This document shows positions 1 to 64,000 of a stretch of 64,000 nucleotides of DNA, in pieces. The stretch spans positions 682,001 through 746,000 of the forward strand of contig NZ_CP016499.1 in the NCBI RefSeq assembly GCF_001713475.1. The letters run 5' to 3'. The DNA is from Agrobacterium sp. RAC06. GTDB taxonomy: Bacteria > Pseudomonadota > Alphaproteobacteria > Rhizobiales > Rhizobiaceae. Every line of letters starts with the position of its first letter. Position 1 is the first letter of the stretch. The position numbers and the translations under genes are program-made. Under the pieces are notes generated by a model, which did no database searches, was not told the DNA's origin, and was given only the letters and a program-made list of their open reading frames with translations.

Positions 1-463
1 TCAGGCCTGGATGGATCAGCCCGGCATATTTGACGCCTGGCACGTGGCGCGAGGAAGTGAACATGCCGTGGAAATCCCAGATAGACTTTTGCGCCTCGGG
101 GAAGTGCTCGGTCAGGAAGCCACCACCGTTCTTCTTGGAAAAGAAGCCATTGAAACCCCAGAGACTGTTGTCGAAGGCTCCAATGTCGAGAATGTCGACG
201 ACCAGCAGGTCGCCGGGTTGAGCGCCCTTGACGCCGATCGGCCCGGACAGGAAATGCACCTGGCTGAGGTCCACATCGCGCACATCAGCGGCATCGTCGT
301 CATTCTTGATCTGGCCGCCGGTCCAGTCATAGGTCTCGACCCGGAAGTCGTCGCCCGGCTCGACCCAGCAGGCCATCGGAATATCAGGGTGCCAGCGGTT
401 GTGGATCTTCTCGTTGGTATAGGGCGACTCGCTGAGGTCGACCTTGATCAGGGTATCGGGCAT
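1..463 (-). CDS. fmdA: Formamidase/acetamidase (FmdA family), C-terminus outside window
   Basis: This is the N-terminal ~154 residues of an FmdA/AmdA family amidase, which hydrolyses formamide or other short amides to ammonia and the acid. The protein starts MPDTLIKVDLSESPY and contains the family segments NRWHPDIPMA and HFLSGPIGVKGAQPGD, ending at GVKYAGLIHPGL where the window cuts it. The ATG at 461-463 follows a purine-rich stretch. It is the last visible gene of a leftward run after urtABCDE, 44 bases past the urtE stop, so amide import and hydrolysis are probably co-expressed. Family assignment is from recognised sequence; the true substrate is inferred from the family. Confidence 0.88.
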   Translation of the reverse strand, partial: MPDTLIKVDLSESPYTNEKIHNRWHPDIPMACWVEPGDDFRVETYDWTGGQIKNDDDAADVRDVDLSQVHFLSGPIGVKGAQPGDLLVVDILDIGAFDNSLWGFNGFFSKKNGGGFLTEHFPEAQKSIWDFHGMFTSSRHVPGVKYAGLIHPGL

Positions 464-507
464 GGCTTGGCTCCTTCCTTGGGTGTGAAGTGACTTGGTT
501 TGGTGGG

Positions 508-1197
508 TCAGACGGAGAGGAAGCTGGAGACGCGCGCCTCGTCGATGCCGGCGCGCGGCGCCTCATGGACGATCTCGCCCTTTTCGATCACCAGCACCCG
601 GTCGGCCATGTCGAGCGCAAAGCTCAACACCTGTTCAGAGACGACGATAGAGAGACCGATCTCGTCGCGGATCCGGCAGAGCGTTCGCGCCATCTCCTTG
701 ATGATCGACGGCTGAATGCCTTCGGTCGGCTCGTCGAGCAGCAGCACCTTCGGCTTCGACGCAAGCGCGCGGGCGATTGCCAGCTGTTGCTGCTGGCCGC
801 CGGAGAGATTGCCGCCGCGCCGCCCCTTCATCTCGAGCAGCACGGGGAAAAGCTCGTAGATCTGCCCCGGCACGGACTTTTCGCCGGTAACAGTGAGCCC
901 CGTCTCGATGTTTTCCTGGACGGTGAGTGTGGAGAAGATCATCCGCCCCTGCGGCACATAGGCGAGCCCTTTGGCCACACGTTCGTAGCTTTCGAGCCGC
1001 TCGACCGGGGTCTCGCCGATCCGGATCGATCCGGCGGCGGAGGGCACGACCCCCATCAGCGACTTCATCAGCGTCGTCTTGCCCATACCGTTGCGACCCA
1101 TGATCGCAACGATCTCGGCGGGTTTGACGTCAAAGGACAGACCGTGAATGACCTCGCTCTGGCCATAACTGACCTTCAGTTTTTCGACAGACAGCAT
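508..1197 (-). CDS. urtE: Urea/amide ABC transporter ATP-binding protein UrtE
   Basis: This is one of the two ATPases of a branched-chain-amino-acid-type (HAAT) ABC importer for urea or short amides. The 229-residue protein has Walker A GRNGMGKT (residues 34-41), signature LSGGQQQQ (about 131-138) and Walker B VLLLDEP (about 150-156), which is the LivF/UrtE pattern. It follows urtD with a 9-base gap and precedes fmdA. Length and order (A-B-C-D-E) match classical urt operons. Because a formamidase rather than urease genes follows, the substrate may be formamide/acetamide as well as urea. That is inference from context. Confidence 0.93.
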   Translation of the reverse strand: MLSVEKLKVSYGQSEVIHGLSFDVKPAEIVAIMGRNGMGKTTLMKSLMGVVPSAAGSIRIGETPVERLESYERVAKGLAYVPQGRMIFSTLTVQENIETGLTVTGEKSVPGQIYELFPVLLEMKGRRGGNLSGGQQQQLAIARALASKPKVLLLDEPTEGIQPSIIKEMARTLCRIRDEIGLSIVVSEQVLSFALDMADRVLVIEKGEIVHEAPRAGIDEARVSSFLSV

Positions 1198-1206
1198 GAC
1201 GATCTC

Positions 1207-1980
1207 CTAGTGACCGAGATAGACTTCGATGACCCGGGGGTCGTTCTTGACGCGCTCCATGCTGCCTTCCGACAGGACCTTGCCCTGGTGCAGCACGGTG
1301 ACGCGGTGGGCGATGTCCTCGACGAACTTCATGTCGTGCTCGATGACGATGACCGACTGGTTCTTCGTGATCGTGTTGAGGAGCTCTGCTGTCTTGATGC
1401 GTTCGGCCACACTCATGCCGGCGACCGGCTCGTCGAGCATCAGAAGCCGTGGCTTCTGGATCAGCAGCATGCCGATCTCCAGCCACTGCTTTTGGCCATG
1501 GCTGAGGATCGCCGCGTCGGTATTCAGGTGATCCTTGAGGAAGATCAGTTCGGCCACTTCCTCGACCCGCTCGATCACCTCGCGGTCGCGTCGGAATGTG
1601 AGCGCGCCGAAGACGGAGCGGCCCCGCGGAAAGGAGAGTTCGAGGTTTTCGAAGACGGTGAGATCTTCGTAGATCGATGGATTCTGGAACTTGCGACCGA
1701 CCCCCGCATGCACGATCTCGTGCTCGCGCATTCGGGTGAGCTCGCGCCCATCGAAACGGATCGAACCGGACGTCGCCTTTGTGCGTCCGCAGATGAGGTC
1801 GAGGACCGTGGTCTTGCCGGCCCCGTTCGGGCCGATGATCACCCGGATCTCGTTCTCATCGACATAGAGCGAGAGATCGTTCACCGCCTTGAAGCCGTCG
1901 AATGACACGGTGAGCGCATCAATGCTGAGGATGAAGTCTCGGGCGGGCTGGGCAGCAACTTGCATGATCGCCTCCATCAT
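1207..1980 (-). CDS. urtD: Urea/amide ABC transporter ATP-binding protein UrtD
   Basis: This is the second ATPase of the urea-type importer (LivG/UrtD class), 257 residues. Walker A GPNGAGKT is at residues 50-57. The signature is LSHGQKQWLE instead of canonical LSGGQ, a variant typical of UrtD, and Walker B is LLMLDEPVAGM. The reading frame stays open far upstream inside urtC, but the start was placed at the ATG whose ATGA overlaps the urtC stop (1977-1980), the usual translational-coupling arrangement. The protein should sit on the cytoplasmic face with UrtE and drive the UrtB-UrtC channel. Confidence 0.92.
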   Translation of the reverse strand: MMEAIMQVAAQPARDFILSIDALTVSFDGFKAVNDLSLYVDENEIRVIIGPNGAGKTTVLDLICGRTKATSGSIRFDGRELTRMREHEIVHAGVGRKFQNPSIYEDLTVFENLELSFPRGRSVFGALTFRRDREVIERVEEVAELIFLKDHLNTDAAILSHGQKQWLEIGMLLIQKPRLLMLDEPVAGMSVAERIKTAELLNTITKNQSVIVIEHDMKFVEDIAHRVTVLHQGKVLSEGSMERVKNDPRVIEVYLGH

Positions 1981-3104
1981 TCGGCTGCTTGCGGCTGCGT
2001 CAGCGGCGCACGTTTCAGGAAGCCAGGCATCCGACGTGCGAAGAAGGGCTCGACATGGTCCTTGACGAGGCCCGCCAGGCCGTAGGGGAAGGCCATGACG
2101 ACAGCGATGAACAGACCGCCCATGGCGAACAGCCACAGCTCGGGGAAGCTCTCGGAAAAGGTCGTCTTGGCGGCATTGACGAGAAGCGCGCCATAGATCG
2201 CCCCGAACAGCGACAGGCGTCCGCCAACGGCCGCAAAGATCACCATCTCGATGGATGGCACGATGCCGACGAAGGACGGCGACATGAAGCCGACCTGCAG
2301 CGTGAACATCGCACCACCGATGGCTGACATCGCGGCGGCCAGGCAAAAGATGAAGATCTTGAAATTGGCAACGTCATAGCCGGAGAAACGAACCCGGTCC
2401 TCGCGGTCACGCATGGCAATCAGCAGCCGGCCGAATTTCGAGATGCGGACCGCCTGGGCGAGCAGCAGCACGCCGATCAACAGCACGGCGTTAACGAAGT
2501 AGAGGATCAGCTTTGCCTCGTCGGTACGAATATCCCAGCCGAGCAAAGTTCTGAGATCGGTGATCCCGTTGACACCGCCGGTATAGCCCTGCTGGCCGAT
2601 GATCAGGATGGTGAGGATCGCGGCAACGGCCTGGGTGATGATGGCGAAATAGACCCCACCGACCCGTCGCTTGAACATGGCCGCCCCGATGATGAAGGCG
2701 AAAACCGATGGCACCAGGATGATGGCCACAAGCGTGAAGGAGAAAGAATAGAAGGGCGCCCACCACGATGGCAACGCAGTGATCTGGTTCCAATCCATGA
2801 AGTCGGGAATACCCGGCGTCGATTGGATCTTCGTCGCTTCAGGCGTGGAGGCCTCAAGCTTCAGGAACATGGCCATGCAGTAGCCGCCGAGGCCGAAGAA
2901 GATCCCCTGACCGAGGCTGAGGATGCCGCCATTGCCCCACAGAAGCACGAGGCCGACGGCAACGAAGGCATAGGTCAGATACTTGCCGATCAGATTGAGC
3001 CGGAAGATGTCGAAGCCAAGGGGCAGAACCACGAGGAGCAGCGCGGCAAGGATAGCAAAGTAGAGCCATTCCTTGCGGGTAAAGAGAAAGCCGACAGCAG
3101 GCAT
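1977..3104 (-). CDS. urtC: Urea/amide ABC transporter permease UrtC
   Basis: This is an inner-membrane permease subunit of the urea-type ABC importer, 375 residues and strongly hydrophobic with about ten membrane segments. It contains the LivM-family stretch LLWGNGGILSLGQGIFFGLGG near residue 60 and the EAA-like region with RDREDRVRFSGYDVANFK. It begins 11 bases after the urtB stop and ends in an ATGA overlap with urtD. It pairs with UrtB to form the channel. Confidence 0.92.
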   Translation of the reverse strand: MPAVGFLFTRKEWLYFAILAALLLVVLPLGFDIFRLNLIGKYLTYAFVAVGLVLLWGNGGILSLGQGIFFGLGGYCMAMFLKLEASTPEATKIQSTPGIPDFMDWNQITALPSWWAPFYSFSFTLVAIILVPSVFAFIIGAAMFKRRVGGVYFAIITQAVAAILTILIIGQQGYTGGVNGITDLRTLLGWDIRTDEAKLILYFVNAVLLIGVLLLAQAVRISKFGRLLIAMRDREDRVRFSGYDVANFKIFIFCLAAAMSAIGGAMFTLQVGFMSPSFVGIVPSIEMVIFAAVGGRLSLFGAIYGALLVNAAKTTFSESFPELWLFAMGGLFIAVVMAFPYGLAGLVKDHVEPFFARRMPGFLKRAPLTQPQAAE

Positions 3105-3115
3105 GGGAGGTCTCC

Positions 3116-4042
3116 TTAGCGGCGGATGTTGAGGGAGAAGAGGCCTTGCGGGCGCAGCATCAGGATGCCCACGACGGTCAGCAGCGTCAGGACCTTGGCC
3201 ATGGAGCCGCTGAGGAAGAATTCCATCGTTGACTGGGCCTGGGAGATGGTGAAGGCCGAGGCGATGGTGCCGATCAAGCTACCTGCACCGCCAAAGACGA
3301 CAACGAGGAAGGTATCGACGATGTACAGCTGTCCGGCGGTCGGACCGGTCGAGCCGATCATGGTAAAGGCAGAACCGGCAATGCCGGCGATGCCGCAACC
3401 GAGACCGAAGGTCATGCGATCGACTTTCTTTGTATTGATACCGACGGCACCGGCCATGACGCGGTTCTGCACCACGGCGCGCACCCGCTTGCCCCAGGAG
3501 GAGCGATACATAAGGAAATAGACGGCGCCCGCGATGATCAGGGTAAGGGCCATGACGAAGAGACCGTTGAGCGGCACCTCGATCGTGTCACTGACGGCAA
3601 CGGAGCCCATCATCCAGTCGGGCAGGGTCACGCCGACCTCTCGGGCACCAAAGACCGAGCGATAGAGTTGCTGCAGGACGAGCGATAGGCCCCAGGTGGC
3701 GAGCAGCGTGTCCAGAGGGCGGCGGTAGAGATGGCGGATCAGCGCCCATTCCACGAACACGCCAAGCGAAAAAGAGGCGGCGAAAGCGAGCGCCATGGCA
3801 ACGAAGAAGTAGAAGGGGAAAAGCGCGGGCAGATAGGCAGTCACCAAAGTGGAGACGAGATAGGTGACATAGGCGCCAAGGATCATGAACTCCCCATGCG
3901 CCATGTTTATTACCCCCATCTGTCCGAAGATGATGGCAAGACCGAGCGCCATCAGCACGAAGACGGAAAACAGGATCAACCCTGTAAAACCCTGCATGGC
4001 CAGGATCGAGAAGAATTCACTATAGGTATACTCGCCGATCAT
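3116..4042 (-). CDS. urtB: Urea/amide ABC transporter permease UrtB
   Basis: This is the LivH-type permease subunit, 308 residues with about eight membrane helices. The family segment IIFGQMGVINMAHGEFMILG lies near residues 35-54. The start ATG at 4040-4042 (MIGEYTYSEF) has a GAGGTGA Shine-Dalgarno four bases upstream; the frame remains open upstream but encodes no permease-like sequence. An ATG five codons earlier is possible but lacks that ribosome site. An 80-base gap containing a terminator-like hairpin separates it from urtA, which probably sets the excess of binding protein over permease. Confidence 0.91.
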   Translation of the reverse strand: MIGEYTYSEFFSILAMQGFTGLILFSVFVLMALGLAIIFGQMGVINMAHGEFMILGAYVTYLVSTLVTAYLPALFPFYFFVAMALAFAASFSLGVFVEWALIRHLYRRPLDTLLATWGLSLVLQQLYRSVFGAREVGVTLPDWMMGSVAVSDTIEVPLNGLFVMALTLIIAGAVYFLMYRSSWGKRVRAVVQNRVMAGAVGINTKKVDRMTFGLGCGIAGIAGSAFTMIGSTGPTAGQLYIVDTFLVVVFGGAGSLIGTIASAFTISQAQSTMEFFLSGSMAKVLTLLTVVGILMLRPQGLFSLNIRR

Positions 4043-4076
4043 TGCGTCACCTCGCATGCCCTCGAAAACGTTCGGG

Positions 4077-4104
4077 AAAAAGGGGGCCGGCCTGTGCCGG
4101 CCCT
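4077..4104 (-). terminator. Attenuator-like hairpin between urtA and urtB
   Basis: On the minus strand, 8-base arms GGGCCGGC and GCCGGCCC (4096-4103 and 4084-4091) with a 4-base loop are followed by CC and a run of five T (4081-4077). It lies directly after the urtA stop. Since urtB-E follow in the same direction, it is better read as a partial terminator or mRNA-stabilising stem that keeps urtA expression above that of the rest of the operon. Confidence 0.6.
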
Positions 4105-4122
4105 CCAGGCGGGGAACAATGC

Positions 4123-5385
4123 TTATTGATAGCCTTCCGGGAACGGGTCCGGCTCCATCAGGTCCGTCGTCTCGTAGACGACGTCGTACTGGCCGTCGGC
4201 ACGGGCGTGCCCGATGCGGGTCTTGGACCAAAGGTGGTGGTTCTCGTGGACCTTCACATAGCCTTCCGGTGCCGTCGTCAGTTCGATGCCAGGCGAAGCG
4301 GCGCGCACCTTGTCGATGTCGAAGGAACCAGCCTTCTCCACCGCCGCCTTCCACAGCCAAGGGCCGAGATAGGCGGCCTGGGTGACGTCGCCGATGACGA
4401 TGTCGTCGCCCCACATCTTCTTGAACTCGGCGACAAAGGACGTGTTGTTGTCGTTCGGCAGGCTCTGGAAGTATTTCATGGCGGCATAGGCGCCCACCAT
4501 GTTCTCGCCGCCAATGCCGAGGATCTCGTCCTCGGTGACCGAGATCGTGAGAAGCAGCGGCTTCTCCTTGGTCATATCAATGCCGGCAGCCTTCAGCTGC
4601 TTGTAGAACGCAACGTTCGAGCCACCGACGACGATGGCATAGATGACATCGGGCTTCTTCAGCTTGATCTTGTTGATCACCGAATTGAACTGGGTATGCC
4701 CGAGCGGGTAGTATTCCTCGCCGACAACTTCGAGGCCGAGTTTCTCGATGTGCTTGCGGGCGATCTTGTTGGACGTGCGCGGCCAGATATAGTCAGAGCC
4801 GAGCAGATAGAAGCTCTTTGCGCCCTTCTCCTTTACCACCCAGTCAATGCCAGCGAGAATCTGCTGGGTTGCTTCCTGACCGGTGTAAATGACGTTGGGC
4901 GACTGCTCGAGCCCTTCGTAGAATGTCGGATAGTAAAGCATGCCGTTATACTGCTCGAAGACGGGCAGAACAGCCTTGCGCGAAGCCGAGGTCCAGCAAC
5001 CGAAGACGGCCGCGACCTTGTCCTCAACGAGCAACTTCTTCGCCTTTTCGGCGAAGGTCGGCCAGTCGGAGGCACCGTCTTCCTGGATCACCTCGATCTT
5101 GCGACCAAGAATGCCGCCACTGGCATTGATCTGTTCGATGGCGAGCTTTTCAGCTTGAACCGAGCCGGTCTCGGAAATCGCCATGGTGCCGGTAACAGAA
5201 TGCAGGATGCCCACTTTCACGGTGTCGTCGGTCACAGCCAGGCCAGTGGCATTGACGACTGCAGTGGATGTGTCCTGCGCGAAGATCGGCGTGCTCAGCG
5301 CCGTCAACAGCGGGATCGATGCCACGCCTGCAAGCAGGGCTCGGCGACTGATGCTCAGCGGTGGGATTTTGGGGTCGTCAGACAT
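4123..5385 (-). CDS. urtA: Urea/amide ABC transporter substrate-binding protein UrtA
   Basis: This is the periplasmic binding protein of the urea-type importer, 420 residues. Start MSDDPKIPPLSISRRALLAG was chosen because it leads into a twin-arginine export signal (SRRALLAG, hydrophobic core, then IFAQD, cut near residue 35). The upstream extension of the open frame is not signal-like. The mature part has the Peripla_BP_5 sequence DTVKVGILHSVTGTMAISET and the UrtA-typical VFGCWTSASRKAVLPVFE and LYYPTFYEGLEQSPNV. Export folded through Tat fits the family. It leads the operon and shares its upstream region with the divergent transporter-kinase gene at 5716. Confidence 0.92.
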   Translation of the reverse strand: MSDDPKIPPLSISRRALLAGVASIPLLTALSTPIFAQDTSTAVVNATGLAVTDDTVKVGILHSVTGTMAISETGSVQAEKLAIEQINASGGILGRKIEVIQEDGASDWPTFAEKAKKLLVEDKVAAVFGCWTSASRKAVLPVFEQYNGMLYYPTFYEGLEQSPNVIYTGQEATQQILAGIDWVVKEKGAKSFYLLGSDYIWPRTSNKIARKHIEKLGLEVVGEEYYPLGHTQFNSVINKIKLKKPDVIYAIVVGGSNVAFYKQLKAAGIDMTKEKPLLLTISVTEDEILGIGGENMVGAYAAMKYFQSLPNDNNTSFVAEFKKMWGDDIVIGDVTQAAYLGPWLWKAAVEKAGSFDIDKVRAASPGIELTTAPEGYVKVHENHHLWSKTRIGHARADGQYDVVYETTDLMEPDPFPEGYQ

Positions 5386-5715
5386 GGCGTGCCTCTTCGT
5401 CGTTGTGGAGGGTTGCAGCAGGGCCAGCAGCGAGGGAACCGGCCAACTGGAGGTAACCTCGTCGCAATTGGTGCAACGCAACAATGGAGCGTTTGACGTA
5501 TACCCACCCGGGTCTTTGTCCCTTAAGGTCGTATCCAGTTGAGGCAATCCGACCGAGAAACAAAGAGAAACCAAGGACCTGCGCTACCCGTCCATTTGAC
5601 CCGCATCCGTCTTTTGTAGGGTTATGAAAACGCTCGTTCTTTGACTGGTACGAGAATTGCTTCGCGAGAGGGCGTACAGCGCGCGACCGGCCGTCGCCGG
5701 TCGCAGGGGGATGAA
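5386..5715. promoter_or_regulatory. Divergent promoter region between urtA and the transporter-kinase gene
   Basis: These 330 bases between two divergent start codons must hold the promoters of the urt operon and of the sensor gene. I see no convincing sigma-54 (-24 GG/-12 GC) site. There is an ACCCGGGT palindrome near 5508 and A/T-richer sequence around 5560-5640, but no operator I can assign. A LuxR-family regulator is encoded downstream of the sensor, so a NarL-type dyad is worth looking for here. Confidence 0.4.
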
Positions 5716-8700
5716 TTGAACCAGGCCGAGCGGATTCCCAGAATTCGGCGGACCTACAACAAGTGGGTCGCCAACCAGACCTTGGAGGATTATGCCCTCC
5801 GCTTCACCGCACACGAGGTGCGTCGCTTCTCGCCGGGGCGGATCGCCAATACGGCACTGGGCGCCATTTCATTCCTGGCGCTGGAGGCGATCGGCGGAGC
5901 TATAACCCTGAGCTACGGCTTCACCAATGCAACGCTTGCGATTCTGGTCGCATGCTCGGTCATGCTGGTGATCGGCATCCCGATCGCCTACAGCGCCGCC
6001 CGTTACGGGGTGGATATCGATCTGCTCACCCGCGGTGCCGGTTTCGGCTATCTCGGCTCCACGGTCACCTCGCTGATCTATGCCTGCTTCACCTTCCTCT
6101 TCTTCGCCATTGAGGCCGCCATCATCGCCAAAGCGCTGGAGTTGATTACAGGGCTGCCGCTCTCGATCGGCTATATCGTCAGTGCAGTCGCGATCATTCC
6201 GCTGGTCACCCACGGCGTGACGTTCATCAGCCGGTTTCAAGCCTGGTCGCAGCCCTTCTGGGTGGTGCTACAGCTTGCTCCCTTTGTCTTCATAGCATCT
6301 CAGGGGCTGCAGCCGGTGCGGGACTGGACCGGTTACACCGGGCTCCTCGGCCCGATGGACCACAGCTTCGATGTTGCGCTTTTTGGTCTCTGCTCGGCCG
6401 TGGTCTTCTCGCTGGCCGCACAGATCGGCGAGCAGGTGGACTATCTCCGCTTCCTGCCACGTAAAACCGAAAAGAACCGAATCCAGTGGTGGGTCGCTCT
6501 GCTCAGTGCAGGTCCCGGCTGGATCGTGATCGGCGGGCTGAAGATTCTGGCCGGCTCCTTCCTCGCCTTTTACGCCTTCCGCAATGGGGTTGCATTCGAG
6601 GATGCATCCGACCCGACGCAGATGTATCTGACCGTGTTCAGCCAAATGCTGGGCTCACCCGAATTTGCGCTCGGCGTCACCGGCATCTTTGTTGTGATCT
6701 GCCAGGTCAAGATCAATGTCACGAACACCTATGCAGGCTCCATCGCCTGGTCGAACTTCTTCTCGCGCCTGACCCACAGCCATCCGGGCCGTGTGGTCTG
6801 GCTCGTGTTCAACGTGATGATCGGCCTGTTGCTGATGGAATTCGGCATCTACAAGGCGCTGGAGACCGTGCTCGGCCTCTATTCTATTGTTGCGATCGCC
6901 TGGACCGCCTCGATCGCCGCCGACCTGATGATCGCAAAGCCTCTCGGCCTGTCGCCACCGATCATCGAATTCAAGCGGGCCCATCTCTACGATATCAATC
7001 CGGTTGGCTTCGGCTCGATGACGATCGCCGTGCTCGCGGCCTTCGCCGCCTATGGCGGGCTGATGGGTGAGCTCGCCACCAAGATTTATGTCTACGTCGC
7101 ACTCGCTTTGCCTTTCCTGCTCGTACCCTTGATTGCGAAGGCGACGGGCGGGCGCTACTACATCGCCAGAACGAGCTGCGTTGAGGCCGACGCCCAGGGG
7201 CATACCGGATGTTCGATCTGCGAACTGAAGTTCGACCGGGAGGACATGGCGCATTGCCCAGCCTATTCGGGACCGATCTGCTCACTTTGCTGCTCACTGG
7301 ACGCACGATGCCACGACATTTGCAAGTCCGATGCGCGGTTCAGCCAGCAGGCGAAGTCACTTGCCCAGTCCTGGCTGCCGGCCGGAGTGGCCGAGGCGGT
7401 GAACGGCAGCGTGATGCGCTATCTGGCGCTTTTCTCAGTCGTGAACGCCTTTATGGGCAGCGTCTTCTGGCTCATCCACTTCCAGAGCACGATCGAATCT
7501 CCGGATGCTGCGGAACTGATCGGTTTCGAGCTCTGGAAGCTCTACATCATCCTCTTCATCCTGGCCGGCATCGTCACCTGGCTTTTCGTTCTGGCACAGG
7601 AGAGCCGTGACTTCGCAGAGGAAGAGGCCAGTCGCCACACCCGCCTGCTCATGGACGAAATCCGGGCGCATGAAGAAACCGACCGGCTGCTGCAGAAGGC
7701 GAAGGAGGCGGCGGAATCGGCCAATCTTGCCAAGAGCAAATATGTTGTTGGCCTCAGCCACGAACTACGCACGCCGCTGACCGCGATCCTGGGTTATGCC
7801 CAGGTGCTTGAGCGCCAGCAGGGAATGCCGAACATCGTCCACAATGCCGCCCGGACCATCAAGCGCAGCGGCGAGCATCTCGCCGACATGATCGAGGGGT
7901 TGCTTGATATCTCCAAGATCGAGGCCGGCAAATTTGAGATCTACCGCCACAAAATCGCGCTCGGTCCGTTCCTCGACCAGATTGTCGATATGTTCAGCCT
8001 GCAAGCCCAGGCCAAGGGTATTGGCTTCGAGTTCCGCGCCACCTCCCCCATCCCGGATTATGTGTTCGCCGACGAGAAGCGCCTGCGACAGGTGCTGATC
8101 AACATGCTCTCAAACGCCATCAAGTTCACCCATCGCGGGCAGGTCTGCTTCACGCTATCCTATCGCGGCCAAGTGGCCACCTTTGAAATCGAGGATACCG
8201 GCGTCGGCATCAAGCAGCAGGATCTGGAGCGGATCTTCCTGCCGTTCGAACGCGCGGAGCAACCACACGGCCAGGCCCAGCCCCCAGGAACGGGGCTTGG
8301 GCTCACGATCACGAGACTGTTGGTCGAGATCATGGGCGGAGACCTGAAGCTCGCAAGCCGCCCGGGTAAGGGCACACAGTTCACCATCCGGCTGATGCTC
8401 TCCGAGGCGCAAAGGCCTGAGGACATGGTGGCGCCGGCTCTGGCCGTCGCCGGCTATGAGGGACGCCGCCGGATGATCCTGATAGCCGATGACGATACGA
8501 CCCAGCGGGCGCTGATGGAGGAGGTTCTGACCCCGCTCGGTTTCTCGGTGGTAACGGTGAATGATGGTCCGGCCTGCCTCTCCACGCTCGCTCTCCATCG
8601 CCCGGATATTGTCATTCTCGATCTTGCGATGCCCAGCATGTCCGGGTGGGACGTGGCAAAGCGCATCCGCCAACGTTACGGCCGGGATCTTCCCATCCTG

Positions 8701-9093
8701 ATCTTGTCGGCCGATGCCGGAAACGAACGCACAAAGCCCGAATATGCCCCGCTCTTCGATTCCTACCTGATCAAGCCCTTCAATTTCGAAGGACTGTTCG
8801 AACGTCTGGCGACCCTCATTCCGCTGACATGGATTCTCGATGACGGCGTTCACGTCGAGGCTTCCCAACGACCTTCTTTCACGCTGGAGGAACTGCCCGA
8901 GCCGCGCAAGCTACAGCAGCTCAAAACTCTGGGCGAGACAGGCTTCGTCCGTTCGATAGAAGCGATGCTCAACGATCTGGAAATCTCCACCCCTGGAACA
9001 GAGCGCTTCTGCAGGCATATGCGCCAACTGGCCACGAACTATCGCCTCCGCGAGTTCCTGGCGATTATTGAGGATACCAAGAGCCATGCCTGA
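5716..9093 (+). CDS. NCS1 transporter-like / Cys-rich / histidine kinase / receiver fusion sensor
   Basis: This is a multi-domain membrane sensor of about 1125 residues. Residues ~15-470 are a 12-helix NCS1 (purine-cytosine permease, CodB-like) module. Residues ~487-536 hold nine cysteines (CSIC, HCP, ICSLCC, RCHDIC), suggesting metal binding. Two more membrane helices and a coiled linker lead to the HisKA box SHELRTPL (phospho-His ~682), a HATPase_c domain (ADEKRLRQVLINMLSNAIKF, GTGLGLTI) and a receiver with ILIADDD and phospho-Asp ~969 in ILDLAMPSMSGWD. It resembles the CbrA idea of a transporter fused to a kinase. Start is uncertain: TTG 5716 has AGGGGG five bases upstream, while the frame opens at TTG 5641. 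Next to urtABCDE-fmdA it probably senses a nitrogenous solute; this is inference. Confidence 0.85.
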   Translation: MNQAERIPRIRRTYNKWVANQTLEDYALRFTAHEVRRFSPGRIANTALGAISFLALEAIGGAITLSYGFTNATLAILVACSVMLVIGIPIAYSAARYGVDIDLLTRGAGFGYLGSTVTSLIYACFTFLFFAIEAAIIAKALELITGLPLSIGYIVSAVAIIPLVTHGVTFISRFQAWSQPFWVVLQLAPFVFIASQGLQPVRDWTGYTGLLGPMDHSFDVALFGLCSAVVFSLAAQIGEQVDYLRFLPRKTEKNRIQWWVALLSAGPGWIVIGGLKILAGSFLAFYAFRNGVAFEDASDPTQMYLTVFSQMLGSPEFALGVTGIFVVICQVKINVTNTYAGSIAWSNFFSRLTHSHPGRVVWLVFNVMIGLLLMEFGIYKALETVLGLYSIVAIAWTASIAADLMIAKPLGLSPPIIEFKRAHLYDINPVGFGSMTIAVLAAFAAYGGLMGELATKIYVYVALALPFLLVPLIAKATGGRYYIARTSCVEADAQGHTGCSICELKFDREDMAHCPAYSGPICSLCCSLDARCHDICKSDARFSQQAKSLAQSWLPAGVAEAVNGSVMRYLALFSVVNAFMGSVFWLIHFQSTIESPDAAELIGFELWKLYIILFILAGIVTWLFVLAQESRDFAEEEASRHTRLLMDEIRAHEETDRLLQKAKEAAESANLAKSKYVVGLSHELRTPLTAILGYAQVLERQQGMPNIVHNAARTIKRSGEHLADMIEGLLDISKIEAGKFEIYRHKIALGPFLDQIVDMFSLQAQAKGIGFEFRATSPIPDYVFADEKRLRQVLINMLSNAIKFTHRGQVCFTLSYRGQVATFEIEDTGVGIKQQDLERIFLPFERAEQPHGQAQPPGTGLGLTITRLLVEIMGGDLKLASRPGKGTQFTIRLMLSEAQRPEDMVAPALAVAGYEGRRRMILIADDDTTQRALMEEVLTPLGFSVVTVNDGPACLSTLALHRPDIVILDLAMPSMSGWDVAKRIRQRYGRDLPILILSADAGNERTKPEYAPLFDSYLIKPFNFEGLFERLATLIPLTWILDDGVHVEASQRPSFTLEELPEPRKLQQLKTLGETGFVRSIEAMLNDLEISTPGTERFCRHMRQLATNYRLREFLAIIEDTKSHA

Positions 9094-10006
9094 CGCATTC
9101 GATGGCAACCGTGTTCTGATTGTAGACGATTCCAGCGAGGCGCTCGCCATGCTCTCGGACGCCCTCAGCCTTGAGGGCCTTGAGGTGCACACCTCAAGCA
9201 GCGGAAGATCAGCCATTTCCATGGCCAATTTCAAAGTGCCTGACATCGTCTTGATGGACGCGATGATGCCTGGACTGGACGGTTTCGAGACCTGCAGGAT
9301 TCTGAAGGCGGCCCGCGGCTTCGAAGATCTGCCGGTAATCTTCATGACCGGGTATAACGAGAATGAGCATGTCGTGAAGGCGCTTGCATCAGGCGGCGTC
9401 GACTTTGTCGTCAAGCCGATCCGGCTCGATCAGCTCTTTGCCCGCATGCGTGTCCATCTGAGCAATTCTAAGCGCGCGCGGTCGGCCCGTCATGCTCTCG
9501 ATTCTACGGGGCGCTGGATTGTCGCTTGCGACACGAACGGGCTGATCGCCTGGTCGACACCCCAGGCATCGGATCTCTTGGCCAAGGTTGGTATACGGGC
9601 AGACACCAACAGCTATCTGCCGCTCGAAATCCTCTCCTGGCTGGCGGACGGCGCTTGCAATGATGTTGGCGGCAATCCGAACGTCTTTCATTACGCGCGG
9701 CTTGGCCACGACATTGAGTTTCGGCGCCTTTCGGACAGCGGGGACGACGAGATTTTGCTGCGGCTTGTCGACCGTCGTCGCGGCGCCGACGAGGAACAGC
9801 TTGCAAGGGCCTTCGGCGTGACACTGCGTGAGGCGGAGGTTCTCCTATGGGTGGCCCACGGAAAGTCAAACAAGGAAATTGCAGATATCCTGGACATGTC
9901 ACCGCGCACCGTAAACAAGCACATGGAGCAGATCTTCAACAAACTGGCCGTTGAGAAGCGGACCTCCGCCGCCACTCTGGCCGTGCGAGTGCTGTGGCGG
10001 GAATGA
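9086..10006 (+). CDS. Two-component response regulator, receiver plus LuxR-type HTH
   Basis: This is a DNA-binding response regulator of 306 residues. An N-terminal receiver (VLIVDDSSEA, phospho-Asp in IVLMDAMMPGLDGFE, Lys in FVVKPI) spans residues 1-125. A ~95-residue middle region resembles a degenerate PAS-type module (RWIVACDTNGLIAWSTPQ). The C-terminal LuxR/GerE helix-turn-helix has LREAEVLLWVAHGKSNKEIA and MSPRTVNKHMEQIFNKL. The ATG at 9086 overlaps the end of the sensor kinase by eight bases, so the two are translationally coupled and are almost certainly cognate partners. Targets are not shown; the divergent urt operon is the obvious candidate. Confidence 0.9.
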   Translation: MPDAFDGNRVLIVDDSSEALAMLSDALSLEGLEVHTSSSGRSAISMANFKVPDIVLMDAMMPGLDGFETCRILKAARGFEDLPVIFMTGYNENEHVVKALASGGVDFVVKPIRLDQLFARMRVHLSNSKRARSARHALDSTGRWIVACDTNGLIAWSTPQASDLLAKVGIRADTNSYLPLEILSWLADGACNDVGGNPNVFHYARLGHDIEFRRLSDSGDDEILLRLVDRRRGADEEQLARAFGVTLREAEVLLWVAHGKSNKEIADILDMSPRTVNKHMEQIFNKLAVEKRTSAATLAVRVLWRE

Positions 10007-10385
10007 TGAAAGAGCAACCATGAGTGCCATCAAACTGGCCCGCTGCCGGTTTCAAGGACATCGGGCTAAAGCGTTCCTGCTGAACCCGGAGAGCAGGAAT
10101 TCAAAGATGAATACTCACCCCGTGAGTCCAAGCTTGAAGCCGTGACGTTGCCGCGAGAACCTGGGGTCAGTGTTGCGCAGACCTCATGAACCTGATGTTC
10201 AAAAGGTGACCCGCGTTTCAGTCAACCACTGCCATCTGGCTCGACAAGTTGTCCGGCGTGTGGATAGTGTGAGGCCAGGCGGCTGGGAGGCGAGCCGAAC
10301 GCAGATCAGTGAAAGCCGCAGTATCGATCGCTCGTGCCATCGCATGAGCGATGCATAGGAATGTCCGAAGGTTGCAAAGACAGCT
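10007..10385. other. Intergenic region without a clear gene
   Basis: These 379 bases lie between the response regulator and the MHYT-LytTR gene. A 41-codon open frame from ATG 10020 has no good ribosome site and no recognisable sequence, so it is not called. The interval probably contains the promoter of the MHYT-LytTR gene, but no motif stands out. Confidence 0.4.
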
Positions 10386-11666
10386 ATGACGGAACTCACC
10401 ACATCGTTCAGCTATAGCCCGGTCCTCGTCGCCCTTTCAGTGGTGGTGGCAATTCAGGCGGGATACGTCGGCATCAGTCTCGCGCTTCTCATACCAGCCG
10501 CCTTTGCCAACCGACGCCGCCTCCTGATCGCAGGCTCGGCGATGACGCTCTCAGTCGGCATCTGGAGCATGCATTTCATCGGCATGCTGGCGATCACCAC
10601 CGCCGTCGCGATCGACTATGCCGTCGTACCCACGCTTCTCTCATTCCTCATTTGCTGTCTTGTCACGGGCGTCGCGATCTACCTTGCGAGCCTGCGATCG
10701 CAGCGCCTTCTAGTGATCGCCGCACTGCTCATGGGCATTGGCATCACCACAATGCACTATGTCGGCATGACGGCCGTGCATTCGGTATTTCATCTCACAC
10801 ACGATCCCGCCTACGCTCTGGCCAGTATAGCGATTGCCATCGCTGCGTCCGGCCTTGCGCTCTGGCTCGCCTTTTCCGCCGACAGGCGACCGCCACTGTT
10901 TCTCTGTGCCGTGGTGCTCGGCTGCGCAGTATCGGGTATGCACTATATGGCGATGGCAGGAACGACACTGCATCTGGCCGCTGCAGAGGTGGCAAACACG
11001 ACATCCTTGATGTCCGGCGACATACTGGCAGCCATTGTGAGCGTGGTCGCCTGTAGCATCTCGGCCGTGTTCATGCTGGCGCTGGTCCCAACAGAGCCGA
11101 AAGATACGCGCGGCGAGAACGCCTGGAACGCGGCACATGCTGTGCCAGACGCGCGCCCACCGGAAGGCCCCCAATCGGACATTACCCCAACGATCTCGCT
11201 AAATCCGGCCGAGCAGCACCTCATGCAGACCGCGACCGAACCCGGCCCGGTGGTGGCCGCAGTCGCTGCGTCGCCTGCCCCAATTCTGTCCGCAGACGAT
11301 CTCCTGCTGCCGATCGAAAGGAACGGCAAGCGTTTTCACATTGCAGCAGATGACATCGTTTCGGTTCATTCCAACGCGCATTACACCTATATCTTCAACG
11401 GTCGTGACGACCTTTTCTGCCCACTGTCGATCTCCGACATCGCAGCGCGCCTGCCCGAGACGATTTTTTCCCGGGTCCATCGCAGCTATATCGTGAACCT
11501 CTTATTCGTTGTCCGCATCAAGAAGACCGGTGACTCGGGCGTGGTCGAACTGGATACGCCGATCAGGCGTACGGTGCCTGTCAGTCGGTCGAGGCTGACA
11601 GGCTTTCGGTCTGAGCTCGCCGCCTTCAAAGCATCGAGAAGCGGCACCACCCCCGACTGTCGTTAG
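10386..11666 (+). CDS. coxC: MHYT-LytTR membrane-bound transcriptional regulator (CoxC-like)
   Basis: This 426-residue protein has a seven-helix MHYT domain at the N-terminus with three signature motifs: MHFIGM (62-67), MHYVGM (123-128) and MHYMAM (185-190). A Pro/Ala-rich linker (~230-315) leads to a LytTR DNA-binding domain (~318-413; DIVSVHSNAHYTYIF, FSRVHRSYIVNL). MHYT domains have been proposed to bind a metal and sense diatomic gases such as O2, CO or NO. CoxC and CoxH of the Oligotropha cox cluster have this architecture. Its position just before coxMSL and the LytTR-type repeats in the following gap indicate a CO-responsive regulator of the cox operon. The C/H assignment is by position only. 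Confidence 0.85.
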   Translation: MTELTTSFSYSPVLVALSVVVAIQAGYVGISLALLIPAAFANRRRLLIAGSAMTLSVGIWSMHFIGMLAITTAVAIDYAVVPTLLSFLICCLVTGVAIYLASLRSQRLLVIAALLMGIGITTMHYVGMTAVHSVFHLTHDPAYALASIAIAIAASGLALWLAFSADRRPPLFLCAVVLGCAVSGMHYMAMAGTTLHLAAAEVANTTSLMSGDILAAIVSVVACSISAVFMLALVPTEPKDTRGENAWNAAHAVPDARPPEGPQSDITPTISLNPAEQHLMQTATEPGPVVAAVAASPAPILSADDLLLPIERNGKRFHIAADDIVSVHSNAHYTYIFNGRDDLFCPLSISDIAARLPETIFSRVHRSYIVNLLFVVRIKKTGDSGVVELDTPIRRTVPVSRSRLTGFRSELAAFKASRSGTTPDCR

Positions 11667-11681
11667 GTCAATTCTCCTGCC

Positions 11682-11732
11682 GCATTTCGTGCGCAACTCG
11701 CTGCATTTCGTGCAAATGGAGGCGTTTTGGTG
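11682..11732 (+). promoter_or_regulatory. Tandem direct repeats, putative LytTR operator for coxM
   Basis: Two identical 11-base repeats GCATTTCGTGC lie at 11682-11692 and 11703-11713, a period of 21 bases or two helical turns. A third, imperfect core TTTGGTG (against TTTCGTG) follows at 11726-11732, 20 bases on. LytTR proteins, including the CO sensor RcoM, are known to bind such direct repeats on one DNA face; the TTnnnG core reported for RcoM sites is present in each copy. The location, between a LytTR gene and coxM with ~110 bases left to the coxM start, fits an activator site. Repeats are seen; the bound protein is inferred. Confidence 0.6.
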
Positions 11733-11842
11733 TGCTTGCCATTGTTTGGCGGCAACATTCATCGCCTGCTGTGCTGACTCGTCAGAGGCCAAGGAGGTTC
11801 GGCCTTTAATGATGCGAGACGAAGCTTTGGGAGGAGCGACGG

Positions 11843-12709
11843 ATGATACCTGGCACGTTCGATTACCATCGGCCAACGACAGTCGAAAGCGCTGTCGCAT
11901 TGTTGATGCAACTCGGCGAGGATGCCCGGCCGCTGGCCGGCGGTCACAGCCTGATACCGCTGATGAAGACACGGCTGGCAGCGCCTGAGCATCTCGTTGA
12001 TCTCACCGCTATCGAGGGGTTGCGTCGCCTGGAAGTGGTCGGCACTGATGTGATCATCGGGGCGATGACAACACAGCATTCGGTCATCACCAGCACCTTG
12101 CTCGCAGACCTCGTTCCAATCCTTCGCGAGACAGCCCTCGTCATTGCCGACCCACAGATCCGCTACAAGGGCACGATCGGCGGCAATTGCGCCAACGGTG
12201 ATCCCGGCAATGACATGCCGGCTCTGATGCAGTGTCTTGGAGCCAGCTACCAGCTGACCGGCACCGGTGGCAGCCGCCAGGTTCCGGCGCGGGATTTCTA
12301 TCTCGGTGCCTATGAGACCGCTCTGGAACCTGGCGAAATCCTGACCGAGATCCGCATTCCGGTGCCGCCTGCCGGTCATGGCTACGGCTATGAAAAGCTC
12401 AAGCGCAAGGTTGGAGACTATGCGGCGGCGGCGGCGGCAGTGGTGATCACCATGGCGGGAGGCACCTGCACCAGTGCCTCCATCGGCCTGACGAATGTGT
12501 CCGAAACGCCGCTCTGGGCGTCCGAGGCAGCTGGCATTCTGGTTGGCAGCACGCTCGATGCGGCAACAGTCAATGCGGCAGTCGCTGCGGCCGAGGCCAT
12601 CACCAATCCGGCCTCCGATATGCGTGGGCCTGCCGAATACCGCACCAAGATGGCCGGTATCATGCTGCGCCGGGCACTCGAGCGGGCACAGACCCGCGCC
12701 AAGGGTTGA
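11843..12709 (+). CDS. coxM: Aerobic carbon monoxide dehydrogenase, medium (FAD) subunit CoxM
   Basis: This is the FAD subunit of the CoxLMS molybdenum-copper CO dehydrogenase, passing electrons from the iron-sulfur subunit to the quinone pool. At 288 residues it has the FAD motifs AGGHS (32-36) and TIGGN (111-115), the same spacing as CoxM of Oligotropha, and the C-terminal CO_deh_flav_C domain ([18 protein letters not shown]). GGGAGGAG lies six bases before the ATG. It is first in coxMSLDEFG, with coxS starting ten bases after its stop. Confidence 0.95.
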
Positions 12710-12719
12710 GGGGGAAACA

Positions 12720-13220
12720 ATGACAAAATCGCATATCAAAGTCACGATCAATGGCAAGGCTGTCGAGGCTCTCGTCGAGCCGCGCACGCTGCTGATCCAC
12801 TTCCTGCGCGAGCAGCAGAACCTGACGGGCGCCCATATCGGCTGCGACACCGGCCATTGTGGGGCCTGCACGGTCGATATGGACGACATGTCGGTGAAGA
12901 GCTGCATGACCTTCGCCGTCCAGGCCGATGGCGCCAGCATCACCACGATTGAAGGCGTCGCCAATCCGGACGGAACGCTCAGCGCTCTGCAGGAGGGCTT
13001 CCGCATGATGCACGGCCTGCAATGCGGATACTGCACGCCGGGCATGATCTTGCGCGCCCATCGTCTTCTTCAGGAAAACGCCAATCCGACCGAGGAGGAA
13101 ATTCGCTACGGCATCGCCGGCAATCTCTGTCGTTGCACCGGCTATGTGAACATCGTCAAGGCCATCCAGTATGCGGCGGCCAAGATCAATGGAACACCGT
13201 TTCAGGAGGCCGCGGAATGA
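12720..13220 (+). CDS. coxS: Aerobic carbon monoxide dehydrogenase, small (2Fe-2S) subunit CoxS
   Basis: This is the iron-sulfur subunit of CO dehydrogenase, 166 residues. The plant-type [2Fe-2S] Cys set is in [12 protein letters not shown] (about 41-52) with its fourth Cys in KSCMTF. The second cluster is bound by QCGYCTPGM (about 100) and NLCRCTGY (about 137). Start ATG 12720 follows GAGGGGGAA. The stop TGA overlaps the coxL ATG (ATGA at 13217-13220), implying coupled translation and balanced stoichiometry. Confidence 0.95.
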
Positions 13221-15646
13221 ACGAGCAAGTCAAGATTGACACCGATCGTGCCGAGCGGACCGAAAAGCTGCAGGGCATGGGCTGCAAGCGCAAGCGCGTC
13301 GAGGACATCCGCTTTACGCAAGGCAAGGGCTCCTATGTCGACGACCTGAAACTGCCGGGCATGTTGTTCGGCGATTTCGTCCGGTCGCCCCACGCGCATG
13401 CGCGCATCGTCAGCATCGACACGTCGCGCGCCAAGGCGCTGCCGGGGGTGATTGCGGTGCTGACAGCTGCCGATCTGAAGCCGCTTGGCCTGCACTACAT
13501 GCCGACGCTTGCCGGCGACGTCCAGGCGGTTCTGGCTGAAGAGAAAGTGCTGTTCCAGAACCAGGAAGTCGCCTTCGTCATCGCCGAGGATCGCTACATC
13601 GCCTCTGATGCGACCGAACTTGTTGATGTCGTCTATGAGGCGCTGCCCTGCATCGTCGACCCGTTCAAGGCCATGCTCCCGGATGCGCCGATCCTGCGCG
13701 AAGACATCAAGGACAAGATGGTTGGCGCCCACGGACCGCGCAAACATCCCAACCACATCTTCGAATGGCAGATCGGCGACAGACAAGCGACAGACGATGT
13801 TTTTGCCAAGGCGGATGTGACGATCAAGGAAATGCTGGTCGACCACCGCACCCATCCGTCGCCGCTCGAAACCTGCCAGTCGGTCGCCTCGTTCGACAAG
13901 GTCAAGGGCGAACTGACGCTCTGGGGTACCTTCCAGGCACCGCATGTCATCCGCACGGTCGTCTCGCTGATCTCCGGCCTGCCGGAACACAAGATCCACG
14001 TGATCGCGCCGGATATCGGCGGTGGCTTCGGCAACAAGGTCGGCGCCTATGCCGGCTATGTCTGCTCTGTCGTCGGCTCGATTGTACTGGGTGTGCCGGT
14101 CAAATGGGTGGAAGACCGGATGGAGAACCTCTCCACCACATCCTTTGCCCGCGACTATCACATGACCACGGAACTGGCCGCCACCAAGGACGGCAAGATC
14201 CTCGGCATGCGGGTGCATGTGCTGGCCGATCACGGTGCCTTCGATGCCTGCGCCGACCCGTCCAAATGGCCGGCCGGCTTCATGAACATCTGCACCGGCT
14301 CTTATGACATCCCGGTGGCACATCTGGCCGTCGATGGTGTCTATACCAACAAGGCGTCCGGCGGTGTCGCCTATCGCTGTTCGTTCCGGGTAACGGAGGC
14401 GGTGTTTGCCATCGAGCGCGCCATCGAAGTGCTGGCCCAGAAACTCGGCATGGATGCCGCGGAGCTGCGGATCAAGAATTTCATCAAGGCCGAGCAGTTT
14501 CCCTATCACTCGGCGCTCGGCTGGGAATATGACAGCGGCGACTATCACACCGCCATGAAGAAGGCGATGGACGCCATCGACTATAAGGCCCTGCGTGCCG
14601 AGCAGGCGGAAAAACGCGAGGCATTCAAACGCGGCGAAACGCGCGAGTTGATGGGCATCGGCATTTCGTTCTTCACCGAAATTGTCGGCGCGGGACCGGC
14701 CAAGAACTGCGACATTCTCGGCATCGCGATGTTCGATTCCGCTGAGATCCGCATCCATCCGACCGGCTCCGTGATTGCCCGGATGGGCACCAAGAGCCAG
14801 GGGCAAGGGCATGAGACGACCTATGCCCAGATCATCGCCACCGAACTTGGCATTCCCGCCGACGACATCATGATCGAGGAAGGCAATACCGATACCGCAC
14901 CTTATGGTCTCGGCACCTACGGCTCCCGCTCAACCCCGGTTGCCGGCGCTGCAACCGCAGTGGCTGCCCGCAAGATCAAGGCCAAGGCCCAGATGATCGC
15001 CGCCCATATGCTCGAAGTGCATGAGGGCGATCTGGAGTGGGATATCGACCGCTTCCGCGTCAAGGGCCTGCCAGAGAAGTTCAAGACGATGAAGGAGATC
15101 GCCTGGTCGGCCTATAATGCCCCGCCGCCGAACCTCGAGCCCGGTCTGGAGGCGGTCAACTATTACGAGCCGCCCAACATGACCTATCCCTTCGGCGCCT
15201 ATTTCTGCGTCATGGATATCGACGTCGATACGGGTGTGGCCAAGACGCGGCGCTTCTACGCGCTGGACGATTGCGGCACGCGCATCAATCCCATGATCAT
15301 CGAGGGACAGGTGCATGGCGGGCTGACGGAAGCCTTTGCCTGTGCCATGGGCCAGGAGATCCGCTACGACGAGATGGGCAATGTCATGGGGGCGTCCTTC
15401 ATGGACTTCTTCCTGCCGACCGCCGTCGAGACGCCGCATTGGGAGACGGACTTTACCGTCACGCCCTCGCCGCATCATCCGATCGGTGCCAAGGGCGTCG
15501 GTGAAAGCCCGCATGTCGGCGGCGTGCCGTGCTTCTCCAATGCGGTCAACGACGCCTATGCCTTCCTCGATGCCGGCCATATCCAGATGCCGCATGATGC
15601 CTGGCGGCTGTGGAAGGTCGGCGAACGTCTCGGGTTGCACGGGTAA
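13217..15646 (+). CDS. coxL: Aerobic carbon monoxide dehydrogenase, large (molybdopterin) subunit CoxL, form I
   Basis: This is the catalytic subunit oxidising CO to CO2 at a Mo-S-Cu centre with molybdopterin cytosine dinucleotide. At 809 residues it carries the form I active-site motif AYRCSFR at 385-391. The copper-binding Cys is residue 388 and the catalytic Glu of GVGESP is residue 763, the same numbers as in Oligotropha carboxidovorans CoxL. This separates it from form II (AYRGAGR) proteins, whose CO activity is doubtful. The MoCo-binding GGGFG and QGQGHET segments are present. Start ATG 13217 overlaps the coxS stop; homology begins at this Met although the frame is open further upstream. 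Confidence 0.97.
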
Positions 15647-15660
15647 GTACGGATCAGTCA

Positions 15661-16542
15661 ATGGCAGTGACACTTCCTCAGGAGAAGATTGCCGCGCAGA
15701 TGGCCGCGGTCGGGTATGTGCCCGATCGCGACCTGTCGACCGCGCTATGGCTGATGGACAGCCTGTCACGGCCGCTGCTTCTGGAAGGCGAGGCAGGTGT
15801 CGGCAAGACGGAGGTCGCACGCGCCCTGGCGCTGGCGCATGAAACAAAACTGATCCGGTTGCAATGCTATGAAGGGCTGGACCAGAGTTCGGCCCTCTAT
15901 GAATGGAATTACCAGCGGCAGTTGCTGGCGATCAAGGCGCGCGAAGGCATCAATGCCGACGAGGTCGAAGAGGCGATCTTCTCCGAAAAATACCTGCTTG
16001 AGCGGCCTCTGCTGGCCGCCATCCGGCAGGCAAAGGCACCGGTTCTGCTGATCGACGAGGTTGATCGGGCAGACGAGGAGTTCGAGGCCTTTCTTCTGGA
16101 GCTTCTATCGGATTTCCAGGTGTCGATACCGGAACTCGGGACGATTACGGCGACGACCATTCCGCGGGTTATCCTGACCAGCAACGGAACCCGCGAGTTG
16201 TCCGACGCGCTCAGGCGCCGGTGCCTCTACCACTACGTCGATTTTCCTGATGTCGACCGCGAGGCGCGGATCATCCTGTCGCGACTGCCGGGCATTGATG
16301 CGGCGCTGGCCTTGCAGATCGCTTCGATGGTCGGCCTCATCCGCAAGGAGGACCTGCGCAAGACACCGGGTGTCGCCGAAACGCTCGATTGGGCCGCAAC
16401 GCTTGCCGGCCTCGATATCCGGCATCTGCATGACGAGCCCGAGGCGGTGCATGAGACCTTGATGTGTCTGATCAAGACAGCGGAGGACAAGGCCCGCATG
16501 TCGCGCCAGGTTACCGAGCGACTGCTCGGAAGGGTGGCGTGA
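15661..16542 (+). CDS. coxD: MoxR-type AAA+ ATPase CoxD (CO dehydrogenase maturation)
   Basis: This is an AAA+ chaperone-like ATPase of the MoxR family, 293 residues. It has Walker A GEAGVGKT (43-50), Walker B VLLIDEVDRADEEF (about 119-132) and a sensor region ILTSNGTRELSDALRRRC. In Oligotropha, CoxD acts with CoxE and CoxF to insert sulfur and copper into the CoxL active site. ATG 15661 lies 15 bases after the coxL stop; an upstream in-frame extension overlaps coxL and is not conserved-looking. CoxE follows after a single base. Confidence 0.93.
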   Translation: MAVTLPQEKIAAQMAAVGYVPDRDLSTALWLMDSLSRPLLLEGEAGVGKTEVARALALAHETKLIRLQCYEGLDQSSALYEWNYQRQLLAIKAREGINADEVEEAIFSEKYLLERPLLAAIRQAKAPVLLIDEVDRADEEFEAFLLELLSDFQVSIPELGTITATTIPRVILTSNGTRELSDALRRRCLYHYVDFPDVDREARIILSRLPGIDAALALQIASMVGLIRKEDLRKTPGVAETLDWAATLAGLDIRHLHDEPEAVHETLMCLIKTAEDKARMSRQVTERLLGRVA

Positions 16543-16543
16543 G

Positions 16544-17731
16544 ATGAGCGCGCTGCGGATGGCCGAGCCAGATCTGGGCGACTTGATGCGGACGAAGCTC
16601 TCCGGCTTCGTTGCGACGCTGCGCGACAATGGTTTCATTGTCGGTCTTGCGGAATATCGCGACGCGCTCACTGTGATGAGCGGCGACAGCGCCAGCCGTC
16701 CGTCGCGGCTGCGTCCGGCACTCCGATCGCTCTTCTGCAGCCGACATTCCGACTGGACGATGTTCGATGAGATTTTTGATGCCTTCTGGCTAAAACGGGG
16801 CATGAAATCTGCCACGCGGATGTCGGGCGCACCGCAAAAGGCCCCTGACGGGGTGCAGGCGGCCGCGTCCGGAGCGCGCGGTCAGGGGGCCCAAGAACAC
16901 GCGGATCATGTCCAGCGTGGTCAGGGTGAAGAGGCTTTCGAGACCGGCGAAACCCGGCGTGAGGGCGCGTCCCGCGCCGAGTTCATCGGCAAGACCGACT
17001 TCCGGCACCTGACGCATCCGGACGATCTCGCCGAGGCGCATCGCCTGGCGGAACGCCTCGCCGTTTCGATGCGTGCGCGCATCACGCGGCGCATGCGGGC
17101 ACGGCGCCAAGGCCAGCGGCTTGATCTCAGGCGCACGATCCACAAGAGCATCGCGAATGGCGGCACGCCGATACAGTTGGTGTTTCGGAAGCGGCTGGAA
17201 AAACCGCTGCGGCTGGTCGTGCTTCTCGACGGTTCCGGCTCGATGAGCCTCTACTCGGCGGTGTTCCTGCGCTTCATGCATGGCGTGCTCGACGCATTTC
17301 GCGAGGCCGAGGCATTCCTCTTTCACACGCGCCTCGTTCATATCGCGCCGGCGCTGCGGGAGCGCGATCCGCAGCGTGCCGTCGAGCGGATGGCGCTGAT
17401 GGGCCAGGGAAGCGGCGGCGGAACCCGCATCGGCGACAGTCTTGCAACCTTCAACAGATGGCATGCGAAACGCTGTATCCATTCGCGCACCTGCGTGATG
17501 ATCGTGTCTGATGGTTACGACACGGGGCCGGCTGAGCGGCTGGGCGACGAGATGCGGGCGCTCCGGCGGCGGTGCCGGCGGATCGCATGGCTGAACCCGA
17601 TGATCGGCTGGCAGGACTATGCCCCGGAGGCGGCCGGTATGAAGGCGGCGCTTCCTTACGTCGATCTCTTTGCGCCGGCTCACAACCTGGAGAGCCTCAA
17701 GGCGCTCGAACCCTATCTGGCGAGGATCTGA
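16544..17731 (+). CDS. coxE: VWA-domain protein CoxE (CO dehydrogenase maturation)
   Basis: This is a von Willebrand factor A protein of 395 residues, the partner of the MoxR ATPase CoxD. The MIDAS motif DGSGSMS begins at Asp229, with the later MIDAS threonine in GGGTRIGD and the Asp in IVSDGYD. The N-terminal half (LGDLMRTKLSGFVATLRDNG) is the CoxE family domain, followed by a low-complexity charged linker (about 95-140). It starts one base after coxD and ends three bases before coxF. It is presumably peripheral to the inner membrane and needed for assembly of the copper-sulfur centre. Confidence 0.92.
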   Translation: MSALRMAEPDLGDLMRTKLSGFVATLRDNGFIVGLAEYRDALTVMSGDSASRPSRLRPALRSLFCSRHSDWTMFDEIFDAFWLKRGMKSATRMSGAPQKAPDGVQAAASGARGQGAQEHADHVQRGQGEEAFETGETRREGASRAEFIGKTDFRHLTHPDDLAEAHRLAERLAVSMRARITRRMRARRQGQRLDLRRTIHKSIANGGTPIQLVFRKRLEKPLRLVVLLDGSGSMSLYSAVFLRFMHGVLDAFREAEAFLFHTRLVHIAPALRERDPQRAVERMALMGQGSGGGTRIGDSLATFNRWHAKRCIHSRTCVMIVSDGYDTGPAERLGDEMRALRRRCRRIAWLNPMIGWQDYAPEAAGMKAALPYVDLFAPAHNLESLKALEPYLARI

Positions 17732-17733
17732 GC

Positions 17734-18552
17734 ATGCAGGACACCTCCGATATTCTCGATCTGGTCAGTCAGACCAAGGCGCGTGGAGAGCCCTTTGCCA
17801 TTGCAACGGTCGTCCGCACCGTCTCGGTTACGGCTGCCAAGGCGGGTGCCAAGGCTGTGGTCTTGGCAGACGGTAGCATCTCTGCCGGCTGGATCGGCGG
17901 CGGTTGCGCCCGTGGTGCCGTGCTGAAGGCTGCGGGTGAGGCCATCCGCGACGGTCAGCCTCGCCTGATCAGCATCCAGCCGAAAGACCTGCTTGAGGTG
18001 CAACAGGTCAAACCCGGCGACATGAAGGACGGCGTGTTCTACGCCCGCAACATGTGCCCGAGCCAGGGCACGATGGATGTGTTCGTCGAACCCGTCCTGC
18101 CGCGCCCGCACCTTGCTATTCTTGGCGCCTCTCCGGTGGCTGTGGCCCTTGCCGATATCGCCCGGCGCATGGGGTTCTTCGTCACGATCTGCGCGCCGCA
18201 GGCCGATCATGCCGCGTTTGGCATCACGGACCGGATGGTCGATGGTTTCGACCTCCCAACCGACGGCTCACAGCAAGGATATATTGTCATTGCGACCCAG
18301 GGACGCGGTGATAGCGCAGCGCTGAAGGCGGTTCTTGGCATCCAAAGCCGCTATACCGGCTTCGTCGGTTCGCGCAAGAAATTTGCGGCGCTGAGACGCG
18401 ACCTGGAAGGCGACGGGATCGATGCCAGAGCGTTGGACGACATTCACTCGCCGGCAGGCCTCGACCTCGGCTCCATTACACCAGACGAAATTGCCTTCTC
18501 GATCGTCGCGGAAATGATCGAGATCAGGCGACGCGGCCAAAGAAACGCATAA
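17734..18552 (+). CDS. coxF: XdhC/CoxI-family maturation protein CoxF
   Basis: This 272-residue protein has an N-terminal XdhC_CoxI domain (ISAGWIGGGCARGAVLKAAGEA near residues 48-70) and a C-terminal Rossmann-like XdhC_C domain (LAILGASPVAVALADIARRMGF, TGFVGSRKKFAALRRDL). XdhC proteins bind molybdenum cofactor and help load or sulfurate it in molybdenum hydroxylases; CoxF is the CO dehydrogenase version. ATG 17734 lies two bases after the coxE stop and was preferred over upstream in-frame sequence inside coxE. Confidence 0.92.
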   Translation: MQDTSDILDLVSQTKARGEPFAIATVVRTVSVTAAKAGAKAVVLADGSISAGWIGGGCARGAVLKAAGEAIRDGQPRLISIQPKDLLEVQQVKPGDMKDGVFYARNMCPSQGTMDVFVEPVLPRPHLAILGASPVAVALADIARRMGFFVTICAPQADHAAFGITDRMVDGFDLPTDGSQQGYIVIATQGRGDSAALKAVLGIQSRYTGFVGSRKKFAALRRDLEGDGIDARALDDIHSPAGLDLGSITPDEIAFSIVAEMIEIRRRGQRNA

Positions 18553-18565
18553 TGGGAGAACAATC

Positions 18566-19213
18566 ATGGACATGAACGGATCACAACGCATAGAAGCGTC
18601 GCGCGAAGCCGTCTATGCGGCTCTGAACGACGTGGACATCTTGCGCCAGTGCATACCCGGCTGCGAATCCATCGAGAAGACGTCCGAAACCGAGATGGTC
18701 GCCAAGGTGACGCTGCGCATCGGCCCGGTCAAGGCGAGCTTTGCCGGCACTGTCACCCTGTCCGATCTGGATCCGCCGAATGGCTATACGATCTCTGGAG
18801 AGGGGTCAGGCGGCATGGCCGGTTTTGCCAAGGGGGGCGCCAATGTCACGCTCGAACCGGATGGCGATGCAACAATTCTGCACTATGTCGTGAAAGCCGA
18901 AATTGGCGGCAAGCTGGCACAGATGGGCAGCCGGCTCATCGACAGCACGGCGAAGAAACTGGCGGGCGACTTCTTTGAGAAATTCGGCGCGGTTGTCGGC
19001 GAACCGGCTGTCGTAGAGCCGCTTGCTGTCGAAGAACCTTCTGAAGAGAAGGCCAGCAAGGGGTGGATGAGCCGCATCCTCGGTACCAGCACCACAGCCT
19101 TCCTCATTCTCGCCCTCACGCCGGGCCTATGCTGCATCGCCGGCGATCATTCGGCTATGGGGGAAGACATGATGATGTCCTCGATCTGTTCAGAGCAGCC
19201 AGGGTTGCTCTGA
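18566..19213 (+). CDS. coxG: CoxG family SRPBCC protein (membrane recruitment of CO dehydrogenase)
   Basis: This 215-residue protein has an N-terminal SRPBCC/START-like CoxG domain (MNGSQRIEASREAVYAALND, QCIPGCESIE, GPVKASFAGTVTL), a Pro/Glu-rich linker, and one C-terminal hydrophobic segment (TTAFLILALTPGLCCIAG). CoxG is reported to tether CO dehydrogenase to the cytoplasmic membrane, giving electrons access to quinones. It follows coxF by 13 bases with GGGAGAA before the ATG. The last ~20 residues (Met-rich, then SSICSEQPGLL) run through a 10-bp inverted repeat and may be a non-conserved tail. Confidence 0.9.
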   Translation: MDMNGSQRIEASREAVYAALNDVDILRQCIPGCESIEKTSETEMVAKVTLRIGPVKASFAGTVTLSDLDPPNGYTISGEGSGGMAGFAKGGANVTLEPDGDATILHYVVKAEIGGKLAQMGSRLIDSTAKKLAGDFFEKFGAVVGEPAVVEPLAVEEPSEEKASKGWMSRILGTSTTAFLILALTPGLCCIAGDHSAMGEDMMMSSICSEQPGLL

Positions 19214-19215
19214 AC
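19188..19215 (+). repeat. Inverted repeat spanning the coxG stop codon
   Basis: Perfect 10-base arms GTTCAGAGCA (19188-19197) and TGCTCTGAAC (19206-19215) are separated by eight bases and enclose the end of coxG. No T-run follows, so it is not a classical terminator. It could be a transcript-end stabiliser at the end of the cox operon. Confidence 0.45.
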
Positions 19216-19983
19216 ACCTGCCGGCCTTTCGTTGCGTGTAAGCGGTGCGCAGGAAAACTTGAGGCATTTCTCCCAAGAATCTGGTTTTCGTCCATATTGC
19301 TTTTGAGGCGTTCACATCCACCAAGCTGTTCCGATTCACGATGCCTTGCGGCTCTGGTCCCAGATCACAAGCGTTTCAGGAATACAGTGCAGGTGTGCGT
19401 GAACGGCACGCAAATGAGATTTCCAGTCCCGACTTTGCCTGCGGGAACCAGATTAGAGACCTGTGATCGTTCCATCCGATACTGGCTTGTCGTCCGGTTT
19501 CAACCGCCTGGCCTTGGCGTCGCCCAACATCAAAAAATCACTTCATTTCGCATCGCATGCATCCGGCCCAGCCCGCCATTTGGCCCGCTACAACCACTGA
19601 AATTCGGCGCGAAGACATGCGACGAAATGGAGTGTGGAAGATGGCAAAAGCTACCTTTTGTGTTGTACGTTCAATACGATACGAGCCAAAAGTAGATCGA
19701 TCGATACTCAACGGTAGGCAGACACCCGGTCCGCCACGAAACACAAATGTCCATACCGAATACTTGCGTGATCGCTCGCGCCGGAGCACGGTGCCCTCCC
19801 CCCGAACCTGAAGTACGCCCTACGGCGGTTGCCCTCCGGAGCTGCCCGCAAGGATTTCGCGTGCCGCGCCCGGGTGGAGCTCTGTTTTTTCCGCAAGATC
19901 GATCAGATTGTAATCATTGATTTAGCCGATCACCAACGCCCGTGTCCTATTCTGGATCAAGGCAGGTTGGCAGGATTGGTTTC
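19214..19983. other. 770-base region without a recognisable gene
   Basis: No open frame here has a plausible ribosome site together with recognisable protein sequence. A short CAAAAG/CTTTTG stem lies near 19645-19660, and A/T-richer DNA near 19885-19930 probably belongs to the promoter of the small gene at 19984. It may be decayed coding sequence at the edge of the cox island. Confidence 0.4.
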
Positions 19984-20106
19984 ATGCGTGTGACGGTGGC
20001 CCTGATGATCGCGGCGGTGTTCAGCATCCTGGCGATCAAATATTCCGAGCAATCCCTCGGTGGCGGACGGTTGACTGCATCTGCGACCGATGTTTCCGCA
20101 GGTTGA
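19984..20106 (+). CDS. Small single-helix membrane protein, paralogue 1
   Basis: This is a 40-residue open frame, MRVTVALMIAAVFSILAIKY, then SEQSLGGGRLTASATDVSAG. It has one hydrophobic helix (residues ~3-19) and a short Gly/Ser-rich, probably periplasmic tail. The main evidence that it is real is a second frame 257 bases downstream with the same layout and about 50% identity, including SILA(I/L)KY and SLGGG. AGGA lies about ten bases before the ATG. Function is unknown. Confidence 0.6.
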   Translation: MRVTVALMIAAVFSILAIKYSEQSLGGGRLTASATDVSAG

Positions 20107-20240
20107 TCTTCTCAGACGACCCGGGTTGTGGCTTTTCGACCACAGCCTGCTGTCTTTCGATGTATTTCCAGCTTGAAAGCGGCCTCAGAGGAACCGGTTG
20201 CCGCAATCTCGTTGAGGATCGCCAGGCAGGAGCAAAGACC

Positions 20241-20366
20241 ATGAGATACATTTTCATCCTGCTGATCGCCTCGGTGCTCAGCATACTCGCCTTAAAATAC
20301 GCGAACAATTCGCTCGGCGGCGGCGAACTGATGGCATCGCCGATGGATGTGTCGCAGGAAACCTGA
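20241..20366 (+). CDS. Small single-helix membrane protein, paralogue 2
   Basis: This is a 41-residue open frame, MRYIFILLIASVLSILALKY, then ANNSLGGGELMASPMDVSQET. It is a paralogue of the small gene at 19984: conserved MR start, one hydrophobic helix, SILAxKY at its end, SLGGG, and a DVS motif near the C-terminus. CAGGAG lies eight bases before the ATG. Conservation at the protein level between two adjacent copies supports translation. Function is unknown; it does not match a family I know. Confidence 0.65.
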   Translation: MRYIFILLIASVLSILALKYANNSLGGGELMASPMDVSQET

Positions 20367-20408
20367 TTGCACAACCGTTCATCCGGCGCCTCAGAATGCG
20401 CCGCCCCG

Positions 20409-21863
20409 TCAGCCTAGAAGGCCATCCAGCCATTCACGCGACAGGCGTGTTTCCAACTCCGTCGCCAGATCGTCCAAGGCCGCGTCGACACTCGCCCGAT
20501 AGTTCGTTCCGCCGCCATGAACCCCGAAACTCTCGAGAAGCTTGCGTCTATAGGCGTCGCTCGAGAACAGCCCGTGCAGGTAGGTTCCGATAACGCGCCG
20601 ATCGGCGGAGCCCGCACCGTCAGCCCGGCCGTCGATGCGGATCGGGGCTCGCAGCGTATCCGGTCCTTGGGTCACCCCGAGATGGATCTCGTAACCCGCG
20701 AGAGCGACGTCGTGTTCGAGAGAGTGGGCCTCGCTGTTGCGGACCGTTTTTTCCGGCGCCATCACGGTTTCGACGTCGAGCAGGCCAAGTCCGTCAACTG
20801 TGCGTGGCGCGCCTTCCAGACCAAGGGGGTCGGAAATCTGGCGACCCAGGATCTGATAGCCGCCACAAATGCCGATTACGCGTCCGCCGCGCCTGACATG
20901 CATTGCAAGATCCCGGTCCCAGCCGTGGCTCCGTAGTTCCTCCAGATCCGCAATCGTGGCCTTGGAGCCAGGCAGGACCACCAGGCCAGCATCGACAGGC
21001 AAGGGTTCGCCTGCGCGGACATAAACGAGATCGACCTCCGGTTCGGCTGCGAGCGGATCGAGATCGTCGAAATTGGCAATGCGCGACAGGACGGGCACGG
21101 CGACCTTCAAGGCGCCGCCGGTGCCCTTGACCAGGCGTTCCAGGACGACGGAATCCTCTGCCGGCAGGCGCGCGGCGGCCTTCAGCCAGGGGATGACGCC
21201 GAAGCAGGGCCAGCCGGTAAAGGTGCCTATCGCCGAAAGACCGTCGTCGAACAGCGTGACGTCACCACGGAACTTGTTGATGATGTAGCCGATGATCTGG
21301 GCGCGATCCTCGTCCGGCAGTATCGTATGCGTGCCCACGAGGGAGGCGATCACCCCTCCCCGATCGATGTCTCCGACAAGCACTACAGGCACGCCGGCGC
21401 GGGTGGCAAAGCCCATATTGGCAATATCGCCCGCCCTTAGGTTGATTTCGGCGGGCGAGCCGGCGCCTTCGACGATGACGAGGTCCTTACCCGCACAGAC
21501 AGTTTCAAAACTTTCAAGGACGGCGCCCAAAAGCTGCGGTTTCAGCCGTTGGTAGTCACGACCCTTGGCCTGGCCGAAGACCTTGCCCTGGACGATGATC
21601 TGGCTGCCAGTTTCGCTCTGGGGCTTGAGCAGAACAGGATTCATGTGAACGGATGACGGCGTGCGGGCGGCGAGCGCCTGGAGCCATTGCGCACGGCCGA
21701 TCTCCCCGCCGTCATCGGAGACGGCTGCGTTGTTGGACATGTTTTGCGGCTTGAAGGGCGCCACCTTGAGCCCCCTGTTCGCAGCCAGACGGCACAGTCC
21801 GGCCACAAGTATCGTCTTTCCGACATCCGATCCTGTCCCCTGCAACATGATCGCTCGTGTCAT
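20409..21863 (-). CDS. cobQ: Adenosylcobyric acid synthase CobQ
   Basis: This amidates cobyrinic acid a,c-diamide side chains at b, d, e and g using glutamine in vitamin B12 synthesis. At 484 residues it has an N-terminal P-loop-like domain (MLQGTGSDVGKTILVAGLCR; KPQNMSNNAAV) and a C-terminal class I-like glutamine amidotransferase domain with catalytic Cys in RVIGICGGYQILG and His in IGTYLHGLF. Length is typical. It stands alone in this window. I see no cobalamin riboswitch in the ~240 bases upstream. B12 made here would serve, among others, the B12-dependent BchE encoded at 36.8 kb. Confidence 0.95.
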   Translation of the reverse strand: MTRAIMLQGTGSDVGKTILVAGLCRLAANRGLKVAPFKPQNMSNNAAVSDDGGEIGRAQWLQALAARTPSSVHMNPVLLKPQSETGSQIIVQGKVFGQAKGRDYQRLKPQLLGAVLESFETVCAGKDLVIVEGAGSPAEINLRAGDIANMGFATRAGVPVVLVGDIDRGGVIASLVGTHTILPDEDRAQIIGYIINKFRGDVTLFDDGLSAIGTFTGWPCFGVIPWLKAAARLPAEDSVVLERLVKGTGGALKVAVPVLSRIANFDDLDPLAAEPEVDLVYVRAGEPLPVDAGLVVLPGSKATIADLEELRSHGWDRDLAMHVRRGGRVIGICGGYQILGRQISDPLGLEGAPRTVDGLGLLDVETVMAPEKTVRNSEAHSLEHDVALAGYEIHLGVTQGPDTLRAPIRIDGRADGAGSADRRVIGTYLHGLFSSDAYRRKLLESFGVHGGGTNYRASVDAALDDLATELETRLSREWLDGLLG

Positions 21864-21935
21864 CGTGTCCTGTCCCGTTTCCGCCGCGGCATTGTCTGCC
21901 TATTTTTCATGATCTTGCAGCGATCTCGCCCGCAA

Positions 21936-22004
21936 AGTTGATGCAAATGCGACACTGCGGCAGCCTGTCGCGGCCGATAGCTCAGCAGTTGATCATTTGC
22001 GACA
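21936..22004. repeat. Imperfect direct repeats upstream of cobQ
   Basis: AGTTGATGCAAATGCGACA starts at 21936 and AGTTGATCATTTGCGACA starts at 21987, 51 bases apart. They share the outer bases and carry CAAATG versus CATTTG in the middle. They lie 70-140 bases upstream of cobQ on its 5' side. A regulator site is possible but unassigned. Confidence 0.4.
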
Positions 22005-22101
22005 TTCAATGACGGTTTGCGCGCTGGTGCGGAGACTTCGCAGTGATTATCTGCTGCTCGAAACCAGCGCCCTCAAGAGCGCGGCAATCTAGGAAACACC
22101 C

Positions 22102-22221
22102 ATGCTCTACATCCTGCAGAACCGCAATAGCCTGGCTATCGCCTGGAACGGCCGCGCGCCGCAGCACAAGACCATCGCACGCTGGGAAGTGCGCAATCCG
22201 ATCTCGTTTCGCAAGGGTTGA
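22102..22221 (+). CDS. Possible small protein (39 aa)
   Basis: This is an open frame of 39 residues, MLYILQNRNSLAIAWNGRAP, then QHKTIARWEVRNPISFRKG. AGGAAA lies about eight bases before the ATG and codon choice is GC3-rich like its neighbours. There is no paralogue in the window and no family I recognise, so it is a weak call. A candidate small RNA locus follows at 22299. Confidence 0.35.
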   Translation: MLYILQNRNSLAIAWNGRAPQHKTIARWEVRNPISFRKG

Positions 22222-22289
22222 TTCTCAGCTGGCGGCCGATCGGTGACTGCGCCTCTTGCGAAGTCACTCTGACTACCGGTCGAGCCTGA

Positions 22290-22329
22290 AAAACAAAACG
22301 CCCCGGGACGCAATACTCGATCCGGGGCG
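22290..22329 (-). terminator. Rho-independent terminator, minus strand
   Basis: On the minus strand, arms CGCCCCGG and CCGGGGCG (22329-22322 and 22306-22299) are followed by TTTTGTTTTT (22298-22289). The T-run only makes sense for leftward transcription, yet no minus-strand gene is recognised just upstream, which hints at an unannotated transcript. Confidence 0.55.
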
Positions 22330-22425
22330 CAACCGACAGTAACGCGTCGGCCCTCTCATCTACCGCTGTAGATGTTACCGGATCGTTAGCCCGCCGCCGC
22401 GGGCGACATTTTTTCAATTTTTTTT
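22299..22425 (+). ncRNA. Candidate small RNA with three stem-loops
   Basis: Three perfect stems follow each other in a protein-free stretch: CGCCCCGG/CCGGGGCG (22299-22329), CATCTAC/GTAGATG with a 4-base loop (22357-22374), and GCCCGC/GCGGGC (22389-22404). The last is followed by T6 and T8 runs to 22425, a strong rightward terminator. The layout resembles an Hfq-type small RNA. The 5' end and promoter were not identified, and transcription could also be leftward, ending at the other terminator. The family is unknown. Confidence 0.4.
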
Positions 22426-22861
22426 GTACCTGCACGCGCGCGCCTTCGCGCCTGTCATATTGACGCAGTTGGGACAGGTTAGGTCTCACGTTGGATTGCA
22501 GCCAAACCACGCTTCTGTTCCGCCCGATACAACTGCTCGTCCGTTGGGCGCATTGACCTCGCGCCGATGCCGAAATGCGGCAAAATCAGTCGCAACAATA
22601 GCTTGGCGCCGCTGCCGCCGTTGATGACAGGGGTCGCGAGAGGTTGATTTTCGGAACCAAAGACGTAGGCTTAGTGTCGTGACACGAGGTCGACGGGCAA
22701 CAACGCCCCTTAAGACAAGGCCTGGTCCACTGGATGACGCACCGGCCAGACGCGTCCGGGCGCTCATGCGCATGAAGACAAAATTGGCAGCGCGGTCCGC
22801 AGTAGCCGCCCCTGCCCTTCCCGATGAACGCTGCAAGATAAGACTGGGAGGTCTTAACTCC

Positions 22862-23860
22862 ATGAAGAAGCTGATTGCTTCCACCATTCTCGCCGCGGGT
22901 CTCTACGCAGTTGCCGGCTCTGCCCAGGCTGCCGAATGCGGTGATGTTTCGATTGCCGAAATGAACTGGGCGTCGGCCGGTGTCGCCGCCTATGTCGACA
23001 AGATCATCCTGGAAAGCGGCTATGGCTGCTCGGTGACGGTCGTCACCGGCGACACGATGCCGACGTTCGCCTCCATGAATGAAAAAGGCCAGCCGGACAT
23101 GGCTCCGGAATTCTGGGTCAATGCCGTGCGTACCGCGCTTGACGAAGCCATTGCCGAAGGTCGTCTGATCCAGGCCGCCCCGTTGCTGTCGGATGGCGGC
23201 GTGGAAGGCTGGTGGATTCCGAAGTTCATCGCCGACGCCAATCCGGACATCAAGACTGTCGAAGATGCGCTTGCCCGTCCGGAGCTTTTCCCGGCGCCGG
23301 AAGATGCAACCAAGGCTGCAGTGACCAACTGCCCCTCGGGCTGGAACTGCCAGGTCTCGACCGCCAATCTCTATCGTGCACTCGGCGCCAAGGAGAAGGG
23401 TTTCGAGCTGGTTGATACCGGCTCGGCTGCCGGCCTTGACGGCTCGATCGCCAACGCTTTCGAAAACAAGAAGGGCTGGCTCGGTTATTACTGGGCTCCG
23501 ACCGCAATTCTCGGCAAGTACGAGATGGTGAAGCTCTCCTTCGGCGTTGAACATGATAAGGCCTCCTGGGATGCGTGCACCGCCGTTCCAGACTGCGCTG
23601 ATCCGAAGGTAAATGCCTATCCGGTTTCCGACGTCTACACCGTCGTCACCAAGGGCTTTGCCGAAAAGGCAGGCGTTGCCATGGATTACGTGAAGACCCG
23701 CAAATGGGACAACGCGACCGTCGGCAAGGTTCTCGCCTGGATGGAAGAAAACCAGGGCACCAACGAAGACGGCGCCAAGCACTTCCTCGAAACCTATCCG
23801 GACATGTGGACGACCTGGGTCGCCCCTGAGGTCGCCGAAAAGGTCAAGGCGTCTCTCTAA
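22862..23860 (+). CDS. proX: Glycine betaine/proline betaine-type ABC transporter substrate-binding protein
   Basis: This is a periplasmic binding protein of the OpuAC/ProX family, 332 residues. A Sec signal peptide MKKLIASTILAAGLYAVAGS ends at AQA-AEC (cut near residue 23). The mature part has the quaternary-amine binder features MAPEFWVNAV, GGVEGWWIPKF, LDGSIANAFENKKGWLGYYW and a C-terminal LETYPDMWTTWV. It is followed by matching permease and ATPase genes and by betaine-homocysteine methyltransferase, so a betaine is the likely substrate. The exact compound (glycine betaine, proline betaine, other) cannot be read from sequence. Confidence 0.88.
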   Translation: MKKLIASTILAAGLYAVAGSAQAAECGDVSIAEMNWASAGVAAYVDKIILESGYGCSVTVVTGDTMPTFASMNEKGQPDMAPEFWVNAVRTALDEAIAEGRLIQAAPLLSDGGVEGWWIPKFIADANPDIKTVEDALARPELFPAPEDATKAAVTNCPSGWNCQVSTANLYRALGAKEKGFELVDTGSAAGLDGSIANAFENKKGWLGYYWAPTAILGKYEMVKLSFGVEHDKASWDACTAVPDCADPKVNAYPVSDVYTVVTKGFAEKAGVAMDYVKTRKWDNATVGKVLAWMEENQGTNEDGAKHFLETYPDMWTTWVAPEVAEKVKASL

Positions 23861-23879
23861 GCAAGATCGACGACTAACT

Positions 23880-23910
23880 GCGGCGGGCCCTGGTGCCCGC
23901 CGCGCTTTCT
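23880..23910 (+). terminator. Attenuator-like hairpin after the binding-protein gene
   Basis: Nine-base arms GCGGCGGGC (23880-23888) and GCCCGCCGC (23895-23903) with a 6-base loop are followed by GCTTTCT. It lies 20 bases after the stop codon of the binding protein and before its permease gene, the usual place for a partial terminator in ABC importer operons. Confidence 0.55.
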
Positions 23911-24080
23911 GCGAAGCGGCATGCCGCATCACGCCATTCAACGACTCCCGACGTCGCAGACGGCATGAATTCCCTTCCGGAACTCAATTAGCCTCTCACT
24001 CGGGAATATGGCATCGCCGTCAGGGGCCCATCGCAGCGTTTCACACGTCATAAAGTGCGAGGGTCGACAAGGGGAACGAG

Positions 24081-24995
24081 ATGGCTTCGACTTTATGTAA
24101 CTACCTGCCCGAAGTGCTGTGCAGGTTTCCAGAAATCGACGATACCGTCATGCGCGTCGCGCGAAAAAGTATCGACGACAGTTTCAAGGGCTTCGTGCGT
24201 GCCTATGGCAATGTCATCGACGCGGTGACCCATCCACTACAGCTCTTCCTGAACTGGCTTGAAGCGCTGTTCGTCAGCACGCCCTGGTTCATCTTTCTGG
24301 CGGTCATGGTCCTGATTGTGTATTACGCCAGCCGCAACATGCGGATCGTAGGTTTGACGATCATCGGCATGCTGTTCATCGGCTTCGTCGGTCTCTGGGA
24401 AGATACGATGATCACATTGGCCATCGTCACCGTGTCCACTCTGCTCGCCATTATCATCGGCATCCCGCTGGGGATCCTTATGGCGCGGTCAGACAGAGCC
24501 CAATCCATCATCAATCCGATCCTTGACGTCATGCAGACGATGCCGAGTTTCGTCTACCTCATTCCGGTCGTCATGGTCTTCGGCATCGGCAAGGTTCCGG
24601 GCGTCATCGCCGTTGTCATCTATGCCGTTCCGCCGATGATCCGCCTGACCAATCTCGGCATCCGACTGGTCGATCGCGAAGTGCTGGAAGCGGCAGATGC
24701 TTTCGGGTCCTCACCGCGGCAGAAACTGATGAACGTGCAGATCCCGCTCGCGCTGCCGACCGTCATGGCCGGCATCAACCAGACCATCATGATGTCGCTC
24801 GCCATGGTCGTCGTCGCCTCGATGATCGGTGTCGGCGGGCTCGGCAAGAACGTGCTGCAGGCGATCTCCAACCAGTTCCTGACGATCGGGTTCCTCAACG
24901 GTTTTGCGCTCGTTGCCATCGCCATCATCTTCGACCGCGCCAGCCAGGCTTACGGCAAGCGCCTTCAGCGCCACACGGAGGTGGTCCATGGCTAG
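24081..24995 (+). CDS. proW: Glycine betaine/proline betaine-type ABC transporter permease
   Basis: This is an inner-membrane permease of the ProW/OpuAB family, 304 residues with about six helices after a cytoplasmic N-terminal stretch. The EAA loop is recognisable in LEAADAFGSSPRQKLMNVQI and the family segment in DVMQTMPSFVYLIPVVMVFG. GGGGAACG precedes ATG 24081. Its end overlaps the ATPase start by eight bases (24988-24995), so the two are coupled. Confidence 0.92.
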   Translation: MASTLCNYLPEVLCRFPEIDDTVMRVARKSIDDSFKGFVRAYGNVIDAVTHPLQLFLNWLEALFVSTPWFIFLAVMVLIVYYASRNMRIVGLTIIGMLFIGFVGLWEDTMITLAIVTVSTLLAIIIGIPLGILMARSDRAQSIINPILDVMQTMPSFVYLIPVVMVFGIGKVPGVIAVVIYAVPPMIRLTNLGIRLVDREVLEAADAFGSSPRQKLMNVQIPLALPTVMAGINQTIMMSLAMVVVASMIGVGGLGKNVLQAISNQFLTIGFLNGFALVAIAIIFDRASQAYGKRLQRHTEVVHG

Positions 24996-26040
24996 TCACG
25001 ACATCGAAATCCGCAATCTCTACAAGATCTTCGGCCCCAATGGCGGTGCCTTCATCGACCAGGTGAAGGCCGGCATGTCGAAGTCGGAGCTTAATGAGAC
25101 CCACGGACATGTGCTTGGCCTCAAGGATATCAACATCGAGATGCCCGGCGGCGGCATCACCGTCGTCATGGGCCTGTCGGGCTCCGGCAAGTCGACGCTG
25201 ATCCGCCACATCAACCGGCTGATCGAGCCGACGTCGGGCGAAGTTCTCTATGACGGCGTCGACGTCTGTCAGATGAACCCGCTGGAGCTTAGAGAGTTTC
25301 GCCGCCACAAGACGGCGATGGTGTTCCAGAAATTCGCACTGCTGCCACACCGCACCGTGCTCGAAAACACCGTCTATGGTCTCGACATCCAGGGCATTCC
25401 ACGCTCAAAGAGCGAGGAGATCGGTCGCCGCTGGATCGACCGCGTCGGGCTCTCGGGCTTCGAGGGGCATTATCCGAACCAACTCTCGGGTGGCATGCAG
25501 CAGCGTGTGGGGCTTGCCCGGGCGCTCTCCAACGATGCTGACATTCTGCTGATGGACGAAGCCTATTCGGCTCTCGATCCGCTCATCCGCGTCGATATGC
25601 AGACGGTTCTGCTCGATCTGCAGCAGGAATTGAAAAAGACTGTCGTCTTCATCACCCACGATCTCGACGAGGCGCTGCGTCTCGGTGACAAGATCGCGAT
25701 CCTGAGGGATGGCGAGGTCATTCAGCAGGGTTCCGGCCAGGACATCGTGTTGCAGCCGGCCGACGACTACATCTCGGCCTTCGTCAAGGAAGTGAACCGC
25801 GGCCGTGTCATCCGTCTCGACACGATCATGGGGCCTCTGACCGGGACTGCCGAAGGTCTCGCGATGCCGGGCGCAACGGTCTTGGAGGCTGCAGCCCGCA
25901 CCATGACGGATGCGCGGCAATCGAGCGCAGTGGTCACCAACGACGGCGGCACGCCAATCGGACGCGTCGATCTCCAGCAGATCATTGCCGCCATGGTCAC
26001 GCCGAAGAGTCACGAAGACAACCAGATCGCCGCCGAATAG
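24988..26040 (+). CDS. proV: Glycine betaine/proline betaine-type ABC transporter ATP-binding protein
   Basis: This is the ATPase of the betaine importer, 350 residues, ProV/OpuAA family. It has Walker A GLSGSGKST (near residue 62), Q-loop VFQKFALLPHRTVLEN, signature LSGGMQQRVGLARAL and Walker B ILLMDEAYSALDPLIR, in which the usual DEP/DEAF is DEAY as in this family, and FITHDLDEA. A ~75-residue C-terminal part after residue 265 is CBS-like (VLEAAARTMTDARQSSAVV), which in OpuA senses ionic strength. ATG 24988 was chosen because homology begins there. Confidence 0.93.
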   Translation: MASHDIEIRNLYKIFGPNGGAFIDQVKAGMSKSELNETHGHVLGLKDINIEMPGGGITVVMGLSGSGKSTLIRHINRLIEPTSGEVLYDGVDVCQMNPLELREFRRHKTAMVFQKFALLPHRTVLENTVYGLDIQGIPRSKSEEIGRRWIDRVGLSGFEGHYPNQLSGGMQQRVGLARALSNDADILLMDEAYSALDPLIRVDMQTVLLDLQQELKKTVVFITHDLDEALRLGDKIAILRDGEVIQQGSGQDIVLQPADDYISAFVKEVNRGRVIRLDTIMGPLTGTAEGLAMPGATVLEAAARTMTDARQSSAVVTNDGGTPIGRVDLQQIIAAMVTPKSHEDNQIAAE

Positions 26041-26071
26041 CGACGATACCAATCGATGTCTTCTACAATAC

Positions 26072-26107
26072 GGCCCCGTCTCTCGCGGGGCCGCTCTCTT
26101 TTTCGAG
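26072..26107 (+). terminator. Rho-independent terminator after the betaine transporter operon
   Basis: Stem CGGCCCCG / CGGGGCCG with a short TCTCTCG loop is followed by CTCTCTTTTT. It separates the transporter operon from the methyltransferase gene, which therefore needs its own promoter. Confidence 0.8.
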
Positions 26108-26115
26108 ATTGAAAC

Positions 26116-26137
26116 CATATAAAGACTTCTTTATATG
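26116..26137 (+). promoter_or_regulatory. Perfect palindromic operator upstream of bmt (SahR-like)
   Basis: Perfect 10-base arms CATATAAAGA (26116-26125) and TCTTTATATG (26128-26137) are separated by CT, in an A/T-rich stretch just before the bmt start. Proteobacterial methionine-cycle genes are known to be controlled by the ArsR-family S-adenosylhomocysteine sensor SahR through ATAAAG-type palindromes, and this site looks like that class. The palindrome is seen; the regulator is inferred. Confidence 0.6.
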
Positions 26138-26164
26138 ATTGGCATGTCAATCAAAGGATCCGCC

Positions 26165-27184
26165 ATGGCAACCCCTTCCAATCCGCTCTCCGAACTTCTG
26201 GCCGAAAAGGGCGTGTTGCTCGCCGACGGCGCGACCGGCACCAACCTCTTCGCTCAGGGCCTCGAGGCCGGTGAGGCGCCGGAACTCTGGAACGAGGCGC
26301 AGCCGGAAAAGATCGTCAAGCTGCATCAGGATTTCGTCGATGCCGGCGCCGACATCATCCTGACCAATTCCTTCGGCGGCACGCGCCATCGCCTGAAGCT
26401 GCACCATGCCCAGGACCGCGTTCATGAACTGAACAAGAAGGCCGCAGAGATCGCTCGTTCGGTTGCCGACAAGGCACCGCGCAAGGTGATCGTCGCCGGC
26501 TCTGTCGGCCCGACCGGCGAGTTGCTGATCCCACTCGGTGCGATGTCTTACGAGGAAGCTGTTGCTGCCTTTGTCGAGCAGATGGAAGGCCTGAAAGCGG
26601 GCGGTGCCGACGTTGCCTGGATCGAGACCATGTCCTCGGCGGACGAAATCCGCGCGGCTGCCGAGGCCGCCGTCAAGGTCGGCATGCCCTATACCTTTAC
26701 CGGATCGTTCGACACGGCCGGCAAGACGATGATGGGTCTTCACCCGAAGGACATTCATGGTGTTGCGCCCGACATCGGGACCGGTCCGCTGGCTGTCGGC
26801 GCCAATTGTGGCGTCGGCGCCTCCGACATCCTGCAGAGCCTGCTCGACATGACCGGGGCCAATCCGGAGGCGACTGTCATCGTCAAGGGCAATTGCGGCA
26901 TTCCGGAATTCAGGGGAACCGAGATCTTCTATTCGGGCACGCCGCCGCTGATGGCGGATTATGCACGCCTCGCCCGCGATGCCGGCGCGAAGATTATCGG
27001 TGGCTGCTGCGGGACGTCCTGCGATCATCTCGTCGCCATGCGCAAGGCGCTTGACGACTATACGCCCGGCCCGCGCCCGACGCTCGACGTCATCGTCGAT
27101 CGCATCGGGCCGCTGCGCAACAAGACCGCAGACGAGAGCGGCGCGCAGGAAAGCAGCCGTCGCCCCCGCCGTCGCGGCAACTGA
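26165..27184 (+). CDS. bmt: Betaine-homocysteine S-methyltransferase
   Basis: This is a zinc-dependent homocysteine S-methyltransferase using glycine betaine to make methionine and dimethylglycine, 339 residues. It has LADGATGTNLF at the N-terminus, GSVGPTGE, and the zinc Cys residues in GANCGVG and GGCCGTSCDH near residue 282. ATG 26165 has AAGGA seven bases upstream; two earlier in-frame ATGs (26135, 26144) overlap the operator and lack a ribosome site. Position right after the betaine importer suggests imported betaine feeds this enzyme. The basic C-terminal tail (SSRRPRRRGN) is unusual but harmless-looking. Confidence 0.9.
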   Translation: MATPSNPLSELLAEKGVLLADGATGTNLFAQGLEAGEAPELWNEAQPEKIVKLHQDFVDAGADIILTNSFGGTRHRLKLHHAQDRVHELNKKAAEIARSVADKAPRKVIVAGSVGPTGELLIPLGAMSYEEAVAAFVEQMEGLKAGGADVAWIETMSSADEIRAAAEAAVKVGMPYTFTGSFDTAGKTMMGLHPKDIHGVAPDIGTGPLAVGANCGVGASDILQSLLDMTGANPEATVIVKGNCGIPEFRGTEIFYSGTPPLMADYARLARDAGAKIIGGCCGTSCDHLVAMRKALDDYTPGPRPTLDVIVDRIGPLRNKTADESGAQESSRRPRRRGN

Positions 27185-27208
27185 GACAGCCAAACGAACG
27201 CAAATGGA

Positions 27209-27240
27209 AAAGGGCGCCACAGGGCGCCCTTTCTGTTTCC
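27209..27240 (+). terminator. Rho-independent terminator after bmt
   Basis: Arms AAGGGCGCC (27210-27218) and GGCGCCCTT (27223-27231) with a 4-base loop run into TTTCTGTTT. It lies 25 bases after the bmt stop. Confidence 0.85.
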
Positions 27241-27442
27241 ACGGTAAGCCGAGGGGATCGGCCGACGAAGCCGCAGATGACGAAGAGTTGGGGCTGATGG
27301 CGCCGAGGCAGCCAAACAGACATTCGAGATCGCCATCCCGCGCGTCACCTAAACGTGAGATGTAACTTCGAGCGCCCTTCGACACAGTCCGGCTATTGGA
27401 CGGGTCCTCAAGGCTTCGGCTTTGCATCAAGGAGACATCACT

Positions 27443-28258
27443 GTGCGAAAATCAGGCCTTTTGACTTGGCTCGCAGTCAGCATGACTGCAGGCTTCGTTT
27501 CCGCCCAAGATATGAGCAGACTGCCTGATGGTGAGATAACCCGCTTTGGCAGCTATTCCGCATGGCTGGTTGGTCCGACAGATATCTATCGCCATGCGGC
27601 TCTGGGGGACGCCATTGAGGCGGAAGGCTTCGTCATCGAGCGAGACGGATCGCCTCTCTCCTATCGGCTACCGGCGGATCAGGTCTATGAAGATCGGCGT
27701 GTTCGGCTGACCGATGTGGATGGCGATGGCAGTCCGGAAGCCTTGATCATTCGGGCCGATCTGACACAGGGCGCGTCCCTTGCCCTATACACAATCAAGG
27801 GAGACGAGATCGAGTTGATGGCGGAAAGTGAGCCTATCGGCCAGAGGAACCGCTGGCTCAATCCCGTCGGCATTGCCGACTTCAGCGGCTCAGGCGAGCC
27901 GCTCATCGCCGCAGTTGTCACGCCCCATCTGAGCGGATCGCTGCGCTTCTATCGCATCGAGGGCAAAGGGCTGGTCAATCTGGGCGGCATTGACGGTGTG
28001 ACAAACCACATCAATGGTAGTCGGGATCTGGACCTCTCGCATGTTGCAGACCTGGACGGCGACGGCAGCATGGAGATCGTTCTGCCCTCGCTGGACAGGA
28101 CGCGGTTGGTCGCAGTTTCCTTTCGCCAAGGACGCGCCAAAATCGAGACGGAATGGCAGGTGCCCTCGCCCATCCAACGAATGATCACGGCCGGCGACGG
28201 CACAGTCAAACTTGAATTGGCGAACGGCCAAAGATCGACTGTTAACCTGCAAAAATGA
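27443..28258 (+). CDS. Exported FG-GAP/VCBS-repeat-like protein of unknown function
   Basis: This is a 271-residue protein with a Sec signal peptide (MRKSGLLTWLAVSMTAGFVS, cut after AQ near residue 24). The body has FG-GAP/VCBS-like calcium-binding loops: LTDVDGDGSPEALII, IADFSGSGEPLIAAV and VADLDGDGSMEIVL, each DxDxDG or a variant, suggesting a partial beta-propeller. The GTG start at 27443 follows GGAGA; the frame opens seven codons earlier at a TTG without a ribosome site. It stands alone between two terminators. Function unknown, probably periplasmic. Confidence 0.82.
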   Translation: MRKSGLLTWLAVSMTAGFVSAQDMSRLPDGEITRFGSYSAWLVGPTDIYRHAALGDAIEAEGFVIERDGSPLSYRLPADQVYEDRRVRLTDVDGDGSPEALIIRADLTQGASLALYTIKGDEIELMAESEPIGQRNRWLNPVGIADFSGSGEPLIAAVVTPHLSGSLRFYRIEGKGLVNLGGIDGVTNHINGSRDLDLSHVADLDGDGSMEIVLPSLDRTRLVAVSFRQGRAKIETEWQVPSPIQRMITAGDGTVKLELANGQRSTVNLQK

Positions 28259-28283
28259 AAACGCCCGGCGCAATGGCCGGGCA
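28250..28283 (-). terminator. Terminator of fpr (convergent with the FG-GAP gene)
   Basis: On the minus strand, arms GCCCGGC and GCCGGGC (28282-28276 and 28269-28263) are followed by GTTTTCATTTTT. It lies 24 bases after the fpr stop and may also work weakly on the other strand. Confidence 0.75.
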
Positions 28284-28306
28284 TCCTGTCGGAACTGCGT
28301 TTTCAA

Positions 28307-29119
28307 TCAGCCAACGAAGGCGCGTTCGATGACGAATTCCGCCGGCTTGTTGTTGGCACCTTCGGTGAGACCCGCCTTTTCCAGGAGTTCCTTGGTGTCC
28401 TTCAGCATGGCAGTCGAACCGCAGATCATGCCGCGATCGATGGCCGGATCGAGTGCCGGGACGCCGAGATCGGTAAACATCTTGCCGTTCTCGATCAGGT
28501 CGGTGATGCGGCCCTTGAAGGGGTAATCTTCGCGGGTGACCGTTGCGTAGTGCTTCAGCTTGTCGCCGACCACCTCTGCCAGGAATTCGTGGTTCTTGAT
28601 TTCCTCGATGAGGTCGAAGCCGTATTTCAGTTCGGCGACGTCGCGGCAGGTATGGGTGAGGATCACTTCCTCGAACTTCTCGTAGGTCTCAGGATCGCGG
28701 ATCAGGCTTGCGAAGGGTGCAATGCCGGTGCCGGTCGAAAACATGTAGAGGCGCTTGCCGGGTGTCAGAGCATCGAGCACCAGCGTTCCGGTCGGCTTCT
28801 TGCGCATCAGCACCTTGTCACCCGGCTGGATGCGCTGCAGGTGCTGGGTCAACGGGCCGTTCGGCACCTTGATCGAGAAGAACTCGAGTTCCTCGTCCCA
28901 GGACGGGCTTGCGATCGAATAGGCGCGGTAAATCGGCTTGCCCTCGACCATCAGGCCGATCATTGCGAACTCGCCGGAGCGGAAGCGGAATCCGGCCGGA
29001 CGGGTCATGCGGAAGCGGAAAAGATGGTCGGTGTAATGGGTAACGCTCAGAACCGTTTCGGCATAGACGCCCTCGGGCACGATCAGTTCGGCATTGTCGG
29101 TCTTCACAGGAGCATTCAT
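28307..29119 (-). CDS. fpr: Ferredoxin-NADP(+) reductase Fpr
   Basis: This is a flavoprotein moving electrons between NADPH and ferredoxin/flavodoxin, 270 residues, subclass IA bacterial type. The FAD motif YRAYSIASP is near residue 63, the NADP pyrophosphate motif FSTGTGIAPFASL near 117-129, and the C-terminal IERAFVG end is typical of alphaproteobacterial Fpr. Possible roles are oxidative stress defence and supply of electrons to the sulfite reductase encoded just upstream, which has no flavoprotein subunit in this window. That link is inference. Confidence 0.94.
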   Translation of the reverse strand: MNAPVKTDNAELIVPEGVYAETVLSVTHYTDHLFRFRMTRPAGFRFRSGEFAMIGLMVEGKPIYRAYSIASPSWDEELEFFSIKVPNGPLTQHLQRIQPGDKVLMRKKPTGTLVLDALTPGKRLYMFSTGTGIAPFASLIRDPETYEKFEEVILTHTCRDVAELKYGFDLIEEIKNHEFLAEVVGDKLKHYATVTREDYPFKGRITDLIENGKMFTDLGVPALDPAIDRGMICGSTAMLKDTKELLEKAGLTEGANNKPAEFVIERAFVG

Positions 29120-29142
29120 AGGCTGTCGGTCCTATCGTTCAG

Positions 29143-29156
29143 TCGATTGGGATCAA
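29143..29156 (-). promoter_or_regulatory. Weak FNR/FixK-like box upstream of fpr
   Basis: TCGATTGGGATCAA differs at one position from TTGAT-N4-ATCAA. It lies 24-37 bases before the fpr start codon. One mismatch sites occur by chance, so this is tentative. Confidence 0.25.
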
Positions 29157-29290
29157 GCCTATAATCCAGACCGTCCCATTCCACAATTCAGCCGGCATGC
29201 AGATTTCGCAGCCGAGATATCCAGGAAAGCGAAGGCGGCATCCTTGACCGAGGTCAATTCGCCGCCCTCACATTGCGATTTATTGATGTC

Positions 29291-29803
29291 TCAGGCGCCG
29301 GTGGAGCCGAGGCGACGCCAGCTGAAGCCGCCAACTTCCTCGGAATCCCGAGCCGTCGGCTGGTAACGCTGGGCAACGCCCGTGAGACAGTTTTCGGCTA
29401 GACGGCGCTGGGCGACCGGATTGGTGACTGCGAAACTGTCGAAGCCGGTGCGCAGCATCAGCGGCACCTGGTCGATCAGCACATCACCGACGGCGCGCAA
29501 CTCGCCGGTATAACCCAGACGTTCGCGGAGCAGCGTTGCATGGCTGAAGCCTCGACCGTCGTTGAAGGCCGGGAAGGCGACGGCGATCAGCGCGATGCGG
29601 TCTAGATACGGCTCGAGCTTCGTCACGTCGTCCGCCGGTGCGATCAGCACGCCGAGGCCGACGTCGTTGGTTTCGCCAGCGGCTTCGACGAAGGCTTCCA
29701 GCGATAGAATGGCCTTCTCCCCCTCGCCTGCCTTGCGCTCTTCCGTTTCGGTCACCCAGCTATCGCCAACAACGAAACCGGTTTCTTTCCAGATCTTGGT
29801 CAT
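29291..29803 (-). CDS. DUF934 protein of the sulfite reductase operon
   Basis: This is a 170-residue DUF934 family protein, which is regularly encoded next to cysI in alpha- and betaproteobacteria. It shows the family core FPAFNDGRGFSHATLLRERLGYTGELRAVG and DQVPLMLRTGFDSF. ATG 29803 (MTKIWKETGF) was chosen as homology starts there; the frame runs upstream into cysI. It is last in cysG-DUF2849-cysI-DUF934, 13 bases after cysI. An accessory role in sulfite reduction is inferred from context; no catalytic motif is evident. Confidence 0.88.
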   Translation of the reverse strand: MTKIWKETGFVVGDSWVTETEERKAGEGEKAILSLEAFVEAAGETNDVGLGVLIAPADDVTKLEPYLDRIALIAVAFPAFNDGRGFSHATLLRERLGYTGELRAVGDVLIDQVPLMLRTGFDSFAVTNPVAQRRLAENCLTGVAQRYQPTARDSEEVGGFSWRRLGSTGA

Positions 29804-29816
29804 GTCTCGTTCCGTC

Positions 29817-31490
29817 TCACGCGGCTTCAACTGGGGCTGCGCCATAGAGCGCGTCCTTGAACGGCTTCGGACCAACACGACGATAGGCTTCGAGGAAGGT
29901 TTCCTTCGGATCGAGGCGCAGGCCGAGATAGGTATCGACGATCGTCTCGACGGCGTCGGTTACCTTCTCCGGCTCGAAGCCGCGGCCGATGATTTCGCCG
30001 ATCGAGGAGTTCTCGTCGCCGGAGCCGCCAAGCGTGATCTGGTACAGTTCGGCTCCCTTTTTCTCGACACCCAGAAGGCCAATATGGCCGACATGGTGGT
30101 GGCCGCAGGCATTGATGCAGCCTGAGATCTTGATCTTCAGTTCACCGATTTCCTGCTGTCGCTCCAGCGAGCCGAAGCGGGTCGAGATTTCCTGCGCGAC
30201 CGGAATGGAACGTGCATTGGCCAGCGCGCAATAGTCCAAGCCGGGACAGGCGATCATGTCAGTGATCAGGTTGGAGTTGGCCGTGGCGAGGCCTGCCTTT
30301 TCGAGTGCCTGGTAGAGCGGATAGAGATCACCTCTGGCAACATGCGGCAGGATCAGGTTCTGCTCGTGGCTGACGCGGATCTCATCGAAGGCGTAACGCT
30401 CGGCGAGGTCGGCGACCAGATCCATCTGGGAGTCGGAGGCATCACCCGGCGTGCCGCCGATCGGCTTCAACGAGATCGTGACCATGCCGTAATCGGGATG
30501 GCGATGCGCCTGAACGTTCTGCTTGACCCAGGCGGCAAAGGCCGGATCCGCCTTCTGGGCGCGGGCGAGTGCTTCCCAGCCATCCGGACGGTCTGTCAGC
30601 GCCGGCGGGGCGAAATAGGTTTCGATGGCGCGGATATCGCCTTCCGGCAGCTTCAATTCGCCGTCACGGATCTGGTCGAATTCGGCTTCGACCTGACGCG
30701 TCAGTTCTTCAACACCTGTTTCGTGAACGAGGATCTTGATGCGCGCCTTGTATTTGTTATCGCGACGGCCGTGCAGGTTGTACACGCGCACGATCGCGGT
30801 GATGTAGGTCAGAAGATCGGCCTCCGGCAGGAAGTCGCGGATCTTCTTGGCGATCAGCGGCGTGCGGCCCTGGCCACCGCCGACATAGACGGCAAAGCCG
30901 AGTTCGCCCGCTTCGTTCTTCTTCAGATGCAGGCCGATGTCATGCACCTGGATCGCGGCACGGTCCTTTTCGGCACCCGTCACGGCGATCTTGAACTTGC
31001 GTGGCAGGAAGGAGAATTCCGGATGCAGCGAGGACCACTGGCGCAGGATCTCGGCATAGGGGCGCGGGTCGGCGACTTCGTCGGCGGCAGCACCAGCGAA
31101 ATGGTCGGCGGTCACATTGCGAATGCAATTGCCGGACGTCTGGATGGCGTGCATCTCGACGCTTGCGAGATCCTCCAGAATGGCCGGCGTGTCCGAGAGC
31201 TTCGGCCAGTTGTACTGGATGTTCTGGCGGGTGGTGAAGTGACCATAGCCGCGGTCGTACTTGCGGGCGATATGCGCCAGCATGCGCATCTGCCTGGAAT
31301 TCAGCGTGCCATAGGGAATGGCGACGCGCAGCATATATGCATGCAGCTGGAGATAGACGCCGTTCATCAGGCGCAGCGGCTTGAATGCGTCTTCGGCAAG
31401 CTCACCCGACAGGCGGCGAGCCACCTGGTCGCGGAACTGTTCTACGCGGGCCGACACAAAAGCGTGGTCGAATTCGTCATAACGATACAT
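29817..31490 (-). CDS. cysI: Assimilatory sulfite (nitrite/sulfite) reductase hemoprotein CysI
   Basis: This is a siroheme and [4Fe-4S] enzyme reducing sulfite to sulfide, 557 residues. Cluster ligands are in CPGLDYC (C-X5-C) and CINAC (C-X3-C) in the C-terminal third; GHFTTRQNIQYNW and TSGNCIRNV are siroheme-site segments. Two half-domains are visible, as in the family. No CysJ is nearby, so electrons probably come from ferredoxin or another reductase. It follows DUF2849 by 15 bases. Confidence 0.93.
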   Translation of the reverse strand: MYRYDEFDHAFVSARVEQFRDQVARRLSGELAEDAFKPLRLMNGVYLQLHAYMLRVAIPYGTLNSRQMRMLAHIARKYDRGYGHFTTRQNIQYNWPKLSDTPAILEDLASVEMHAIQTSGNCIRNVTADHFAGAAADEVADPRPYAEILRQWSSLHPEFSFLPRKFKIAVTGAEKDRAAIQVHDIGLHLKKNEAGELGFAVYVGGGQGRTPLIAKKIRDFLPEADLLTYITAIVRVYNLHGRRDNKYKARIKILVHETGVEELTRQVEAEFDQIRDGELKLPEGDIRAIETYFAPPALTDRPDGWEALARAQKADPAFAAWVKQNVQAHRHPDYGMVTISLKPIGGTPGDASDSQMDLVADLAERYAFDEIRVSHEQNLILPHVARGDLYPLYQALEKAGLATANSNLITDMIACPGLDYCALANARSIPVAQEISTRFGSLERQQEIGELKIKISGCINACGHHHVGHIGLLGVEKKGAELYQITLGGSGDENSSIGEIIGRGFEPEKVTDAVETIVDTYLGLRLDPKETFLEAYRRVGPKPFKDALYGAAPVEAA

Positions 31491-31505
31491 GTCTTACCTC
31501 AGGCC

Positions 31506-31820
31506 TCAAGCCGCGATGAATGCCGGGTCGGCATAACCGTGACCCTCGGCATAAGCAATGGTCGGGCCTTCCGCCCGGATACGTTCCCGCAGGCGCAAGG
31601 GGCGCAGCTTGCCGTCTTTCTCCTCGATCTCGATGACGTTCACATCGACAACGAGATTGCTGGCAAAGGCCTGCTTGCCGGCGGTTTCCAGCGCTTCGAC
31701 AGCCTCGGCATGGCGGGCAATGAAGGCCTCCTGCAGACGCTCGGTCCACTGGCCATTTGCGTCGAGCCAGACGGCGATGCCGTCGGTCAGGCGGTTTGCG
31801 GTCAGAACCTTGTCTACCAT
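31506..31820 (-). CDS. DUF2849 protein of the sulfite reductase operon
   Basis: This is a 104-residue DUF2849 family protein, typically found between cysG and cysI in Rhizobiales. Sequence features are VLTANRLTDGIAVWLDANGQW and a Tyr/Gly-rich end YAEGHGYADPAFIAA. It begins one base after the cysG stop (TGA-C-ATG), indicating coupling. No catalytic motif; possibly an assembly or regulatory partner of CysI. Confidence 0.9.
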   Translation of the reverse strand: MVDKVLTANRLTDGIAVWLDANGQWTERLQEAFIARHAEAVEALETAGKQAFASNLVVDVNVIEIEEKDGKLRPLRLRERIRAEGPTIAYAEGHGYADPAFIAA

Positions 31821-31821
31821 G

Positions 31822-33264
31822 TCAATTCCTCTGCGTTTCCAGTTCAGCCGTCACGCGCGCGCCCAAAGGTTCGGAGCGGCTGAAATCGGCGCCGGCGACG
31901 GCGTCGCCGATGATGACCATGACCGGACCCGTGAGCTCGGTGCGAGCCTCCAGGCCTGGCAATTCCTTCAATGTGCCATGCAGCAGGCGGCTGTCGCGGC
32001 GTCCAGCATTTTCGACGACGGCGACCGTCGTGTCCTCAGCGAGCCCGCCTGCCATCAGCCGTTCGGCGACCGAGGCCGCCACTGTGCGACCCATGTAGAC
32101 GGCGACGGTGGCACCTGAGAGCGCGAGACGCGCCCAATCCGGCAGCACATTGCCCTGAAGATCATGGCCGGTCGTGAAAACCAGCGACGAGGACACGCCG
32201 CGGAGCGTCAGCGGCAGTTCGAAATCAGCGGCGGCAGCGAGTGCCGAGGTAACGCCCGGCACGATCTCATAGGCAATGCCCGCGTCACGAAGGGCAGCCA
32301 TCTCCTCACCGGCACGACCGAAGACCAATGGATCGCCGGACTTCAGGCGGACGACGCGCTTTCCGGCATGGCCGAGTTCGATGAGGAGTGCGTTGATTTC
32401 GCTTTGCGACTTCGAATGGCAGCCCTTGCGCTTGCCGACCGGGATGCGCTCGGCATCGCGGCGACCCATGTCGACCACTTCGCGCGGCACCAGCGCATCG
32501 TAGACGATTACGTCGCATTCCATCATCAGGCGATGGGCGCGGAGCGTCAGCAGATCTTCGGCACCCGGGCCTGCACCGACGAGAAACACGCGGCCCTCGA
32601 CGCGGTCGGCAGCGACACCCTTCAGAATACGTGTCGCCTCACGGCGGGCGAGGCTGATCTCGTCGGATTCGACGTGGTCGGCGACCTTGCCCTTGAAGAA
32701 ATCGCGCCAGAACAGCCGGCGCGGCGCACCGCGCGGCACGAGGCGATCGACGGCGCGCCGATAGGAATTGGCGAGGCGACCGAGCTTGCCAAGCGAACGC
32801 GGCAGGAGACGGTCGATGTCGGCACGGATCATTTGCGCGAGAACCGGGCCTACGCCTTCGGTGCCGATAGCGACCGCAATTGGTGCGCGGTTGACGAGGG
32901 CGGGCGTATAGAAATCGCAGTAGTCGGGCTGGTCGACGGCATTGGCGGGAATGCGGGCAGCGCGGGCGGCGGCCACGATCTCGCGGTCGAGAGCGCCCTC
33001 ACCCGTTGCAGCAAAAACCAGGCGCGCACCGTCAACCTGCGAGGGCTCGAAGGGCAAAGCCACCTGTTCGATGCCGTGCTGGGCGAGGAAGGCAGCGTAG
33101 TCATCTTCCGGGGCATCGGCATAGGCAATGATGCGGGCTTCGGTGTTTTTCAGCAGGCGCGCCTTCGCATAGGCCTCGTCGCCGTTTCCGAAAACGGCGG
33201 TAACCTCATTCTCGACCTTGAAGAAGGCCGGAAAGACCGAAAGCTGTTTGTCCTGCTGCACCAT
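31822..33264 (-). CDS. cysG: Siroheme synthase CysG (multifunctional)
   Basis: This is a trifunctional enzyme making siroheme from uroporphyrinogen III, 480 residues. The N-terminal third is the precorrin-2 dehydrogenase/ferrochelatase domain (VTAVFGNGDEAYAKARLL, RLVFAATGEGALD); the C-terminal part is SAM uroporphyrinogen methyltransferase (VFLVGAGPGAEDLLTLRAHR, YDALVPREVVDMG, LKSGDPLVFGRAGEE). It supplies the siroheme of CysI encoded downstream. It is first in its operon; the 268 bases to the divergent deaminase gene should hold its promoter. Confidence 0.95.
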   Translation of the reverse strand: MVQQDKQLSVFPAFFKVENEVTAVFGNGDEAYAKARLLKNTEARIIAYADAPEDDYAAFLAQHGIEQVALPFEPSQVDGARLVFAATGEGALDREIVAAARAARIPANAVDQPDYCDFYTPALVNRAPIAVAIGTEGVGPVLAQMIRADIDRLLPRSLGKLGRLANSYRRAVDRLVPRGAPRRLFWRDFFKGKVADHVESDEISLARREATRILKGVAADRVEGRVFLVGAGPGAEDLLTLRAHRLMMECDVIVYDALVPREVVDMGRRDAERIPVGKRKGCHSKSQSEINALLIELGHAGKRVVRLKSGDPLVFGRAGEEMAALRDAGIAYEIVPGVTSALAAAADFELPLTLRGVSSSLVFTTGHDLQGNVLPDWARLALSGATVAVYMGRTVAASVAERLMAGGLAEDTTVAVVENAGRRDSRLLHGTLKELPGLEARTELTGPVMVIIGDAVAGADFSRSEPLGARVTAELETQRN

Positions 33265-33532
33265 GAATCATCCGTTCAACGTCGAGCGCATCATCGCGTT
33301 TTGGCCTTAAGAATTGAAGAAACAGGAATCCCTTCGCCCCCACTCTGCGGTATTTCTGTCCTAGTCCCCCAGCCCTTGCGAGCAAAATGCACCGGCTTGC
33401 ACACACTCCATCGCGATCCCGTCGACCTCTAGCAAATGGCGGGAAAAACCGAACTCAGCGCATCATTTCCCTTTCGGCTGGCGCTCGGCAAGCGCTAGGA
33501 TCGCATTGCACAACATTGCGGAGCGTATCACC

Positions 33533-34120
33533 TTGACCACACCGGAGCTCACCCGTCGCCTTCTCGACGTGATCGAACATGACATCCTGCCGCTGACGGC
33601 CAAAGGTGTCGCAGCCGGCAACAAGGTTTTCGGCGCCGCGATCCTCAGGAAGTCGGACCTGTCTCTCGTTCTCGCCGAGACCAACAATGAACTCGAGAAC
33701 CCGCTCTGGCACGGCGAGGTGCATACGCTCAAACGCTTTTACGAACGGGGCGAGCGGCCTGATACCAAGGACCTGATCTTTCTCTCGACCCATGAACCCT
33801 GCACGATGTGCATGTCGGCGATCACCTGGGCCGGCTTCGACAATTTCTACTACTTCTTCAGCCATGAAGACAGCCGCGACGCCTTTGCCATCCCGCATGA
33901 TCTGAAGATCCTGAAGGAGGTTTTCGGCCTCGAACCCGGTGGCTATCGGCGGCAGAACGCCTTCTGGCTAAGCCATGCGATGATCGAAATGGTGGCCTCC
34001 GCCAACGATGCCGATCGCCCTGCCCTTTTTGAACAGGTGAGCCGCATCAAGGCGGAATATGACCTGTTGTCGGAAACCTACCAGTCGTCCAAGGGCGACA
34101 ATGACATTCCGCTCAACTGA
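33533..34120 (+). CDS. CMP/dCMP-type zinc deaminase family protein
   Basis: This is a nucleoside/base deaminase-fold protein of about 195 residues. Zinc ligands are visible in LWHGEVHTL (HGE instead of the usual HAE) and PCTMCMSAI (PCxxC). The rest, with FYYFFSHEDSRDAFAIPHD, does not match tRNA adenosine deaminase or guanine deaminase closely, so the substrate is unknown. Start is uncertain: TTG 33533 with GGAG nine bases upstream, or TTG 33506 with AGGA five bases upstream. mazG follows 20 bases downstream; together they suggest nucleotide salvage or sanitation. Confidence 0.78.
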   Translation: MTTPELTRRLLDVIEHDILPLTAKGVAAGNKVFGAAILRKSDLSLVLAETNNELENPLWHGEVHTLKRFYERGERPDTKDLIFLSTHEPCTMCMSAITWAGFDNFYYFFSHEDSRDAFAIPHDLKILKEVFGLEPGGYRRQNAFWLSHAMIEMVASANDADRPALFEQVSRIKAEYDLLSETYQSSKGDNDIPLN

Positions 34121-34140
34121 GCGAGCCATACGGGATTACA

Positions 34141-34974
34141 ATGGAAGCCTCCACCGACATCAACCGCCTGCTCGAGATCATGGCGGCGCTGCGCCAGCCC
34201 GAGACGGGCTGCCCCTGGGACATCGTCCAGACCTTCGAGACGATCAAGCCCTATACGATCGAGGAGGCCTATGAGGTGGCGGATGCCATCGAGCGCAAGG
34301 ATCCGGATGATCTCTGCGAGGAGCTGGGCGATCTCTTGCTGCAGGTAGTCTTTCATGCGCGGATCGCGGAGGAACAGGGTCTGTTCTCCTTCGGCGACGT
34401 GGTCGAGGCGATCAGCCGAAAGATGATCCGTCGTCATCCGCATGTCTTCGCCCGCTCGGATGCCGATACGCCGGAAGCCGTGAAGGCGCAGTGGGACACG
34501 ATCAAGCAACAGGAGAAGGCGGAACGGCTCGCACGCCGCGCTGCCCGTGGATCGGCTGCCGATCCCGACACCGGCTATCTCGGCTCGGTGCAGCGCTCCT
34601 TTCCTGCGCTGACAGAGGCATTGAAACTGCAGGAGCGGGCAGCCAAGGTCGGCTTCGACTGGTCGGAGGCTGCCCCCATCCTCGACAAGATCGAGGAGGA
34701 GATCGGCGAATTGCGCGAGGCGCTGGCCGGGAACGAGCCGGACAAGGTCAAGGACGAACTCGGCGACCTGATCTTCGCATTGGTCAATATCGGCCGGCAT
34801 GTGGGGGCGGAGCCGGAACAGGCCCTGCGTGGGACGAATACGAAGTTTCGCAATCGTTTCAGCTATATAGAAACATCTCTTCATGCATCAGGCGAGACGC
34901 TGGAAGCAGCTCCGCTCGAACGGATGGAAGAGCTCTGGCAGGCGGCAAAAGGCATCCAGCGGCAAATTGGTTGA
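34141..34974 (+). CDS. mazG: Nucleoside triphosphate pyrophosphohydrolase MazG
   Basis: This is an all-alpha NTP pyrophosphohydrolase, 277 residues with the two tandem MazG domains of the long form. The first has GCPWDIVQTFETIKPYTIEE and ELGDLLLQVVFHARIAEE; the second has ILDKIEEEIGELREAL and ELGDLIFALVNIGRHVG, the EExxE-12-ExxD metal sites. It hydrolyses (d)NTPs and possibly (p)ppGpp-related substrates to monophosphates. The FAD monooxygenase gene begins six bases after its stop. Confidence 0.94.
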   Translation: MEASTDINRLLEIMAALRQPETGCPWDIVQTFETIKPYTIEEAYEVADAIERKDPDDLCEELGDLLLQVVFHARIAEEQGLFSFGDVVEAISRKMIRRHPHVFARSDADTPEAVKAQWDTIKQQEKAERLARRAARGSAADPDTGYLGSVQRSFPALTEALKLQERAAKVGFDWSEAAPILDKIEEEIGELREALAGNEPDKVKDELGDLIFALVNIGRHVGAEPEQALRGTNTKFRNRFSYIETSLHASGETLEAAPLERMEELWQAAKGIQRQIG

Positions 34975-34980
34975 ACCAGC

Positions 34981-36198
34981 ATGAAGCTCACGGGACTTGA
35001 TGTTGCCATTGCAGGTGCTGGCGTCGGGGGATTGGCGCTCGGCACCATGCTCGCCCGGTTCGGCGCCTCCGTGACACTTTACGACCAGATGGATGCGCCC
35101 CGTCCAGTTGGCTCCGGTTTCGTGCTGCAGCCGACGGGGGCTCAGATTCTTGCGGCCATGGGGCTTCTCGATATAGTCGCCGCACGCGGGCGACGCATCG
35201 ACCGGATGGTCGGACGCTTGAAAGACGGCGGCAAGCCGGTGCTCGACGTGCGCTACCGGTCGGGCGAGTTCGGGATCGCTGTCCAGCGGGTGGCGCTGTT
35301 CGACACCTTGTTTGAGGCGGCGCGCGCGGCCGGCGTGACTTTCGAGGCATCGGCGCGGGTCCGCGGCGTTGAACCGGGGCAACGTGCCCGCCTTGTCTTT
35401 CAGGACGGTGTGCGTTCATTGCCGGCAGATCTTGTGATCGATGCCATGGGTGCCAATTCCCCGATCGGCAGTCGCCCGGATAGCGAACTCAGTTATGGCG
35501 CACTCTGGGCCACGGTGCCCTTCCCCGATGGCGGGCCATTCCAAGAGAACCTGCTCGAACAGCGCTACGACCGTGCCTCGCTGATGGCAGGTGTACTGCC
35601 GGTCGGGACCGCCCGCGAAGGGGCGCCCGCCATGGCGACCTTCTTCTGGAGCCTGCGAACGGCTGACCATCCCGAATGGGTCAAGGCTGGACGCGACGCT
35701 TGGCTGGAGGCGGTGGCCAAGCTCTGGCCCGCTGCGCTTCCGCTCGCTGCCGTCGCGGAGCCGGTTCATGCCCGCTATCGCCACCAGACGCGCCCGCCGG
35801 TGATCGGGCGGCATGTCGTGAGGATCGGTGATGCCTGGCATGCGACAAGCCCACAGCTCGGCCAGGGCGCGAACATGGCGCTGCTTGACGCTGCATCGCT
35901 CACCTCCGCACTGGTTGATGCAGAGGACGTCGAAGCGGCGATCGCACGGCATCTGCGGCAAAGGCAGATGCATGTGCGCAGCTACCAGTTCCTCAGTCGG
36001 GTGCTGACGCCCTTCTACCAATCGGACAGCCGCCTGCTGCCTGCCTTGCGGGATCATCTGATCGCGCCAGTGACGACTTTGCCGGGCGTGCGATCCATCA
36101 TCTCGACGCTTGTGACGGGCGATCTTCTCGACCCCGTCGGTCGGCTGCGGCTCTCCGAGACATTCGGGCGCGACGCAGAGGCCCGGTCGCACTCGTAA
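34981..36198 (+). CDS. FAD-dependent aromatic-type monooxygenase
   Basis: This is a class A flavoprotein monooxygenase (UbiH/PHBH fold), 405 residues. The dinucleotide motif GAGVGGLALG is at residues ~11-20, with VGSGFVLQPTGAQIL, and the second FAD motif is RIGDAWHATSPQLGQGANMALLDA near residue 280. Substrate unknown; a ubiquinone, salicylate or other aromatic hydroxylation are all possible. It follows mazG closely. Its last 101 bases overlap the 3' end of bchJ on the other strand. Confidence 0.85.
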   Translation: MKLTGLDVAIAGAGVGGLALGTMLARFGASVTLYDQMDAPRPVGSGFVLQPTGAQILAAMGLLDIVAARGRRIDRMVGRLKDGGKPVLDVRYRSGEFGIAVQRVALFDTLFEAARAAGVTFEASARVRGVEPGQRARLVFQDGVRSLPADLVIDAMGANSPIGSRPDSELSYGALWATVPFPDGGPFQENLLEQRYDRASLMAGVLPVGTAREGAPAMATFFWSLRTADHPEWVKAGRDAWLEAVAKLWPAALPLAAVAEPVHARYRHQTRPPVIGRHVVRIGDAWHATSPQLGQGANMALLDAASLTSALVDAEDVEAAIARHLRQRQMHVRSYQFLSRVLTPFYQSDSRLLPALRDHLIAPVTTLPGVRSIISTLVTGDLLDPVGRLRLSETFGRDAEARSHS

Positions 36199-36835
36199 TC
36201 GTCCATTCGCAACAGTCATTGCCCTTGGCTTGGCAGCGAGGATGCAGGACCGAGACTTGGGTTGCGGTCAAGGTGGCGAAGAGGCGTTCGAAGACGGCGC
36301 CATGCCAGGGGCAACCGGGCGTCGCGAGCGGGTTTTCCTGGATTGCTAGCTGCACGACCGGTTGGCGCCAGCCACGGACCTCACCTGAGAACCGGCCGCT
36401 CCCGGCAAAGGTCCAGGCATGGGCCGAGATAGCACGGACAAGCACGCGAGCCGAGACGGCGGCCGGCAAGTGCGGCAACAGGCGGCGGGCCGGTTTCGGG
36501 ATGCGATGGGCCAGCAGATAGTGGCCGGTACGGTGTCCCGCTTCCGCCAGGACGCGGGTGGCGTCCTGATCCGACAAGGTGTCGCAGAGTACGGCGAAGA
36601 GGCGCTGCGGCTCTCGTTCATCCAGCATCGTGCCGGGTGGATCGACGTAACGATGGCCGATGCCCGCGCGATCATAGATCTGGCGGGCCGTTTCTTCGCC
36701 AAACAGCTCCGATAGCGCCTGTCCCGTCTGGATCAGGCTGTTCGGCCCGATCCGGGCTGGCGTCCTGGCTTCTGGGACATCATCTGCGACATCGTCGTCG
36801 TACAGTCGCGCCAAGCTGCTGTCAGACGTGGGCAT
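36098..36835 (-). CDS. bchJ: BchJ family V4R-domain protein (bacteriochlorophyll synthesis)
   Basis: This is a 245-residue protein of the BchJ family, first named 4-vinyl reductase. The V4R domain occupies about residues 115-220, with [12 protein letters not shown] and a C-terminal Cys set in [15 protein letters not shown]. The N-terminus has [20 protein letters not shown], typical of BchJ. In Rhodobacter, bchJ sits beside bchE and is thought to help the substrate reach the pathway enzymes rather than to be the reductase. Start ATG 36835 overlaps the bchE end by 14 bases. The gene runs 101 bases antisense into the neighbouring monooxygenase. Confidence 0.85.
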
Positions 36836-38453
36836 CGTGGCTCTCCGGCCCTCCGCCGCAGGCCAAGACCGGGGTGCGCGCCTCTTCCGCCGCCGCCGCC
36901 CCAGCCTTGCGTGCGCGCAGCTGGCTTGCTCTGTCGGAGGCCGCCTGCCAATCGTCGATCTGGGCCGGTGCAATCTTGCGGGTCATGTCGAAGCCGAAAT
37001 CGACCTTACCTTTGGATTGCGGCCCCCAGTAATTGTGCTTGCCGAGATCGTAGAATTTTCGTTCGAAGCCGGCTTTCATGAAGGCCTTGAGACAGCCGAG
37101 AAGATAGCGCCGCCGAAAGCCCTTGCCGCGCCAGGGGTAATGAAAGAGCGCCTTGATCATGTAGAAGCGTCGGTAGTTGTTCATGACGCGGTCGAGCAGT
37201 TCTGCGCGGTCCATGGCATCCGGCTTCATGATCGGTGTTACGAAATTGTATTTCGAGAAGTCGAAGATCTCGACCTTGTCGCCCAACTCCTGAAACAGCG
37301 GCGAGAAGGGCCAGGGCGTATACATCGCCCAGTTGGCGAGATCCGGGTTCCAGTCGCGGGCCATGCGATAGGTTTCCTCCAGCGTCTCCGCCGTCTCGTT
37401 TTCGAGCCCGACGATGAACTGCGCCTCGGTGAAGATATCGGCTTCACGGAGCAGACGGATCGCCTTCTTGTTCTCGGCGACCTTGGTCTCCTTGTTGAAG
37501 CGGTCGAGCTTCAGCTGGGCGGCGGCTTCCGTGCCGAGCGAGACATGCACGAGGCCGGCCTTGCGATAGAGGGCCAAATATTCCTCGTCGCGGATGATAT
37601 CGGTAACGCGGGTGTTGATGCCCCATTTCACCTTGTCCGGCAGGCCGCGGGAAATTAGCTCTTCGCAGAAGGCGATGAACTTCTTGCGATTGATGGTGGG
37701 CTCCTCGTCGGCGAGGATGAAGAAGCCGACCTGATGGTCGTTGACCAGCTTTTCGATCTCGTCGACCACCTTCTTCGGATCGCGGATGCGGTAGTCGCGC
37801 CAGAACTTCCACTGCGAGCAAAACGAGCAGGTGAAGGGGCAACCGCGCGCCATATTGGGGATCGCGACGCGCACGCCGAGCGGCACATAGATGTATTTCT
37901 CCCATTCGAGCAGCGTCCAGTCCGGCTCGACGGCATCGAAGTTCTTGACGGTGGGAGCCGCTGGCGTCGCGATGATCTTGCCGTCGTCGGTGACATAGGC
38001 GAGACCCTTGATGCCCGCCCTCGCCTCCTTCCAGTTGCCGGCGGCAAAGGCGCGGGCAAGTTCGACGATGATCTCCTCGCCCTCGCCACGGACGATGACG
38101 TCGATATAGGGCGCCTCGGTCAAGACCTGCTGGTACATGAAGGTGGCATGGATGCCGCCGAGAACCCGGAGCGCCTTGGGGCAGACCTCTTTTGCGATCT
38201 CGAGGCAGCGCTCAGCCATGTAGATCGACGGGGTGATCGCGGTGCAGCCGATCAAATCCGGCTGAAGACGGCGCAATTCGTCACGCAGCCGGTCTTCGGT
38301 CATGTCGTTGGTCATGGCATCGAGGAAGTGGATGTCGGTGAAGCCCGCGGACTTCAGCGCCCCGCCGAGATAGGCGACCCAGGCGGGTGGCCAGTTGCCG
38401 GCAATCTCGGCGCCGCCGGAATGATAGTTCGGATGAATGAAGACGACGCGCAT
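36822..38453 (-). CDS. bchE: Mg-protoporphyrin IX monomethyl ester anaerobic cyclase BchE
   Basis: This is the oxygen-independent cyclase forming ring E of bacteriochlorophyll. At 543 residues, the N-terminal B12-binding domain opens with the near-invariant [20 protein letters not shown], and the radical SAM cluster Cys are 205, 209 and 212 (CPFTCSFC). [18 protein letters not shown] and [12 protein letters not shown] follow in BchE order, and the tail has the ACGGG motif also seen in Rhodobacter BchE. This is a true BchE by sequence, not a distant radical SAM relative. ATG 38453 has GGAGG five bases upstream. An FNR/FixK-type box precedes it, fitting low-oxygen expression. No other photosynthesis genes are in the window. 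Confidence 0.93.
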
Positions 38454-38506
38454 GACCACCTCCCAAATGCGTAAACAAAAGTTGACACATTTTGTCGGAC
38501 GATCAG

Positions 38507-38520
38507 TTGACCTGGATCAA
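38507..38520 (-). promoter_or_regulatory. FNR/FixK-type box upstream of bchE
   Basis: TTGACCTGGATCAA matches the anaerobox TTGAY-N4-RTCAA exactly in both half-sites. It lies 54-67 bases upstream of the bchE start codon and just beyond the hflX stop (38537). Anaerobic or microaerobic activation by FnrL/FixK is established for bchE in purple bacteria; here it is inferred. Confidence 0.6.
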
Positions 38521-38536
38521 TGGGTTGAGAGGGGGC

Positions 38537-39871
38537 TCAGCGCTCCCAATCTTCTTTTTCGGTTGGCTTCTGAGCCCCGAGCTTGCGTTCGAGTTCCTGG
38601 GCCTGGCGGTCGGTCAGGCGTACGTCGAGGCTGACGGAGCCGTCTTCATGGTCCTCCCGGTCGCTGACGACGGCGTTTTCATAAAGCCAGGAGATCACCG
38701 CGTGCTTGTCGGCGGGAATGGTGATCGTCGCCTCGGTCAGGACGCCGGAGAGGCGCTGCGAGATCACGTCGAGAAGCGTGTCGACGCCCTCCCCGCTGAC
38801 GGCGGAGACGGGCAGTACGTTTTCGCGGCCGGCCGCCTTCTGAAGGATTCCGTCGTGGTTCTCGGGATCGAGGCGGTCGATCTTGTTCCAGACTTCAAGG
38901 ATGCGCTCGGCGCGTTCCTTCTCGTCGATGCCGAGGTCGTCGAGAATGCGCAGGACATCGGCAGACTGGGCGCCGTTGTCCGGGTCCGACATGTCGCGGA
39001 CATGCAGGACCAGATCGGCTTCCAGCACTTCTTCCAGCGTCGCGCGGAAGGCGGCGACGAGGTGGGTCGGCAGGTCGGAGATGAAGCCGACGGTGTCGGA
39101 CATGATCACGGTTCGGCCATGCGGCAGCTTCATCCGGCGCAGCGTCGGGTCAAGCGTCGCGAACAGCATGTCTTCGGCGAGCACGCCCGCACCGGTGATG
39201 CGGTTGAACAGCGTCGACTTGCCGGCATTGGTGTAACCGACAAGTGCCACGATCGGATGCGGCACCTTGCGGCGCTTGGCGCGGTGCAGCTGGCGGGTCC
39301 GGACCACCTGTTCGAGCTCGCGCTCAAGCTTGATGATCTTGTCCTGCAGCTGGCGGCGGTCGGCTTCGATCTGGGTTTCACCCGGACCACCCATGAAGCC
39401 AGCACCACCGCGCTGGCGTTCAAGGTGGGTCCAGGAACGGACCAGACGGCCCTTCTGGTAATTCAGATGGGCGAGCTCGACCTGCAGCGTGCCTTCCTTG
39501 GTGGAGGCGCGGCGGCCGAAGATCTCAAGGATCAGGCCCGTACGGTCGATGACCTTGGCGCCCCATTCCTTTTCGAGATTGCGTTGCTGAACCGGGGTGA
39601 GCGGATGATCGACGATGACGAGACCCGCGTCGAACTCGTCGAGCAGTGCCTTCACTTCGGCGATCTTGCCAGATCCCATCAGCGTTGCCGGGCGCGGCTG
39701 GTTGACCTGAACAATCAGACCCTGAACGATGGTGAGGTCGATGGCACGGGCAAGGCCGATCGCCTCTTCGAGACGTGCTTCGTTGGACCGGCTCGGGGCC
39801 GGCGGGGCCCCTTCAGGCAGTGCTTGCGCCTTCGCCTGCTTCAGGACGGGCACGAGCACGAGCGCCCGCAT
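38537..39871 (-). CDS. hflX: GTPase HflX
   Basis: This is a ribosome-associated GTPase that rescues stalled ribosomes after stress, 444 residues. The N-terminal HflX domain has LTPVQQRNLEKEWGAKVIDR and the glycine-rich GGAGFMGGPGETQIE linker; the G domain has G1 GYTNAGKST, G3 DTVGFI and G4 NKID. The only usable start in frame is ATG 39871; upstream the frame has no start before a stop inside hfq. It follows hfq, the usual hfq-hflX pairing. Confidence 0.94.
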   Translation of the reverse strand: MRALVLVPVLKQAKAQALPEGAPPAPSRSNEARLEEAIGLARAIDLTIVQGLIVQVNQPRPATLMGSGKIAEVKALLDEFDAGLVIVDHPLTPVQQRNLEKEWGAKVIDRTGLILEIFGRRASTKEGTLQVELAHLNYQKGRLVRSWTHLERQRGGAGFMGGPGETQIEADRRQLQDKIIKLERELEQVVRTRQLHRAKRRKVPHPIVALVGYTNAGKSTLFNRITGAGVLAEDMLFATLDPTLRRMKLPHGRTVIMSDTVGFISDLPTHLVAAFRATLEEVLEADLVLHVRDMSDPDNGAQSADVLRILDDLGIDEKERAERILEVWNKIDRLDPENHDGILQKAAGRENVLPVSAVSGEGVDTLLDVISQRLSGVLTEATITIPADKHAVISWLYENAVVSDREDHEDGSVSLDVRLTDRQAQELERKLGAQKPTEKEDWER

Positions 39872-39938
39872 GTCATCCCGGCGCTTTTCGTCCTCCGGGA
39901 TGATCGATTCGTTCTTTGTATCTCGGCTTGTGATGATC

Positions 39939-40190
39939 TCAGTCCTGTCCGGAAGAGGCTTCGTCGTTCTCGAACATCGTCATCGGCTGGCCGGGCATGA
40001 TGGTCGAGATGGCGTGCTTGTAGACCAGCTGGGAATGGCCGTCGCGTCGCAGGAGAACACAGAAATTGTCAAAGGATGTCACAACACCGGTCAGCTTCAC
40101 GCCGTTGATCAAGAAGATCGTCAGCGAAATCTTCTGCTTTCGTACGGTGTTGAGGAAGAGATCCTGCAGGTTCTGAGAACGTTCCGCCAT
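39939..40190 (-). CDS. hfq: RNA chaperone Hfq
   Basis: This is a hexameric Sm-like protein mediating sRNA-mRNA pairing, 83 residues. It has the N-terminal [20 protein letters not shown], Sm1 and Sm2 regions ([33 protein letters not shown]) and a short acidic C-tail, the normal alphaproteobacterial length. It lies between dat and hflX in the canonical rhizobial order. It would be the partner for any trans-acting small RNA such as the candidate at 22.3 kb. Confidence 0.97.
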
Positions 40191-40302
40191 GGCGCCGCTT
40201 CTTTCTTTCTTGCCGGTCCTTTGTCGACCGGTGTGATTATTGTTTGTTAACTGATCAGCGTCGGGAAAATGCCCCTCGTCCCTTCGCCGAAAAAACGTGG
40301 TA

Positions 40303-41166
40303 TCAAATCACCGTCTTCTCCGCAACGTCGAAAAAGGTCGAACGGATGCGCTCGGCCATGGCGCCGGGATGGCCGTTTCCGATCGGCTGGCCGTCGATTT
40401 CGACGATCGGAAAACAGATGCTGGTGGCGGCGGTGATGAAGACCTCGCGCGCATTGAGCATTTCCTCGCGGGAAAACTCTCGCTCCTGCACGTTGATCCC
40501 CAACCTGTCCGTTACGTCCATCAGGCCTGTGCGCGTGATGCCGCGCAGGATGCCGTGTTCGGCGGGACGGGTGACGAGCACCCCATCCTTATCGACGATC
40601 CAGACATTGGTCGCCGCCCCTTCCGTCACCATGCCGCGCGAATCGACATAGATCGCTTCCTGCGCACCCTTCTCCTTGGCCGCCTGACGGGCCATGGCAT
40701 TGGGCAAAAGGCCGACTGTCTTGATGTCGACGCGGTCCCAACGGTTGTCCGGCAGAGTGATCGCCTTCAGACCCGTCTCATTCTTCTTCGCGATCACAGA
40801 GGGATCGGTGATCTTGGCTGTGATCACCAGGCTCGGCGGCGTGTCGGCTGAGGGATAGACGTGGTCGCGCCGGGCCACACCGCGCGTCACCTGGAGATAG
40901 AAGAGACCATTCTTCACACGATTGCGGCGTGCCACTTCACGGATGACCTGGGTCAGGGCCGCGCGGCTCATCGGGGACTTCATCTGGAGTTCGGACAACG
41001 AACGATCAAGGCGATCAAGATGTCGGGTGAGATCGACGATCACACCATGGCGGATTTCGCAGACCTCGTAGACCCCATCGGCGAATTGGTAGCCGCGATC
41101 CTCGATATGCACCGCCGCGTCGGCATGAGGCAGGTAACGGCCATTGACATAGGCGATGCGTGGCAT
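40303..41166 (-). CDS. dat: D-amino acid aminotransferase (class IV PLP enzyme)
   Basis: This is a PLP-dependent fold-type IV aminotransferase, 287 residues, interconverting D-alanine/2-oxoglutarate and D-glutamate/pyruvate. It opens with [23 protein letters not shown] and has [20 protein letters not shown]; the PLP lysine is in the [13 protein letters not shown] region. The class also includes branched-chain aminotransferases, but this conserved position between trkA and hfq carries dat in rhizobia. ATG 41166 was chosen because homology starts there, 13 bases after the trkA stop. Confidence 0.9.
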
Positions 41167-41179
41167 GGGGTTGGGACCT

Positions 41180-42556
41180 TCAGAAATACTGGATCGAAAC
41201 GCGGAAGAGTTGCTCGACGTGGCGTACGGCGTCGGCAGCGGCGAACATGACGACGCGATCCTTGGCCTTGATCTTGGTTTCACCATTCGGGCGGATCACC
41301 GTCTTGTCGCGCAGGATTGCGCCCACGCGCAGACCGGGCGGAAGCTCGAGTTCACGGAAGGGCTTGCCGACGAGCGGCGAGGTCTCAAGCGCCTCGGCCT
41401 CAATGACTTCGGCCTTGCCCTTCTGCACCGCATAGACGGCGCGGATACGGCCCTTGCGCACATGCTGGAGTACGCGAGAAATCGTCACGGCACGCGGGTT
41501 GATATGAGCATCAATGCCAATCGACGTCGCCAGATCGTGGAAGGACGGGCTGTTGATCAGCGCCATACCCGACTTGCAGCCCAGGCGCTTGGCCATGGCA
41601 GCACTCAGGATGTTGGTCTGATCATTGTTGGTGAGCGTCACCATCAGGTCGGCGTCCTGGATGTCGGCCTGCTGGAGGATGTTCTGATCGAGCGCCGAGC
41701 CATGCAGCACGATGCCGTCCTGCAGCTGATCGGATACGGACAGCGCGCGCTCGCGGTCGTTCTCGATGATCTTCAGACGCGTTTTGGGCTGCATCTGCTC
41801 AATAGACTTGGCGACGTAGTAGCCGATGTTACCGCCGCCGGCGATGACGATACGGGCGGCCTCCTGTTCTTCATGACCGAAAAGGCCAAGGGTTCGACGG
41901 GCGTGGTCCCGCTGGCAGATGACATAGGCCAGGTCGCCGACCTGCAGGTGGTCCTGCGAGCGAACGACGTGCAGGCGACCGTTGCGCCAGATGGCGCAGA
42001 CGGTGGCCATCAGATCGGGGAAGAGTTCGCTCAACTGATTGAGCGGCGTATCCACCACCGGGCAATCTTCCATGCACTCGATGGCAAGCATCGCAATATG
42101 GTCGTCGGCGAAACGGACGATATCGGTGGCGCCGGGGAAGGAAATCCGGCGCAACACCATCTTGCCGACTTCGATCTCGGGCGAGATCGTGACGTCGATC
42201 GGCAGATTATCGCGACTGAACAGATCCGAATATTCGGGACGCAGATAGTTTTGCGAGCGGATACGGGCAATCTTGGTCGGCACGTTGAACAGGGAATGCG
42301 CAACCTGGCAGGCTGTCATGTTGATCTCGTCATAAAGCGTGACGGCGATCAGCATTTCCGCCTGGTCTGCGCCGGCGCGCGCCAGCACGTCCGGATGGGC
42401 GCCGTGACCGACATAGCCGCTGACATCGAGGGTCTCGGTGATGTGCGAGACGAGCGACGCCGAGGTGTCGATCACCGAGACATCGTTGCCCTCCTGGGAG
42501 AGGCGTTCGGCGATACCGTAACCGACCTGGCCCGCGCCGCAGATGATGACTTTCAT
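41180..42556 (-). CDS. trkA: Trk potassium uptake regulatory NAD-binding protein TrkA
   Basis: This is the cytoplasmic peripheral subunit gating Trk/Ktr potassium channels, 458 residues. It has two tandem RCK units: RCK_N with ICGAGQVGYGIAERL at the N-terminus and IVIAGGGNIGYYVAKSIEQ near residue 230, each followed by an RCK_C (TrkA_C) domain (ISPEIEVGKMVLRR; PFRELELPPGLRVGAI). The TrkH/G membrane partner is not in this window. It lies between ntrX and dat, 49 bases after ntrX. Confidence 0.96.
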   Translation of the reverse strand: MKVIICGAGQVGYGIAERLSQEGNDVSVIDTSASLVSHITETLDVSGYVGHGAHPDVLARAGADQAEMLIAVTLYDEINMTACQVAHSLFNVPTKIARIRSQNYLRPEYSDLFSRDNLPIDVTISPEIEVGKMVLRRISFPGATDIVRFADDHIAMLAIECMEDCPVVDTPLNQLSELFPDLMATVCAIWRNGRLHVVRSQDHLQVGDLAYVICQRDHARRTLGLFGHEEQEAARIVIAGGGNIGYYVAKSIEQMQPKTRLKIIENDRERALSVSDQLQDGIVLHGSALDQNILQQADIQDADLMVTLTNNDQTNILSAAMAKRLGCKSGMALINSPSFHDLATSIGIDAHINPRAVTISRVLQHVRKGRIRAVYAVQKGKAEVIEAEALETSPLVGKPFRELELPPGLRVGAILRDKTVIRPNGETKIKAKDRVVMFAAADAVRHVEQLFRVSIQYF

Positions 42557-42605
42557 GGCAAGCTTCCTGCCCCAGGTTCGCGTCTACCGGATTCGTTTCG
42601 CCCGC

Positions 42606-43970
42606 TTATACGCCAAGCGATTTCAGTTTGCGATGGAGGGCCGAGCGTTCCATGCCGACGAATTCCGCGGTCCGCGAAATATTGCCACCGAAGCGGTTGA
42701 TCTGGGCAATCAGATAGTCGCGTTCGAACATCTCGCGCGCTTCGCGCAGCGGCAGCGTCATGATGTGCGTGTCGTTGCGAGCGGACACCTTCGGCAGCAT
42801 GTCCGAGAGATCCTGCGGCAGCATTTCGGCGCTGATCGGCGAATCAGGGCTGTCGCCCTGAGCCAGGATCATCAATCGTTCGATGTTGTTGCGCAGTTGA
42901 CGGATGTTGCCCGGCCAGTCGTTCGCCTGCAGAACCGCCATCGCGTCGTCGCCGATCTTGCGCTGGCGGATGCCGGCCTGTTCGGAAACCTGACGCATGA
43001 ACATGTCGACCAGGAACGGGATATCCTCGCGGCGCTCGGCAAGTGCCGGTACCTTGACCGGGACCACGGCCAGGCGATGAAACAGGTCTTCGCGGAAACG
43101 GCCTTCGGCGATCAGGCTTTCCAGATTGTAGGCGCTCGACGAGATGATGCGCACATCGACCTTGACGCGCTTGGACCCGCCGATACGCTCGAACTGCTGT
43201 TCGACGAGCACGCGTAGGATCTTGTTCTGCGTCTCGCGCGGCATTTCGCCGATTTCATCAAGATAGAGAATACCGCGATGGGCCTCTTCGAGCGCACCGA
43301 TCCGGCGCGGTTGGCCAGGTGTGCCCTCGGTGCCGAACAATGCCATTTCCATGCGATCAGGCGTGATCGCTGCCGCGTTCAGCGAGACGAACGGTCCGCC
43401 TGAGCGGGCCGATCGTTTGTGGATCATGCGTGCGACGAGTTCCTTGCCCGAACCGGAGGGGCCGAAGATCATGATGCGGCTGTTGGTCGGCGCAATCTTT
43501 TCTATCGTCTGGCGCAATTGCGAGACGGCGACCGAGGTGCCGATGAGTTCAATCGCGTCACCCGTGCGGCGCTTCAATTCGGAGACCTCGCGTTTCAGCT
43601 TGGAATTCTCCAGCGCGCGCTCGGCAATCAGGATCAGCCGATCCGCCTTGAAGGGCTTCTCGATGAAGTCGAAGGCGCCCCGCTTGATCGCCGAGACTGC
43701 TGTCTCGACATTGCCGTGCCCCGAGATCATCACCACAGGCAAGTCGGGATGGCGCAGCTTGATCTCGTCGAGCAGCGACAGGCCGTCGAGCCGGCTACCC
43801 TGCATCCAGATGTCGAGGAAGACCAGCCGCGGCACACGATCCGAAATAGCGGCCAGAGCGCTGTCGGCGTCGTGCGCCGTCCGGGTCTCATGCCCTTCGT
43901 CGCTCAGGATGCCGGAGACGATCTCGCGAATGTCTTCTTCGTCGTCGACTACGAGAATATCAGAGGCCAT
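42606..43970 (-). CDS. ntrX: Nitrogen assimilation response regulator NtrX
   Basis: This is the response regulator of the NtrY/NtrX system, 454 residues. Receiver: DILVVDDEEDI, phospho-Asp53 in LVFLDIWMQG. An AAA+ domain follows with Walker A GPSGSGKE and an ILYLDEIGEMP Walker B, then a Fis-type HTH (GGNISRTAEFVGMERSALHRKL). The sigma-54-contacting GAFTGA loop is absent; the corresponding place reads LFGTEGTPGQPRR, as known for alphaproteobacterial NtrX, so it probably does not activate sigma-54 directly. Its start overlaps the ntrY end by 11 bases. Confidence 0.96.
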   Translation of the reverse strand: MASDILVVDDEEDIREIVSGILSDEGHETRTAHDADSALAAISDRVPRLVFLDIWMQGSRLDGLSLLDEIKLRHPDLPVVMISGHGNVETAVSAIKRGAFDFIEKPFKADRLILIAERALENSKLKREVSELKRRTGDAIELIGTSVAVSQLRQTIEKIAPTNSRIMIFGPSGSGKELVARMIHKRSARSGGPFVSLNAAAITPDRMEMALFGTEGTPGQPRRIGALEEAHRGILYLDEIGEMPRETQNKILRVLVEQQFERIGGSKRVKVDVRIISSSAYNLESLIAEGRFREDLFHRLAVVPVKVPALAERREDIPFLVDMFMRQVSEQAGIRQRKIGDDAMAVLQANDWPGNIRQLRNNIERLMILAQGDSPDSPISAEMLPQDLSDMLPKVSARNDTHIMTLPLREAREMFERDYLIAQINRFGGNISRTAEFVGMERSALHRKLKSLGV

Positions 43971-46230
43971 GGACCTTTTCCTTGTCGCTTTCAGTCTCGA
44001 TGGCGGTAGCGTCTGCTCGCGGCAGGATGATGCGGATCATCGCGCCCCTGCCCCGGTCGAAATCGGCCGGCGCGTCGTGCAGTTCAAGCTGCCCACCATG
44101 CTCTTCAATGATCTTCTTCACTATCGCGAGTCCAAGGCCGGTGCCCTTCTCGCGCATCGTCATGTAGGGCTCGAGAATCCGATGGCGGTTCTCGCTCGGC
44201 AGCCCGCGGCCATTGTCGATGACATCGACAATGAACCGGTCCTGGTCACCGTCGAAGGCCGACCGAACCAGAATCTTGCCGCCCTCGCCAAGTTCGTCCT
44301 TCGGCACGGCTTCGATCGCTTCGACGGCGTTCTTGACAATGTTTCCGACCGCCTGCGCCAGCATGCGTGCATCGAAGTTTCCTTCGAGCGGCTCGGTGCC
44401 AAAGTCCCGCTGGAACTCGATTTCAGCACTGCCGATTTCGCGGAGAAAGACGGCGTCCGTCAGGATCTCGCGGAGGTCGGAGCGTTGCTTGGTCGGTTTC
44501 GGCATGCGGGCAAAGGCCGAGAACTCGTCGACCATCCGGCCGATGTCCTCGACCTGACGGACGATGGTATCGGTGCACTGGTTGAAGACGGCCTTGTCGT
44601 CCTCGGCAATCTGCTTGCCAAACCGACGCTTGAGGCGTTCGGCCGACAGCTGGATCGGCGTCAGCGGGTTCTTGATTTCGTGTGCGATGCGCCGTGCAAC
44701 GTCGGCCCAGGCCGTTGAACGTTGGGCCACGACCAGATCGGTTATCTCGTCGAGGGTGATGACATAGGAATCGACCGAGCCTCGTGTCTCCTCGCGGGTG
44801 ACCTGCACGTTGAGCGTCCGCTCCTTGCCACCTCGGATCATGTTGATCTGCTCGCGATAGCCACCGCGATGACGGACGGCGGCCTCTGCGAGCACACGAT
44901 CCACTTCCGGAGCCACCAGAGCAAGTTTCTGCCCGATCAGCTGCTCGGAGGGCAGCGCCAGGAAATACTCGGCCGATGGATTGACGATTGTGATGATGCC
45001 GTCGTCTTCGACGCCGATGACGGCAGCCGTGACACCGGACAATACGGCCTCGATGAAGCGGCGACGGTCATCGACCTCATCCTTGGCCTCGAGGATCTCG
45101 TCACGCTGCGATCGGATTTGCGAGACCATCTTGTTGAAGGTCCGCGAGAGGCTGCCGACATCGCCATCGGCGGCGCGAACCGGCACGATGACGCTGAGGT
45201 TGCCCGAGGCGATGCTGTCAGCCGCGCCGATCAACAGCCGGATCGGTCTGACGATCCGGTCGGCAACCGCAATCGCCGTCCAGATGGCCGCGAGCAGAAC
45301 GATCAACGCGAAGCCGAGATAGAGAATGGCGAAGGCGATCTGCAGCGTCGTTCGGCCATCTTCCATCGACTGGTATTCGGCGGTGTTCTCCTCCATCAGG
45401 CGCATGGCTTGCATGACCTTCGGATCGACGGCGCGTATGGTGTAGAGGAATGTGCCGGAAATGCTCTCCAGCTTGATGATGGCGCCGACGAGGTTGGTCA
45501 CGCCGGGTGGGATCAGCGTCGGCTGGCCGGAAGCGGCGCTGCCAAGGGCATCGCGCGGAATCGCTGGAAGCGGCTTGTCCGTATCGATATCGGCCTGTGT
45601 GATCGCCGATCCGTCCTCGCGCACCAGAAAGGCGCCCAGCATGCCGCGGCCCCGGGCCTGACGCGTCATCAAGTCAACAAAGCCCTGGCGGTCGAGATAG
45701 AAGAGGGCGCGATTGCGTTCCAGGTCGTTGGCCATCGAGATCGTCTGGCCCTGCAGATAGCTTGCGCTTTCCAGCATGTAGGCCTGGGCGACGTTCATCG
45801 ACGAGGAGACGATCGACTGCGTTCTGATCGAGAACCAACGGTCGAGGCCGACATTGAGCGTGATCGACGCGAAAATCGCCACCAGGATCGCCGGCGTGAT
45901 CGCGATGATGGAAAACAAGGCGACGATTCGCACATGCAGTCGCGCGGCGGCACGCCCTCGGTTGCGCGCCTTGAAGAGACGCATAACCTCGCGGCCGATC
46001 AGGAACATCAATCCGACGATGAACAACGAATTGATGACCGCAGACGCAATGAGGACCTCCGAGGTCGGCTCGATTGCCGTAAGGCCCAGCAAGATCGGCA
46101 GCGTCAGTGATGCACACAGGAGCGCGCCGCCAGCCAAGAGAAGGCCCGGCAATGCGAAGGATGCGCGCCGATCCTGCGCCAATGCGCTGTCGACGTCTGC
46201 TGCGGAGGCAGTCCTCACGCGTGCCATCAT
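43960..46230 (-). CDS. ntrY: Nitrogen/redox sensor histidine kinase NtrY
   Basis: This is a membrane sensor kinase, 756 residues. Three to four N-terminal helices flank a ~190-residue periplasmic region; then come a HAMP domain (IVRPIRLLIGAADSIASGNL), a PAS domain (AVLSGVTAAVIGVEDDGIIT), the HisKA box [21 protein letters not shown], and HATPase_c (GRGLPSENRHRILEPYMT). It phosphorylates NtrX and links nitrogen and redox status to gene expression. A 178-base gap separates it from ntrC, so it likely has its own promoter. The start is at the first Met of MMARVRTAS. Confidence 0.95.
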   Translation of the reverse strand: MMARVRTASAADVDSALAQDRRASFALPGLLLAGGALLCASLTLPILLGLTAIEPTSEVLIASAVINSLFIVGLMFLIGREVMRLFKARNRGRAAARLHVRIVALFSIIAITPAILVAIFASITLNVGLDRWFSIRTQSIVSSSMNVAQAYMLESASYLQGQTISMANDLERNRALFYLDRQGFVDLMTRQARGRGMLGAFLVREDGSAITQADIDTDKPLPAIPRDALGSAASGQPTLIPPGVTNLVGAIIKLESISGTFLYTIRAVDPKVMQAMRLMEENTAEYQSMEDGRTTLQIAFAILYLGFALIVLLAAIWTAIAVADRIVRPIRLLIGAADSIASGNLSVIVPVRAADGDVGSLSRTFNKMVSQIRSQRDEILEAKDEVDDRRRFIEAVLSGVTAAVIGVEDDGIITIVNPSAEYFLALPSEQLIGQKLALVAPEVDRVLAEAAVRHRGGYREQINMIRGGKERTLNVQVTREETRGSVDSYVITLDEITDLVVAQRSTAWADVARRIAHEIKNPLTPIQLSAERLKRRFGKQIAEDDKAVFNQCTDTIVRQVEDIGRMVDEFSAFARMPKPTKQRSDLREILTDAVFLREIGSAEIEFQRDFGTEPLEGNFDARMLAQAVGNIVKNAVEAIEAVPKDELGEGGKILVRSAFDGDQDRFIVDVIDNGRGLPSENRHRILEPYMTMREKGTGLGLAIVKKIIEEHGGQLELHDAPADFDRGRGAMIRIILPRADATAIETESDKEKVHGL

Positions 46231-46408
46231 TTTCCCCCGGATCCGCGAAACCGGATCTCGTTGATGCGGCGACCTCTCGATCGCGGCAAATCTCTATGCT
46301 TCAAAGCTCCGACGAACCTGCCTCGCGCCAAGAGCGCGTCAGGCCTCGAAGCAACGTGGCTTTTGAGCAACGCATTGTGGCGAAATTGCAACGGCGGCTT
46401 GAGCCTTG

Positions 46409-47860
46409 TCAAGCCGAGCGGGAACTGCGGTAAACCGACACGCCGAGCTCGCGGATCTTCTTGCGCAGCGTGTTGCGGTTCAGGCCGAGCAGATCGGCCG
46501 CCTTGATCTGGTTGCCTCGGGTGGCAGTCAGGGCGGCAAGGATCAGCGGATACTCCATCTCGGTCAGGACCCGGTCGTAGAGACCCGACGGCGGAAGCGC
46601 TTCACCGAAGGACGCGAAATAGGTCCGCATGTTTTCTTCGACGGCCTGGGAGATCGTCATCGTGCCCGAGGGCATGCCGACCTTGGAGATCGGGCTGTCG
46701 GCGACATCGGCGCGCAGTTCCTGCTCGACGATTTCACGGGCAATCACGTCCTGTGGGTAGAGCGCCATCAGGCGGCGTACCACGTTCTCCAGCTCGCGCA
46801 CGTTGCCGGGCCAGGCATAGGCCTTCATCACCTCGAGCGCCTCGTGGTCGAAACGCTTGGCATCGAGGCCTTCTTTTTCGCCCTGCTGAATGAAGTGTCG
46901 GACCAGATCGGGGATATCTTCGGCGCGGTCGCGAAGCGGCGGCAGGCGCAGCGGCACGACATTCAATCGGTAATAGAGGTCTTCGCGGAAGAGGCCCTGA
47001 TTGATCGACTGTTTCAGATCCTTGTTGGTCGCCGCAACGATACGGACATCAGTGCGTATCGGGGTGCGCCCGCCAACGGTCGTGTATTCGCCCTGCTGCA
47101 GCACGCGAAGCAGACGGGTCTGGGCGTCCATCGGCATATCGCCGATTTCATCGAGGAAGAGCGTGCCGCCTTCGGCCTGTTCGAACCGGCCGGTGGAACG
47201 GTTTTGCGCGCCGGTGAAGGCACCTTTCTCGTGGCCGAAGAGTTCCGATTCGATCAGGTCCCGCGGGATGGCCGCCATGTTGATGGCAACGAAAGGACCA
47301 TTCCGACGCTTGCCGTAGTCGTGCAGCGCCTTGGCGACCAGTTCCTTGCCGGTACCGGATTCGCCGGTGATCATCAGCGTCAGGTCCGTCTGCATCAGGC
47401 GCGCCAGCACGCGGTAGATTTCCTGCATGGCGGCAGAGCGGCCGACGAGCGGCATGCCATCCTGCATGTCGTCGTCGAGACGGGCTGGACGCTTTTTCGG
47501 CTCCGACAGCGCGCGGCCGATGATGGCGATCAGTTCGGTGAGGTCGAAGGGTTTCGGCAGGTAGTCATAGGCGCCCTTCTCGGACGCCTTGATGGCGGTC
47601 ATGAAGGTGTTCTGGGCGCTCATGACCAGCACCGGCAGATCCGGCCGCGCCTTCTTGATGCGCGGCAACAGATCGAAGGCGTTTTCGTCGGGCATGATGA
47701 CATCGGTGACGACGAGGTCGCCCTCGCCCGCCGAAATCCAGCGCCAGAGGGTCGCCGCGTTGGAGGTGATCCTGACGTCGTAACCCGCGCGGCTCAGCGC
47801 CTGGTTCAGGACCGTGCGGATCGCAGCATCGTCATCTGCAACAAGGATCGTCGCTGTCAT
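46409..47860 (-). CDS. ntrC: Nitrogen regulatory protein NtrC (NR-I)
   Basis: This is a sigma-54-dependent activator of nitrogen-limitation genes, 483 residues. Receiver with [10 protein letters not shown] and phospho-Asp53 ([11 protein letters not shown]); AAA+ domain with GESGTGKE Walker A, an intact GAFTGA sigma-54 loop ([13 protein letters not shown]) and [10 protein letters not shown]-terminal Fis HTH ([21 protein letters not shown]). It starts within the ntrB stop (TGATG, one shared base). Regulated uptake systems such as the urt operon in this window are plausible targets. Confidence 0.97.
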
Positions 47861-48993
47861 CAGTTCGTTCCCGTGGATTTTGGCAGAGGCGCATCTTCGA
47901 GCGCCGTCTCTTTCGACATGGGCATCAAGACCCGGAAGGTGGTGCGGCTCGCCTGGCTGTCACACTCGACGATGCCGCCATGGGCGCCGATGATCTTGGC
48001 GACGAGCGCCAGACCGAGCCCCGAGCCGTTCGTCTTCGTCGTGATGAAGGGATCGAAGAGATGGGGCAGAAGGTCTGATGGTACGCCGGGCCCGTTGTCA
48101 TGGACGCAGAATTCGAGCGGCAGGGAGATCTTTTCGCGCGAGCCGGCGACCGAGAGGCGAATGCCGGGTCGATAGGCCGTGGTGAGCTGGATTTCGCCGT
48201 CGGAGCGCTCGCCGATGGCCTCGGATGCGTTCTTCACCAGGTTCAGAAAGACCTGCACCAGCTGGTCCCGGTTGGCATAGACCGGCGGCAACGAAGGGTC
48301 GTAATTCTCGGTGATCCTGATGTTGCGGGCAAAGCCTGCTTTCGCCACAGCCTTTACCTGATCGAGGACAGAGTGGATGTTGATCGACTGACGATCGACC
48401 GGCCGCTCGTCGGAAAAGACCTCCATGCGATCGACAAGCGAGACGATACGATCCGTCTCGTCGCAGATCAGGCGGGTCAGCGCCCGATCTTCGTCTGTGA
48501 CTGCTGTCTCGAGCAGCTGCGCAGCACCACGGATGCCGGAGAGCGGGTTCTTGATCTCATGCGCCAGCATGGAGGCAAGGCCGGTGACGGATCGGGCCGC
48601 TGCGCGATGGGTCAGCTGCCGGTCGATCTTGTCGGCCATCGACCGTTCCTGGAAAACGACCACGACATTGCCGGGCTGGCTGAGGACCGGTGCCACATAG
48701 AGGTCGACGAGCTTTTCCTGGCCGAGACGCGGCGAACTCAAATCGACGCGGTATTCGTTGACCGGCGCGCGGCGTTCGCGCACCTGTTCGATCAGCGACA
48801 GCAGCGGACTGCCGAAAGGGATGAATGTCGAAATACGGTAGCGGGCGAGATGCGTGGCGCTTGCGCCAAAAAAGGCCTCGGCCTCCCAGTTGGCGAAAGC
48901 GATGTGCCCATTGGCATCCACCATCACCACCGGGTTCTGGATGGCGTTGAGCACGGCCATGGCAAGGCCACCGCTCTTATCATTCGCCGTCAT
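47860..48993 (-). CDS. ntrB: Nitrogen regulation sensor kinase/phosphatase NtrB (NR-II)
   Basis: This is a soluble kinase/phosphatase for NtrC, controlled by PII, 377 residues. An N-terminal PAS ([20 protein letters not shown]) is followed by HisKA with the phospho-His in [21 protein letters not shown] and a HATPase_c domain ([33 protein letters not shown]). It overlaps dusB by an ATGA (48990-48993) and ntrC by one base, so dusB-ntrB-ntrC form one coupled operon as in other rhizobia. Confidence 0.97.
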
Positions 48994-49991
48994 GCGGCCT
49001 CCTGTCTGGCGCGCGCGCCATCGTTCTCCGAGAGTGCCCGCTGCAAGGCCCCGACAACGAAGCCCTGATCTTTCGATGTCATGATGGATGCCTTCGCCTC
49101 CGGTGCGAGATCCGGCGCGTGGCGATCGAGATACCAGCCGAGGTGCTTGCGGGCGTGGCGCACGCCGACTTCGGCACCATAGTGATCCAGCATCGCCCGA
49201 TAGTGGTCCACGACGACATCGGATATCTCAGATGCAGCGGGGGCGGCATGACCTGCGAGAACGCCGGCATGCCATGGGCGGCCCTGGCAGCCGCGACCGA
49301 TCATGACGGCGTCGGCGCCGGAGCGGCGCAGAATCTCGTTGGCATCCTCGACAGTATCGACGTCGCCATTGGCGATCAGCGGAATCCGGATGGCGTCGCG
49401 AACGGCGGCGATCGCGTCCCAATTCGCCTTACCCTCGTAAAACTGCATTCGAGTGCGGCCATGCACGGTAATCAGCTGCACACCGGCGGCTTCGGCGCGG
49501 GCAGCAATGTCGGGCGCATTGATCGAGGTGTCGTCCCAACCGAGGCGCATCTTGACTGTCACCGGGATCTTTACCGACTTGACTGTTGCCTCGATCAGAG
49601 ACAAGGCGTGATCCGGTTCGCGCATCAGGGCGGAACCGGCATAACCACCGATCACCTTTTTGGCCGGGCAGCCCATGTTGATATCAATGATATCGGCGCC
49701 ATTGGCCTCAGCAATCACCGCCGCTTCGGCCAGCCATTTTGCTTCGCGCCCGGCCAGCTGCACCATATGCGGGGTGAGACCTGCCCCCTTCAGCCGTGAC
49801 CAGCTTTCGGCTGCGTTGAAGACCAGTTCGCGGCTCGCCACCATTTCAGTGACCACGAGGCCTGCGCCAAAGCGGAAGGCGAGCTGGCGGAACGGCAGAT
49901 CCGTGACGCCAGACATCGGCGCAAGCACAACACGGTTCCGAACAGGAACCGGGCCAATGCTGAAGGGCGTGTCCAACGCGACGGAAATCAA
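48990..49991 (-). CDS. dusB: tRNA-dihydrouridine synthase DusB (NifR3)
   Basis: This is an FMN- and NADPH-dependent enzyme reducing uridine to dihydrouridine in tRNA D-loops, 333 residues. Family signatures: [15 protein letters not shown] at the N-terminus, [21 protein letters not shown] with the catalytic Cys, and [19 protein letters not shown]. It is the historical nifR3 gene, first of the ntrBC operon. The ~170 bases to divergent ispDF contain the operon promoter. Confidence 0.95.
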
Positions 49992-50164
49992 ATGATTATC
50001 TTTCAGGCAAAGGGCGAATTTGCACTATTTTTAGCCAGCGTTGTCCGGCTTGCCAAGAGGCAAAGCTCACCGTTCGACAAAAATTCGTGCAAATGCTGGA
50101 AAAGCCGATAGCGAGCCGATAGAGCACGGTTGCGAAGGAAATGTGTCATGGACCAGGCGGGACG

Positions 50165-51373
50165 ATGGAGCAAGAGCTGAGCGATACAATCGGTGTTGTC
50201 GTGGTTGCCGCCGGCCGTGGCGAACGCGCCGGAGCCTCCGTCGAAGGGCCGAAGCAATACAGGCGCATTGGCGGCAAGCCCGTCATCTGGCATACGCTGA
50301 AACGCTTTCTCGACTGGCCCAAATGTGGCCCCATCGTCCTCGTCATTCACCCGGAAGATCATGGACTGCTGGAAGCTGCCATTGTCGACCTGTCTCCCCG
50401 GGATACTTTGATGGTGGTCGAGGGCGGCGCCACCCGCCAGGCTTCAGTGCTCAACGGGTTGCAGGCGTTGCACGAGCGGGGCATTAGACACGTGATGATC
50501 CAGGACGGTGTGCGTCCCTTTGTCAACGAGGCTCTTCTCGACCGGATCGCCGCCGAACTCGATGCGGGAAAACCGGCCGTGTTGCCCGCCATCCCGGTGT
50601 CGGACACAATCAAGCGCGGCGACGCCGCAGGCCTCATCACCGGCACGGTGCCGCGCAAGGATCTTTACGCGGCGCAGACACCGCAGAGCTTTCACTACGC
50701 AACCATTCTCGCCGCCCACGAGCGCGCCGCGACCGAGCAAGCCGCAGACTTCACGGACGACGCCTCGATCGCGGAATGGGCTGGCATCCCCGTCCAGTTG
50801 GTTGAGGGATCAATCGACAATGTCAAACTGACCGTAAAGAGAGATATCGCCATGGCCGACGAAAAACTGAAGGCTAGCGCCCTCCCCGACGTTCGCACTG
50901 GAAACGGCTATGACGTGCACCAGCTCGAGCCCGGCGATGGCGTCACGCTCTGCGGCATCTTCATTCCGCATGATCAGAAGCTGAAAGGCCATTCCGATGC
51001 CGATGTCGCGCTGCATGCCCTGACAGACGCATTGCTCGCCACCTGCGGCGCCGGCGATATCGGCGATCATTTTCCGCCGTCGGACATGCAGTGGAAGGGC
51101 GCGCCGTCGCGTATCTTTCTCGAACACGCAGCGCGGGTCGTGCGCGGTGCCGGCGGCACGATCATGAATGCGGATATTTCGCTAATTGCCGAAGAACCTA
51201 AGATTGGGCCGCATCGTCAAGCCATGCGCGAGAAGCTCGCCGAGATCCTCGACATCTCGCTCGATCGCTGCTCGGTGAAAGCGACGACCAACGAGAAGAT
51301 CGGCTTCATCGGTCGTGGTGAAGGCATCGCCGCCATCGCCACGGCAACCGTCGTCTTTCGGGGAACGGACTGA
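50165..51373 (+). CDS. ispDF: Bifunctional MEP-pathway enzyme IspD-IspF
   Basis: This is a fusion of 2-C-methyl-D-erythritol 4-phosphate cytidylyltransferase (IspD) and MECDP synthase (IspF), 402 residues. Isp[17 protein letters not shown] loop, [20 protein letters not shown]. IspF, from residue ~240: [11 protein letters not shown] with metal Asp and His, [21 protein letters not shown] and IGFIGRGEG. The fusion is typical of alphaproteobacteria. Start ATG 50165 ([10 protein letters not shown]) fits homology; ATG 50141 in the same frame is possible. The cinA start overlaps its final codon. Confidence 0.95.
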
Positions 51374-51879
51374 TGGGGCTCTATCCGGGAGATATCGAGC
51401 AGCAGGCCGCAGCGATCATCGCGGCCTATCGGGATCTCGGCTGGATGATTGCGACGGCCGAATCCTGCACCGGTGGCCTGATCGCCGGTGCGCTGACAGA
51501 GATTGCCGGTTCGTCGGCGGTCGTTGATCGCGGTTTCGTCACCTATACGAACCAAGCGAAGATGGAATTGATCGGCGTTTCGAGCGCAACGCTTGAAGCT
51601 TTCGGAGCCGTCTCGAAGGAGACCGCATTGCAGATGGCGCATGGAGCGCTCATGCGTTCTGATGCCAAGGTGGCGGTCGCTGTGACAGGCATTGCCGGGC
51701 CAGGTGGCGGATCGGCTGGCAAGCCGGTCGGGCTGGTGCATCTCGCGCTGAGAAGCCGCAGCGGGGAAGTCGAGCACAGGGAAATGCGCTATAGTGATAT
51801 CGGCCGCGATCAAGTGCGGCTCGCCACTGTCAGAACAGCACTCGACATGCTGGCGCGCGCGGCTCAGCTGCCAGCGTAA
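51373..51879 (+). CDS. pncC: CinA/PncC family nicotinamide-nucleotide amidohydrolase
   Basis: This is a stand-alone CinA C-terminal domain protein of 168 residues; such proteins deamidate nicotinamide mononucleotide. The signature TAESCTGGLIAGALTEIAGSS and VAVAVTGIAGPGGGSAGKPVGLVH are present. It is short compared with full CinA (~410 residues), because the N-terminal molybdopterin-binding-like domain is absent, as usual in rhizobia. The start overlaps the ispDF stop; the 3' end overlaps ratA by 16 bases. Confidence 0.9.
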   Translation: MGLYPGDIEQQAAAIIAAYRDLGWMIATAESCTGGLIAGALTEIAGSSAVVDRGFVTYTNQAKMELIGVSSATLEAFGAVSKETALQMAHGALMRSDAKVAVAVTGIAGPGGGSAGKPVGLVHLALRSRSGEVEHREMRYSDIGRDQVRLATVRTALDMLARAAQLPA

Positions 51880-52316
51880 ATCTTGTCGGCACGCTCCTCG
51901 AAGGCTTCCGAAAACATGCGGAAGGCACGGTCGAACATTGAGCCCATCAGAGCCCCGAGGATGCGGTTCTTGAATTCGTAGTCGATGTAGAAATGAACCG
52001 AGCAGGTGCCCTCGCCTGCGTCTTCGAAGCGCCAGCGATTGTCGAGATACCGAAATGGACCTTCGATGTATTTGACATCGATGGCGCGCTCGGCGGCCGT
52101 CAGCAAAACCTGCGTCGTGAAGGTCTCGCGGATCGCCTTGTAGCCCACGGTCATGTCGGCGAGCAGCAATTCCTTCCCGTCGCGTTCGCGGCGCGAGCGA
52201 ATGGTTAGCGCTTCGCAGAGCGGCAAAAATTCCGGATAGCGCTCGACGTCGGCGACGAGGGCATACATACGTTCGGGCGAGTGCTTGACGAGGCGGCGGG
52301 TTTCAAACTGTGGCAT
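51864..52316 (-). CDS. ratA: RatA/COQ10 family START-domain protein
   Basis: This is a 150-residue polyketide-cyclase/START-fold protein, annotated both as RatA toxin-like and as the bacterial COQ10 ubiquinone-binding protein. Core sequence: RRLVKHSPERMYALVADVERYPEFLPLCEA, CSVHFYIDYEFKNRILGALMG and FEERADKIYAG. In alphaproteobacteria it commonly lies near lipA. A quinone-chaperone role is at least as likely as a toxin role. Confidence 0.9.
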   Translation of the reverse strand: MPQFETRRLVKHSPERMYALVADVERYPEFLPLCEALTIRSRRERDGKELLLADMTVGYKAIRETFTTQVLLTAAERAIDVKYIEGPFRYLDNRWRFEDAGEGTCSVHFYIDYEFKNRILGALMGSMFDRAFRMFSEAFEERADKIYAGS

Positions 52317-52325
52317 GCCAGCGAC

Positions 52326-52895
52326 TTAATGAGGAAGCCCCGCAAGATCAAGCAGGTGCGCCATTTCGCCATGGGATTTCAGGGTCACGACCGGCACGTT
52401 CGGTCCGTGACGCTCGATTTCCTGGATGATCCGCGGGGCATAGCGACGCTCAAAATTCCAGATGTAAGAGAGGAAATCGCGATCGGGCAAGGGCTCGGGG
52501 CAGCCTTCCGCCATATCCGGCCGTACCGTACCCCTGAAACGACAAACCCTCTTTGCAACGCCCAGCAGACATCTCCATCGGGGAATTCGCAACCAAAGGA
52601 TGAGATCTGTGCGCGGCAGCCTGATATCGAATGATGACGAACCACTGCCGTCGATGACCCAGCCGTCGCCGTTGACAAAGGCGCCCAGTCGCTCACGCTG
52701 CTCCTCCCTGCTACGCTCCTGCCAACCGGGCAGCCAGCGCACATCCCTGTCCAGGGATACATAGCTCAGGCCCAGAGCGCTCGCGAGCTTCTGCGACAGA
52801 GTGCTTTTTCCGCTGCCAGACGATCCAATCACGCAGATGCGGCGGGCTTGGCGCAGGGCTTGTGCAGCAGCACTAAACGGCTCCAGTTCACGCAT
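52326..52895 (-). CDS. P-loop nucleotide kinase-like protein (FlaR/AAA_17 type)
   Basis: This is a 189-residue P-loop protein resembling the adenylate kinase-like family annotated as DNA topology modulation protein FlaR. Walker A GSSGSGKSTLSQKLA is near residues 24-38, followed by DVRWLPGWQERSREEQRERL, a lid-like WVIDGSGSSSFDIRLPRTDLILWL and two Arg-rich segments. The start at ATG 52895 is uncertain, as the frame is open upstream into higA and no strong ribosome site is seen. It follows higA by 13 bases. Substrate unknown. Confidence 0.75.
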   Translation of the reverse strand: MRELEPFSAAAQALRQARRICVIGSSGSGKSTLSQKLASALGLSYVSLDRDVRWLPGWQERSREEQRERLGAFVNGDGWVIDGSGSSSFDIRLPRTDLILWLRIPRWRCLLGVAKRVCRFRGTVRPDMAEGCPEPLPDRDFLSYIWNFERRYAPRIIQEIERHGPNVPVVTLKSHGEMAHLLDLAGLPH

Positions 52896-52908
52896 TTGGA
52901 GCAGTCCG

Positions 52909-53205
52909 TCAAGCTGCCGCAACAGGCCTGATCTGGTCGATCCCGGTCGCTGTTTTGCTGGCCAGGGCGAGGTCGTAGGTGCGCTGAAGATTGAGCCAGA
53001 ACTCCGGTGTGGTCGAAAAATAGCGGGCCAGCCGCAGAGCAATTTCGGCCGTTATCGCACCATGGCCATTTTGCAGGCCCTCGAGCGCAGCCCTTTCGAT
53101 ACCGGTGTCAGCGGCAACCTGGTAAAATGTCAGGCCGAAGTCAGCGATGAAGTCGTCAAACAACACGCAACCGGGATGGATTGGTTCTTCAGTCACATGC
53201 AGCAT
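52909..53205 (-). CDS. higA: HigA family antitoxin (XRE-type HTH)
   Basis: This is a 98-residue antitoxin of the HigA/VapI group. It opens HVTEEPIHPGCVLFDDF and has the helix-turn-helix LTFYQVAADTGIERAALEGLQNG, then TAEIALRLARYFSTTPEFWLNLQ, the classical HigA C-terminal pattern. GAGGTG lies four bases upstream of ATG 53205. Its toxin partner directly upstream is frameshifted, so this may be an orphan antitoxin that still binds its own promoter. Confidence 0.9.
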   Translation of the reverse strand: MLHVTEEPIHPGCVLFDDFIADFGLTFYQVAADTGIERAALEGLQNGHGAITAEIALRLARYFSTTPEFWLNLQRTYDLALASKTATGIDQIRPVAAA

Positions 53206-53213
53206 TGCGCACC

Positions 53214-53494
53214 TCAGTGATAGTCGCACACTTCGACATCAAACGCGTCCCCGTTGGCCCATCGGAAGCAGATCCGCCACTGATCATTGATGCGGATCGA
53301 ATGCTGTTCCTCGCGATTTCCCTTGAGCGCTTCAAGCCGATTGCTCGGTGCACGCGCAAATCCGAAACGACATGAGCTGCGTGGATCGCCATCAGCTTTC
53401 GCCGGGCACGCTCGGTTACGTCTGGCGGAAATCCTCGGACGTTCGATGTTCTGAAAAGCTGCTCCGTCAGTTTGTCTTTGAAATCTCGTATCAT
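53214..53494 (-). pseudogene. higB: Frameshifted HigB/RelE family toxin
   Basis: This starts MIRDFKDKLTEQLFRTSNVR (ATG 53494, GGGTG upstream) and reads as HigB up to VVSDLRV. At the GTGCACCGAGC stretch near 53340-53350 one base appears to be missing. In the next frame the sequence continues exactly as HigB: PSNRLEALKGNREEQHSIRI, NDQWRICFRWANGDAFDVEV, CDYH, stop at 53214-53216, nine bases... before higA. In the original frame translation runs on into higA as non-family sequence to 53189. Either the toxin is inactivated or there is a base-calling error. The module is higBA in the usual toxin-first order. Confidence 0.82.
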
Positions 53495-53521
53495 GATTTC
53501 ACCCAAACCGACAGAGGCAGC

Positions 53522-54517
53522 CTAGGCCCGAACCAATTGCAGCTTCTCCCGCGCCGCCTTCAGCCGGGCAAAGTCATCGCCGGCATGGTGCGACGAGCGG
53601 GTCAGCGGGCTCGAGGACACCATCAGGAAGCCCTTGGTGTAGGCGATGTCCTCGTAGGACTTGAACTCTTCTGGCGTGACGAAGCGCTCGACCTTGTGGT
53701 GCTTGCGGGTCGGCTGGAGGTACTGGCCGATGGTCAGGAAGTCGACGTCGGCAGAACGCAGGTCGTCCATCAACTGCAGCACTTCGTTGCGCTCTTCGCC
53801 GAGGCCGACCATGATTCCGGACTTGGTGAACATGGTCGGGTCGAGTTCCTTCACCCGCTGAAGCAGGCGAACGGAATGGAAATAGCGGGCGCCGGGACGG
53901 ACCGTCAGGTAGTTGCCCGGCACGGTTTCCATGTTGTGGTTGAAGACGTCGGGCTTGGCCGCGACGACTCGCTCAAGGGCACCGGGCTTCTTGAGGAAGT
54001 CAGGGGTAAGGATCTCGATCGTCGTCTCGGGCGATGCTTCGCGGATCGCCCAGATCACCTTCTCGAAATGTTCGGCGCCGCCATCAGCCAAGTCGTCACG
54101 GTCGACGGAGGTGATGACAACGTGCTGCAGACCCATCTGGCGGACGGCTTTGGCCACATTGGCGGGCTCGTCAAGATCGAGCGGGTTGGGCTTGCCGGTC
54201 GCGACATTGCAGAAGGCGCAGGCGCGGGTACAGATCTCGCCCATGATCATGAAGGTCGCGTGCTTTTTGTCCCAGCACTCGCCGATATTCGGGCAGCCGG
54301 CCTCTTCGCAGACCGTCACCAACTTGTGGGAGCGCACGAGCTCGCGGGTCTCGTGATAGCCCTTGGATGTCGGCGCCTTGACGCGGATCCATTCTGGCTT
54401 GCGCAATACCTCGGTGTCGGGCTTGTGGGCCTTTTCCGGATGGCGCACACGCTTTTCGTCTGCTGGCGCCAGGGGTGCCGCGTTCGAAAGATTGGTCCTG
54501 TCGAGAATGGTGACCAT
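53522..54517 (-). CDS. lipA: Lipoyl synthase LipA
   Basis: This is a radical SAM enzyme inserting two sulfurs into octanoyl-protein to form lipoyl groups, 331 residues. The auxiliary cluster Cys are in [13 protein letters not shown] and the SAM cluster in [10 protein letters not shown]; the C-terminal Arg-Ser-Ser-Tyr-like motif reads [12 protein letters not shown] 54517 (MVTILDRTN) was chosen over the TTG two codons upstream. It supports the lipoylated pyruvate dehydrogenase subunits encoded nearby. Confidence 0.96.
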
Positions 54518-54557
54518 GGTCAAAACCCTATCCCGCCGCTGATGCGGCTAATCGAGA

Positions 54558-54812
54558 TTACCGCCGGACAAGCCGGGCAATGAAGAGAAGGAGGCTGGCG
54601 CCAACGAAACTGGTGATAAGGTATCCGAGCCAGTCACCCTCGACAAAGATGCCGAGGCGACGGAAGATCGCCGCTGCGATTGCCGCGCCGACAATGCCGA
54701 TCACGATGTTCATGAAGACGCCGAAGCGCATGTCCATCAGCTTGCCGGCAAGCCAGCCAGCGAGGCCGCCGAAGAAGATCGTCGCGATAATGCCGACTTC
54801 AAACCCTGCCAC
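54558..54812 (-). CDS. GlsB/YeaQ/YmgE family stress-response membrane protein
   Basis: This is a small membrane protein of 84 residues with three helices, transglycosylase-associated family. It has the family core FFGGLAGWLAGKLMDMRFG, NIVIGIVGAAIAAAIFRRLG and a C-terminal LGYLITSFVGASLLLFIARL. The GTG at 54812 has AGGGAG six bases upstream and is preferred over the TTG at 54836. Role is uncertain, linked to envelope or acid stress in relatives. Confidence 0.88.
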   Translation of the reverse strand: MAGFEVGIIATIFFGGLAGWLAGKLMDMRFGVFMNIVIGIVGAAIAAAIFRRLGIFVEGDWLGYLITSFVGASLLLFIARLVRR

Positions 54813-54846
54813 GTCGAACTCCCTTTGGATCGTCAATTTGGAACCT

Positions 54847-54864
54847 GCCGCCCATATAGGCGGC
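54847..54864 (-). repeat. Short hairpin after lpdA
   Basis: GCCGCC (54847-54852) pairs with GGCGGC (54859-54864) around CATATA, between the lpdA stop and the YeaQ-like gene. No T-run follows on either strand, so it is a stem of uncertain function rather than a clear terminator. Confidence 0.35.
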
Positions 54865-54888
54865 GAGGTCCCGTTTCACAACCTTGCT

Positions 54889-56334
54889 TCAGGCGTTCAG
54901 CACCCGGCCGTAGGCATCGAGCACGCTTTCCTTCATCATTTCCGACAGCGTCGGATGCGGGAAGATCGTGTGCATCAGCTCTTCCTCTGTCGTCTCGAGG
55001 TTCATCGCGACAACGAAGCCCTGGATAAGTTCGGTCACTTCCGTGCCGACCATGTGCGCACCGATGAGTTCGCCGGTCTTCTTGTCGAAGATCGTCTTGA
55101 TCATGCCCTGGTCTTCGCCGAGCGCGATCGCCTTGCCGTTGGCGGCGAAGGAATAGCGACCAACGCGGATTTCACGGCCCTGTTCCTTGGCTTTGGCTTC
55201 GGTCAGACCAACCGAGGCGACCTGCGGGTTGCAATAGGTGCAGCCCGGGATCTTGGCCTTGTCCATCGGGTGAACATTCGGCAGGCCCGCGATCTTCTCG
55301 ATGCAGATGACGCCTTCATGCTCGGCCTTGTGGGCGAGCATCGGCGGGCCGGCAACGTCGCCGATCGCATAGAGGCCCGGCACGTTGGTCTTGCCATAGC
55401 CGTCGATGACGATGCAGCCGCGATCGGTCTTTACGCCGAGCGTTTCGAGGCCGAGGTTCTCGATATTGCCCTGAACGCCGACGGCGGAGATCAGGCGGTC
55501 AGCGGTGATAGTCTGCACCTTGCCGTCCTTGGTCTCGACATGGGCGGTGATGGAATTTGCACCCTTCTCGACCTTGGAGACCTTGGCTTCGGTAATGATC
55601 TTCAGGCCGCGCTTTTCAAGCTGCTTGCGGGCGAAGGTAGAAATCTCCACATCCTCGACCGGCATGATGTTGGCCATCAGCTCGACGACGGTGACGTCGA
55701 CGCCCATGGAGCGGTAGAAGGAGGCAAATTCGATGCCGATCGCGCCCGATCCCATGACAACAAGCGACTTCGGCATGAAGTCCGGCTTCATCGCCTCGAA
55801 ATAGGTCCAGATCAGCTTGCCATCCGGCTCGATGCCAGGGAGTGCACGCGGACGGGCACCGGTCGCAACGATGATGTGCTTGGCGGTGTAGGTGCCTTCA
55901 CCCAGCACGCCCTTCGGAACCGGGTGTTGCGGCTCAACGACAGGCTTCGACATCTTGCCGACGACGATTTCGCCGGGCTTGGTCAACTTGGCTTCGCCCC
56001 AGATCACGTCGATCTTGTTCTTCTTCATCAGGAAGCCGATGCCACCATTGAGGCGGGCAGAGACACCGCGGGAGCGGGCGACGACTTCCTTCACGTCGGC
56101 TGTCATGGTGCCGTTCAGCGTCAGGCCGTAGGATTTCGCATGGTTGGCGTGATCGAGGATCTCGGCTGAGCGCAGCAGCGCTTTTGTCGGGATGCAGCCC
56201 CAGTTCAGGCAGATGCCGCCCAGATGCTCGCGCTCAACGATCGCGGTTTTCAGTCCGAGCTGGGCGGCACGGATGGCGGTGACGTAGCCGCCGGGGCCGG
56301 AGCCAATGATGATGACGTCGTAAGCGTTCGACAT
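54889..56334 (-). CDS. lpdA: Dihydrolipoyl dehydrogenase (E3) LpdA
   Basis: This is the flavoprotein reoxidising dihydrolipoyl groups of pyruvate dehydrogenase, 481 residues. FAD motif IIIGSGPGGYVTAIRAAQLG, redox disulfide GGICLNWGCIPTK, NAD motif VVMGSGAIGIEFASFY and the C-terminal catalytic His-Glu in FPHPTLSEMM. ATG 56334 is preferred to the GTG 56346, which overlaps the likely ribosome site. It belongs to the pdhABC-SGNH-DUF465-lpdA leftward group and is the PDH-specific E3 by location. Confidence 0.95.
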   Translation of the reverse strand: MSNAYDVIIIGSGPGGYVTAIRAAQLGLKTAIVEREHLGGICLNWGCIPTKALLRSAEILDHANHAKSYGLTLNGTMTADVKEVVARSRGVSARLNGGIGFLMKKNKIDVIWGEAKLTKPGEIVVGKMSKPVVEPQHPVPKGVLGEGTYTAKHIIVATGARPRALPGIEPDGKLIWTYFEAMKPDFMPKSLVVMGSGAIGIEFASFYRSMGVDVTVVELMANIMPVEDVEISTFARKQLEKRGLKIITEAKVSKVEKGANSITAHVETKDGKVQTITADRLISAVGVQGNIENLGLETLGVKTDRGCIVIDGYGKTNVPGLYAIGDVAGPPMLAHKAEHEGVICIEKIAGLPNVHPMDKAKIPGCTYCNPQVASVGLTEAKAKEQGREIRVGRYSFAANGKAIALGEDQGMIKTIFDKKTGELIGAHMVGTEVTELIQGFVVAMNLETTEEELMHTIFPHPTLSEMMKESVLDAYGRVLNA

Positions 56335-56409
56335 AGGTGCTTCCACTCCTCGGTTTCCTGCGAGCCTCCATTCTCACGGAGGCCCGTTTCGGGACTGGAA
56401 GCGAAACCC

Positions 56410-56676
56410 TCAGGCTGCGGGTGTCTCGGCTTCCGGTTCGTGACGAACCAGCATCCCGTAGATTTCATCCTTGAGCTGCATCCGCTTCTTGCGCATTTCC
56501 ACGATGTGGAAGTCGTCTGCAGGCTCGATATCGGTTTCGGCGCGGTGGATGGCCCGGTTCACCTCATGATAGGTTTCGAACAATCTTGCAAAATGCCCAT
56601 CCGTTTCTTTCAGATGACGCATCAGCGCGACGTGTTCCGGGAATTCCACTGCCAGTTCGTGCGGTGTGTTCGACAT
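56410..56676 (-). CDS. DUF465 (YdcH-like) small protein
   Basis: This is an 88-residue, mostly helical, probably coiled-coil protein of the DUF465 family: FPEHVALMRHLKETDGHFARLFETYHEVNR and EMRKKRMQLKDEIYGMLVR. AGGAGATGGG precedes ATG 56676. Function unknown; such proteins are frequent next to central-metabolism genes in alphaproteobacteria. Confidence 0.88.
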   Translation of the reverse strand: MSNTPHELAVEFPEHVALMRHLKETDGHFARLFETYHEVNRAIHRAETDIEPADDFHIVEMRKKRMQLKDEIYGMLVRHEPEAETPAA

Positions 56677-56787
56677 GATCCCATCTCCTCTTGTCGGGGT
56701 TGATGGGTACAGGTTAGACGCAGCGCACAAGACCTCCTTGATTTTGATCAACGCGCCCTGCCAGAGGATGCAGGATGCGGTCTTTCT

Positions 56788-57426
56788 TCAAAGCCCAAGC
56801 ATCATGCGGACGACAGGCTCAAGACCGCGACCGATCGCACGGGTGTTTTCAGCATCGAGATGGATGCCGTCGAGCGGCGTGGTCTCTGCGACCGATCCTG
56901 CGTCGAAGAAGGCGCATCCCGATTCGTCTGCCGCATCGCGGTACATGCTGGCGAGCATGGCGCCTTCGTCCACCGAGTGGTTGAACATGGCGCCAAACAC
57001 CGAATTGGCCGTCTCGCGGATCGCCGGCGGCGCGACGACCAGGATTTCGGGCTCGTCGAACTCGAAACCCCAGTCGTGCTTCTGAACGAGCTTGACCAGC
57101 CGCTTGACGCCACTGGTCGCGCCGATGGCCGTGCCCTGAATGCCCCGCTTGAGGTCATTCGTCCCCAGCATGATGATCACAAGATCGATCGGCTTGTGCG
57201 TTGCGAGAAGCGTCGGAAGCAGCTTGGTTCCGTTGCGCTCGCAATCGCCCAGATGGTCGTCATAGGCGGTGGTACGACCGTTCAAGCCCTCGGCGATCAC
57301 CCTGACCCCGTGGCCGAGCGCCTTTTGCAAGACACTCGTCCAGCGGACCTCATAGGCATGGCGACCCAGATTCACCGGGTCATATCCCCATGTCAGGCTG
57401 TCGCCGTAAGCGAGAACGGTCTTCAT
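56788..57426 (-). CDS. SGNH/GDSL-type esterase
   Basis: This is an SGNH hydrolase of 212 residues with block I YGDSLTWGYDP (catalytic Ser), block II Gly in AEGLNGRTT, block III LGTNDLK, and block V DGIHLDAENTRAIG (catalytic Asp-His). It has no signal peptide, so it is cytoplasmic. Related arylesterases act on short acyl esters; the substrate is unknown. It starts 16 bases after pdhC and is in the pdh-lpd transcription unit by spacing. ATG 57426 is where homology begins. Confidence 0.88.
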   Translation of the reverse strand: MKTVLAYGDSLTWGYDPVNLGRHAYEVRWTSVLQKALGHGVRVIAEGLNGRTTAYDDHLGDCERNGTKLLPTLLATHKPIDLVIIMLGTNDLKRGIQGTAIGATSGVKRLVKLVQKHDWGFEFDEPEILVVAPPAIRETANSVFGAMFNHSVDEGAMLASMYRDAADESGCAFFDAGSVAETTPLDGIHLDAENTRAIGRGLEPVVRMMLGL

Positions 57427-57442
57427 CTTAACCGCCCCCGGT

Positions 57443-58783
57443 TCAGACCAGCATGCCCATCGGATTTTCGATGTAGCGCTTGAAGGCACCGAGCAGTTCG
57501 GCCCCGAGCGCGCCATCGACGCAGCGATGGTCGGTCGAGAGCGTCACGGTCATGACATTGGCGATCTTCATCTCGCCGTTCTTGACCACGACCCGCTCTT
57601 CGCCGGCACCGATCGCAAGGATCGTTGCATGCGGCGGGTTGACCACGGCCGAGAAGCTCTTCACGCCCATCATGCCCATGTTGGACACGGCAGTCGTGCC
57701 GCCCTGGTATTCCTCGGGCTTCAGCTTGCGGTCCTTGGCGCGCTTGCCGAGGTCCTTCATCTCGTTGGAGATGGTGGACAGGCTCTTTTCCTCCGCCTTG
57801 CGGATGATCGGAGTGATCAGGCCGCCGGGGATCGAGACCGCCACGCCAACATCGGCATGCTTGTGCTTGACCATGTTGGTATCGGTCCAGGAAACGTTGG
57901 CATCCGGCACGTCGCGCAGCGCGAGAGCCAGTGCCTTGATCACCATGTCGTTGACCGAGAGCTTGTAGGCCGGCTTGCCGTCTTTTTCGGGGGCTGCTGC
58001 ATTGAGCTGGGCACGAAGTGCCAGCAGCGCATCCAGTTCGCAATCCACGGAGACGTAGAAATGCGGAATTGTCTGTTTGGATTCCTGCAGGCGCTTGGCG
58101 ATCGTCTTGCGCATGCCGTCATGCGGCACGAGCTCGTAGGAGCCTTCGGCGAAGTTCTTGAGAACAGCTTCTTCCGAGGCGCCCTTGGCCATAACCGGGG
58201 TAGCTGCAGCAGTTGACGCTGCTGCTGGCGCCGGGGCAGCCTTTGCACCACCGGTGCTCACGGCCTTTTCGACGTCGCTCTTGACGACGCGGCCCTTCGG
58301 TCCGGAGCCAGAGACTGCCTTCAAGTCGAGACCGGCTTCCTTGGCGAGGCGACGGGCGAGCGGCGAGGCAAAGACCCGTTCCCCGCTCGACGCTGCCGGA
58401 GCAGCCGACGCGGCAGCAGGAGCCGGCGCTACAGCTGCAGCTGTGGCGGGCGCAGGTGCTGCTTCCGCCTTCGGAGCAGGAGCCGCCTCAGCCTTCGGCG
58501 CGGAAGATCCGCCACCAGCAGCGGCGGCTGCGACGTCCTCGCCTTCCTCGGCGAGGATCGCGATCAGCGCGTTGACCTTCACGGCCTCTGTGCCGGCGGG
58601 AACAACGATCTTTGCGACGATGCCTTCATCGACGGCTTCCACTTCCATGGTCGCCTTGTCGGTCTCGATCTCGGCGATCACGTCGCCGGACTTGACCTTG
58701 TCGCCTTCCTTGACCAGCCACTTGGCCAGATTGCCCTCTTCCATCGTCGGAGACAGGGCCGGCATGGTGATATTGATCGGCAT
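57443..58783 (-). CDS. pdhC: Pyruvate dehydrogenase complex dihydrolipoyl acetyltransferase (E2)
   Basis: This is the E2 core enzyme, 446 residues. One N-terminal lipoyl domain (lipoyl Lys in [11 protein letters not shown], residue ~43), an Ala/Pro-rich linker (about 85-135), the E1/E3 peripheral-subunit binding domain ([18 protein letters not shown]), a second Ala-rich linker, and the catalytic domain with [12 protein letters not shown] (active-site HxxxDG). It lies 12 bases after pdhB. Confidence 0.96.
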
Positions 58784-58795
58784 GACCTTGCCCCC

Positions 58796-60172
58796 TTACT
58801 TGTAGCAGACGGTTTTGACGGCCTGAACGACTTCGGCAACGCTCGGCAGTGCCAGCTTTTCAAGATTGGCCGCATACGGCATCGGAACATCCTTGCCGGC
58901 GATCGTCAGGATCGGCGCATCCAGATAGTCGAAGGCCTGCTGCATGACGCGGGTCGCAATTTCGGTGCCGACGGAGGACTGCGGATAGCCTTCCTCGACG
59001 GTGACCAGGCGACCGGTCTTCTTGACGGATTCGATGACGGTCGGCAGGTCCATCGGACGGATGGTCCGAAGGTCGATCAGTTCGACGTCGATGCCTTCCT
59101 TCGCCAGCTCCTCGACGGCCTTGACCGAATAGGTCATGCCGATACCGAAGGAAACGATGGTCGCGTCCTTGCCGGTCTTGTGGATGCGTGCTTTGCCGAT
59201 CGGCAGGACGAAGTCATCCATCTTCGGCACTTCGAAGGAGTGACCGTAGAGGATTTCGTTTTCCAGGAAGATGACCGGGTTCGGATCGCGGATGGCCGCC
59301 TTCAGCAGCCCCTTGGCGTCAGCCGCCGTGTAGGGCATCACGACCTTCAGGCCCGGGATCTGGCTGTACCAGGCAGCGTAGTCCTGGCTGTGCTGGGCGC
59401 CAACGCGGGCAGCTGCGCCGTTCGGACCACGGAAGACGATCGGGGCACCCATCTGGCCGCCGGACATGTAGAGCGTCTTGGCAGCCGAGTTGATGATGTG
59501 GTCGATCGCCTGCATGGCGAAGTTGAAGGTCATGAATTCGACGATCGGCTTCAGGCCGGCCATTGCCGCACCAACGCCGAGACCGGCAAAGCCATGCTCG
59601 GTGATCGGGGTGTCGACCACGCGCTGGGCGCCGAATTCCTGCAGAAGCCCCTGCGTGATCTTGTAGGCGCCCTGATATTCAGCGACTTCTTCACCCATGA
59701 TGAAGACGTCAGGATTGGCGCGCATTTCCTCGGCCATGGCTTCGCGCAGCGCTTCACGCACCGTCATCGTCACCATTTCGGTGCCGGCCGGGACGTCCGG
59801 ATCGGCAGCGACTTCAACCTTCGGAGCAGCCGGAACGGCAGCAGCAGCAGGCGCTTCAGCTGCCGGTGCGGATACAGGCTCGGCGGCAGCAGGCGCTGCC
59901 TTCGGAGCAGGTGCCGCATCGGCACTTTCACCATCCTGAAGCAGAACGGCGATCGGCGTATTGACCTTGACGTTCTCGGTGCCGGCCGCAATCAGCAACT
60001 TGCCGAGCACGCCTTCATCAACGGCTTCCACTTCCATGGTCGCCTTGTCGGTCTCGATCTCGGCGATCACGTCGCCAGACTTTACGGTGTCGCCTTCCTG
60101 CTTGATCCACTTGGAAAGCGTGCCTTCTTCCATTGTCGGAGAAAGGGCGGGCATCAAAATTTCGATCGGCAT
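58796..60172 (-). CDS. pdhB: Pyruvate dehydrogenase E1 beta subunit with lipoyl domain
   Basis: This is the E1 beta chain, 458 residues. The unusual feature is an N-terminal lipoyl domain ([11 protein letters not shown] around residue 43) joined by an Ala/Pro-rich linker to the transketolase-type beta subunit ([45 protein letters not shown]). This lipoyl-E1beta fusion is known in rhizobia and other alphaproteobacteria. It starts 15 bases after pdhA. Confidence 0.96.
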
Positions 60173-60187
60173 GGGTTCCCTCCCCGA

Positions 60188-61234
60188 TTACAGAAGAATG
60201 TCGGTGTAGAGCTCGGAAACATCCGGCTCCGGATCGGCCTGGGCGAAATCGGCGCTGTCCGCAACAATGTCGCGCACATCCTTGTCGATCGCCTTGAGCT
60301 GGTCTTCTGAGGCCCAGCCATTCTCGAGGAGACGAGCCTTGACCTGTTCGATCGGATCCTGCTCCGACCGCATCTTCTGCACTTCTTCCTTGGAGCGATA
60401 CTTCGCCGGGTCTGACATCGAGTGACCGCGATAGCGATAGGTCAGCATTTCAAGAATGATCGGACCCTTGCCGGAGCGGCAATGTTCAAGCGCCTCATCG
60501 GCGGCCGCCTTCACCGCGCGCACATCCATACCGTCAACCTGGACGCCGGGGATGCCGAAGCCGGAGCCGCGCAGCGAATAGTTCGACTGTGCCGTGGCGC
60601 GCGCCGTCGAGGTGCCCATGGCGTAACGGTTGTTCTCAACGATGTAGATGATCGGCAGCTGCCAAAGGGCAGCCATGTTGAAGCTCTCGTAGACCTGGCC
60701 CTGGTTTGCAGCGCCGTCGCCGAAATAGGCAACAGCAACATTGTCATTGCCGCGATACTTGTTGGCAAATGCAAGACCGGTTCCGAGCGAAACCTGCGCG
60801 CCGACGATGCCATGGCCACCATAGAAATGCTTCTCTTTCGAGAACATGTGCATGGAGCCGCCCTTGCCCTTCGACAGGCCGCTGCGACGGCCCGTGAGCT
60901 CGGCCATGACGCCGCGGGCGCTCAAGCCCGCTGCCAGCATATGTCCGTGGTCGCGATAGGCGGTGATGACCTGATCACCTTCCTTCTGCGCCATCTGCAT
61001 GCCGACAACGACAGCTTCCTGGCCGATATAGAGGTGACAGAAGCCCCCGATGAAGCCCATGCCGTAAAGCTGGCCGGCCTTCTCTTCGAAACGGCGGATC
61101 AGAAGCATTTCACGATAGGCGTGAAGCTCTTCATCCGCGCCGAATTCGGGTGCGTTTTTTCCGGTGAATTCCTTGCCGGCCGACTTGGCCGAAGACTTCC
61201 GACCGTTCGCAGCTGCTGGCTTGCGAGGCGCCAT
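60188..61234 (-). CDS. pdhA: Pyruvate dehydrogenase E1 alpha subunit
   Basis: This is the thiamine-diphosphate-dependent E1 alpha chain, 348 residues, decarboxylating pyruvate and acetylating the E2 lipoyl group. TPP motif GDGAANQGQVYESFNMAALW ending in VENN; the phosphorylation-loop-like YRYRGHSMSDP is present. An Ala/Lys-rich N-terminal extension (APRKPAAANGRKSS) is typical in rhizobia. ATG 61234 follows GGGAGGG. Confidence 0.96.
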   Translation of the reverse strand: MAPRKPAAANGRKSSAKSAGKEFTGKNAPEFGADEELHAYREMLLIRRFEEKAGQLYGMGFIGGFCHLYIGQEAVVVGMQMAQKEGDQVITAYRDHGHMLAAGLSARGVMAELTGRRSGLSKGKGGSMHMFSKEKHFYGGHGIVGAQVSLGTGLAFANKYRGNDNVAVAYFGDGAANQGQVYESFNMAALWQLPIIYIVENNRYAMGTSTARATAQSNYSLRGSGFGIPGVQVDGMDVRAVKAAADEALEHCRSGKGPIILEMLTYRYRGHSMSDPAKYRSKEEVQKMRSEQDPIEQVKARLLENGWASEDQLKAIDKDVRDIVADSADFAQADPEPDVSELYTDILL

Positions 61235-61383
61235 GCATCCCTCCCATGGGTTTATTATGGTCCAGAGTTGGGGACAGAATAGGGAAGAAAGAGGACGGCG
61301 GCAATGCCATAAATGCATGGCTCACATTCGCCGCAAGCAACTGTAATGACTAAAAAATTTACGATTAACTCAATTCAGGTTAA

Positions 61384-61701
61384 TCAGAAATAGGTGTTGA
61401 AGATGACGATTTCGTCCGGACGCGACATGTTGAGCTGATAACGCGCCTTTTCGTCGATGATATCCTCATCGAGAGAGCCGTCACTCAAGAGACTGACATC
61501 CTTTTCAAGAACGGTTCGCTGGGCCACGAGCGCCTCAAGCTCCGATGCACGCTCCTGCCGGATGCGCTCGAATTCTTGCCCCGCCCTGAGGCCGTAATCA
61601 CCATGGATGGAATGGTAGCCGAAATAGGACAGGAAAGCGACGGTGATAGCGGGAAGAATAAGACGGCCGTATTTCTTCTTCTTGTGATGCCTGGTCCACA
61701 T
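61384..61701 (-). CDS. ftsB: FtsB/DivIC family septum formation protein
   Basis: This is a 105-residue bitopic membrane protein of the divisome. A basic cytoplasmic start (WTRHHKKKKYGR), one helix (LILPAITVAFLSYFGYHSIHG), then a coiled coil (EFERIRQERASELEALVAQR) and the FtsB-like LDEDIIDEKARYQLNMSRPDE. ATG 61701 was chosen; a TTG 12 codons upstream is also in frame. It lies between pdhA and eno as in other rhizobia. Confidence 0.88.
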   Translation of the reverse strand: MWTRHHKKKKYGRLILPAITVAFLSYFGYHSIHGDYGLRAGQEFERIRQERASELEALVAQRTVLEKDVSLLSDGSLDEDIIDEKARYQLNMSRPDEIVIFNTYF

Positions 61702-61780
61702 GCCGACAAATGCCCTGAAACGCGAAACTTGTCGCAAGAGTAACCGTCAGATCTTAACCGACCGTTGACCCTAATCGCAG

Positions 61781-61819
61781 CGCAAAAGAAAAAGCCCGCG
61801 CCGGGGAACCGGCACGGGC
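61781..61819 (-). terminator. Rho-independent terminator of eno
   Basis: On the minus strand, arms GCCCGTGCCGG and CCGGCGCGGGC (61819-61809 and 61804-61794, one mismatch) with loop TTCC are followed by TTTTTCTTTT (61793-61784). It lies about 20 bases after the eno stop. Confidence 0.88.
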
Positions 61820-61840
61820 TTCGAAGGAATTCGACCGAGA

Positions 61841-63205
<1,365 letters not shown>

Positions 63206-63287
63206 TTATCCGATGATCGGGAAAATACAATGACGGATCAGAGCCGAAACGAACGAAATCTAATCGATTTAAACGGCGATGACCTCC

Positions 63288-63317
63288 GGCGCTTCCGGTT
63301 CAACCGATTGAAGCGCC
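63288..63317 (-). repeat. Stem-loop between kdsA and eno
   Basis: GGCGCTTC (63288-63295) and GAAGCGCC (63310-63317) form an 8-bp stem just after the kdsA stop. There is no T-run on the minus strand, so termination is uncertain. Confidence 0.35.
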
Positions 63318-63329
63318 GCGATAGGACGA

Positions 63330-64000
63330 TCAGGATGCCTTGGCGATGTCGTCGAAGGCGATGAGTTTTTCGAGCAGACGACGCATGTCCGTGATCTTGA
63401 CCATGTTCGGGCCATCTGACGGTGCGTTGTCCGGATCCTGATGAGTCTCGATGAAGAGACCACCGACACCGACGGCAACAGCTGCACGAGCCAGCGTTTC
63501 GACGAATTCCCGCTGGCCACCAGAGGACCCACCCTGCCCGCCCGGCTGCTGGACCGAATGGGTGGCGTCGAACACGACAGGTGCGCCCATGGCCGCCATG
63601 ATCGGCAGCGAGCGCATGTCGGAGACCAGCGTGTTGTAGCCGAAGGAGGCACCACGCTCGCAGAGCAGGACGTTCGGATTGCCGGAACCGGTGATCTTGT
63701 TCAGGACATTTTTCATGTCCCAGGGCGCCAGGAACTGGCCCTTCTTGACGTTGATCGCGCGACCGGTCTTCGCCGCAGCCACCAGCAGGTCTGTCTGGCG
63801 GCAGAGGAAGGCCGGGATCTGCAGGATATCAACGGTCGGGGCAACGGCGGTGCATTGCTCTTCCGTGTGGATGTCGGTGAGAACCGGAACGCCGAATTCC
63901 TTCTTGATGTCGGCGAAGACTTCCATTGCCGTTTCCAGGCCAATGCCGCGCTCAGCAGACAGCGAGGTGCGGTTCGCCTTGTCGAAGGATGACTTGTAGA
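63330..64000 (-). CDS. kdsA: 3-deoxy-D-manno-octulosonate 8-phosphate synthase KdsA, N-terminus outside window
   Basis: This condenses PEP with arabinose 5-phosphate to make KDO-8-phosphate for lipopolysaccharide. About 222 C-terminal residues are present. The window begins inside [20 protein letters not shown], followed by [62 protein letters not shown] and [21 protein letters not shown] from the neighbouring enolase is its substrate. The start codon is beyond the right edge. Confidence 0.95.

Follow-up and report, generated by a model that had tools for sequence, protein, structure and literature searches.

A hybrid histidine kinase with an NCS1-related permease domain and a conserved cysteine module is linked to urea and amide uptake genes

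Histidine kinases that carry a transporter domain are known from CbrA, CrbS and RpuS, in which the fused domain belongs to the SLC5 type (PMC5715377, PMC13022988, PMC9100948), and from the ammonium sensor kinase of Kuenenia, in which it is an ammonium transporter domain (PMC5764959), according to the accessible parts of these accounts. Two further accounts, likewise accessible in part, concern similar gene neighbourhoods. In Ectopseudomonas guguanensis G3, urtABCDE, a hybrid kinase and a LuxR regulator near fmdA are listed as annotation (PMC13296017), and this neighbourhood, compared by annotation alone, looks like the one described here; the accessible part of that account says nothing of a permease domain, a motif or a function. 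In Bradyrhizobium japonicum, a second Urt-type cluster, the same kind of operon as ours, lies beside genes for a formamidase and an aliphatic amidase, and its cargo was argued to be an amide, not urea; the accessible part of that account mentions a histidine kinase or response regulator zero times (PMC3098086). Our literature search, which left subscription papers mostly outside, recognized no characterized member or functional study of the family that joins permease, cysteine module and kinase.

Here we describe a locus in a 64-kb window (the whole stretch of Agrobacterium sp. RAC06 DNA that was analysed), in which such a kinase is encoded together with a LuxR-type regulator. The system is real, widespread and conserved. 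Our main reading, to which we give a probability of about 0.6, is that the protein acts as a transceptor kinase: on sensing short-chain amides or urea, it would switch on the operon for their uptake.

Architecture of the fused kinase

One open frame of 1125 codons runs on the plus strand from a TTG at 5716, which is also the annotated start of the Peteryoungia homologue, to a stop at 9093 (window coordinates), and encodes a hybrid histidine kinase of 1125 aa fused to an NCS1-related permease domain (5716..9093). The permease domain (residues 1-485; 5716..7170) is followed by a cysteine module with eight invariant cysteines (residues 499-536; 7210..7323) and by two predicted long helices that coincide with hydropathy peaks (residues 565-594 and 599-664; 7408..7707) and probably form an extra transmembrane hairpin continuing into the kinase. 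Pfam models identified HisKA (residues 674-738; 7735..7929), HATPase_c (residues 786-895; 8071..8400) and a receiver domain (residues 921-1031; 8476..8808), all on the plus strand, and no Pfam match was found in the stretch between the permease part and the kinase core. The in-frame ATG at 9086 of a LuxR-type response regulator (9086..10006, plus strand; REC and GerE HTH by Pfam) overlaps the kinase stop, and a relative of this regulator is present in 54/56 loci of the phylum sample described below (55/56 by laxer cut-offs). The 1125-codon frame and the Pfam domains thus bear out the original prediction, which had proposed that a single polypeptide joins a transporter-like part to a full hybrid kinase and that it is paired with a LuxR-type regulator. 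Past the receiver, the kinase has a C-terminal tail without a Pfam match (residues 1040-1125; 8836-9090), and many of its homologues are shorter, at about 1050 aa.

The transporter-like part had been predicted to be of the NCS1 type, a family whose substrates are nucleobases, hydantoins and allantoin. Profile-profile comparison with NCS1 permeases, part of which carry PF02133, gave an E value of 1.4e-41 over 444 columns at 28% identity, and the predicted fold is an NCS1 fold closest to CodB and Mhp1. These results uphold the prediction at the level of profile homology and predicted fold but not at that of a direct Pfam match: PF02133, the Pfam NCS1 model, matched neither the permease domain nor, in a search of the same genome, anything else. 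We take the missing match as a limit of the Pfam model, and the domain is therefore called NCS1-related and not an NCS1 member. No transporter was matched when the permease part or the profiles were searched against PDB sequences, and a viral fold library yielded only weak transporter matches. An SLC5 domain is absent, in agreement with the expectation that the transporter family would differ from that of CbrA. The substrate cannot be read from the assignment to NCS1. Two contigs filed as Acinetobacter phage MD-2021a (CAKLQH020000001.1 and CAKLQF020000001.1; 328 and 379 kb) encode a homologue 47% identical in the permease part, and are probably misfiled bacterial contigs.

Nine cysteines lie in the linker segment (C488, C499, C502, C514, C522, C525, C526, C532 and C536), and the compact segment had been noted as resembling a metal site. 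Eight of them are invariant in 178/178 aligned sequences (58 from the loci, window copy included, and the best 120 of 8000 database matches), whereas C488 is not conserved. Their spacing, C-x2-C-x11-C-x7-C-x2-CC-x5-C-x3-C, is exact in 120/120 of a first homologue list and in 111/111 of a second, itself retrieved with the cysteine module. At three loci (L153-L155) the homology match ended before the module, which is present there after a longer insert. Modelled alone, the module reached a low confidence (mean pLDDT 66.9), and this low-confidence model has weak similarity to zinc fingers of the RING/FYVE/PHD type. The fixed spacing and the eight invariant putative ligand cysteines fit a binuclear finger of that kind, and on this weak evidence we are inclined to read the module as a structural two-zinc finger and less as a metal sensor. 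Among the 120 proteins listed of 2656 matches, in a search that reached only proteins of 0.55-1.75 times the query length, no other architecture containing the module was seen. Inspection of 11 shorter or odd proteins with the module revealed that some are complete at the N-terminus and others begin late; in P0290 (20.5-kb contig) and P0330 (405-kb contig), the predicted protein starts a short way ahead of the module.

Linkage to urea and amide genes and a second copy

Diverging from the kinase gene, the minus strand carries urtA (4123..5385), urtB (3116..4042), urtC (1977..3104), urtD (1207..1980), urtE (508..1197) and the 5' part of fmdA (formamidase; 1..463), the remainder of which lies beyond the window start (L068 9231-10463). 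UrtA, UrtB, UrtC and UrtE score above the curated NCBIfam cut-offs (TIGR03407, TIGR03409, TIGR03408 and TIGR03410, respectively), identifying an Urt-type ABC importer; urtD is named by its BLAST match to an annotated relative and by position only, and fmdA is 98% identical to the annotated Peteryoungia gene. On the other side of the kinase-regulator pair, at 10386-18600, we observed a gene for an MHYT-LytTR regulator and then a cluster that appears to encode an aerobic CO dehydrogenase; its large subunit scores above the curated TIGR02416 cut-off, and the other genes of the cluster are putative cox genes.

Urea and short amides commonly serve as sources of nitrogen. The kinase family, recognized by a match to the permease part, occurs in 52/398 sampled genomes of the phylum, or roughly one in eight. 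This phylum sample yielded 57 places outside the genome of the window, each covered by at most about 19 kb of sequence, and the 56 with both permease and kinase parts were counted; L156, a standalone permease with matches of only 26-28%, was dropped. By tblastn with cut-offs, urt, fmdA, amiE or urease genes lie within about 8 kb at 54/56 loci, and the two unlinked loci are a contig ending near the kinase start (L113) and a 4.8-kb contig (L152). An earlier locus set, biased in being found with patterns from the window's own protein, was linked at 50/56 loci and included two (L052 and L053) that contain only the start of the permease. Of its unlinked loci, L027 is cut at the kinase, and the sequence at L041 and L043 stops some 3-4 kb past the pair; L033, L036 and L044, with about 7.5-10 kb of sequence on each side, are genuine exceptions. 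The formamidase was identified through the annotated relative, and the aliphatic amidase and urease through family models. The suggestion that the kinase belongs with urea and amide genes is thus supported for most of its homologues. In addition, UrtA of the window type was found in 38/398 genomes, and 38/38 of these also carry the kinase family, a figure that comes from comparing the two genome lists and stands for co-occurrence within a genome, not for adjacency.

The same genome encodes a second kinase, 51% identical to the first, with its own regulator (L069, L167; about 4.31-4.33 Mb). A second urt operon with urease genes after it is located about 4 kb from this pair. Because the window operon carries fmdA and the second pair is near the urt-urease operon, formamide or other short-chain amides are favoured over urea for the window copy. 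On a quick kinase tree with long branches, the labelling of 76 rows as amide-linked and 30 as urea-linked, set by identity cut-offs and for L069 by hand, requires four changes, with eight unlabelled rows left outside this number. Column 323 is the only one that tracks the labels in 4/4 urea clades; this was judged too weak, and no residue set explaining the switches was found among the aligned kinase columns. In this rhizobial group, a LivK-type amino acid transport cluster adjoins the urea-type pair at L127, L128, L131, L145 and L069.

A palindrome upstream of urtA and the regulator that may read it

A palindrome (about ATACGTCAANTTGACGTAT) upstream of urtA is new in this analysis. In the window, the candidate regulator site ACAATGGAGCGTTTGACGTATACC (5481..5504, without strand) is centred about 107 bp upstream of the urtA ATG at 5385; its left half-site is degenerate, as it is in related rhizobia, and it is the sole matrix match above 12 in the 64 kb. 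The gapped word TACG-N8-CGTA occurs in 32/65 non-redundant intergenic regions between urtA and the kinase gene and in 0 of six shuffled sets, and the matrix, itself trained on 65 of the 66 regions scored, exceeds 99% of shuffles in 64/66. Among untrained loci with urtA, 12/14 score at least 15 upstream of urtA, the exceptions being L130 and L146, and the second urt operon of the same genome, which has that genome's single TACGT-N6-ACGTA in front of it, brings the count to 13/15. Scores of at least 14 were obtained upstream of urtA in 46/46 regions of the earlier set and 36/44 of the phylum sample, where the remainder comprise L107 (13.4), L115 (12.9), L124 (12.2), L146 (11.9), L126 (8.4), L121 (1.7), L130 (0.1) and L134 (-4.3). 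A second genome copy of TTTGACGTATA (L168), considered as a further site, scored -15.9 and was rejected.

For comparison, urtA genes without an adjacent kinase reached 14 in 0/20 cases from kinase-less genomes and in 0/19 from genomes with the kinase elsewhere; the best control scored 10.7, and the best shuffle 14.0. Neither control group is random: the 20 were hand-picked near the top of a list, with G297 and G365 skipped despite outscoring the last one taken, and the 19 were hand-picked from the same list. All controls are of the urease type, since urtA of the fmdA type, in every observed case accompanied by the kinase, was unusable as a control.

The half-site covaries with the regulator. 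In the motif SPRTVxKHL, within the presumed helix-turn-helix and at the recognition position expected for the LuxR family, x is N in 43/43 rows whose right half-site is not of the GCGTA type; among the 12 rows with a GCGTA-type right half-site, it is D (4) or T (4) in eight and N in four (Fisher 4.1e-7, kinship ignored). These figures cover 55/66 loci, namely those in which the alignment reached the end of the regulator; L121 was excluded because it lacks a real site. The classes are phylogenetically clustered, and the D/T rows fall into three separate groups of the kinase tree (L026; L105, L107 and L108; L119, L124, L136 and L137). The covariation suggests that it is the LuxR partner that reads the palindrome. 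Both the urt operon as target and the palindrome as operator are well supported by computation.

Proposed mechanism and comparison with known sensors

In the proposed mechanism, the NCS1-related permease domain would bind, and perhaps move, a short-chain amide or urea, and the resulting conformational change would pass through the eight-cysteine, probably zinc-bound, module and the transmembrane hairpin to the kinase core. Phosphate would then reach the LuxR-type partner, which would bind the palindrome upstream of urtA and activate the urtABCDE-fmdA operon; elsewhere, the controlled operon may be urt with amiE, or urt with urease. Activation is assumed here in preference to repression, and short-chain amide or urea as the ligand class is a reasoned guess.

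The permease domain might instead read another signal, such as a ureide (allantoin, for example), a nucleobase or the general nitrogen state, with the urt operon as output only. The usual NCS1 substrates speak for this, as do the standalone permease relatives, which are annotated as purine-cytosine, cytosine or allantoin permeases. However, the neighbours that recur at many loci and carry a name comprise urt, fmdA, amiE/amiB and urease genes, with no purine or allantoin gene among them, in a list that is not exhaustive because the rarer clusters (3-6 loci) mostly lack names; we consider such a signal unlikely. Less likely again is that what the kinase follows is the Urt ABC importer itself, by way of UrtA or the permeases, and not the free solute. 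The constant pairing of window-type UrtA with the kinase (38/38 genomes) is what such monitoring would predict, but six loci (L147, L149, L150 and L153-L155) carry urease or fmdA with no urtA in the stretch, although urtA may lie elsewhere in those genomes, and the permease domain has retained its fold together with many invariant residues.

The cysteine module could also be the true sensor, gating the kinase by metal or redox state, as had been suggested. Its position between permease and kinase and its invariant cysteines would suit this role; the shared neighbours, however, are genes of urea and amide uptake and hydrolysis, not of metal or redox functions, and what weak resemblance the module shows is to binuclear zinc fingers of the structural kind. 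Since urease contains nickel, some room is left for a metal link, but we regard a sensing module as very improbable. Sensing of short-chain amides or urea by the permease domain is retained as our main reading. If it is true, the kinase is a dedicated urea/amide receptor with its own operator and target operon, and another transporter fold, besides SLC5 and Amt, has turned kinase receptor. The amide/urea switches and the covariation of regulator and site make ligand and DNA specificity directly testable. More tentatively, at somewhat below even odds, the family may represent a widespread and so far undescribed class of transceptor kinases, with an NCS1-related receptor for short amides, and for urea after several switches, a zinc finger coupling the two parts in the role that STAC has in CbrA, and a regulator-operator code traceable across the phylum.

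Compared with described proteins, the N-terminal domain is like CodB and Mhp1 in its predicted fold, whereas those are standalone proteins without a kinase and are 14-16% identical to it over the aligned part. Like the Kuenenia sensor, the fusion joins a domain related to transporters of nitrogen solutes to a histidine kinase, but the transporter fold and the solute are different, and the accessible part of the Kuenenia account mentions no cysteine module (PMC5764959). Close parallels are CbrA, CrbS and RpuS, in which, as far as the accessible accounts go, a small module likewise connects a transporter domain with a histidine kinase; with CrbS it also shares a LuxR-family partner, CrbR requiring an imperfect inverted repeat (PMC5715377, PMC13022988, PMC9100948). 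Unlike these three kinases, which serve histidine, acetate and pyruvate genes, the family described here has an NCS1-related transporter in place of an SLC5 domain, carries the eight-cysteine module and the probable transmembrane hairpin where they have STAC, and is linked to urea and amide genes.
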